The position numbers and the translations under genes were made by a program. The notes under the pieces are model-generated. The model was not told the origin of the DNA and did not search any database. It saw only the letters and a program-made list of their open reading frames with translations. This document shows, one piece after another, positions 1 through 35,704 of a stretch of 35,704 nt of DNA (within the stretch, counting starts at the first letter, position 1; the number at the start of each line of letters is the position of its first letter). Source of the DNA: Blastocatellia bacterium. GTDB taxonomy: Bacteria; Acidobacteriota; Blastocatellia; HR10; J050. The stretch lies in the NCBI GenBank assembly GCA_025054955.1, contig JANWZE010000064.1:1-35704 (forward strand). The letters run 5' to 3'.

Positions 1-122
1 GAACCAACATCCATACTCTACAACCGCCCAGGGAAAGACTACGCGGGCGGCCACAGCGAGCCGCCCGTACAGCCCCACCATCGAACCAACATCCATACCT
101 TAACCATCTCGCAGGGAAAGAC
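1..122. repeat. Imperfect 40-bp direct repeat with hairpin between copies
   Basis: Two copies (about 1-40 and 83-122) share the start GAACCAACATCCATAC and the end CAGGGAAAGAC, with a diverged middle. Between them, 44-67 is a perfect 8-bp inverted repeat (CGGGCGGC / GCCGCCCG, 8-base loop). No T-run follows, so it is not a typical intrinsic terminator. The unit may continue to the left of the window. I see no coding sequence in 1-430. Confidence 0.6.
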
Positions 123-130
123 CTTTTTCG

Positions 131-205
131 TGAAGCTAAAAAGCATGGCCACTCCTGAACGAATGAATGGGAATGCGCGATCTTCACGCGGCATTTGCTC
201 TCACA
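131..205. repeat. Diverged dispersed repeat, copy 1
   Basis: This stretch resembles 29851-29924 in the same orientation. Both carry AAAAGCATGGC near the left end and GATCTTCAC, one variable base block, then CGGCATTT near the right end, with a similar total length. Overall identity by eye is roughly two thirds. No open frame is conserved between the copies, so this looks like an old non-coding dispersed repeat. Confidence 0.45.
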
Positions 206-312
206 ACGATTTTCAGATGGCCGCTCAGGCTCAAAAGCCCGTCAGAAGTGGGCAGCATGAGCGTCAGGAAGGAACACGCAAGTGAACCCCGCTATAAGCG
301 CCTGAAAACTGC

Positions 313-341
313 TTGACGCCTTTTCCCGTGTGGGCTAGCTT
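313..341 (+). promoter_or_regulatory. Candidate sigma70-type promoter for the first receptor gene
   Basis: TTGACG (313-318) is followed after exactly 17 bases by TAGCTT (336-341). Transcription would start near 348, about 80 bases before the receptor ATG at 431. The -10 box is weak (3 of 6 consensus bases), so the call rests mainly on the -35 box and spacing. Confidence 0.35.
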
Positions 342-430
342 TGTTTCCTAAGAGCGGAAGATAAAAGGCTATTCAGTGGATTGACTCTTCAAGCTAATCT
401 GAGAGCTATTGTGTTGACGGAGGGATCAGT

Positions 431-3400
431 ATGAGCAAACCCACAGCATGTTTATTAACGGCGCTAATCGCAGTCTGCTTTCACCTGGTAGGCGCGCCAT
501 CAGCAGCAGCGGTGCAATCTCAGGCAGCAGCGGCGGCATTGGAAGGAACCGTGGTAGACCCGACTGCGGCTGTCGTTCCTGGAGCGACGGTCACAGCTAC
601 GAACAAAGAGACCGGCTTGACGCGCACAGTGGTGACCGATGAGCGCGGTCGCTACGTGCTCTCACTGCTGCCGCCGGGTGATTACACTGTCACGGTGAAC
701 AAGGAAGGGTTCGCCGAGGTGAAATTCGACACAGTCACGCTGCGGGTCGGCGATACGGTGAGTCTTGAAGTCCGGCTTGAACTGGCCACCTTGCGCGAAG
801 AAACGATCATCGTCGCGGCTGACCAACTGCCTCTTATCGAACCGACACGGACACATACAGGGACGGTCATAGACCGACTGGCGATTGACAAACTCCCGCT
901 CAACGGACGCAACTGGACAGAACTGGTGCTGCTCACGCCCGGCGTCACCGACGCTGACGATTTCGGCAATGTCTCGTTTGGCGGCGCGGATCGGGTCTCC
1001 AACAACGTGCAAGTGGACGGCGCCGACAACAACAATGCCTTCTTCGGCGAAATTCGTGGACGCACGCGCGCGCCGTTTCAGTTCAGTCAGGAAACCATCC
1101 AGGAATTTCGCGTCGGCAACAACACGTTCGCCGCGGAGTTTGGTCGGGCCGGCGGCGGCATCGTCAACGCCATCACCCGTTCAGGCACGAACAATTGGCG
1201 TGGCAGTGGCTTTTACTACATCCGCGATGATCACTTCAACGCCAATAATACTGTGAATAAATCGTCACGGCCGCCCATTCCGCGACCCAAAGAGCGACGG
1301 CAACAATTCGGCGGCAACCTGGGCGGTCCACTGGTGCGCGACAAGCTGTTCTTCTTTTTCAATTATGACCAGCAAATTCGCAACGAGCCGCTCGGCGTGA
1401 TCCTGAGCCGCGACGTAGAAAATGATATAGCGTCGCTGCCACCGGCCATACGCGCGCGTGCCGAAGCGTTTTTCTTCCCGCTGGCCGGCGCTGTGCCGCG
1501 CGACTTCGATCAGATCAATTTCTTTCCGCGTCTGGATTGGACGATCACACAAAACCACTCGTTAACGGCGACGCACAATTTCCAGCGGTATCGCTCGACG
1601 AATGGCGTCTTTTCGCAGCCGACAACCGACGATTCGATATACTCCAACGCTCGCAACTTCACCGACAGTTACACCACGGTCATATCGCTCAATTCCGTAC
1701 TGACGCCATCAGTGGTCAACGAATTTCGCTTCAACTTTGTGTTCGATCACGTCGGCGATTACGCCAATGCGCCGTATTTGCCGCAGATCAGCGTGCGTGG
1801 CTTTGCGCTGGGCGCACGCAATTTCCTACACGGGCGGCCTGGCGAGTTTCCGGGACGTTACACCAAGGAGCAACGCCAGCAGTGGATTGACGGGTTGTCT
1901 ATCATCAAAGGGCGTCACACGATCAAGGCGGGATTCGATATCAACCGCGTCGTGGATCGGAATTACTTCGCGCTCAACGTCAACGGCACATACAGCTTCT
2001 CCAGCGTGAACGATTTTCTGCAAGGCAACTTCAGTAGCTTTCAGCAACGCTTCTTCGCGCCTGATGTCACGCCGTTGGTTCGACAGACAGGCGTTGATTA
2101 CGGGTTTTACATGCAAGACACGTTCCGATTGACCAACCGGCTGACGCTCTATTACGGGCTGCGCTATGACCTGCAAACGCTGCCGGACCCAATTGTCGTC
2201 AACCCTGATGTGCCGGAAACAGGCATCATCAACGAAGATAAAAATAACTGGGGACCGCGCTTCGGCTTCGCCTACAGTCCCTTTGGCGACAACAAGACAG
2301 TGATTCGTGGCGGCTACGGCATCTTCTACGGGCGCACGCCAAATCTGCTGATTAACGATGTGCTGACCAACAACAATGTCTATTCGTTCAACGTGTTCTT
2401 GAGCGCCGACGATGCGCGACAGCTTGGCATCACGTTTCCGGCCTTTGAAACGCTCAATCCGCTGAATCTGACGGCAGCCACCTTTGGCGGACTGAGTCAG
2501 CCGCCTGCCGGCTTCAGTCGTCGAGACCCGTTCAGCGACCTGCGCGTGTTTGCTCCTGATCGAGTGAATCCCTACATTCAGCAAGGCAACTTCGAGATCG
2601 AGCGCGAGCTGATCGCCAGCACAACCGTTGCTGTGACGTACTTGTGGACGAAGGGAACTCACTTGATGCGCGTCACCAATACGAACGTGATCCCGCCAAC
2701 CGGATTCTCAACGATTAGCGAACTATCGGCTGACCGCCGCACCATCGTTCAATCGGTCCGCTTGCCGCGCATTGGTGTGACCACCGTTGCACTACGCCCA
2801 AATCCGTTTTATCGGCAAATTTTGACGATCCAGAGCGCATCCGATTCGGTCTATCATGGCATGGCGTTGCGCGTCAATCGTCGGTTCCGTCAAGGATTCT
2901 CGATGCTCTTGTCATACACGTTATCCAAGGCGATTGATAACATCGGCATCGTGGATGAGCGCAATTCGCTGGGTGGGTTCTCCAATTTGCTTGATCCGTT
3001 CAACGCGCGGCTGGATCGGGGTCCGTCGGACCTGGATCGCCGGCATCGGCTGGTGATCAGCGGCATTTGGGAAATGCCGTTTTTCAAGCGCGCCAACAAC
3101 GCGCTGGTGCGACATCTGCTGGCCAATTGGAGCTGGAGCGGTATTGCGACGGTAGCCAGCGGTCGTCCCATCTCGGCTGAGGTCAATAGCACGTCATCTT
3201 CAGCCGATACCGATTTCAACGAAGACAATGTGATCTTCGATCGCGTGCCGTTTTATGGCCGCAACGCTTTCCGAGGACCGGATCAACGCTATGTAGACCT
3301 CGGACTGCGCAAGGAAATTGCCCTGGGTGAACGAAAGAGTTTGGAATTCATCTACCAGGTCTTCAATGTGGCCAATCATGCTCAGTTTACTATTGTCAAT

Positions 3401-3538
3401 CGGAGCATGTACGATTCGGCGCGAACTGGCGGCGTTAATAACCGGCGATTCGTGTTGACACGACGGAACGATTTTCTGGCGCCGATCAGCGCGCGTCGAA
3501 ATCGGGATATGCAATTTGGCCTGAAGTTCAAGTTCTGA
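431..3538 (+). CDS. Oar-like TonB-dependent receptor with carboxypeptidase-regulatory domain
   Basis: This 1035-aa outer-membrane protein begins with a signal peptide (about residues 1-28, ending ...PSAAAVQ). A carboxypeptidase-regulatory-like beta-sandwich (about 35-115) starts LEGTVVDPTAAVVPGA. A TonB plug domain (about 135-260) contains LPLNGRNW, VQVDGADNNN and FAAEFGRAGGGIVNAITRSG. A long beta-barrel ends in the aromatic MQFGLKFKF expected for BAM-dependent outer-membrane insertion. These Oar/SusC-related receptors are numerous in Acidobacteriota and are assumed to import large oligomers or peptides using TonB energy. The substrate cannot be read from sequence. GGAGGG lies 6 bases before the ATG and supports this start. 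The next gene on the same strand encodes a secreted protein 160 bases downstream, which may work with it at the cell surface. Confidence 0.9.
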   Translation: MSKPTACLLTALIAVCFHLVGAPSAAAVQSQAAAAALEGTVVDPTAAVVPGATVTATNKETGLTRTVVTDERGRYVLSLLPPGDYTVTVNKEGFAEVKFDTVTLRVGDTVSLEVRLELATLREETIIVAADQLPLIEPTRTHTGTVIDRLAIDKLPLNGRNWTELVLLTPGVTDADDFGNVSFGGADRVSNNVQVDGADNNNAFFGEIRGRTRAPFQFSQETIQEFRVGNNTFAAEFGRAGGGIVNAITRSGTNNWRGSGFYYIRDDHFNANNTVNKSSRPPIPRPKERRQQFGGNLGGPLVRDKLFFFFNYDQQIRNEPLGVILSRDVENDIASLPPAIRARAEAFFFPLAGAVPRDFDQINFFPRLDWTITQNHSLTATHNFQRYRSTNGVFSQPTTDDSIYSNARNFTDSYTTVISLNSVLTPSVVNEFRFNFVFDHVGDYANAPYLPQISVRGFALGARNFLHGRPGEFPGRYTKEQRQQWIDGLSIIKGRHTIKAGFDINRVVDRNYFALNVNGTYSFSSVNDFLQGNFSSFQQRFFAPDVTPLVRQTGVDYGFYMQDTFRLTNRLTLYYGLRYDLQTLPDPIVVNPDVPETGIINEDKNNWGPRFGFAYSPFGDNKTVIRGGYGIFYGRTPNLLINDVLTNNNVYSFNVFLSADDARQLGITFPAFETLNPLNLTAATFGGLSQPPAGFSRRDPFSDLRVFAPDRVNPYIQQGNFEIERELIASTTVAVTYLWTKGTHLMRVTNTNVIPPTGFSTISELSADRRTIVQSVRLPRIGVTTVALRPNPFYRQILTIQSASDSVYHGMALRVNRRFRQGFSMLLSYTLSKAIDNIGIVDERNSLGGFSNLLDPFNARLDRGPSDLDRRHRLVISGIWEMPFFKRANNALVRHLLANWSWSGIATVASGRPISAEVNSTSSSADTDFNEDNVIFDRVPFYGRNAFRGPDQRYVDLGLRKEIALGERKSLEFIYQVFNVANHAQFTIVNRSMYDSARTGGVNNRRFVLTRRNDFLAPISARRNRDMQFGLKFKF

Positions 3539-3603
3539 TTGATTGACCCGGTCAGGCTGGTTTGATACTATCTCTGGCCCGGTTTGAGTCAATTCTATAT
3601 TCA

Positions 3604-3673
3604 CGTGTGAAGCATGATGTCTGAAATCTGGCTCTCGCAGGGATGATTGTGGTTTCAGCTCATGCTTCACACG
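3604..3673 (+). promoter_or_regulatory. 70-base stem-loop between receptor and secreted protein genes
   Basis: CGTGTGAAGCATGA (3604-3617) pairs perfectly with TCATGCTTCACACG (3660-3673). A second pairing, CTGAAA with TTTCAG, lies just inside after a small bulge. The hairpin ends 25 bases before the ATG at 3699 and just upstream of that gene's AAGGAGGA ribosome site. It has no T-run after it. It could be an intercistronic mRNA processing or stability element, a partial terminator, or a small palindromic mobile repeat. Confidence 0.6.
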
Positions 3674-3698
3674 CAGAGCTTCAAGGAGGAGCATCTTT

Positions 3699-4829
3699 AT
3701 GAATCAATTGAAATGGCTTGTATCCCTCGCGATTGTAGCCTGCGCGACAATTGGTGTCTTTGCTCAAGCAGTCATTATTGACGCGGTTGTGACAGGGCGG
3801 CAGATTGCCGATGCCAATGGAACAAACGTGGCTGCACCAAACAAAGTGGCGGTGACGGCCAATGGTTATGTGTTCACCGATATATCTGACGCTGCCAATG
3901 AACGAGTCTACCTGGCCGATGTCTCAACGACTCCGCCAAGGATTACATTGTTGACCGATGAAAATGCATTACGGGACAAAATTGATGCGGTCAACGGCGC
4001 TATGGCTCGTCCGGCGGCAGTTAGCATTCAGTCAGTCGGCGTGGCCGATGATGGAAGCATCATTCTAGCCAGCGATCAAAGCGGCGCTGAATCGGGCATG
4101 ATTTTCCGCGTGAACCCGCAAACCAGAAATATCACGTTGCTGGCTGGACTGGATGGTCCGCCGACGCAAACCTCTGTTGAAGGCATAGCCTTCATTGCTG
4201 TCCGGGGCAAGACGATTTATGTCGTCCTCGAAGCGAACTTCGGCGCCCTCAACGGCGATAGCATTGCGATAGTCAGCGTGGACGCGCCTGATGGCGGCAG
4301 GACGCCGGCCCAAGAGTTTGTCGGAGAAGCTGAGCTGCGAAATATACTCGGTTTTACCGATCCGCTGGCCTTCAGGCCTGTCGGCTTCTTGCCGAATGGC
4401 AATCTAGTGATCTCCAACAGCGCGGCGGCAGCCGCTTCAGATGACATTCTGGAAATTAACACGCAAACCGGCGCGGTCACATTGCTGGTGGCCGCTACTG
4501 ACATCGAAGCCGACATTGGCGCAGCGGATATTGGCCCCAACGGCGGCGCGGTGGATACCGACGGCACATTGTACCTCACTAACGCATTCGGCGTTGGCGA
4601 TACTGATGACGGCGTGATCATCGTGCGCAATCCTGGCGGCGGTCGAGGCAACGCCGCCATGCTGGCTACTGAAGCTCAGATCATTGCTTCGCCCAGTATT
4701 GTCAACCCGGCTGGCGATCCGATTACGGGCCTTTTCATCATCAACGCTTCTGCTGTCTCTCCGAGGCGAGGCACGGTTGTCTTTGCGGACGGCAACTGCG
4801 ATTGCCTGATACGCATTCGACAGCAGTAA
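3699..4829 (+). CDS. Secreted propeller-like protein of unknown function
   Basis: This 376-aa protein has a clear signal peptide (MNQLKWLVSLAIVACATIGVFAQA). The mature part repeats short blocks of the kind seen in NHL/SMP-30-like beta-propellers, for example VGVADDGSIILASDQSG, GFLPNGNLVISN and GAVDTDGTLYLTNAFG. These are a glycine-aspartate turn followed by a hydrophobic strand. I do not recognise catalytic residues. Cysteines occur only near the ends (CDC at the C-terminus). The ribosome site AAGGAGGA sits 8 bases before the ATG. It follows the Oar-like receptor on the same strand, with a stem-loop between, so it may be a surface-binding partner of that receptor. The family assignment is by repeat appearance only. 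Confidence 0.7.
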   Translation: MNQLKWLVSLAIVACATIGVFAQAVIIDAVVTGRQIADANGTNVAAPNKVAVTANGYVFTDISDAANERVYLADVSTTPPRITLLTDENALRDKIDAVNGAMARPAAVSIQSVGVADDGSIILASDQSGAESGMIFRVNPQTRNITLLAGLDGPPTQTSVEGIAFIAVRGKTIYVVLEANFGALNGDSIAIVSVDAPDGGRTPAQEFVGEAELRNILGFTDPLAFRPVGFLPNGNLVISNSAAAAASDDILEINTQTGAVTLLVAATDIEADIGAADIGPNGGAVDTDGTLYLTNAFGVGDTDDGVIIVRNPGGGRGNAAMLATEAQIIASPSIVNPAGDPITGLFIINASAVSPRRGTVVFADGNCDCLIRIRQQ

Positions 4830-4848
4830 TCCACATCTTCACCACTAC

Positions 4849-4887
4849 GACAGGGTTTCAAGCCGGACGCCGGCTTCAAGCCCTGTC
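4849..4887. terminator. Bidirectional hairpin between convergent genes
   Basis: An 18-base stem from GACAGGG (4849) to CCCTGTC (4887), with one mismatch and one G-T pair, closes a 3-base loop (ACG). It lies 20 bases after the stop of the + strand gene and about 100 bases after the stop of the convergent - strand gene. That is the place expected for a shared terminator. The T-run is missing, so a palindromic REP-type repeat is an alternative. The rest of 4830-4989 shows nothing else. Confidence 0.5.
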
Positions 4888-4989
4888 ACGCTTGCGAAAC
4901 ATAGCCCACGAAACGCGCCGACAACGCGAAAGAATCTCATCTTCATCGTTCGTGGTGTGCGGTTGCACACAAACAATTCCCTCAGGCCT

Positions 4990-6963
4990 TCACTGGAGGA
5001 TCAAGTCGGCGCGACTGCGCGGCAATAACTGATAGCCGCTGTCAAACGGACGAAAGCGATCAAATTGGCTCAGAATGCCCACCACGCTGAACCGGCCTGA
5101 TGGGGTGGTCATGCCTGGAATGCCCGTCTCGCGCAGAATGCGCAGCGTCACCTCACCAGTTCCATCGCCGATCAAGAGGTTTCCATTGTTGTTACTCGAT
5201 GGAATTGAGCCATCAATGACTCGCACGTTATCCACGCGCACGAGCATTCCCTCGACCGTCTCGTCAAGCTGAGCGATTGTCCTCACAAGCGGGGTGACGC
5301 TGCCGCCCACGCCGAGCCTGCTTGCGCCGAACGGAGATGGGAAGGGAGCATTGGGCAGCGGATTGGTGACATCCAACATCAAGACGCCATTAAACACTGA
5401 GAGGCGACCGGTGACCGAAAGGAGGTCGCCCAGAACCGCTTGCAGGTTCGTCGAGCGCAAACGAAAAACATTGATGCCGGCTGTGGCATCTTGCACGTAA
5501 ATATCACTGTTGCTACTGCTGAATGTTCCGTTGCTAACCGTCACGGTTCCCACAATGCGCGCGGGAAAACCAAGAAACTGCGGAACGCCCCAGTCGTCAT
5601 TGACGCGCAACGCCGCAATGGGCGTTGTGCCGGCGAAGTAACCGCCGCGCGCGACTGTGATCTGTCCGGCTCCGTCGCGTGCTCTCACCTCATACTGAAC
5701 ACGCGCGCCATCAGGTTGAGCTGGAATCGTGCCGATGAAATCCGTGTTGGACACGCGGCTCAACTCCACTGTCGTGCGTTCACCATCGTTGATTGAATAC
5801 GTCAGCGTCGCCGAATCAATCACACCGGAGTTATCGGCGATCTGCGCTTGAATGATGACGCGCTCATCGGAGCGAGGCAGGAGCGGCAAGTGCGTCACGA
5901 TCACCGAGGGTGGAAAATCCGTGCGAAGGCCAGCTTCAGCGCCATCCTCAGCAAATGGTATTCGCGGCAAGCGGGCGCTGGTGACAATGTAACCGTTGCC
6001 GTTTGTTTCTACCGTGATTGTGCCACGAGCAACGATGCCTTGATGACTCACGCTGCTGCCGGAAGGACTCTGCTGATTTTGAAAAACAAACGGTGGACGA
6101 TTGGCCGGCGCGTCGGCATCTGGCGGTGTCGGGCGCTGACCGCTGGTCGGCGTTGTGTTGATAAACAAATCGAGCGCCTCAACCGATGGATGCCCGAAGG
6201 TGTTGGTTCGTCCTGCTTGCACGATGCCGACCTCGGCTTTGAGCGCAGCGAGGAATGTCGGGTTGCTACTGGTGTTGCTGCCGTGGTGACTGAGTTGCAG
6301 AACGTCCACATCGCCGACCAATTGCGCGACAGTGGATTCAACATCCGTCGTATTGTTGCCGCCGCCGGTCAGGTCGCCAGCCACGAAGAAATCGAAATCA
6401 CCATACTGAATGAGCAAGCCGATCGAGGCCGAGTTGTCGCGTTGATCGAATTGATCGGTGCGACCGAAGATGCCGACACGTCCACCGCTAGCCAATTGCC
6501 CGTTGACAACCAAGCAAGTCGCCGTCGCACCGCCGCCCAGATCAATCACCTGACCGGCGCGCATCGTCGCACGCACTGGTCGAGCAGCGTTCAGGTAGGC
6601 TGTAATGGCGGGATTGCTGGTAACGGTCAGGTCGCCACTGTCATAAGCGATGCCGGGAGCGAATCTGGCCGCCACTTCATCCAGCCCGCCGATGTGATCG
6701 GCATCGTAATGCGTGGCCACCATCACATCCAAGCGCGTAAGCCCTGCGCTCTCCATGAACGGAATGATGGCTGACGTGCCGGCGCCATCCGGTCCACCAT
6801 CTATCAGCATGGTCTTGCCCGTCGGCGAAACGACAAGCGCAGCATGACCCTGACCAATGTCAATGAAATAAATTCGCAACAGACCGGCTTGCGGATGAAC
6901 CAACGGCATGAACCACGCCACGCAGCTCACGACCAAACAACCGATAAATACTCTCGTTTTCAT
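4990..6963 (-). CDS. Secreted ComEC/Rec2-like metallo-beta-lactamase-fold protein with C-terminal OB-like domain
   Basis: This 657-aa protein has a signal peptide (MKTRVFIGCLVVSCVAWFMP..HPQA). A metallo-beta-lactamase domain (about 28-270) starts IYFIDIGQGHAALV, typical of the ComEC-like branch. It carries the metal motif THYDADHIGG (His85, Asp87, Asp89, His90), then VAGDLTGGG and LSHHGSNTSSNP. These residues suggest an active, possibly nuclease or phosphodiesterase, hydrolase. A beta-rich Ig-like segment follows (about 350-450). The tail (about 455-650), with IVGTVTVSNG, DIYVQDATAGINVF and VTGRLSVFNG, resembles nucleic-acid-binding OB-fold/DUF5689-like domains of secreted nucleases. A substrate in extracellular DNA is an inference. 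It is convergent with the propeller-like gene and appears monocistronic. Confidence 0.8.
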   Translation of the reverse strand: MKTRVFIGCLVVSCVAWFMPLVHPQAGLLRIYFIDIGQGHAALVVSPTGKTMLIDGGPDGAGTSAIIPFMESAGLTRLDVMVATHYDADHIGGLDEVAARFAPGIAYDSGDLTVTSNPAITAYLNAARPVRATMRAGQVIDLGGGATATCLVVNGQLASGGRVGIFGRTDQFDQRDNSASIGLLIQYGDFDFFVAGDLTGGGNNTTDVESTVAQLVGDVDVLQLSHHGSNTSSNPTFLAALKAEVGIVQAGRTNTFGHPSVEALDLFINTTPTSGQRPTPPDADAPANRPPFVFQNQQSPSGSSVSHQGIVARGTITVETNGNGYIVTSARLPRIPFAEDGAEAGLRTDFPPSVIVTHLPLLPRSDERVIIQAQIADNSGVIDSATLTYSINDGERTTVELSRVSNTDFIGTIPAQPDGARVQYEVRARDGAGQITVARGGYFAGTTPIAALRVNDDWGVPQFLGFPARIVGTVTVSNGTFSSSNSDIYVQDATAGINVFRLRSTNLQAVLGDLLSVTGRLSVFNGVLMLDVTNPLPNAPFPSPFGASRLGVGGSVTPLVRTIAQLDETVEGMLVRVDNVRVIDGSIPSSNNNGNLLIGDGTGEVTLRILRETGIPGMTTPSGRFSVVGILSQFDRFRPFDSGYQLLPRSRADLILQ

Positions 6964-6971
6964 AGAACGGC

Positions 6972-6977
6972 ATTATA
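6972..6977 (-). promoter_or_regulatory. Consensus -10 box placing a near-leaderless start
   Basis: The - strand reads TATAAT at 6977-6972, a perfect -10 hexamer whose end is only 8 bases from the ATG at 6963. Transcription would begin within a few bases of the start codon, and no ribosome-binding sequence is visible. No good -35 box is found at 16-18 bases. A leaderless mRNA is the simplest reading. Confidence 0.35.
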
Positions 6978-7139
6978 CAGCAAGGCCGTTTGATCCGCCC
7001 ACAAACCGGCCTGTTGCCGATTTTTCTCGTCTCAGCCCGGACGCGTGCGTCGTCAACAGCCCTACCGGCGGCTCATCGCCGGCGGCCGCATCTTCTGAGT
7101 AGGTGGACAAAAGTTCTGGGACATTTTGGGGGACGGGCA

Positions 7140-7207
7140 GTTTTGGAGCGCGGTGACGTGTCACCGCTTCCCGACCAAAGCCGCGACACGTCGCAGCACT
7201 CCAAAAA
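7140..7207. repeat. Imperfect inverted repeat in the 6964-7284 gap
   Basis: The left arm GTTTTGGAG..GACGTGTC (7140-7160) and the right arm GACACGTC..CTCCAAAAAC (about 7184-7207) pair over their outer 8 and inner 8 bases, with a mismatched centre. It is the main structure in the 321-base gap between the metallo-hydrolase gene and the Yip1-like gene. It could end transcription of the homogentisate operon on the - strand, or be a palindromic repeat. I see no gene in this gap. Confidence 0.5.
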
Positions 7208-7284
7208 CGCCCCGACCTTTTGTCACATTACTTGGTTGGTTTCCTCGACCCCGCTTGGTTCCATCGAGGCGATGCGACTGGAGG

Positions 7285-7821
7285 CTAGAAAAACGGTCTG
7301 GCCAAACCGCCGAAAATCGAAACGGCGAGCCAGCCAATCACCATGTACGCGATCCAACCGATGAGGCACACCACCACGGCGCGTCCCGTCGTAGAATAAT
7401 CGAGCGCCTGCCGCACAGCCACGACCATCGCGATGAGCATGAGAATCGAACCGACCAGCGACGCAATCCAGCCAAGCACCGGAATGACACCAAGAACACG
7501 AATGACGCCGGGCGCGCTGGCAAAACCAATCGTGCGCAACAACTCGCCATGCGTCGCCCGTGTCTGCGGCTCGGCGAACCAGCGCGTGCCGATGTAGTAC
7601 GTCAGATAGGCCCAGATGAACCATCCGACAAGTCCCGCGATGGTTCCCAGGACAAGTCCTTTGACACCCAACGTGCTGATGCTGCCGATGCCGGCGGCCA
7701 CACTGGAGAGAATGACGACCGTCATGGCCTGCCCCATGGCCATGGGGTCTCGCTCCACTTCCTCATACAAACTGACATCGAGCCGGGCTGCGCGAATCAT
7801 GCGCTGTTGCAAATTCGACAT
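7285..7821 (-). CDS. Yip1-like integral membrane protein
   Basis: This 178-aa protein has a charged N-terminus (residues 1-28) and about five hydrophobic segments: around 29-45, 52-75 (LGTIAGLVGWFIWAYLTYYIG), 103-118, 120-138 and 148-170. The pattern of a soluble start, then GxxGWFIWAYLTYYIG, then 'RTIGFASAPGVIRVLGVIPVLGW', matches the Yip1-domain family of bacterial membrane proteins, whose function is unknown. AGGAGGTCC lies immediately upstream of the ATG and supports the start. The gene begins 27 bases after the fahA stop on the same strand, so it is probably read from the homogentisate operon, although no role in that pathway is known. Confidence 0.75.
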   Translation of the reverse strand: MSNLQQRMIRAARLDVSLYEEVERDPMAMGQAMTVVILSSVAAGIGSISTLGVKGLVLGTIAGLVGWFIWAYLTYYIGTRWFAEPQTRATHGELLRTIGFASAPGVIRVLGVIPVLGWIASLVGSILMLIAMVVAVRQALDYSTTGRAVVVCLIGWIAYMVIGWLAVSIFGGLARPFF

Positions 7822-7848
7822 TGGGACCTCCTTAGAAAGGATTTTGCT

Positions 7849-9192
7849 TCACCCACCTGCGGGCAGGATTGCGCCGCGGCACTCGCCCAAACCAATACGA
7901 GCAAATCCGTCGCGAGCGCAGTAACCACGTATGATGACTTCATCGCCGTCTTCCAGAAAGCGTCGTGTCTCGCCGGTCGGCAACTGGATTGGCTCCGTGC
8001 CGCGCCACGTCAATTCGAGCAAACATCCGCGCGAGTCTTTCGTCGGCCCTGAAATCGTTCCGCTGGCCAGCAAATCGCCCGCGCGCAGATTGCAGCCGTT
8101 GCTCGCATGATGCGTCAGCAGTTGCGCGACCGTCCAGTACATATCCCGAAATGTGCCACGACTCACTCGCGCTGGCGGGATGCGCTGCTCGCGCATGAGC
8201 GACGTACTCAACTCCACTTCCACGGTCACATCAATGCCGCCGTGTTGTTGATCGTCAGGCGCATGCAGGTAGGGCAGCGGCGGCGGGTCGCCATCGGCTC
8301 GGCGCAGCGCCGGCACGCGATACGGCGCCAGCGCCTCCATTGTCACAATCCAGGGCGAGATCGTGGTGGCAAAACTCTTGCTGAGAAATGGACCGAGCGG
8401 CTGATACTCCCACTTCTGTATATCGCGTGCCGACCAATCATTGAGCAAGCAGACGCCGAAAATGTGTTTCTCAGCGTCGGCAATATGAATCGGCTGGCCT
8501 AATTTGTTGCCCGGCCCGACGAAAAATCCTAACTCGACTTCGTAATCGAGCGCCCGCGATGGAGCGAATACCGGCGTGTCAGCATCATCGCTGACGGTTT
8601 GCCCCTGCGGGCGACGAATCGGCGCGTCACTAACCAGCAGCGACGAGGCGCGACCGTGATAGCCGACAGGCACATATTTGTAATTGGGAAACAGCGGGCT
8701 TTCAGGACGGAACATGCTGCCGACGTTCGTGGCATGGTAGATTGAGGCGTAGAAATCCGTATAGTCGCCGATGCGCGCCGGCAGCAGCATTCGTGCCGCG
8801 CGCATGGGGATAAGAACTTGCTTGATCAGCTCCTTGTTATCTCGAAGCTCAGGGCAATCGGCTCGCAGTAATTGACTGATTCGCCGACGCAGCGCCGACC
8901 AGTGCTCATGACCAAGCGCCATCAAGCGATTGAGCTGGCGCCGGCGACAAGCGCTGACCAGCTCGGCGTCTAACGAACTAAACAGCTCATGCCGGGCGCA
9001 TTGGTAGAGATCAAGAATGCAATCGCCAATAGCCACGCCGATATGCGGTATGGTACGCCGACTGCCCCGATGTCGCCGTATGAACACGCCCAGCGGCAGA
9101 TTTTGAATGGGAAAGTCACTCGTGGGATCGTTGGCCGATTCCACCCAACTTTTGAGATTCACATCGTGCGTCTCGTTGATCGAATAGATCAT
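7849..9192 (-). CDS. fahA: Fumarylacetoacetase
   Basis: This 447-aa cytosolic enzyme hydrolyses fumarylacetoacetate to fumarate and acetoacetate, the last step of tyrosine and homogentisate breakdown. The N-terminus LKSWVESANDPTSDFPIQNL is a family hallmark. Metal and catalytic residues are visible: Asp146 (GDYTDFYAS), His153 (IYHATNVG), Glu218 and Glu220 (DYEVELGFF) and Asp252 (LLNDWSARDIQKWEY). The C-terminal FAH fold continues through GPFLSKSFATT, LLASGTISGP and GDEVIIRGYC. Length is close to the eukaryotic-type enzyme (about 420 aa). The start ATG overlaps the stop of the upstream unknown gene (ATGA), implying translational coupling. hmgA and hppD lie in the same operon. Confidence 0.97.
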   Translation of the reverse strand: MIYSINETHDVNLKSWVESANDPTSDFPIQNLPLGVFIRRHRGSRRTIPHIGVAIGDCILDLYQCARHELFSSLDAELVSACRRRQLNRLMALGHEHWSALRRRISQLLRADCPELRDNKELIKQVLIPMRAARMLLPARIGDYTDFYASIYHATNVGSMFRPESPLFPNYKYVPVGYHGRASSLLVSDAPIRRPQGQTVSDDADTPVFAPSRALDYEVELGFFVGPGNKLGQPIHIADAEKHIFGVCLLNDWSARDIQKWEYQPLGPFLSKSFATTISPWIVTMEALAPYRVPALRRADGDPPPLPYLHAPDDQQHGGIDVTVEVELSTSLMREQRIPPARVSRGTFRDMYWTVAQLLTHHASNGCNLRAGDLLASGTISGPTKDSRGCLLELTWRGTEPIQLPTGETRRFLEDGDEVIIRGYCARDGFARIGLGECRGAILPAGG

Positions 9193-10115
9193 AACAGACC
9201 GAGCCGTTTCAAATCTTCGATGGGTTCAGACACCGAACATGAACCAAATGAGATGCAAAATCCTTCTCGCGCGGCGACGAGTTGCTCGATGCTGAGTCGC
9301 CACTCGTGCCAGGCGACCCCTTCGTCATCGAATTGAAAAGCGTCAGCCGAGGTTTCGTCCAGCACCTGGGCGGCCTGCTCGTGACTCATGCCATAGCGCA
9401 AGAACGCGCTGGTCAACGCCACGTTGAGGAATCCGTGCATCAGGCCAGACGGACTATCCGGCTCGTATGTCATCCGATGGACCGAACGAATTGGATGATG
9501 GAGTCCGGCCGTGGCTTTGAACGGCACGTTGGCGGCGGCGCAGCCCGCGATGAACCGGACGAGATCACCGGTCGAAGGAATCATCTCAGGGATCAGGCCG
9601 CCGGTGCGCACCTTGGCGCGCGCGCCTGTCCGAGCGATGGCCTCGATCAGTGGCTCAGCAGATGGCGCCAGCGGTATTTCAATATAGGCTGCCACGAACG
9701 GCGGCACGAGTTGCATCGCTCGCTCAACCTCGTCAACCCGGTCAGCTTTTAGCTCCAGCGTATCAATGAACGCGAAGGCGGAATGGCGCTCATTGAATTC
9801 CATGATCGTGGCGATGGCTTCCTGCGCCTGTGCACTGCACAACGCGCTTATCAACCAGCGCGGCTCTTGCTCGCTCTTTGACCAGTGTGCCACCGCTTCG
9901 CGCGCAAACTCATCGAGCCGCGAGACAGGCAGAACGAAGCGACCGAGCATCCAGGCGTGTTCACTGCGCCGATAGGCCGCATACTGCTCAACGGCTGCGT
10001 TCATTTCAAGCTGCGCCGGCGGAAACAAGCCGGCATAATCAATGAACGATCTCATCAGCGCGCGCAGCGAGTTGGCCATGCCGTGCCGCTTCTGGGACTG
10101 GCGATAGTCGTTCAT
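9189..10115 (-). CDS. Unknown protein inside the homogentisate operon, candidate maleylacetoacetate isomerase
   Basis: I chose the ATG at 10115 because it overlaps the hmgA stop (ATGA), giving 308 aa. The open frame extends 11 codons further upstream. The 3' end overlaps fahA in the same way. I do not recognise a named family. The second half has alternating strand-helix blocks that look like a beta/alpha barrel or a similar fold: [41 protein letters not shown], then [18 protein letters not shown] at the end. Possible active-site residues are Lys in AKVRTGG, Lys and HH in [10 protein letters not shown], and Glu in YIEIPL. There is no signal peptide, so it is cytosolic. The pathway needs an isomerase between HmgA and FahA, and no glutathione-S-transferase-like gene is present. 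A glutathione-independent isomerase is an inference from position. An accessory role is also possible. Confidence 0.85.
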
Positions 10116-11410
10116 TGCGCGAAATACTTCTTCAGCCCTTGCCAGCACTGATAGTAATCGTGTTGCAGGCAGGGCGTCTCGATGGCAAATCGTGTCGGTC
10201 GGATGACGTATCGCGTCTCGAACATGAAGGCCAACGTATTGCCCAGATACTGCGGGGTCAACTGAGCATGGGTGGCCTGCTCGAAGGTTGTGGCATCAGG
10301 CCCATGACCGGACATGCAATTGTGTAAACTTGCGCCACCCGGCACAAAACCTTCAGCCTTGGCGTCGTACCGACCGAAGATCAAGCCCATAAACTCGCTC
10401 ATCACATTACGGTGAAAGTACGGTGGACGGAATGTGTCCTCGGCGACCATCCAACGTGGCGGGAAGATGACGAAATCGCAATTGGCCGTGCCCGGTGTGT
10501 CCGACGGCGAGGTCAACACCGTGAAGATCGAAGGATCAGGATGATCGAAGCTCACCGTGTTGATCGTGTTGAACCGCGACAGATCGTACTTATAGGGCGC
10601 GTAATTGCCGTGCCACGCGACGACATCGAGCGGCGAGTGATTAATTGAAGCCACCCACAGATGTCCTTGAAATTTCGTCACCCATTGAAACGCGCCTTCG
10701 CGATCTTCAAACGAAGCCACCGGCGTGAGAAAATCGCGCGGATTGGCAAGCCCGTTGGCCCCGATCGGCCCCAGCTCAGGCAGCCGAAATAACGCGCCGT
10801 AGTTTTCGCAAACATAGCCGCGGGCCATCCCGTCAGGCAGTTCAACAGAAAACTTAAGCCCACGTGGCAGCACGCACATCTCGCCCGGCGCCACTTCCAA
10901 CAGGCCCATCTCTGTGCGCAGGCGCAAGCGCCCCAGTTGTGGCACGATCAGCAGCTCGCCATCGGCATCGGAAAAGAAACGATCGCGCATGGATGTGTTG
11001 GCCGCGTACATGTGAATGCCCACGCCGGTCAGTGTCGCCGGGCTGCCATTGCCGCCCATGGTTATCATGCCGTCAATGAAATCAGTCGGCTCGGTGGGCA
11101 GCGGCAGCGGGTCCCAGCGCAGTTGATTGGGCGATGGCGCGACTTCGTCAAACGGACCGCTGCGCCACCATCCATCGGGCATCTGCTTGAATGGCTCGTG
11201 CACAACCGTTGGGCGAATGCGATAAAGCCATGAGCGGCGATTTGCGGCGCGGGGAGCGGTGAAGGCTGTGCCGCTGAATTGCTCGGCATAGAGGCCGTAA
11301 GCGGGCTTCTGCGGCGCATTGCGCCCTTGCGGCAACGCGCCCGGTAACGCCTCAGTGGCAAACTCGTTGCCAAAACCGGATTGATAACGAAGCTCGATCT
11401 CCGCTGACAT
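10112..11410 (-). CDS. hmgA: Homogentisate 1,2-dioxygenase
   Basis: This 432-aa cytosolic non-haem Fe(II) enzyme opens the homogentisate ring to maleylacetoacetate. The N-terminus has [19 protein letters not shown] and the block [11 protein letters not shown], both typical of the family. The iron ligands are His333 and Glu339 ([10 protein letters not shown]) and His369 (MSGHGPD). These match His335, Glu341 and His371 of the human enzyme with a constant offset of two. [20 protein letters not shown] is also conserved. Length is normal. It starts 5 bases after the hppD stop, and its TGA overlaps the ATG of the following unknown gene. Confidence 0.98.
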
Positions 11411-11415
11411 AGGTT

Positions 11416-12504
11416 CTAGAGATTTCCTCGACGCGCTTGTTCGCGCTCAATAGATTCAAATAACGCTTTGAAGTTGCCCTTGCCAAAGCCGCGACACCCC
11501 TTGCGTTGAATGATCTCGTAAAACAACGTGGGGCGATCTTCGACCGGCTGCGTGAAAATTTGCAGCAGGTATCCCTCATCATCGCGGTCCACCAAGAGGC
11601 CTAACTCGCGCACTGCGTCGAGCGGCTCTTCAATCGGGCCGACGCGCGCCGGCAACGCCTCATAGTAGGCATCCGGCACGGTCAGAAATTCGACGCCGTT
11701 CTCACGAAGCGAGCGGACTGTCTCAAGAATGTTCTCCGTGCGCAGCGCGATGTGTTGCACGCCGGGGCCTTGATAGCATTCCAGATATTCTTGAATCTGG
11801 CTCTTGCGTCGGCCTTCAGCCGGCTCGTTAATCGGAAACATGATTGAGTGCGAGTCATCAGACATGACCACGCTCATCAGCGCGCTATACTCGGTTGAGA
11901 TGTCCTTGTCGTCAAACGTAATATAGCGATGGAAGCCAAGCACGCGATGATACCACTCAGCCCATTCGTTCATCCGGCCCTTCTCCACATTGCCCACAAT
12001 ATGATCAATGCGCAGAATGCCCACCGGTCGGCCCGGCGCGTTGGCTTCAACGTAGCCGGGCAGGAATGGCCCATCATAATCGCGATAGGAAATCAACGAA
12101 TGGATCGTATCACCAAAGGTTTGAATCGCGGCGCGTCGAATGGAGCCATGTTGATCGCTCACCGTATGCGGTTCGATGGCCGGCTGAGCGCCGCGGGCGA
12201 GCGCCAGCTCAAAGGCCAGGTCAGCATCGTCCACTTCAAATGCGACATCCCGCACGCCGTCGCCGTGTCGCTTGATGTGTTCGGCTGCCGGATGGTCCGC
12301 GTGCTGTGGGGTCGTGATCACGAAGCGCACAGTTCCTTGCGTGAGCACATAGGATGTTGCGTCGCGTTGTCCAGTCTCCAGGCCGGCATAAGCCACCTGT
12401 GAGAATCCGAAAGCATGACGATAGTAGTATGAGGACTGCTTGGCGTTGCCCGACCAGAATTCAACATGATGAATCCGTCGCAGCTTCAAAGGATTTTCGC
12501 TCAT
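11416..12504 (-). CDS. hppD: 4-hydroxyphenylpyruvate dioxygenase
   Basis: This 362-aa cytosolic Fe(II) enzyme converts 4-hydroxyphenylpyruvate to homogentisate. It contains two vicinal-oxygen-chelate halves. The first starts [24 protein letters not shown] in part, and the second carries the metal site: His168 (RIDHIVGNV), His251 (VQHIALRT) and Glu330 ([10 protein letters not shown]). The C-terminal [18 protein letters not shown] closes the active site in this family. A strong ribosome site (GGAGGT, 10 bases before the ATG) supports the start. It is the first gene of the operon hppD-hmgA-unknown-fahA-(yip1-like). About 300 bases of leader to the tRNA contain a perfect palindrome and two small hairpins. 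Confidence 0.98.
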
Positions 12505-12536
12505 CGGATATATGACCTCCTCTCTTGAGAATCGGT

Positions 12537-12563
12537 GTGGCGCAAGCTGGCAACTTGCGCCAC
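12537..12563. repeat. Perfect 10-bp hairpin in the hppD leader
   Basis: GTGGCGCAAG (12537-12546) and CTTGCGCCAC (12554-12563) are perfect reverse complements around a 7-base loop. It lies about 33 bases upstream of the hppD start, just before its ribosome site, so it would form in the mRNA leader. It could be a REP-type repeat or an attenuating or stabilising leader hairpin. I see no T-run. Confidence 0.55.
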
Positions 12564-12615
12564 GTCACGTTCCGTCTTGGTGGCGAACGTAAGCTTATGG
12601 ATGATGCCCTTGAGC

Positions 12616-12655
12616 GTGTGGCACAGGTGTTGCTGCCTGTGCTCCATTTTCATGC
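12616..12655. repeat. Small palindromic repeat, copy left of the tRNA
   Basis: GTGTGGCACAGG, an 8-base loop, then CCTGTGCTC form a hairpin, followed by an ATTTTCAT tail. A similar unit (TGTGGCACAGGCG..CGCCTCTGCTC, then TTCTCAT) lies at 12962-12998 on the other side of the tRNA, in the same orientation. The two differ at several positions but keep the layout. This suggests a small intergenic repeat family. Confidence 0.5.
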
Positions 12656-12694
12656 TTCGTGGCGCGCAATAGTACATGGGTGATTCCTCAACAA

Positions 12695-12715
12695 TTACAA
12701 TGGGCGCGATTGTAA
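12695..12715. promoter_or_regulatory. Perfect 21-bp palindrome, candidate operator of the hppD operon
   Basis: TTACAAT (12695-12701), a 7-base centre (GGGCGCG), then ATTGTAA (12709-12715) form a perfect inverted repeat about 190 bases upstream of hppD. On the - strand a TACTAT box lies 20 bases downstream of the palindrome's TTGTAA, so the site would sit at or just upstream of a promoter. Arms of 7 with a 7-base gap fit a dimeric helix-turn-helix repressor or activator. No regulator gene is adjacent, so its protein is unknown. Confidence 0.45.
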
Positions 12716-12768
12716 CAGCAGAAGATGAGGCGAATCAAGCAGTGAAGAAGGGCAGCTAACGACTCAGC

Positions 12769-12797
12769 TTGACGGATTCAACGGCCTGAGGTATCTT
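12769..12797 (+). promoter_or_regulatory. Promoter of tRNA-Ala
   Basis: TTGACG (12769-12774) and TATCTT (12792-12797) are spaced by exactly 17 bases. The predicted start near 12804 is about 10 bases before the mature tRNA 5' end at 12814. This is the normal layout of a sigma70-type stable-RNA promoter. Confidence 0.65.
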
Positions 12798-12813
12798 AGT
12801 GCCCTCCTTGAGT

Positions 12814-12889
<76 letters not shown>

Positions 12890-12960
12890 CCAACTCCCTA
12901 CATCAACTTCAGCGCAGCGACGTGTTCGCACCGGCAGCACATTGATCGGTTGCTCTGAGA

Positions 12961-12998
12961 ATGTGGCACAGGCGTTCTCGCCTCTGCTCTCTTCTCAT
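12961..12998. repeat. Small palindromic repeat, copy right of the tRNA
   Basis: TGTGGCACAGGCG, a short loop, CGCCTCTGCTC and a TTCTCAT tail mirror the unit at 12616-12655. With the MITE-like copies and a hairpin further right, the 12890-13418 gap holds only repeats. I find no gene in it. Confidence 0.45.
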
Positions 12999-13043
12999 CG
13001 TTTCTGCCGCATCATCACAAACCACATGAACGACTCCGCTGGA

Positions 13044-13142
13044 TAGAGCGATTTTAACTTAGCCTGTGAGCCCCGCATCTTGCGGACTAATGCATGCTGG
13101 AACCGTGCGTTCCCAGGGTAAACTCATTCACAAACCGCTCTA
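13044..13142. mobile_element. MITE-like element, diverged copy A
   Basis: A 99-bp unit is bounded by TAGAGCGATTT on the left and AAACCGCTCTA on the right, an 11-bp terminal inverted repeat with one mismatch. The interior carries GCCCCGCATCTTGCGG and a right end AGGGTAAACTCATTCACAAA shared with the copies at 13255 and 26616, but the middle is diverged and slightly shorter. It encodes no protein. It is best read as an older copy of the same non-autonomous family. Confidence 0.6.
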
Positions 13143-13161
13143 AGCTCGTGGAGTTTGGATA

Positions 13162-13239
13162 GAACGCGGATGAGGCGGATGCGGCGGATTTTCACGGATT
13201 GATCCGCGTTGATCCGCCAAATCCGCGTCATCCGCGTTC
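13162..13239. repeat. Long imperfect palindrome rich in GCGGAT units
   Basis: The left arm begins GAACGCGGATGA and the right arm ends TCATCCGCGTTC, perfectly complementary over 12 bases. Inner GCGGAT/ATCCGC units continue the pairing with small bulges around a GATT-containing centre. It lies between two MITE-like copies. No open frame is present. It would form a stable hairpin in either strand and resembles dispersed palindromic repeats rather than a terminator. Confidence 0.6.
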
Positions 13240-13254
13240 CATCAGCTTGTTCAC

Positions 13255-13361
13255 TTCGAGCGATTTTCAATTGCATTTAGCCTGGTTGCCCCGCATCTTG
13301 TTGCGGGCTGATGCACGCTGCAAGCGCGCCCTAGGGTCAACTCATTCACAAATCGCTCGAA
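13255..13361. mobile_element. MITE-like element, copy B
   Basis: The unit is bounded by a perfect 12-bp inverted repeat, TTCGAGCGATTT / AAATCGCTCGAA. Its 101-bp core (13258-13358) differs from the core of the copy at 26618-26718 at one base only (GGGTCAACTC versus GGGTAAACTC). There is no coding capacity, which fits a non-autonomous element moved by a transposase elsewhere. No convincing target duplication is seen around this copy. Confidence 0.75.
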
Positions 13362-13418
13362 CCAGGACGATTCGTCTCGTCACAGATGGCGTCTGTGCCG
13401 GTGGCATCCTCATTGGCT

Positions 13419-15239
13419 TCACGGCTTGCGCGGCAGTGTCAAGCTGGGGCCGGCGCCTTGCTCGATGGTGATGCTCTTGGGTTGGCCGTCGGCCATCTCG
13501 TATTGCACGAAGAAGCCGGCAGGCGCGCCTTCAATCTGAAATCGAGTCGGACCAACTGGCACCAATGTGTAGACCGGCTGCCCCGGCACTGTCGCTTTCA
13601 ACTTGCCGCCGATTACCTCGATGATCACCTCGATGGGCGGCGCAGAGAGCGCAAACACGCCGGCGAATTTCTTCATCTCCGCCTCGCTCATAGCCACAGC
13701 GGCTGCCGGCGGCGCTTTTTCTGCCACTCGTCGAAAAATCATTTCGGAGACTCCAGGCAGGCCGAGTCTGACTTGAGATGCTTCTGCCTGTTCGTTGAGC
13801 GTGAACGAGACCAGCGTTTTCGAGCCGAGCGGATTGCGCCATTTGGCTTGGAACGTGTCATAATGCCAGTGCTCCAGCTCTCCGATGAACGCCGGACTGA
13901 ACTGAGCAAGCAGCTTGCCGTTCTGCTCGGTGATTTTCAGTTGGCCATACACCTCATTCTCATACGTGCCGGCATACTTGGGCAGCGCCAGCGACGGCGT
14001 CGTTCCCATGACCCGCGCTTGCTCGATCTTTTTCTGTGCAGCCTCTTGTTGTTCCTGTAATGCTTTGAAGGCGCTCAGCACCTCGGTGCTCCAATCCCGC
14101 GCCGGCGCGCCCAGGTAGGCATCAAACACTCTGTAGACCAGAGCTGAGTGCAAGTAAGCGCCGCTCAGGTTGATGAGCACGACCACGCCCAACTTCTCTT
14201 CCGGTATCATGGCCACCAACGCGCTCATCCCATCAATAGCGCCGCCGTGCTGAACCACCTTGCGCCCTCGGTAATCATGCAAAAACCAACCCAAGCCATA
14301 GGTCATGAAATGCGCGTCGCGCATGAACAGCAGCCACTGCGGCTCTGGATCAAGGATCATCTGTGGCCGGTGCATCTCTTTGATGGCTCCCGACGAGAGA
14401 AGTCGCCGACCTTGATACATCCCTTCGCCCAGTTGCAGGCGAAGCCACTGGGCCATCTCTACGACATTGGAGTTGATCGAGCCGGCAGGCGCGACGTTAT
14501 CAATGTTGCGCCACGGGATCGGCTGGACTTTGCCGTCAACCTTGGCGTGAGGTGTCGAAACATTGTTGCTCGCGCTCAACGCTGTCACACTGGTGTTGCT
14601 CGCCGACATGCCCAGCGGTGCGAAGATGCGCTCGCGGATGAAATCATCCCAACTCCGACCTGTCACCGCCGCGACAATCTGCCCGGCGGCCAGATACATG
14701 ATGTTTTGATAGCCAAACTTACTGCGGAAACTCCAACTCGGTTTGAGGTAGCGGATGCGGCGCAAAATCTCCTGACGATCATACGCGGAGCCGTACCATA
14801 GCAGGTCAGCGCGTTCAAGCCCGCTGCGATGGCAGACCAGATCGCGCACCGTCAGTTCGCGCGTCACGTATGGATCGAAGAGTTGAAATCCCGGCAAGTG
14901 CTTCGTCGCCGGATCATCCCAGGAGAGTTTGCCTTCATCAACCAGCATCGCCAGCGCCGCTGTGGTGAACGCTTTGGAGGCCGAGCCAATGGCAAACAAC
15001 GTGCGCTCGTCCACCGGCGTCGGCTCACCGAGCTTCCGCACGCCATAGCCTTTGGCCAGCACGATCTTGTCGTCTTTGACGACGGCGACGGCCAATCCTG
15101 GCACTTCCCAATCTCGCATCGCCTTGGTCACATACTCATCAAATCCTCGAAGCGGCGCCTCCTGCGCTGGAGCCACTGAACTGCTCATCAGCACAAGAAG
15201 CAGCAAAACAGTGAGTCGAATCATTGGTCGTTGTTTCAT
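13419..15239 (-). CDS. Secreted beta-lactamase-like serine hydrolase with C-terminal DUF3471-like domain
   Basis: This 606-aa protein has a signal peptide (about 1-26, ..SSVAPAQ). The class C beta-lactamase/D-Ala-D-Ala-peptidase-like domain (about 30-385) shows all three motifs: Ser86-x-x-Lys89 (GSASKAF), Tyr177-x-Asn179 (GYQNI) and His331-Gly-Gly (VQHGGAIDG). The region from about 420 (YAGTYENEVYGQLKITEQNGKL) resembles DUF3471, a beta-domain often attached to these esterase or peptidase enzymes. A role in cleaving peptides or esters outside the cytoplasm is inferred. Antibiotic resistance is not implied. It starts 10 bases after the stop of the tricorn-like protease gene, so the two form one operon and may act on the same peptide pool. 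Confidence 0.88.
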   Translation of the reverse strand: MKQRPMIRLTVLLLLVLMSSSVAPAQEAPLRGFDEYVTKAMRDWEVPGLAVAVVKDDKIVLAKGYGVRKLGEPTPVDERTLFAIGSASKAFTTAALAMLVDEGKLSWDDPATKHLPGFQLFDPYVTRELTVRDLVCHRSGLERADLLWYGSAYDRQEILRRIRYLKPSWSFRSKFGYQNIMYLAAGQIVAAVTGRSWDDFIRERIFAPLGMSASNTSVTALSASNNVSTPHAKVDGKVQPIPWRNIDNVAPAGSINSNVVEMAQWLRLQLGEGMYQGRRLLSSGAIKEMHRPQMILDPEPQWLLFMRDAHFMTYGLGWFLHDYRGRKVVQHGGAIDGMSALVAMIPEEKLGVVVLINLSGAYLHSALVYRVFDAYLGAPARDWSTEVLSAFKALQEQQEAAQKKIEQARVMGTTPSLALPKYAGTYENEVYGQLKITEQNGKLLAQFSPAFIGELEHWHYDTFQAKWRNPLGSKTLVSFTLNEQAEASQVRLGLPGVSEMIFRRVAEKAPPAAAVAMSEAEMKKFAGVFALSAPPIEVIIEVIGGKLKATVPGQPVYTLVPVGPTRFQIEGAPAGFFVQYEMADGQPKSITIEQGAGPSLTLPRKP

Positions 15240-15249
15240 AGTTGATCGC

Positions 15250-18200
15250 TTATCGCTCCTTTCTCGCGGTGTGGTAATTCGGATAGGCTGGCTTCTTGGG
15301 CTTCGGCAGAGGATTCTTCCTGAGCATCTCCATCACCGTTTCCACCGCTTTCTCCAGTTGCGGGTCGCGACCGGCGCGCCACGCCGCCGGATCAAATTCA
15401 ACTTCAATGTCCGGCGCGACGCCTCGATTTTCGACGTCCCACTGACCGTCGGGGCTGTAGAACGCCACGCGCGGCGCTGTGACCTGGCCGCCGTCTATCA
15501 GCGGCGGATAGTCGTAAATGCCGACCAGCCCGCCCCACGTTCGTTTGCCGATCAACGGGCCGATGCCCGCCCGTCGGAACATCCACGGCATCAGGTCGCC
15601 CCCACTGCCGGCATATTCGTTAATGATCATTGCCTTTGGTCCAAAGATGGAGCCAACAGGCGTGGTGAAATCTTCGCCTTCGCGCGTCGTCCAGTAATTC
15701 ATCAACGGTCGCCGCAGGTAATCAATGATGTAATCGGCGGCCGTGCCGCCCCCGTTGAATCGTTCGTCAATGATGGCTCCTTCTTTGTGAATCTGCGAGA
15801 AGTAGTAGCGATTGAAATTGGTGTAACCACCCACAGCCGTATCCGGCAAGTAAACGTAGGCCAGCCGGCCTCCGCTCAGTTGATCCACTTTGCGCCGATT
15901 GTCTTCGATCCACGCCATGTTGCGCAACCCGGCCTCGCTGGCCACCGGCACGACGGTCACATCGCGTGCATTGGCGCCGCCGGGGTCAGGCCCAACTCGA
16001 ATGACAACCTGCTTATCAGCCGTCCCTTCAAAGAAACTGTAGATGTTGTCCGACGCGCGCAGTTCACGCCCGTTCACAGCCAAAAGATACTCGCCAGCCT
16101 GAACGTTGACGCCCGGCTGCGTGAGCGGCGCGCGCAGTTGTGGATTCCAGTTCTCGCCGTTGTAGACGCGAGCAAAGCGGTAGCGCCCGTTCTCGATTTT
16201 ATAATCAGCCCCTAGCAAGCCGCCGCGCACCGACGGCACCGGCGGCAGATCACCGCCGGCAACAAACAAATGTCCCAGCGACAGCTCGCCCAGCATCTCG
16301 ACGAACAAGTAGTTCAGATCAGCCCGATGAGCAATTCCGTCCACGTATGGCCGGTACTTCTGCTCGGCGGCTCTGAGGTCTAGTCCGTGCCAGCCGGGAT
16401 CGTAGACGAAATCGCGCTGAATCCGCCACACTTCACGATACATCTGGTTCCATTCGGCGCGCGGATCAACGCGGATTTCAACCTCGTCCAGTTTGAGCGC
16501 GCCTTCGCCCGGCTTGACCGGCTGCCCTGTGGCGGCGATGACCCATCGCTCGCCCTGCCGATAGAGCATCTTCTCGCCATTGGCTGACAGCTCAAAGGTC
16601 GAAATGCCTTCCAGCATTTTATCCAGCTTGCGTTTCTCCAGCTCAAATTTATGCAGCGTCACCGGCGTCGGACCGAGCAGCGCCGTTATTCCCAGCTCGG
16701 CTTCCAGCAAATAGATTGTCCCGGCTTTTCCGGCGATCATCCCTGTGTAATTCCGCGCCGGGATCGGCAGCGCCAGGATGCGCTGACTGATGTTTTCCAG
16801 GTCAATCGTCACCTTGTCAGGCTCCTTCTTCTCCGCTGGCTTATCAGCGCTGGCAGCCGCGTTCGCAGACCTTTGACCTTCTGACGGCTGTTTCTCTTCA
16901 TCGCTTTCGGGCGCAAGCGGCGACGGCAGGTCTTTCCGCAAAACCACAATGTACGCGCTGCGCGTGACACGGCGATTGAAGCTGGACATGTCAAGCCAGC
17001 CGGTTGTCGGACCGACGTCGGTGCTGGTCGTGAAATAGATGTACTTGCCACTCTTGTCAAACGAGGCGAATCGGGCGTCGCTCATCCCGTCGGTAATCTG
17101 ATAGCTTTTTGCTTCCTCCACTGAATAGACAAACACCGTGCCCAACCGATTCTTCAATTGCTTGGTATAGACGATCCAGCGGCTGTCGGGCGACCAGGCT
17201 GGATCAAACATCCGCCAAGGGTTCTCGTATGTGTTCGTGTCCACTTTGACCGGCGTGCCCTTGTCCAAATCAACGTACCACAGGTTGAGTCGCTTGTCGG
17301 TATAAGCGATCTTCTTGCTGTCAGGCGACCACGTCGGCGAATAGAAGAATGAAGGTGGGTTGCCGAGATTGATTTTTCGCGTTTCGCCCATGCCGCTTTG
17401 ATCGCGCACATGCAACTGATACTCGCCCGATTCATCGGAGAAGTAAGCGATCCATTTACCGTCAGGCGACCACGCAGGATCACGCTCGGCCACGCCGGGC
17501 GTGTTGGTCAGATTGCGCGCGTTTCCCTTCTCGGCGGGCACGGTCACGATCTCGCCACGCGCCTCGAACACGGCGCGCGCGCCGGTGGGCGAGAGTCCAG
17601 CAGAAACGATCCGGTTGGTGAGCTTCTCGAAGCGCGGTCGCACGCTGAGCACATCGCCGGCCACCTGGATATTGAGTCTCTTGGTTTGTCCACTGCTCAG
17701 ATCGAACAGATGCAGCGAACCGAATTGTTCATAGATGATGGCTCCCGGACCGGCGGACGCCGATTTAATGTCCAGCCCATCGTTGCGAATGACCTGTGTG
17801 ACTCTCTTTGTGGCTGTGTCATAGGCAAACAACGTCACCGGCCCATTGCGGTCTGAGAGGAAGTAAATTCGATTGCCGATCCACATCGGGTTGAAGTCGT
17901 TGGAATTCTCGCGCGGGATCTTCTCGATGGTTGAGTCGGCTAATTTGGCAATCCAGATGGGCGTGGTCATGCCACCACGATAGCGTTTCCACGCTTGGAA
18001 GAATTGTCCCTCACCGGGAAACGGCTCACGCGCAATCGGCAGATAGGCGAGCCGCGAGCCATCGGGCGAATACGCGCCTTCTTCAGCCATCGGCAGCGGC
18101 AGCTCGGTCGGGAATCCGCCCTCCAACGGCATGGTGAACAAACGACTGAAACGCGGCGAGTGACTATTGCGATTTGATCGGAAGAGCACCTGCTTTCCAT

Positions 18201-18555
18201 CAGGCGTCCAGCCGACCACCACATCCGCTTCCGGATGATAGGTCAACCGACGAGGAACGCCGCCCGTGGCCGGAACTATGTACACATCCACGTTGCCTTC
18301 ATACTCTCCGGTGAAAGCGATCATTTGGCCATCGGGAGAGAAGTGCGGCCGGGTCTCCAGGCCGGCACCGGTCGTCAACCGTTGGGCCTGCCCGCCGTCT
18401 CGTCCGACAATCCACAAATCGCCGGCAAAGGCAAAGACAATATGTGTCCGACTCAGCGTCGGCTGTTGCAGCAACAACGGCTTTTCTGCCTGCCCAAAGC
18501 CAACGCCGATGACTATCAGCACGAGGCAAATCGTCAACACGCTTGGTCTGATCAT
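15250..18555 (-). CDS. Tricorn-type S41 protease with WD40-like propeller
   Basis: I use the ATG at 18555 because GGAGA lies 5 bases upstream. An in-frame ATG at 18573 would add 6 residues and lacks such a site. The 1101-aa product has a signal peptide (MIRPSVLTICLVLIVIGVGFGQA). WD40-like PD40 repeats follow, with recurring WSPDGKWIAY, FSPDGQMIAF and WSPDSKKIAY. A low-complexity stretch (SEGQRSANAAASADKPAEKKEPDK) comes next. The C1 domain, a PDZ-like region and the S41 catalytic core end the protein, with SLGHLFVAGGD, VYLPDTAVGG, DERFNGGG, NEYAGSGGD (probable catalytic Ser near residue 984) and VENRGVAPDIEVE. Tricorn-like proteases degrade oligopeptides. The signal peptide places this one outside the cytoplasm. 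It leads the operon with the serine hydrolase. Confidence 0.9.
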   Translation of the reverse strand: MIRPSVLTICLVLIVIGVGFGQAEKPLLLQQPTLSRTHIVFAFAGDLWIVGRDGGQAQRLTTGAGLETRPHFSPDGQMIAFTGEYEGNVDVYIVPATGGVPRRLTYHPEADVVVGWTPDGKQVLFRSNRNSHSPRFSRLFTMPLEGGFPTELPLPMAEEGAYSPDGSRLAYLPIAREPFPGEGQFFQAWKRYRGGMTTPIWIAKLADSTIEKIPRENSNDFNPMWIGNRIYFLSDRNGPVTLFAYDTATKRVTQVIRNDGLDIKSASAGPGAIIYEQFGSLHLFDLSSGQTKRLNIQVAGDVLSVRPRFEKLTNRIVSAGLSPTGARAVFEARGEIVTVPAEKGNARNLTNTPGVAERDPAWSPDGKWIAYFSDESGEYQLHVRDQSGMGETRKINLGNPPSFFYSPTWSPDSKKIAYTDKRLNLWYVDLDKGTPVKVDTNTYENPWRMFDPAWSPDSRWIVYTKQLKNRLGTVFVYSVEEAKSYQITDGMSDARFASFDKSGKYIYFTTSTDVGPTTGWLDMSSFNRRVTRSAYIVVLRKDLPSPLAPESDEEKQPSEGQRSANAAASADKPAEKKEPDKVTIDLENISQRILALPIPARNYTGMIAGKAGTIYLLEAELGITALLGPTPVTLHKFELEKRKLDKMLEGISTFELSANGEKMLYRQGERWVIAATGQPVKPGEGALKLDEVEIRVDPRAEWNQMYREVWRIQRDFVYDPGWHGLDLRAAEQKYRPYVDGIAHRADLNYLFVEMLGELSLGHLFVAGGDLPPVPSVRGGLLGADYKIENGRYRFARVYNGENWNPQLRAPLTQPGVNVQAGEYLLAVNGRELRASDNIYSFFEGTADKQVVIRVGPDPGGANARDVTVVPVASEAGLRNMAWIEDNRRKVDQLSGGRLAYVYLPDTAVGGYTNFNRYYFSQIHKEGAIIDERFNGGGTAADYIIDYLRRPLMNYWTTREGEDFTTPVGSIFGPKAMIINEYAGSGGDLMPWMFRRAGIGPLIGKRTWGGLVGIYDYPPLIDGGQVTAPRVAFYSPDGQWDVENRGVAPDIEVEFDPAAWRAGRDPQLEKAVETVMEMLRKNPLPKPKKPAYPNYHTARKER

Positions 18556-18586
18556 TTCCGTCTCCTCTCTCATGATTCAATGTAGG

Positions 18587-18640
18587 CTGGGAGCGCCCGC
18601 CTCTAGCGTGCTTAGCGCAGACTACAGGCGTAGGCTCCCA
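18587..18640. repeat. Short palindromic repeat related to the MITE interior
   Basis: GGCTGGGAGCGCCCGCCTCTAGCGTGC reads as a variant, on the opposite strand, of the GCACGCTGGAAGCGTGCGCTCCCAG block at 29779-29824. The right end GGCGTAGGCTCCCAC pairs loosely with the left end. It fills most of the upstream region of the tricorn gene. Confidence 0.4.
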
Positions 18641-18736
18641 CAACCATTTTGCTAACAACCACCTCCCGTTTTGAATGAAGTGAGAGGTTTAGAGGGTGAA
18701 GCTGTGTCACTTGGCAAGCATAGGTCAACAAACTGA

Positions 18737-18756
18737 GGGCTCCCCAGCGGGAGCCC
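18737..18756 (-). terminator. Hairpin downstream of the second receptor gene
   Basis: GGGCTCCC and GGGAGCCC form a perfect 8-bp GC-rich stem with a CAGC tetraloop. It lies about 70 bases after the receptor stop (18826) and before the tricorn gene. The following T-rich stretch on the - strand is weak (TCAGTTTGTTGACC), so termination efficiency is uncertain. Nothing else is recognised in 18641-18736. Confidence 0.5.
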
Positions 18757-18825
18757 CCAACAAGGACGTCTCAACGACATTGTGTTAGTCTTTGCCTGTA
18801 GGCCTGCGTTCGTGATTGCACGGTG

Positions 18826-21800
18826 CTACCACTCGACACGGAAGCCGAACTGAATAGCCCGTGGTTCATTAAATTGATCGCTGAGGACGCCGAAGGCCGT
18901 CGGATTGAGCAAGCTCAATGTCGGGTCGGCGAACTCGACTCGATTGAAGATGTTCAAAAAGTCGAATGAAAAGACAGTCCGAACGTTCTCGGTGATGTTG
19001 GTCTTTTTACCGAGTGAGAAATCCAGGTTCCATCGCGGCAAGCCCCGCAGCACGCCACGAGCCTGGCGTCCGTCTTCGCTGATGCGGATTCGACGGAAGC
19101 TGTTGAACGCGGCTTCGGGGTTGGCAAACAGGTTCAGACCGGAGCCACCTCGCGCCGGATCGCTCGCTGTGCCGATACCATTGGAACCAGCGACGCCTGA
19201 TTGCACTTCGTTGGGGAAGTCAGGCTTGCGCAGCGGGATGGCTCCGGCCGCCGGTGAGAAGTTCAACGGGTCACCGCCCCAGACCTGATTGCTTTGCCCG
19301 ACCGTCAGCGGCAAACCACTATTGGCCGTGTAAACCCCTGAAACGTACCAGCCGCCGACGAGCTTATCCAGCGCCGCCCCTGTGTTCCAGTAGCGACCAC
19401 GACCGAATGGTAGGTCGTACAACCAAAGCGCGTTGAAAACATGACGCCGGTCAAAGTAGCTTGGCCCGTAGTCAATGTCCGGATCATAGGCTGAAGAGTA
19501 GGTCTGAATGAAGTTTTGGGTGACCCCAATCTGATCGAGTGCCTTCGACAGTGTGTAGTTCAGATCGAAGCTCAACCCTTGTGAGAACCGCTTGCGCAAC
19601 GTAACGAAGAACGAATGATAGTTAGAGCGACCGCCATCAGTGCGCATCCAGATGTCCAGGACTTGCAGGTTGGTTATCGGCGGTCGGCCAGCAGTCAACC
19701 GCGAGATTTGAATCGAAGTCCACAGGTCGTTGAGCAACCCATCGCGGAAAGCAGCCGTCTGCGACGTAGCGAGGTTCACCGTGCCGCCTGTGCCCAGTTG
19801 ATTTTCAAACCAGGGCTGCGGCGTCACTGCGCTGGGCGCCACGCCGGCACGAAGTTGCCCGGCTACGGCATCAAATGCCTGCGCTAAGGTCTGGCCTGAT
19901 GCCGCATCTTTCATGAAGAACGGCACTGCGCTGATCTGCACGTTCTGGTTCAGATTGCGCCCCAGCCGACCAGCATACCCAAGCTCCACCAGCAAGTCGC
20001 CCGGCAGCTCTCGCTGGATAGTGAAGTCAAAGCTGTGGGAACGACCCACGGTGATGTCCGGGTCTACCTGGAAAGAGAGTAGTTCGCCAAACACCGGTGA
20101 GGGCACAACCGGCGCGGTGACTGCCGGAAATGGAGGGATGGGAGCCGGACCGTCCACACCGATGCGGAAGGCATTAGCAGGCTCGTTGGCGTTGGCGCAC
20201 TGACCGCCGATGCGTGGCCCGCGGCAGTTAATCGTCTGCGCAAAGCCCACACCCAGAAGCGGAATGATGACCGTTTGGACCGTGTTCAACCGATCGAAGA
20301 GAATTGAGTAGCCGCCTCGCAAGACCGTCTTGCGATCGCCAAACAACCGACCCCACAGGCCGCTGTCAAATGAGGGATTCCAAGCGACGGCTGCGCGCGG
20401 GCCGATGTTCTTCCAATCAATGTCGAAGATGCGGCTACGACTGGAATTGGCAATCGGCTGGTAGGCCAGTTCTGGATTGAAGATGTTGCCTGCTTCAGCC
20501 GCTCGTCGCCGCGCGGCCAAGTATCCTGCCGAGGTGATGATTTCACCGCTGGCTCGATCAATGAGGAACGTCTGCCGGTCTTCTTTCTCCTTGGGCGGTG
20601 TCTGCCACTGATAGGTCACCCCGTAGGTCAACGTCAGCGATGGACGCGCGCGCCAGATGCTGCTGAAGTAGAACTCAAAGGCTTGGACGCTGGCGTCCAC
20701 TTCTAGCGGCGTGCCCAGCGGCTTTGGCTTCAGTTGACCGTCACGCACGGCCATGATGCTCACGTTATCAATGATCCCGAGCATGCCTGCATAGAGCCGA
20801 TTCCAGCGCGTCACGTCGCCGGCCTGCAGGCAGTTGGTTGTGAGCGTGCCTGTGCAACTGGGCGGACGATTGGTCGCCGGAATCGTGACGGCAGGTCCAT
20901 CGTCTAACTCTGCGACCAGTGAGGCGAGCGAGCCAACGACTTTGTCATCGCGCAAATGATAAAGGTCCAGATAGCGCCAACTGCCGCCAAACTGGAACGT
21001 GTGACGACCCTTGACCCACGTGGCATTATCAACAAGCTGCGTCACGCGATCATTGACGCCCTGCGTGCGGGCCAGTTGCGCGTGGATGTCAATCGGCTCT
21101 GATACAAGTCCACCGAAGCTCGGATGGCCAGCCACCTGCAAGGCCACGTTCGTGCCCGGTACCTGCGGGAAGGGCGAAGCCCGCTGCAACCACCAGAAAT
21201 TGCGCTGCCAGGAGAAGCGCAATTCGTTCGTCAGCAGCGGCGTCAGTTGTCCTGTCAGGCCAGCCACCATGAAGCGTGGCTGCACCGGAACTTTGGCCAG
21301 CGATGCCGGCTGCCCGAGCGTGTTGCCTTGAAGCAGGCCGCCAATATCCAGTTGCGTCGTGGAATTCGACGTCTGGCGGCTATAGCGAAAGCTGCCGTCA
21401 AACCGCCACCTGTCGGTGAAGTTGTGATCGAGCCGCACGACCGCGAAGTCGTTGTTGACGGAGGCATCGGCTGTGGATCGAAAACCGATGGTGTTCAGTC
21501 CGTCGCCAAGCGTGGGATCATTGCCCGCCGGCAGCTTGTTCCACAACTCTCGCACCACTGGATTCAAACCGACGCGACGCGGATCGCACAGATCAGAATT
21601 GGTCGGGCCGCACAATGTCGAATTAGCCAGATTGTAACTGACGACATTGCCGCTGGCATCGCGGAAACGCAAGATGCCCGCCCGCAGCGAATCAGTGGGT
21701 ACAATGCGGTTGATGTCCACCGCCCGCGGAAATCGCCGACCTTCATAATGGCCAAAAATGAACGTCCGATCCTTCCACAACGGACCGCTGCCGGAAAATC

Positions 21801-22710
21801 CAAAGCGATTGTCTTTCAAATCTGGTTCAGGAACATTTGGGCGACCCGTGACGGGATTGCGCCCGGCTCGGTTGCGCGTCCAGGTATTGGCGTTCAAGTT
21901 GTCATTCTGATGGTACCAATAGGCCGAGCCGTGAAATGCATTTGTGCCCCGCTTGGTCACAAACGTGATCTGGCCGCCTGACGAGCGCCCGAACGTCGCG
22001 TTCGGGTTGGTCGTGCCGACGCGGAATTCCTCCACACTTTCGACCGGCACGGGGATGATCGGCTCCGGACCGCCGCCCAGCGGCCTAGCAGGGTGAGTCC
22101 CGACTGTGTTATCGGTGGCGTCAGCGCCATCGAGCGAAAACGTATTCTGATCGCTACGCGCCCCGGCGACCTGGCCGCCCACATTATCATTCACCCCGAC
22201 ACCGCGAAACGGCATCGTCAACGGCTGGAGAAGATAAACACTGACGGCGCTGCGATTGGGATTAGGCAGCCGCAGCAGCCGCTCGCCCTCAATGACATTA
22301 CCGACGGTGGCATCCACTCGTTGCAATTCAACGCCTGCGCCGGCTGTCAATTCCACCACTTCGGTGACGGCACCCGGCTCAAGCGTAAAGTTCACGGTGT
22401 AGGCTTTGGCCACATCCACTTTCAGCGATGGAACGACGCCTTGCCGAAAGCCGGCCATGCTCACCGTGATTTTGTAGACGCCTGGAACCACATTGACAAA
22501 CGTGTATTGGCCCGCCGCGTTCGTCTCCACGCTGCGGACAGCGTTGGTTGATGTGTCAAGCAACTCAACCTTCGCACCGACCACGACAGCGTCAGCCGGG
22601 TCTGTGATGACGCCTGTGACCGTCGCGGTCGCCGCCGTCTGGGCCGCAACCGTGGGCGCCAGCGCCAAGACGAGGCCTACACAGAAGAAAGCCAGAGTTA
22701 GACGATTCAT
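18826..22710 (-). CDS. Second Oar-like TonB-dependent receptor
   Basis: The ATG at 22710 is preferred because GGAGGTGA lies 5 bases upstream and a clean signal peptide follows (MNRLTLAFFCVGLVLALAPTVAAQ). The open frame itself runs 22 codons further upstream. The 1294-aa protein has a carboxypeptidase-regulatory-like domain (about 27-110; VTGVITDPADAVVVGAKVEL), a plug domain (LLRLPNPNRSAVSVYLLQP, FSLDGADATDNTV, NATFGRSSGGQITFVTKRG) and a very long barrel ending in AIQFGFRVEW with a terminal aromatic residue. It is about 260 residues longer than the first receptor, mainly in barrel loops. Transport substrate is unknown. It is divergent from an RpiR/SIS regulator, which may control it and hint at a sugar-derived signal. 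Confidence 0.9.
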   Translation of the reverse strand: MNRLTLAFFCVGLVLALAPTVAAQTAATATVTGVITDPADAVVVGAKVELLDTSTNAVRSVETNAAGQYTFVNVVPGVYKITVSMAGFRQGVVPSLKVDVAKAYTVNFTLEPGAVTEVVELTAGAGVELQRVDATVGNVIEGERLLRLPNPNRSAVSVYLLQPLTMPFRGVGVNDNVGGQVAGARSDQNTFSLDGADATDNTVGTHPARPLGGGPEPIIPVPVESVEEFRVGTTNPNATFGRSSGGQITFVTKRGTNAFHGSAYWYHQNDNLNANTWTRNRAGRNPVTGRPNVPEPDLKDNRFGFSGSGPLWKDRTFIFGHYEGRRFPRAVDINRIVPTDSLRAGILRFRDASGNVVSYNLANSTLCGPTNSDLCDPRRVGLNPVVRELWNKLPAGNDPTLGDGLNTIGFRSTADASVNNDFAVVRLDHNFTDRWRFDGSFRYSRQTSNSTTQLDIGGLLQGNTLGQPASLAKVPVQPRFMVAGLTGQLTPLLTNELRFSWQRNFWWLQRASPFPQVPGTNVALQVAGHPSFGGLVSEPIDIHAQLARTQGVNDRVTQLVDNATWVKGRHTFQFGGSWRYLDLYHLRDDKVVGSLASLVAELDDGPAVTIPATNRPPSCTGTLTTNCLQAGDVTRWNRLYAGMLGIIDNVSIMAVRDGQLKPKPLGTPLEVDASVQAFEFYFSSIWRARPSLTLTYGVTYQWQTPPKEKEDRQTFLIDRASGEIITSAGYLAARRRAAEAGNIFNPELAYQPIANSSRSRIFDIDWKNIGPRAAVAWNPSFDSGLWGRLFGDRKTVLRGGYSILFDRLNTVQTVIIPLLGVGFAQTINCRGPRIGGQCANANEPANAFRIGVDGPAPIPPFPAVTAPVVPSPVFGELLSFQVDPDITVGRSHSFDFTIQRELPGDLLVELGYAGRLGRNLNQNVQISAVPFFMKDAASGQTLAQAFDAVAGQLRAGVAPSAVTPQPWFENQLGTGGTVNLATSQTAAFRDGLLNDLWTSIQISRLTAGRPPITNLQVLDIWMRTDGGRSNYHSFFVTLRKRFSQGLSFDLNYTLSKALDQIGVTQNFIQTYSSAYDPDIDYGPSYFDRRHVFNALWLYDLPFGRGRYWNTGAALDKLVGGWYVSGVYTANSGLPLTVGQSNQVWGGDPLNFSPAAGAIPLRKPDFPNEVQSGVAGSNGIGTASDPARGGSGLNLFANPEAAFNSFRRIRISEDGRQARGVLRGLPRWNLDFSLGKKTNITENVRTVFSFDFLNIFNRVEFADPTLSLLNPTAFGVLSDQFNEPRAIQFGFRVEW

Positions 22711-22815
22711 AGCAGTCACCTCCAATGCTGAATTCGGCGTCTTCGCATGACGCGCTGTGTTTGTTTCCCTGGTCATGTTTAACTCGAATCAACCGCTCGT
22801 ATTGAGTTCAGCGTA

Positions 22816-22844
22816 GGTGTACAACAGATGTTGCAAGAAGTCAA
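22816..22844 (-). promoter_or_regulatory. Candidate promoter of the second receptor gene
   Basis: On the - strand TTGACT (22844-22839) and TACACC (22821-22816) are 17 bases apart. Transcription would start near 22809, about 100 bases before the ATG at 22710. The -35 box lies inside the palindrome at 22831-22865, so a protein bound there would block or shape RNA polymerase access. The -10 box is weak. Confidence 0.4.
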
Positions 22845-22865
22845 GTAAATAAACGCTTGTTGCAA
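22831..22865. promoter_or_regulatory. Candidate operator in the receptor/RpiR divergent promoter
   Basis: TTGCAAGAAG (22831-22840) and CTTGTTGCAA (22856-22865) are inverted copies differing at one base, with a 15-base AT-rich centre. A further small palindrome, CAACA-GA-TGTTG, lies at 22822-22833. The site overlaps the likely -35 box of the receptor gene and lies about 63 bases before the likely start of the regulator. That fits autoregulation and control of the receptor by the RpiR protein. Assignment to this regulator is inference from position. Confidence 0.45.
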
Positions 22866-22927
22866 TGGCGCTCTTGAGTTTCTCGCCCATTCTGCCCTAC
22901 AATCGGCCTTCTGCGATGGGGATCTCT

Positions 22928-23878
22928 ATGAAACAGAAGCAGCTCACCAATGGTGAAAACCATTTAGCCGTTCCGCCGACGCCGCTGGAAGCGCGCTTCG
23001 CTCAGGCGCGAGCCCGGCTCTCGCCACGCCGGCAGGAGCTCCTGCGCTCCATTCTGGAGACGCCTGACGAGACATTTTATCTCTCTTCACGCGAGCTGGC
23101 CCAGAAGTATAACGTGGATGCTGCCACCATCGTGCGCGTCATTCAGGCGCTTGGCTATGACCGATTCGCTGAATTCATGGCCGATCTTCGGCAACACTTC
23201 ATGATGCGGATGACCCCCTATACCATCATGCGGACGGCTGCCCAAGAGAAACGAAGTGTGGCCGATCACATCCGGTATAGCTTGGAACGCGACCTGGAGA
23301 ACCTCGATCATCTCAGGCAAAGCCTGAACACAGCGCATGTCGAAGACCTCGCTCGGCGCATTCACCGGTCGCGACGGATCATGGTGGTCGGTGTGGATTT
23401 CGCCGCGTCGCTGGCTTGCTGCCTGGCCTACGGCCTGACGGCGCTGGGGTTCGATGCGGAGGCGCCGGTGGGGAGCACCGGCAATCTTCAATACCGCGTC
23501 CGGCTCCTAACCAAACACGATCTGCTGATCGCCATTAGCTTCCGGCGATGCCTCAGAGTCACCGTAGATGCTGTGCGCCAAGCTCGCGAGCAGGGCGTAC
23601 CGACGGTTGGCATCACCGACCACAGCACGACGCCGCTGGCTCGCTATTGCGATACTTATCTGCTGGCTTCGATTACAAGCCCGTCATTCACCGGCTCCTA
23701 TGTCGCGCCAATGGGGCTCATCAACGCCATCTTCGTCGCCTGCGCTCATGTCAAACCGAAACGCTCGTTGGCGGCGCTTCGTCCGACTGAACAAGACTAC
23801 CGATCCGGCTCACGCTGGTATTATGAACCTCGTAGTAATGAGACGACGGTGAAGACAAATCAGTCAAAAAGAGAATAA
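22928..23878 (+). CDS. RpiR/MurR-family transcriptional regulator with SIS domain
   Basis: With the ATG at 22928 (weak GGGGAT site just upstream) the product is 316 aa, the usual size. An open frame exists from 22865, but that would run through the candidate operator. The N-terminal helix-turn-helix domain (about 20-95) has the family pattern LSPRRQELLRSILETPDE, YLSSRELAQKYNVDAATIVR and LGYDRFAEFMADL. The SIS sugar-phosphate-binding domain (about 130-285) shows RIMVVGVDFAASLA, LLIAISFRRCLRVTVDA and GVPTVGITDHSTTPLARY. Family members sense phosphorylated sugars or cell-wall sugars and repress or activate nearby genes. Its divergent neighbour is the second Oar-like receptor, the most likely target. 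Confidence 0.88.
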   Translation: MKQKQLTNGENHLAVPPTPLEARFAQARARLSPRRQELLRSILETPDETFYLSSRELAQKYNVDAATIVRVIQALGYDRFAEFMADLRQHFMMRMTPYTIMRTAAQEKRSVADHIRYSLERDLENLDHLRQSLNTAHVEDLARRIHRSRRIMVVGVDFAASLACCLAYGLTALGFDAEAPVGSTGNLQYRVRLLTKHDLLIAISFRRCLRVTVDAVRQAREQGVPTVGITDHSTTPLARYCDTYLLASITSPSFTGSYVAPMGLINAIFVACAHVKPKRSLAALRPTEQDYRSGSRWYYEPRSNETTVKTNQSKRE

Positions 23879-24117
23879 CACGCACGGAAGCATCTGTTCT
23901 CGCGTTTTCTCTGGGGCCGCACACCAGCATGTTCGATTTGCTAATGGTCATGCGCCGCCTCTGGGACGCGGTTCGCGGAGAAAACCGGCGAGCGAAAATT
24001 CAGACTCGCGTTATCATGCAGGGGATTGTCGAACACCTTTTTACACCCATCCTCATCGAGGGTCTCATCGAACGTCGCGAGGAATGACGGCAGCAACTTG
24101 GCCCATGAAAGCGATGC

Positions 24118-24454
24118 TGGACGCCCTGCGATGTATCGCAAGGCGGCAAGCATTACAACATTCGCTCTGAATCGCCGACAGGAGATAAGCGATTCATTCA
24201 AGTGAAAGGGCGGGCGCAATCGGGCGCGAGCATTCTCACTGCTGCTGCAGCCGACAAACTCTGACAATCAGATGACTGCGCCTTTCGTTCCATCGTCACC
24301 GTCGGCAAAGGTGAGCGTCTGCGCCCGTGCATTATCCAGAACGCAATGGCACGCCTGTCACCCCCAAAAGTACTACCGGCAGGTGCAATGTCTAGTTGAT
24401 CAGAAAGATTGGCAGAACGAATGTGAGCAAGTGTACGATATGGCAGAGGATTGA
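24118..24454 (+). pseudogene. Decayed C-terminus of a DUF3883-containing helicase-like protein
   Basis: One frame reads TPCDVSQGGKHYNIRSESPTG in part, then KRFIQVKGRAQSGASILT up to a TGA at 24262. This matches the DUF3883 pattern (YDIRS..G..RFIEVKGRA.SG), a nuclease-like domain at the end of many Snf2-type and other helicases. The similarity resumes after the stop (RLRPCIIQNAMARLSP) and, after a frame change, in YYRQVQCLVDQKDW to a stop at 24454. At least one stop and one frameshift make it a pseudogene. Nothing recognisable of the helicase domains remains in 23879-24117, only a short unassigned frame. It ends 5 bases before the ATPase gene. Confidence 0.6.
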
Positions 24455-24459
24455 TAAGC

Positions 24460-25623
24460 ATGAAGGAATCACGGAAAGCTACGGGGATGCGTTGCACGCA
24501 CATAGAGCTAAAAAACTGGCGTAATTTCACCACCATAGATGTTGCATTGCCGCGTCGAGTGTTCCTGGTCGGTCCGAATGCGTCCGGCAAATCAAATCTC
24601 TTGGATGCCTTTCGCTTCGTTCGAGACCTGGTCTCGGTCGGCGGCGGTTTTCAGGAAGCAGTACGGCGGCGCGGCGGCGTCTCCAGCCTGCGCTCGCTAG
24701 AGGCGCGCAGATATTCGGATATTGTCATCCGAGTTCGGGTTGGTCACGATGAGAATCCTACGGCTTGGGAATATGAACTCACCTTCAATCAGGACAATCT
24801 GAGGCGGGCGGTGATCAAATCAGAGAAAGTGTACAAGCAGGGCCAGAAAGTTCTTGATCGTCCGAACCAGGATGATCGTCGAGACCCAGAACGATTAACG
24901 CAAACATACCTTGAGCAGGTCTATGTCAACCAGGCGTTTCGTGAAGTCGCGGACTTTTTTGCCTCGATTCGGTACCTTCATGTAGTACCCCAATTGATTC
25001 GTGAGCCAGACCGTTCGGTGGGCAGGAGGAACGATCCGTTTGGGGGAGATTTTTTAGAGACATTGGCGCGTACTCCAGAAAAGACTCGGAATGCTCGATT
25101 GCGGCGCATCCGCGAGGCGTTGACTTTTGCCGTGCCGCAACTGCGGGAACTGGAACTCGTGCGCGATGTGCGCGGCACACCCCATTTGCGCGGCAAATAC
25201 GAGCATTGGCGTCCGCAAGGGGCTTGGCAAACGGAGGAACACTTCTCCGATGGAACGCTCCGGTTAATCGGACTGCTCTGGGCGATGATGGAAGGGGCAG
25301 GTCCATTGCTGTTGGAAGAGCCTGAACTCTCCCTCCACCCAGAAGTCGTGCGCTACATTCCCCAGATGTTTGCCCGTGTCGGGCGGCGCTCTGGGCGACA
25401 GGTGATCGTCAGCACGCACTCATCAGAGATGTTGCGCGATGATGGTATTGGCTTGGATGAAGTTCTTCTCCTGCTACCGGGAGACGAGGGGACGGAGGTG
25501 AGACCCGCTGGCTCCTTTGCAGAAATCCGTGTGCTCTTAGAGCAAGGACAGAGCCTGGCGGAGGTTGTCATCCCGCATACCCGCCCCAAAGACGCAGCGC
25601 AGTTGACGCTTTTTGAGGGATAG
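24460..25623 (+). CDS. AAA/ABC-type ATPase of the OLD/RecF-like class
   Basis: This 387-aa protein starts at the ATG at 24460, with GAGG about 10 bases upstream. A TTG at 24451 is a less likely start. It begins THIELKNWRNFTTIDVALPRR, the usual opening of RecF/OLD/SMC-type ATPases. It has Walker A GPNASGKS (residues 38-45), a signature-like SDGTLRLIGLLWAM, Walker B LLLEEPELSLHP (about 283-294) and the switch histidine VSTHSSEML (about 317-325). There is no nuclease domain at its C-terminus. That activity could be supplied by the next gene, which starts 3 bases after this stop. Such ATPase-plus-partner pairs are common in phage defence (OLD, PARIS, Gabija types). Which of these, if any, this pair belongs to is not decided by sequence alone. 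Confidence 0.88.
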   Translation: MKESRKATGMRCTHIELKNWRNFTTIDVALPRRVFLVGPNASGKSNLLDAFRFVRDLVSVGGGFQEAVRRRGGVSSLRSLEARRYSDIVIRVRVGHDENPTAWEYELTFNQDNLRRAVIKSEKVYKQGQKVLDRPNQDDRRDPERLTQTYLEQVYVNQAFREVADFFASIRYLHVVPQLIREPDRSVGRRNDPFGGDFLETLARTPEKTRNARLRRIREALTFAVPQLRELELVRDVRGTPHLRGKYEHWRPQGAWQTEEHFSDGTLRLIGLLWAMMEGAGPLLLEEPELSLHPEVVRYIPQMFARVGRRSGRQVIVSTHSSEMLRDDGIGLDEVLLLLPGDEGTEVRPAGSFAEIRVLLEQGQSLAEVVIPHTRPKDAAQLTLFEG

Positions 25624-25626
25624 GAT

Positions 25627-26301
25627 TTGATCACAACCGCTCGCTCGATAGTTATCTCTGGCGCTGTCGAGGGTCTTGTGGATGAGGCTGTCGTGCGCCG
25701 CCTCATCCGGCACGTCGGCGCTGAGCCAGGTCCGATTTATGGCAAGAACGGTAAAGCCCATCTGCGGCGACAGGTCAACGGATACAATGCAGCGGCGCGT
25801 TGGGCTCCCTGGATTGTTTTGGTGGACCTGAATCACGACGCCGACTGCGCTCCGCTCCTACGGGATGAATGGTTGCCTTCGCCTGCCTCCCAGATGTGCT
25901 TTCGGGTAGCCGTTCGAGTAGTTGAAGCCTGGCTGCTGGCGGACCATCAGCAGATTGCGCGTTTCCTCGGTGTCTCTGCGAAGCAGATTCCCCCGAATCC
26001 AGAAGAGGTGGCGGATCCCAAGGGTCTAATGGTTGAACTGGCCCGACGTTCGCGCCGACGAGACATTCGAGAGGATATGGTCCCCCGGCCAGGCAGCGGT
26101 CGCAGAGTCGGCCCGGCGTATACCGCCCGGCTCATCGAGTTTGTGGAAGATACCAAAACTGGCTGGCGCCCCGATGTCGCCGCCACCTCTGCTAATAGCC
26201 TCAGGCGTTGTATCGAATGTCTGAGGCGGTTAATCAGGAGATTACATGAAGAAGCAACGCACGAAAATCGTCAAGGCATCGCCATCCATTCAGAGGGCTG
26301 A
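25627..26301 (+). CDS. Putative TOPRIM-like partner of the ATPase
   Basis: The frame can only start at TTG 25627, three bases after the ATPase stop, with GAGGGATAGGA just upstream. That gives 224 aa. I recognise no named family with certainty. A TOPRIM/DUF4276-like layout is suggested by an early acidic motif (SGAVEGLVDEAVVRRL, Glu15), a hydrophobic strand with clustered aspartates (WIVLVDLNHDADC, Asp67, Asp71, Asp73) and VEAWLLAD. Further conserved-looking blocks are YGKNGKAHLRRQ, DPKGLMVELARRSRRR and VGPAYTARLIEF. The last 18 codons overlap the start of the DUF1016 pseudogene, so the original stop may have been lost. Function as nuclease or effector activated by the ATPase is inference. Confidence 0.75.
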   Translation: MITTARSIVISGAVEGLVDEAVVRRLIRHVGAEPGPIYGKNGKAHLRRQVNGYNAAARWAPWIVLVDLNHDADCAPLLRDEWLPSPASQMCFRVAVRVVEAWLLADHQQIARFLGVSAKQIPPNPEEVADPKGLMVELARRSRRRDIREDMVPRPGSGRRVGPAYTARLIEFVEDTKTGWRPDVAATSANSLRRCIECLRRLIRRLHEEATHENRQGIAIHSEG

Positions 26302-27003
26302 GGCCTCCACCCTCTACGAAAAAGTGCCATTTTGGAAGAGGCGCGCGCCCGCGTGGTGTGCACCGTCAACACGGAGATGGTGCGCGCCTACTGGCTCATC
26401 GGACAAGCCATCGTCAAGCAGGAACAGAAAGGCAAAGGACGCGCCGACTATGGTGAATGGCTCATCGAGTCGCTGGGGGAGCGGCTGACCAAAGAGCTTG
26501 GGAAGGGATTCACCAGAAACAAACTGTGGTATATGGGCCAGTTTTATTTGACCTATCCTGAAAACTCCGCGCACTGCGTGGAGAATTGTCATGGACGCAC
26601 TACCGTTTGCTGCTCTAGAGCGATTTTCAATTGCATTTAGCCTGGTTGCCCCGCATCTTGTTGCGGGCTGATGCACGCTGCAAGCGCGCCCTAGGGTAAA
26701 CTCATTCACAAATCGCTCTAAGCTCGAAAATCCCGACGTCCGCGCCTTCTACGAGACCGAAGCGGCGGAGGGCAACTGGTCAACTTGCCAACTGGAACGG
26801 CAAATCAGTTCACACCTCTATGAGCGCGCCCTGCTGTCCAAACACAAACGCGCCCTGCTTGCCAAAGCCCGCACGGACGCGGAACCGCCCACCCATACTG
26901 ACTTCGTGAAGGACCCGCTCGTGTTAGATTTTTGGGGCTGCGCGAAAACAAAGATTACCTTGAACGCGATCTCAGAGCCGCTATCCTCGACCATCTGCAA
27001 GAG
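26246..27003 (+). pseudogene. DUF1016 (YhcG-type) PDDEXK nuclease pseudogene, truncated and interrupted
   Basis: The ATG at 26246 has AGGAG 5 bases upstream. MKKQRTKIVKAS..LYEKV then shifts frame near 26324 into ILEEARARVVCTVNTEMVRAYWLIGQAIV, YGEWLIESLGERL and GFTRNKLWYMGQFYLTYP, the N-terminal DUF1016 domain. A second shift near 26570 leads to ALRGELSWTHYRLLL. A MITE-like element then interrupts the gene at 26616. After it ENPDVRAFYETEAAEGNW, LERQISSHLYERALLSK and DFVKDPLVLDF continue, and a third shift gives LGLRENKDYLERDLRAAILDHLQE, ending at 27003. The C-terminal PDDEXK nuclease half is missing. The intact family has roles in restriction-modification loci and defence islands. This copy is dead. 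Confidence 0.85.
26616..26721. mobile_element. MITE-like element, copy C, inside the DUF1016 gene
   Basis: The terminal inverted repeats are TAGAGCGATTT and AAATCGCTCTA. The 101-bp core is identical to copy B at all but one base. Removing 26616-26725 joins TTGCTGCTC to GAAAATCCC in frame (LLLENPDV), which shows an insertion into a once-intact gene. GCTC flanks both sides (26612-26615 and 26722-26725) and could be a 4-bp target duplication. However, TAAGCTCG also follows copy A, so GCTC may belong to the element. Confidence 0.75.
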
Positions 27004-27005
27004 CG

Positions 27006-27051
27006 CGAAGAACACGAAGAAAGCCTTCGTGACCTTTGTGCTCTTCGTGTG
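27006..27051. repeat. Short CTTCGTG/CACGAAG repeats, left of GxxExxY
   Basis: CACGAAG on one side and CCTTCGTG, CTTCGTGTG on the other pair as loose inverted copies. They follow the broken end of the DUF1016 gene at 27003. A similar set lies right of the GxxExxY remnant (27453-27520), so the remnant is bracketed by related repeats. Confidence 0.45.
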
Positions 27052-27103
27052 AGATTCATCAACGGGCCTGCTTATGGAGGTTGAAGAGGTGCAACGACCA
27101 ATC

Positions 27104-27448
27104 GTGAACTGAGCAATCAAGATTCTTCGGGCGCCGGGACCTGGGTTGCTGGAGTCTGCCTACGAGCATTGCCTGGCTTGCGAGCTCCGTCAGCGGGCGC
27201 TTCGGGCGGAGTGCCAGACAGTGCTGCCTATCGTTTATGAACGTCATCGCATTGAGGCGGGTTATCGTGTGGGCATGCTGGTGGAGGGCTGCGTCGTCAT
27301 CGAAAACAAAGTTGCGGAGCAGACCTTGCCCATTCATGAAGCGCAACGGCTGAGCTCTATCATGAAACTGCACGGCGGGCGCGTGGGATGCTGGCTGAAT
27401 TGGAATGTGAAGTTGACGAAGGGCAGCATCAAGCGCGGGGTGTTATGA
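27104..27448 (+). pseudogene. GxxExxY-family gene, N-terminally damaged
   Basis: The frame opens GTG AAC TGA, with an in-frame stop at 27110. It then reads GPGLLESAYEHCLACELRQR, with the name-giving G-x-x-E-x-x-Y motif as GLLESAY. VLPIVYERHRIEAGYRVGMLVEGCVVIENK, LPIHEAQRLSSIMKLHGGRVGCWLNWNV and GSIKRGVL follow, ending normally at 27448. About 15-20 residues between the GTG and GPGLLE are lost compared with the family's usual start. Translation from the TTG at 27146 would give a 100-aa protein, but the N-terminal helix would be missing. The family has unknown function and often sits among repeats. Confidence 0.75.
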
Positions 27449-27452
27449 ACCT

Positions 27453-27520
27453 GAACCACGAAGGACGCAAAGCAGCACAAAGCCAAGTTCCTTCGTGCCG
27501 CGTCGTGCTCCTCGTGGTTG
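27453..27520. repeat. Inverted CACGAAGGA/TCCTTCGTG repeats, right of GxxExxY
   Basis: GAACCACGAAGGACGC (27453-27468) and CTCCTCGTGGTT (near 27508-27519) form an imperfect outer inverted repeat. TTCCTTCGTG lies between them. Together with 27006-27051 they bracket the GxxExxY remnant. The rest of 27521-27671 shows a promoter candidate and no gene. Confidence 0.45.
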
Positions 27521-27562
27521 ATCGTGAAGCGAATCCTAGATAGATCAGATGCTCAATTGGGA

Positions 27563-27590
27563 TTGACGATGGAAACAGAATGAATACACT
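27563..27590 (+). promoter_or_regulatory. Candidate promoter of the rluE operon
   Basis: TTGACG (27563-27568) and TACACT (27585-27590) are separated by 16 bases. The start of transcription would be about 75 bases before the rluE ATG at 27672. Confidence 0.4.
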
Positions 27591-27671
27591 GCACAGACTT
27601 CCATAGCCCAACATGGCCTGTGCGGCTTGCGCGCTTTGACAACGCAACATGGCCATCGGGCACTGGCATGA

Positions 27672-28256
27672 ATGAATCGCTTGATTCTGTTCAATAAGCC
27701 TTATCGCGTGCTGTGTCAGTTCACCGATACGCGTGGCCGGCTGACGCTGGCCCACTTCATTCCTATCCCCGACGTCTATCCAGCCGGACGGCTCGATTAC
27801 GACAGTGAAGGATTGGTCGTCCTGACAAATGCTGGCATCATTCAACACCTGATTACTGATCCTCAACACAAACTACCAAAAACCTACTGGGCCCAGGTCG
27901 AAGGAACACCGACCGAGGCGGCGCTGGCACAACTACGCCGCGGCGTGCGATTGTCAGACGGCTGGACGCGACCGGCTCAGGTTGAACGGATCGAGCCGCC
28001 CGCGCTCTGGCCGCGCGTGCCGCCCATTCGCTACCGCAAGCGTATCCCTACAAGTTGGATGGCACTCACTATCACCGAAGGACGTAATCGCCAGATACGA
28101 CGCATGACAGCAGCCGTTGGTTACCCCACGTTGCGCTTAATTCGCATCGCTATCGGGCCATGGCAACTGGCCGGATTGCAGCCAGGGCAGTGGCAAGAAG
28201 TACGCTGTCCACACAATCAAGCAGAACTGTTGCGGCTGCTTCGAGCACAAACATGA
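27672..28256 (+). CDS. rluE: 23S rRNA pseudouridine synthase E-type
   Basis: This 194-aa enzyme of the RsuA/RluB/E/F family isomerises a uridine in 23S rRNA, U2457 in E. coli RluE. The catalytic motif is [15 protein letters not shown] with Asp42. The start [16 protein letters not shown], the block [10 protein letters not shown], and [23 protein letters not shown] with [14 protein letters not shown] are typical of RluE. There is no N-terminal S4 domain, which also fits RluE and distinguishes it from RluB and RluF. No clear ribosome site precedes the ATG. Its stop overlaps the ATG of the next gene (ATGA). Confidence 0.92.
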
Positions 28257-29548
28257 ACGCACTCCGCGAAAACATAAACGCACTCACCATGGACACGAGC
28301 GCACTCGGCAAAGAGACGAGCACACTCAGCACACACACAAACGCACTCGGCAAAGGCACGAGTGCACTCAGCAAAAACATGAGCGCACTCGGCAAAGGCA
28401 CGAGTGCACTCAGCAAAAACATGAGTGCACTCGGCACAAACACGAGCACACTCAGCACAGACACAAACGCACTCAGCAAAGGCACAAGCACACTCAGCAC
28501 AGACACGAGCGCGGTCAATGTCAAAAATGAACCCTCCTCGAAGACAATCCCGCCGCGATTGCTCCAACTCGTCAAACGGCAACGCATGAGCGAGCGCACG
28601 TTTGAACAAATGCTCCGCCTGTTGTCCGACCGACGGCACGGTGTAGTGGCGCACGATGAGCAACTTGGCTTCTATGCTGAGTCTTTGGCCGAGAGCTGGC
28701 TCACATCGAGCGAATCGCAAGTGCCTGATTGCCTGACCTGCGGCGCGTGTTGCGCCTATTTGCATCAAGTGCCGGTTTTAATTTCCGACCCGACGCCGCG
28801 CCGGCTCACGTGGCAGGTCTGGGATGCCAACGACCGCGCCGGAGCAAAATCGTATTGGCTGCGCCGTGACCCGCACGATGGACAGTGCATCGCGCTGGAT
28901 GGGCAAGTCGGTGAGCGCGTCCGCTGCACGATCTACCCATTGCGACCGCAATCATGCCGAGCATTTGAGGCAGGCAGCGACCGGTGTCATGCGGTTCGAC
29001 GCATGTACGGCTTAGAGCCACCGTTGTCCGAAACTGAGCAGCAACAACTAGCGCGGGTCGGCGCAGACCACGCTTTCGATCAGCAAGCTGAAGCTCTCCA
29101 ACAGCTCGAACGCGCTGGATTCGCCCACCAAGCCGACACTCTCACTGTTCTCTGCGAGCTCATCCAATACAATCAGGCGAAAGTGACTGACATTGTGAAT
29201 GAATTGGGACGGCTGGCCGAGACGCTCACGGCAGCCGGTTGCCCGCAGGAATCGGCCAGATGCTCGCGTGCGCAGCAGCGCCTGCTCAGAGACACAGAAC
29301 AACTGGCTAAGGCTGCCGGGCATTTGCTTCAGGTCAACCTGAACCATAGAGCCAGCGATGAGGACGAGTTAAAGACCCAGCTTTTGGAGGTCGGTCTGGC
29401 CTGGCAGCGGCTGCTGGAGAAAGCAACGAAGAAACTGGCCGAGCGAGCCGAGCGGGCGTTTGTGGCCTTGAATCTGAGCGTTCGTGATGAAGACGCAACG
29501 GCAAGCCGACAAGACACTGAGCGACGTGATGGCGGCTGCCAAGAGTGA
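28253..29548 (+). CDS. YkgJ-type CxxCxxCC protein with N-terminal heptad repeats
   Basis: The ATG at 28253 overlaps the rluE stop (ATGA), which decides the start and gives 431 aa. The frame is open from 28160. Residues 2-88 are about 12 heptapeptides of the form [NS]-[AT]-L-x-x-x-[TMI], with a 3-4 spacing of Leu and Thr/Met/Ile that suggests a weak coiled coil. Residues about 155-250 hold the YkgJ zinc/iron-chelating cluster: Cys160, Cys163, Cys166, Cys167 (CLTCGACC), then Cys212, Cys225 ([11 protein letters not shown]), Cys235 and Cys245. The remainder (about 290-431) is helical and charged. YkgJ-like proteins bind metal but their role is unclear. The repeat fusion is unusual for the family. 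The context suggests coupled expression with a rRNA-modifying enzyme. Confidence 0.8.
28256..28516 (+). repeat. 21-bp coding minisatellite (heptapeptide repeat)
   Basis: About 12.4 copies of a 21-bp unit, usually starting ARCGCACTC or AGYRCACTC and ending ACR, run in frame at the start of the YkgJ-type gene. One 42-bp pair is near-identical ([14 protein letters not shown] twice), which points to recent slippage or unequal exchange. Because 21 is a multiple of three, all frames on both strands stay open here. That produces a misleading Cys-rich antisense frame. Confidence 0.9.
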
Positions 29549-29589
29549 TTGCCAGTTAGCCTGTGCCTTTTTGAAAGTCAGTTTTTGCG

Positions 29590-29776
29590 CCTTTTTCAGA
29601 AATCGCTCATGCGCTCTCGCACACCGCGAAGGATGAAAATGGAATTCTTGGGTGAAGTTCGTGTGTTTCGTGGGCTATTTTCGAAGGAATCGCCCATGAG
29701 CTCCGCGCTCGCCACGAACCATGAAAATACAATTCTTTCGTGGGTTTTGTGTGTTTCGTGGGCTATTTTCAGAAGA
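29590..29776. repeat. 87/88-bp tandem repeat
   Basis: About 2.1 units. Landmarks are GGGCTATTTTC, GAATCGCCCATGAGC, CACGAA..ATGAAAAT and AATTCTT. TGGGCTATTTT occurs at 29671 and 29759 (period 88), and the (G)AATCGCYCATG landmark at 29599 and 29686 (period 87). A further 1.3 units lie at 35588-35704. The stretch 29549-30136 has no gene. Confidence 0.75.
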
Positions 29777-29778
29777 GC

Positions 29779-29824
29779 GCCCGCATCTTGCGGTCTCCGG
29801 CACGCTGGAAGCGTGCGCTCCCAG
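29779..29824. repeat. Palindromic module shared with the MITE interior
   Basis: GCCCGCATCTTGCGG..GCACGCTGG, AAGCGTGCGCTCCCAG. The GCACGC/GCGTGC arms form a hairpin. The same module, diverged, occurs inside MITE-like copy A and, inverted, at 18587-18640. The MITE may therefore have been built around a genome-wide palindrome. Confidence 0.55.
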
Positions 29825-29850
29825 CGATTCTCCGAGCAGACTACGTTCAT

Positions 29851-29924
29851 GCAGCCAAAAGCATGGCAGGACCTGCACCGACTGAGCGGCAATGTGTGAT
29901 CTTCACTCGGCATTTAGTATCACC
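29851..29924. repeat. Diverged dispersed repeat, copy 2
   Basis: Partner of 131-205: AAAAGCATGGC on the left and GATCTTCACTCGGCATTT on the right, in the same orientation, with a diverged centre. It is non-coding. Confidence 0.45.
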
Positions 29925-30048
29925 TTTTCCTTTCGGAACAAGACTCAGATGTAGCGCGTACTGAGGGACTCAATCCCCGAACGCCTGACCTTCAACCGGC
30001 GTGACCGGCGTGGTTGGCTGTGGCTGCGGCGCGCGCCTTTGACGCGCG

Positions 30049-30077
30049 TTGACACCTCATGGGGGCCGTGTTATGGT
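30049..30077 (+). promoter_or_regulatory. Strong sigma70-type promoter before the LolA-like gene
   Basis: A perfect TTGACA (30049-30054) is followed after 17 bases by TATGGT (30072-30077). The predicted start near 30084 gives a leader of about 50 bases to the ATG at 30137, with AAGGAGGAGGA in it. Confidence 0.65.
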
Positions 30078-30136
30078 GTGCGCTCACCAAGTGAATATAT
30101 CCAAAATCACTTCCCAATCTTCAAGGAGGAGGACCT

Positions 30137-30889
30137 ATGCTCAGCAAATCATTGCTCAGTTTCGTGGCAACGCTGATCATCGTGTTGCCGGCTTCAGCAC
30201 AATCTGTTGACCAAGTTTTGGCAAAATACTACCAAGCGCGTGGCGGCCTAGAAAAAATCAAATCGGTCAAGACACTGCGTTTCACTGCGAAGATCAGCGG
30301 CGGCCCGATGGAGATTCCGGTTACCATGGAACAGAAGCGTCCCAACAGCATGCGAATGGAGTTCACGTTTCAGGGACTCACCGGCATTCAGGCGTATGAT
30401 GGGAAGACGGGCTGGATGATCATGCCGTTCGGCGGGAAGAAGGACCCTGAGCCGATGGGTGAAGATATGCTCAAGGAACTTGCCAAACAAGCCGACATTG
30501 ATGGTCCGTTGGTGGATTACAAAGAGAAAGGGCATCAAGTGGAGCTGCTCGGCAAAGAATCGGTCGAAGGCACAGAGGCCTACAAACTTAAGCTGACGCG
30601 CCGAGACGGCGACGTTGAGTACATTTACCTCGACGCTGATTCTTACGTGGAGATCAAATCCGAGGGCAAGCGCATGATTCGCGGGAGTGAATTCGAGGCA
30701 GAGACGATCTACGGCGATTACAAGCAGGTGGACGGGCTGATGATAGCCCACTCGATCGAATCCGGCCCCAAAGGCTCCTCGCAAAAGCAAAAGATCACGA
30801 TTGAGAAAATTGAGATCAATCCACCTATCGAAGATACGCGCTTCGCCATGCCGGAGGTGAAAAAGCCAGACGCGAAACCGGAAAAATAA
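30137..30889 (+). CDS. Periplasmic LolA-like outer-membrane lipoprotein-sorting family protein
   Basis: This 250-aa protein has a signal peptide (MLSKSLLSFVATLIIVLPASAQ). The mature start VDQVLAKYYQARGGLEKIKSVKTLRF is typical of the large LolA/LolB-like superfamily in Acidobacteriota. A half-barrel of strands follows (MEIPVTMEQKRPNSMRMEF, GIQAYDGKTGWMIMPF, VELLGKESVEGTEAYKL, VEYIYLDADSYVEIK). The end is lysine- and proline-rich (EVKKPDAKPEK). It probably binds a lipid or lipoprotein in the periplasm, but it is not the canonical lolA, so the ligand is unknown. An excellent ribosome site (AAGGAGGAGGA) and a strong promoter suggest good expression. Confidence 0.8.
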   Translation: MLSKSLLSFVATLIIVLPASAQSVDQVLAKYYQARGGLEKIKSVKTLRFTAKISGGPMEIPVTMEQKRPNSMRMEFTFQGLTGIQAYDGKTGWMIMPFGGKKDPEPMGEDMLKELAKQADIDGPLVDYKEKGHQVELLGKESVEGTEAYKLKLTRRDGDVEYIYLDADSYVEIKSEGKRMIRGSEFEAETIYGDYKQVDGLMIAHSIESGPKGSSQKQKITIEKIEINPPIEDTRFAMPEVKKPDAKPEK

Positions 30890-30984
30890 ACGAATCGCCG
30901 AAGTGACTAATGAACGAGTCCGCTCACTGCACAGGAAATAGAAGAAGCAGCGCGAGCCTGTGTCGTCGGGAGTCGGCGCTTGGG

Positions 30985-31088
30985 TTCAGCTCAGCACTAA
31001 AAAGAAGATTGGCAGGAGCAGGATTTGCGCGAAGGCATAATCGCATAATACGTCAGATTCAGCTCAGCACTAAAAAGAACATTGGTAG
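30985..31088. repeat. Pair of 31-bp direct repeats
   Basis: TTCAGCTCAGCACTAAAAAG is shared exactly, followed by AA, one variable base, ATTGG, one variable base and AG. The copies are at 30985-31015 and 31058-31088, 73 bases apart, in the 271-base gap before the VPS10-like gene. Direct repeats upstream of a gene could be binding sites or slippage products. There is no gene in the gap. Confidence 0.6.
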
Positions 31089-31160
31089 CGGCGCCAGAGG
31101 GCGCTCATGATTATGTCATGGTGTCATCGGATCAACTCTCGATAGGGAGGAAGTCGCATC

Positions 31161-34100
31161 ATGTTGGGTAGAGTCAAACTCTTCATGTTCATCGCCGTGT
31201 TAGCGGTTGCTCCGTGCTCAACGCTGGCACAAGCGGAAACTCCCAAGCAAGAAACTATTGGGTACGACTCAGAAACGTTTGCCGGACTCGACGCACGTAA
31301 CATCGGCCCGGCCGTGATGAGTGGACGGATTGCCGCCTTGGACGCGATCGTTGAAAAAGGCCGATTGACGATCTACGTTGGGTCAGCCAGCGGCGGTGTG
31401 TGGAAGTCGGTTAACGGCGGCACAACATTCAAGCCGGTATTCGACAAGCACACGCAATCCATCGGCGCCGTGGCGATTGACCGGCGCAATCCCAAGATCG
31501 TATGGGTTGGCACCGGCGAGTCATGGGTGCGCAATAGCGTCTCGGTCGGCACAGGCGTGTATAAAACAACTGATGGCGGCGAGACGTGGCAGTTCGTCGG
31601 GTTGAAGGATTCGGAACGAATCGCCAGCATTGTCATTGACCCTAACGATAGCCAGACGGTCTACGTGGCAGCTACGGGAGCGCTGTGGAACGCTCATCCG
31701 GAACGCGGCGTGTTCAAAACGAGCGATGGCGGCAAGACATGGAAGAAAGTGCTCTATGTTAACGAAGACACCGGGTGCGCATCATTGGCGATTGATCCAC
31801 AAGATGGCAAAATCCTATATGCCGCGATGTGGCAATTTCGACGCAAGGCATACACGTTCACTTCGGGCGGGCCCGGCAGTGGACTCTACAAAAGCGTGGA
31901 TGGCGGCGAGACGTGGAGGAAATTGACGAAGGGATTGCCGGAAGGCGATCTGGGCCGAATCGGCATCGCCGTAGCGCCCTCTCGCCCCAGCGTCTTGTAT
32001 GCCGCCGTCGAGGCCAAACAGAGCGGCTTCTTTCGCTCCGATGATTTGGGTGAGACATGGACGCGCGTCAATTCTGGACAGAACGTTATCGGGCGGCCAT
32101 TCTACTTCGCGTATGTGGTGGTTGATCCCAACGATTACAATCGCGTTTACAAGCCCGATTTCAGCCTTGCCGTCAGCAATGATGGCGGCAAAACATTTAG
32201 CACGATTGGCGGCAGCGTGCACAGCGATTGGCACGCCTTGTGGGTGAACCCGGCCAATTCGGATCATCTGATTGCTGGCACTGATGGCGGATTGTATATC
32301 TCTGAAGATCGCGGCAATCACTGGCGATTCGTGCAGAACCTGCCGCTGTCGCAGTTCTATCGTGTCAGCTACGACATGCAACAGCCTTACAACGTCTACG
32401 GCGGCTTGCAGGATAACAGCTCATGGTATGGACCGTCGCGAGCGATTAGCGGGATTCAGAATCGTCACTGGAGAAGCGTCTACGGCGGCGATGGCTTCTG
32501 GGTGTTCGTTGATCCCACCGATGAGGATTATATCTACGCTGAATATCAAGGCGGGCAACTGGCGCGGATCAACCGACACACGCTGGAGACCAAACGGATC
32601 AAGCCGTTGCCTGAAGCCGGCGAGCCGAAGTTTCGCTTCAACTGGAATGCGCCGATCCATTTCAGCCAGCATCAACGCGGCACGCTCTACTTCGGTGCGC
32701 AGTACCTCTTCCGCTCCAAAGATCGAGGCGATTCCTGGGAACGCATCTCGCCCGATTTGACGACGAACGATCCGGAGAAACAAAAACAAGAAGAGTCCGG
32801 CGGACTGACCATTGATAATTCGACAGCAGAAAATCATTGCACTATTTATACAATCAGTGAGTCACCCAGGAATGGCAACATCATCTGGGTGGGAACAGAC
32901 GATGGGAATCTGCAAATCACGCGCGATGGGGGGAAAACCTGGCGAAATGTCGTGGGCAACGTGCCCGGCTTGCCACCGCACACCTGGGTATCGTGGGTCG
33001 AGGCCAGCCGCTTTGACGAAGCCACAGCCTATGCAACATTCGACGGCCACATGAACGGTGACATGAAAACCTATGTGTACAAAACCACCGACTATGGGGC
33101 AACCTGGCAATCACTGACGAGCGGGGAGCTGAGCGGCTATGCGCACGTCATCCGAGAAGACTTGGTGGTCAAAGGCCTGTTATTTCTCGGCACGGAGTTC
33201 GGTTTGTTTATCTCGCTTGACGGTGGTCGGCAGTGGGCGCGGTTCACCGGCGGCAATTTTCCGCCCGTGGCCGTGCGCGACATCGCCATTCATCCACGCG
33301 AATCGGACCTGATCCTGGCTACGCATGGTCGAGGCATCTGGATCATTGATGACATCACCCCGTTGCGCGCGTTGACGCCAGAGCTGTTGGCGCAAGAGGC
33401 TACGTTCGTTGACGCGCGGCCGTCGGTCATGACGATCCCGGCTTCCGAATTCGGCTTCTATGGCGATGCTGAGTTCACGGGCCGTTCTGCTCCTGAAAAC
33501 GCCGTCATCACCTACTACCAGAAAAAACGGCATATCTTCGGCGACCTGAAATTCGAAATCTATGACTCATCAGGGCGGTTGATCTCAACGATTGCCGGTA
33601 ATAAGCGGCGTGGGTTGAATCGCGTCGAGTGGCCGATGCGATTGAAGCCGCCAAAAGTGCCGCCTGCTGCCGGCCTTGTGCCGAACTTCTTCTCGCTGGT
33701 CGGCCCGCGCGTGCTCGATGGCGTTTACACCGTCAAGATGATCAAAGACAAACAGACCTACACAACCCAGTTGACACTTGTGCCCGACCCGCGCTCGACG
33801 CACAGTCGAGAAGACCGCCTGGCACAGTATGAGTTGGTGATGAAACTTTACGACCTGCTAGGCCGACTCACCTATGTTGTCGAAACTATCACGCAGGCGC
33901 GCGAGCAAGCCCGCGAGCGTGCAAACAAGCTGCCGGCGACGGACCCGCTGCGAAAACGCTTAGAAGAATTGACCAAATCGGTGGAAGCGATCCGCGCCAA
34001 ACTGGTAGCCACCAGGGAAGGCGGCGGCATCACGGGCGAGCAAAAACTGCGAGAACGTCTGGGCGATCTGTATGGCAACGTCAATGGCTATGAAGGACGT

Positions 34101-34283
34101 CCCACGCAATCGCAGGTCAGGCATGCGGCAGCCTTGGAGAAAGAGCTGGACGCCGTTGTGGCTGAGTTTGACGCCGTGATCACAAAGGAACTGTTGCCGA
34201 TTAACGCGGCACTGGAAAAGAAAAAACTCGACCCCATCAAGCTGATGACCAAAGCTGAATGGGAGAACCAACAGGAGAAGTGA
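31161..34283 (+). CDS. Secreted VPS10/sortilin-type BNR beta-propeller protein
   Basis: This 1040-aa protein has a signal peptide (MLGRVKLFMFIAVLAVAPCSTLAQA). A long propeller (about 35-740) is rich in Asp-box/BNR motifs such as VYKTTDGGETWQFV, VFKTSDGGKTWKKV, LYKSVDGGETWRKL, FFRSDDLGETWTRV and LYISEDRGNHWRF. The C-terminal part has a beta domain (about 780-880; FEIYDSSGRLIST) and a coiled-coil-like helical tail (about 890-1040; ETITQAREQARERANKL). The family is annotated as glycosyl hydrolase or sortilin-like, but no catalytic residues for a glycosidase are evident to me. Acidobacteriota carry many such proteins, often thought to be surface binding or chaperone modules. GGGAGGAAG upstream supports the start. 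An acyl-CoA dehydrogenase starts one base after its stop. Confidence 0.87.
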   Translation: MLGRVKLFMFIAVLAVAPCSTLAQAETPKQETIGYDSETFAGLDARNIGPAVMSGRIAALDAIVEKGRLTIYVGSASGGVWKSVNGGTTFKPVFDKHTQSIGAVAIDRRNPKIVWVGTGESWVRNSVSVGTGVYKTTDGGETWQFVGLKDSERIASIVIDPNDSQTVYVAATGALWNAHPERGVFKTSDGGKTWKKVLYVNEDTGCASLAIDPQDGKILYAAMWQFRRKAYTFTSGGPGSGLYKSVDGGETWRKLTKGLPEGDLGRIGIAVAPSRPSVLYAAVEAKQSGFFRSDDLGETWTRVNSGQNVIGRPFYFAYVVVDPNDYNRVYKPDFSLAVSNDGGKTFSTIGGSVHSDWHALWVNPANSDHLIAGTDGGLYISEDRGNHWRFVQNLPLSQFYRVSYDMQQPYNVYGGLQDNSSWYGPSRAISGIQNRHWRSVYGGDGFWVFVDPTDEDYIYAEYQGGQLARINRHTLETKRIKPLPEAGEPKFRFNWNAPIHFSQHQRGTLYFGAQYLFRSKDRGDSWERISPDLTTNDPEKQKQEESGGLTIDNSTAENHCTIYTISESPRNGNIIWVGTDDGNLQITRDGGKTWRNVVGNVPGLPPHTWVSWVEASRFDEATAYATFDGHMNGDMKTYVYKTTDYGATWQSLTSGELSGYAHVIREDLVVKGLLFLGTEFGLFISLDGGRQWARFTGGNFPPVAVRDIAIHPRESDLILATHGRGIWIIDDITPLRALTPELLAQEATFVDARPSVMTIPASEFGFYGDAEFTGRSAPENAVITYYQKKRHIFGDLKFEIYDSSGRLISTIAGNKRRGLNRVEWPMRLKPPKVPPAAGLVPNFFSLVGPRVLDGVYTVKMIKDKQTYTTQLTLVPDPRSTHSREDRLAQYELVMKLYDLLGRLTYVVETITQAREQARERANKLPATDPLRKRLEELTKSVEAIRAKLVATREGGGITGEQKLRERLGDLYGNVNGYEGRPTQSQVRHAAALEKELDAVVAEFDAVITKELLPINAALEKKKLDPIKLMTKAEWENQQEK

Positions 34284-34284
34284 T

Positions 34285-35430
34285 ATGGTTGATTTCAGGT
34301 TAACCGATGAACAGCAAGCCATTCAAAAACTCGCTCATGAATTTGCCGTCAAAGAAATTGTTCCGGTCGCTGCTGAGTACGATCAGACAGCCAAGTTCCC
34401 GTGGCCGATTGTGGAGAAAGCCTATGACGTCGGCCTCATGAATTTGAATATCCCTGAAGAATACGGCGGCGCCGGTCTGGGCCTACTTGAAGAATGTCTG
34501 GTCGCCGAAGAGTTATCGTGGGGCTGCGCGGGCATCAACGGCGCCATTGGCTTGAATGCGCTGGCGGCGCTGCCGTTGCTGATTGCCGGCGACGAGACGC
34601 AGAAGAAAACTTATCTCTCGCGCTTAGCGCGTGAGCGACAGATGGCTGCGTATGCTGTCACTGAGCCGGCCGTCGGTTCTGATGTCGCCAACTTACAAAC
34701 GACAGCCGTGCGCTACGGCGATGAGTACGTCATCACCGGAACAAAAAATTTCATCACCAACGCCTCGGTCGCCAACTTCTATATCGTCTTTGCGCGCACT
34801 GACAAGACGAGCCGGCATCAGGGCATCAGCGCGTTCATTGTGGAACGGGAGTGGGCTGGTGTGATGCCCGGTCGCAAAGATGACAAGATGGGACAGCGGG
34901 CGTCAGACACGGCGCAACTGATCCTGGAAGAAGTCAGAGTACCCAAGGCGAACCGGCTTGGTCAGGAAGGCGACGGCTTCAAGATTGCCATGCAGGTTTT
35001 TGATAAATCGCGCCCTGGCGTGGCGGCCAATGCTGTGGGCTGCGCGCGGCGCGCGATGGAACTTGCGCTGGCCTACGCGACCGAGCGGCAGGCATTTGGC
35101 GTGCCGATCATCCAGCACGAGGGCATCAGCTTCAAGATTGCCCAGATGGCGATGGAGATTGCAGCCGCTCGTCATCTGACCTGGCACGCTGCATGGCTGA
35201 TTGATCAAGGCCTGCCGGCCACGCTGGAAGCTTCGTATGCAAAATGTTTCGCCGCCGATATGGTCATGCGCGTGACCACAGAAGCCGTGCAAGTGTTCGG
35301 CGGATATGGTTACATCAAGGAGTACCCGGTCGAAAAATTGATGCGCGACGCCAAAGTGTTTCAGATTTACGAAGGCACGTCAGAAATTCAGCGCGTGATC
35401 ATCGCCCGCGAGTTGGTCAAACGGCGATAG
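34285..35430 (+). CDS. Acyl-CoA dehydrogenase
   Basis: This 381-aa FAD enzyme oxidises acyl-CoA to the trans-2-enoyl-CoA in the cytosol. The family order is intact: N-terminal helices (DFRLTDEQQAIQKLAHEFA), the middle flavin domain (AYAVTEPAVGSDVANLQTTA, ITGTKNFITNA) and the C-terminal helices (GVPIIQHEGISFKIAQMA, VQVFGGYGYIKEYPVEKLMRDAK). The catalytic base is Glu363 in IYEGTSEIQ. Length and motifs fit a short-chain or general acyl-CoA dehydrogenase. The chain length preferred cannot be read. ATG follows the VPS10-like stop by one base, with AGGAG inside that gene, so the two are co-translated. Confidence 0.95.
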   Translation: MVDFRLTDEQQAIQKLAHEFAVKEIVPVAAEYDQTAKFPWPIVEKAYDVGLMNLNIPEEYGGAGLGLLEECLVAEELSWGCAGINGAIGLNALAALPLLIAGDETQKKTYLSRLARERQMAAYAVTEPAVGSDVANLQTTAVRYGDEYVITGTKNFITNASVANFYIVFARTDKTSRHQGISAFIVEREWAGVMPGRKDDKMGQRASDTAQLILEEVRVPKANRLGQEGDGFKIAMQVFDKSRPGVAANAVGCARRAMELALAYATERQAFGVPIIQHEGISFKIAQMAMEIAAARHLTWHAAWLIDQGLPATLEASYAKCFAADMVMRVTTEAVQVFGGYGYIKEYPVEKLMRDAKVFQIYEGTSEIQRVIIARELVKRR

Positions 35431-35446
35431 CAACGGATGTGATTGG

Positions 35447-35541
35447 CCAATGGCTGACTCACGCACGGACGGCAGAAAACAGTTAAGATGCTCGGTTGTT
35501 GATCAGTCATTGACCAATGGCTGACTCACGCACGGACGGCA
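35447..35541. repeat. Pair of identical 28-bp direct repeats
   Basis: Copies at 35447-35474 and 35514-35541 start CCAATGGCTGACTCACGCAC and end GGACGGCA, 67 bases apart. They lie just after the acyl-CoA dehydrogenase stop. Only two copies are seen and the spacer is ordinary, so it is not a CRISPR. Confidence 0.8.
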
Positions 35542-35587
35542 TGATACCAATCGTGGAAAAGGACCGTGTTTGTGGAGCCAAAAAGCA

Positions 35588-35704
35588 GGAATCGCCCATG
35601 AGCTGACGCGCGCCACGAAGGATGAAAAGACAATTCTTTCGTGAGCTTCGTGTGTTTGGTGGGCTATTTTCAGAGGAATCGCTCATGTGCTATCGCACAC
35701 CACG
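35588..35704. repeat. 87-bp repeat family, right-edge copy, cut by window end
   Basis: GGAATCGCCCATGAGC at 35588 and GGAATCGCTCATGTGC at 35675 repeat at 87 bases, with GGGCTATTTTCAGA between. This matches the tandem array at 29590-29776. The array probably continues beyond the window. Confidence 0.7.

Follow-up and report, generated by a model that had tools for sequence, protein, structure and literature searches.

The promoter region shared by an RpiR-family regulator gene and the divergent gene of an Oar-like outer-membrane receptor is very probably the operator region through which the regulator controls the receptor, as predicted by comparison with related genomes. In the reading that we favor and consider reasonably probable, the intergenic region carries an RpiR operator, and the protein would be a repressor of peptide scavenging, in the relatives probably of D-amino-acid peptides, with an effector other than a phosphosugar. 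The window, i.e., the whole analyzed stretch of 35,704 nucleotides from a Blastocatellia bacterium, had received a preliminary description which placed the two genes back to back, and both the Pfam matches (HTH_6 and SIS in the regulator) and the gene map bear this out. Its proposal that the regulator controls the receptor via the shared promoter is kept in an altered form: a palindrome overlapping the described inverted repeat recurs at the same position and tracks the regulator, but the repeat itself is not the unit. The features of the window referred to below are the following.

13419–15239, minus strand: S12/class C beta-lactamase-family serine hydrolase with DUF3471 (cluster C2, in 22 of 43 stretches)
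15250–18573, minus strand: tricorn-like protease with PD40, Tricorn_C1, PDZ_Tricorn, and Peptidase_S41 (Pfam; cluster C5, in 12 of 43 stretches)
18826–22710, minus strand: Oar-like receptor with CarboxypepD_reg and OMP_b-brl_4 (Pfam), start at 22710 after GGAGGTGA
22816–22821, minus strand: −10-like hexamer of the receptor, TACACC, weak (3/6), at a 17-bp spacer
22820–22835, no strand: predicted operator 1, the 16-bp near-palindrome TACAACAGATGTTGCA (TACAACA-GA-TGTTGCA), complementary at 6/7 arm positions
22831–22865, no strand: previously described inverted repeat, composed of the right half of operator 1 and the right half of operator 2
22839–22844, minus strand: −35-like hexamer of the receptor, TTGACT (from sequence; TTGAC here in 11 of 12 aligned sites)
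22849–22864, no strand: degenerate operator 2, with the right half TGTTGCA (22858–22864) alone intact; matrix score 0.89
22874–22903, plus strand: promoter-like site of the regulator, TTGAGT-18-TACAAT (one found, mean of 0.2 in shuffles)
22928–23878, plus strand: RpiR-family regulator with HTH_6 and SIS (Pfam, above cut-offs), likely start at 22928

An alternative receptor start at 22776 was taken as an over-call.

A Conserved Palindrome Within the Receptor Promoter

Operator 1 fills the spacer between the −35 and −10 hexamers of the receptor promoter (TTGACT-TCTTGCAACATCTGTTG-TACACC). In the relatives, read on the receptor strand, the first palindrome likewise lies between TTGAC and a TATA-like −10 element (e.g., TATAAA or TATATG) at a spacing of about 17 bp, i.e., within the core promoter. 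The putative operator therefore has the layout of RpiR operator control, a palindrome overlapping the core promoter. A consensus promoter scan did not list the TTGACT/TACACC promoter of the receptor.

Comparison of the upstream regions of 23 loci (window included) brought up the word TGYTGCA, which in several of them recurs at a distance of 28–31 bp with GTCAA in between. The word pair TGYTGCA-N20-25-TGYTGCA occurs 12 times in the 572 kb of 43 stretches (39 chosen by place, the loci L009, L011, and L041, and the window), and all 12 sites adjoin the start of a regulator, receptor, S12 hydrolase, or racemase gene. Five of them lie inside the first part of an ORF, and those starts were taken as over-called; called gene starts run long here. 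Alignment of the 12 sites revealed each TGYTGCA word as the right half of a 16-bp palindrome, and the operator consensus is about TRCANCA-NN-TGNTGYA. Operators 1 and 2 of the window are 29 bp apart, start to start; the second copy is better preserved in several relatives at a spacing of 28–31 bp, and two good copies are present in, e.g., L056, L058, L063, and L066.

The inverted repeat described earlier was found at its given place, with the arms TTGCAAGAAG (22831–22840) and CTTGTTGCAA (22856–22865) complementary at nine of ten positions and 15 nt apart. The arms also flank the −35 hexamer of the receptor as had been claimed, with TTGACT (receptor strand, 22839–22844) lying between and slightly under them. 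Although present, the near-perfect repeat is not special: the whole window holds 90 inverted repeats of equal quality (arms of 10, at least 9/10 complementary, loop of 3–40), and when the intergenic stretch 22711–22927 (217 bp) was simulated 2000 times with a first-order Markov model, 213 of the simulated stretches held at least one. Upstream of the regulator, TTGCA-N20-35-TGCAA is confined to the window's own loci and, in another form, to the closely related L038 and L039 among 38 loci from relatives (31 distinct). The inverted repeat was rejected as a functional unit, being within chance and without conservation in the 38 loci. Its arms are the right halves of two tandem operator units, and the conserved element overlaps it yet is shifted, comprising the palindrome at 22820–22835 and a half-site ending at 22864. 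Since TTGCAA is its own reverse complement, the letters of the inverted repeat can equally be read as a direct repeat, with TGTTGCAA starting at 22829 and again at 22858. Within the window, TTGCAANAAG with up to one mismatch was found at seven places versus 9.09 expected, and a regulon of such half-sites within the window was rejected; the half-site search that had been recommended along with the repeat would mislead, because TTGCAANAAG covers just half of the operator.

Matrix Tests and Genomic Distribution of the Site

A symmetrized operator matrix was built from 13 distinct operator 1 sequences of other genomes, with the window excluded. Positions 22820–22835 gave the top match in the window with a score of 18.97, followed by 13.97, and 4 of 300 Markov-simulated windows reached the score of operator 1 anywhere. 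In held-out loci, the best match was located at a regulon promoter in 23 of 26 cases compared with 3.3 expected by length, which is to be read as a consistency test, since these loci are relatives of the training loci. Here, a match was defined as a position up to 400 bp upstream or up to 60 bp inside the start called for the regulator or for a gene of cluster C1, C2, C3, C4, or C7; the set includes the window, excludes L011, and counts L047 as a match at a low score of 9.5, and the three failures are L049, L064, and L085. Column-permuted palindromic matrices reached a mean of 3.8 loci, with 1 of 300 doing as well (24 loci).

Within 162 genomes of the class, the pattern TTGACNNNNTGCARCANNTGYNGTA was found exactly at 16 places in 14 genomes; allowing one mismatch raised this to 24 places and 21 genomes (reversed control: nine places). 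Thirteen of the 14 exact-site genomes carry the RpiR orthologue compared with 37 of 162 overall (Fisher p of 8e-9, or 3e-8 without the window's genome, with phylogeny ignored), and the exact site without a detected regulator belongs to G061, an assembly that is 88% complete. The receptor behind this exact operator (L157:2417–6103, minus strand) is 65% identical to a receptor near the regulator of G156. The strict pattern at one mismatch is absent from 21 of the 37 regulator-positive genomes.

Twenty of the 24 places are at starts of regulon genes. Downstream, a receptor was found at eight, an S12 hydrolase at eight (for one of them through an ORF called too long), a GNAT at one, an amidohydrolase at one, and a short unassigned ORF at two, where the divergent regulator is the sole tie to the regulon; on the opposite side, the regulator is located at eight and the racemase at five. 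The other four places, each with one mismatch and within an ORF of a genome that lacks the regulator, are chance-like. In the window's family, G021 and G022 carry the operator also in front of an S12 hydrolase gene whose divergent neighbor encodes an antiporter, as well as in front of a GNAT gene, where it occupies the spacer of TTGACA-17-TATACG. These two copies are 9 and 27 kb, respectively, away from the regulator in G022, and each is on a contig other than the regulator's in G021. Among the 396 genomes of the phylum draw, four contain a pair with TTGAC; three of these have the regulator, no regulator match was obtained for the fourth (G412), and G360, from another class, showed moderate operator matches only. 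The looser pair TGCARCAN{20,24}TGCARCA occurs in at least 74 of the 162 class genomes; as its reversed control is also found in many genomes, the counts given here are based on the stricter pattern.

The Sensor Domain of the Regulator

The regulator belongs to the RpiR family according to its scores for PF01418 (36.1 bits, cut-off 28.3) and PF01380 (52 bits, cut-off 25). Its structure model (pLDDT 87) is predicted to resemble 3sho best among the matches listed (Z 25.9, rmsd 2.4 over 187), and further modeled similarities concern MurR with MurNAc-6-P (7en7; Z 23.6, rmsd 2.1 over 187) and NanR, both as 4ivn (Z 22.6, rmsd 8.0 over 259) and as the core domain 8tx9 (Z 22.1, rmsd 2.4 over 181). In the NanR of Streptococcus pneumoniae, the phosphate is coordinated by Ser135, Ser179, Ser181, and Thr184 according to the available part of PMC12713135. 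In the alignment to 8tx9, these residues correspond to A159, S204, R206, and L209 of the window protein; residue numbers were counted by hand and are consistent with Leu180 in the same excerpt of PMC12713135.

Across 40 aligned sequences, the residues at positions 159 and 209 are the same in all, position 206 is occupied by Gly (38 sequences) or Arg (two), S204 is retained in 39, and D157 is invariant. With three of four side chains replaced, the protein lacks the combination that would mark a phosphosugar sensor, namely a phosphate loop of the form SxSGxT together with a Ser in the first SIS loop, and the replacement of these side chains suggests that the pocket would take phosphate no longer. 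The phosphosugar sensing that had been assigned to the regulator was thus not borne out, as A159, G/R206, and L209 stand in for Ser135, Ser181, and Thr184 throughout the 40 sequences. Scores for the NCBIfam models of MurR, HexR, and AlsR were 35.6, 45.2, and 36.6 bits and remained below the cut-offs of 408, 296, and 400, respectively.

The Receptor and Its Surroundings in the Window

The linked receptor matches PF13620 with 68.4 bits and PF25183 with 465.5 bits; an N-terminal carboxypeptidase-regulatory-like domain followed by an outer-membrane barrel is what we take to define Oar-like proteins. No TonB plug domain was among its Pfam matches at E 0.001. The protein is a full-length close relative of 3 of 29 compared receptors (77, 56, and 50% identity), and most of the remaining ones share 25–32% identity over 300-odd residues. 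The idea of one orthologous group of receptors was rejected, close full-length relatives being limited to these 3 of 29. A second Oar-like receptor of the window (431–3538, plus strand) shares 24% identity with the linked one over 1148 residues, and upstream of it there is no operator match among the eight best in the window. The sequence relatives of the window's S12 hydrolase include D-aminopeptidase and AmpH, all below the NCBIfam cut-offs.

Three further features of the window were recorded. A tyrosine breakdown cluster (7849–12504, minus strand) is situated just beyond the receptor, protease, and hydrolase genes and comprises a hydroxyphenylpyruvate dioxygenase-like protein, homogentisate dioxygenase, and fumarylacetoacetase, along with a gene without a Pfam match (9189–10148). 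Downstream of the regulator, a gene pair (24451–26301, plus strand) matches the candidate defense system HEC-01 (HEC-01A with 534.8 bits, HEC-01B with 214.9 bits). A 21-bp tandem repeat of about 12.8 copies (28244–28512, plus strand) in the 5' part of a CxxCxxCC-domain gene encodes a Ser/Thr/Leu-rich repeat.

Neighboring Genes in Relatives

Neighbors were counted as single-linkage clusters in the 43 stretches, with cluster families read from one representative each; contig ends limit the counts, and one contig is present twice (L011 and L084, both counted). L009 (Vicinamibacteria) and L041, where the gene caller missed the regulator, were left out of the neighbor order. Oar-like receptors are found near the regulator in 36 of 43 stretches, a recurrence that is no evidence by itself; the evidence lies in the operator position. 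S12 hydrolases recur in 22 stretches, the racemase in 21, GNAT in 18, the tricorn-like protease in 12, M19 dipeptidase in 11, amidohydrolase in 10, S15/CocE hydrolase in 8, amino-acid permease in 4, aminotransferase in 3, and M55 D-aminopeptidase and M20 hydrolase in 2 each. Peptidases specific for D-residues seldom occur close to the regulator (M55 in the 2 stretches just named, plus one M15 fusion), and M19, M55, M15, and M20 peptidases as well as the permease are present at some operator-unit loci. The M15 case, from G161 (L050:9646–12033, minus strand), is an S12 beta-lactamase-like hydrolase fused to a VanX-type M15 D-Ala-D-Ala dipeptidase; this fusion gene adjoins the operator and is divergent from GNAT.

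The racemase representative (L058) reached 327.7 bits for TIGR01928 (NSAR/OSBS, cut-off 200.65), and its closest solved relatives are the N-acylamino-acid racemases 2zc8, 2ggg, and 1r0m. The neighboring amidohydrolase falls into PF07969, presumably D-aminoacylase-like. For the GNAT neighbor, the GNAT domain alone was found, and a search of solved structures gave no convincing relative. The presence of racemase or GNAT as such is uninformative, because most class genomes have a copy (135 and 138 of 162, respectively). Only the closer GNAT paralogue tracks the regulator: at E 1e-60 and with a query taken from a positive genome, it was found in 34 of the 37 genomes with the regulator and in 16 of the 125 without it. 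The 12 annotated recurrent clusters (C9, C11, C13, and C16–C22 left out) contain no sugar kinase, sugar isomerase, or glycosidase family. Induction of the receptor by a sugar-derived compound, the second part of the earlier proposal, is consequently unsupported: the annotated operator genes of the relatives encode hydrolase, racemase, GNAT, and amidohydrolase, not sugar enzymes.

In the window's own genome, the full operator pattern was found once, with none outside this region. The relaxed family-type operator (one mismatch) gave four matches versus five in the reversed control, per strand, and TGCARCANNTGYNGYA gave three versus four, with one of the other two inside an ORF. A genome-wide regulon was rejected for this genome, given the single full pattern and relaxed matches no more frequent than in the reversed control. 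The sole racemase and the sole GNAT detected here sit together at C62, where no operator was found, and the closer GNAT paralogue is absent from this genome. As the window links just the receptor, the tricorn-like protease, and the S12 hydrolase, the data for this genome say peptide scavenging; the D-amino-acid part would be carried over from relatives, the nearest two of which have the predicted operator before GNAT.

Proposed Function and Alternative Readings

Given the computed site, its position, its co-occurrence with the regulator, the target genes in relatives, and the loss of phosphate residues, we infer binding, repression, effector, and ligand as follows. An RpiR dimer bound at operator 1 would block RNA polymerase at the receptor promoter; the location within the −35/−10 spacer argues for repression by RNA polymerase exclusion. 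The dimer may be bridged to the second operator copy as a tetramer, which is suggested by the likeness of a second copy about 29 bp away to the arrangements in NanR, with a palindrome plus a proposed half-site, and in RccR, with double sites. An effector derived from the imported compound would then release the repressor; it would probably be a derivative of an amino acid or peptide and arise from the peptides taken up. In relatives, the operator unit would drive receptors, S12 hydrolases, a GNAT, and an amidohydrolase, often with the regulator or the N-acylamino-acid racemase opposite. The likely job would be peptide scavenging, in relatives probably of D-amino-acid peptides, with D- turned into L-amino acids. 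Only tentatively, and at somewhat less than even chances, do we extend this to an RpiR branch of Acidobacteria that would have lost the phosphate pocket, would sense an amino-acid or peptide derivative, and would repress a regulon in which Oar-like receptors import D-amino-acid peptides, probably peptidoglycan debris.

The operator may instead serve general peptide and protein scavenging, the D-amino-acid enzymes of the relatives being incidental, which coincides with the favored reading except for the D-amino-acid part and which we regard as rather unlikely. The window receptor is linked just to the tricorn-like protease and the S12 hydrolase, and S15/CocE hydrolases in 8 of 43 stretches would fit as well; however, the racemase is found in 21 of 43 stretches and adjoins the operator at five places, and the M55 D-aminopeptidase and M15 D-Ala-D-Ala dipeptidase families appear at some loci. 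It is improbable that the RpiR protein senses a phosphosugar, e.g., a cell-wall amino-sugar phosphate as MurR does, and that the receptor imports a sugar-derived compound. Replacements at the positions of Ser135, Ser181, and Thr184 in all 40 aligned sequences, neighbor clusters (the 12 annotated ones) without sugar kinase, isomerase, or glycosidase families, and scores far below the MurR and HexR cut-offs speak against it, even though characterized RpiR members sense phosphosugars (PMC12713135, PMC5489143, as far as their available parts go) and the SIS model is close to MurR 7en7 and NanR 4ivn. Peptidoglycan debris has both amino sugars and D-peptides, so that peptide genes could conceivably respond to a sugar signal from the cell wall.

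We consider it quite improbable that another transcription factor binds the palindrome and that the RpiR gene is a mere neighbor. The operator is assigned to RpiR by sequence comparison, and G061 has an exact site without a detected regulator; yet 13 of 14 exact-site genomes have the regulator versus 37 of 162, it is the divergent neighbor at 8 of 20 places, and the family is known for palindromes of 15–18 bp in the accessible text of PMC12713135 and PMC5489143. A functionless chance palindrome, finally, is very improbable: the inverted repeat as described is within chance, but the overlapping 16-bp unit is conserved in both position and sequence.

Comparison With Known Systems

Escherichia coli MurR is a MurNAc-6-P sensor. 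The SIS fold and the tie to cell-wall material are shared with the system favored here, whereas the window regulator scores 35.6 versus 408 bits for MurR and the neighbors here are peptide and amino-acid genes. In Firmicutes, the N-succinylamino-acid racemase route (racemase, GNAT as D-amino-acid N-succinyltransferase, M20) turns D- into L-amino acids. The loci of the relatives are alike in their NSAR/OSBS racemase, GNAT, and M20 hydrolases, but here the genes, with predicted enzyme activities, stand beside an RpiR operator and outer-membrane receptors; the racemase chemistry is covered by PMC8142540, in its available part.

S. pneumoniae NanR (SpNanR) is an RpiR-family HTH and SIS protein as well. 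According to the same excerpt of PMC12713135, its operator is an 18-bp near-palindrome, and a degenerate half-site has been proposed at a distance of 23 bp downstream, an arrangement much like the operator and half-site of the window. In contrast, it binds ManNAc-6-phosphate via four side chains, of which the window protein keeps the Ser179 position (S204) alone, and it activates sialic-acid genes (PMC12713135). Pseudomonas RccR and HexR belong to the same family, and RccR uses pseudo-palindromes of 15 and 28 bp that are located at core promoters and doubled at aceE; unlike the window's system, they have KDPG as effector, the motif TGTAGT/ACTACA, and targets in central carbon metabolism (PMC5489143, available part). 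In open-licence literature, nothing in titles and abstract openings pointed to this regulon.

The regulator family is a known one, and the regulon and the altered sensor pocket make this case a variant of it. Acidobacteria are rich in Oar-like receptors, few of which, to our knowledge, have an established ligand. If the favored reading is true, these receptors would gain a ligand class, and the RpiR family would gain what is, as far as we know, its first non-phosphosugar effector. An operator tying some Oar-like receptors to peptide and D-amino-acid enzymes would turn the ligand question into a short compound list, and an SIS regulator lacking the residues that bind phosphate would probe the extent to which this sensor fold can switch its ligand.
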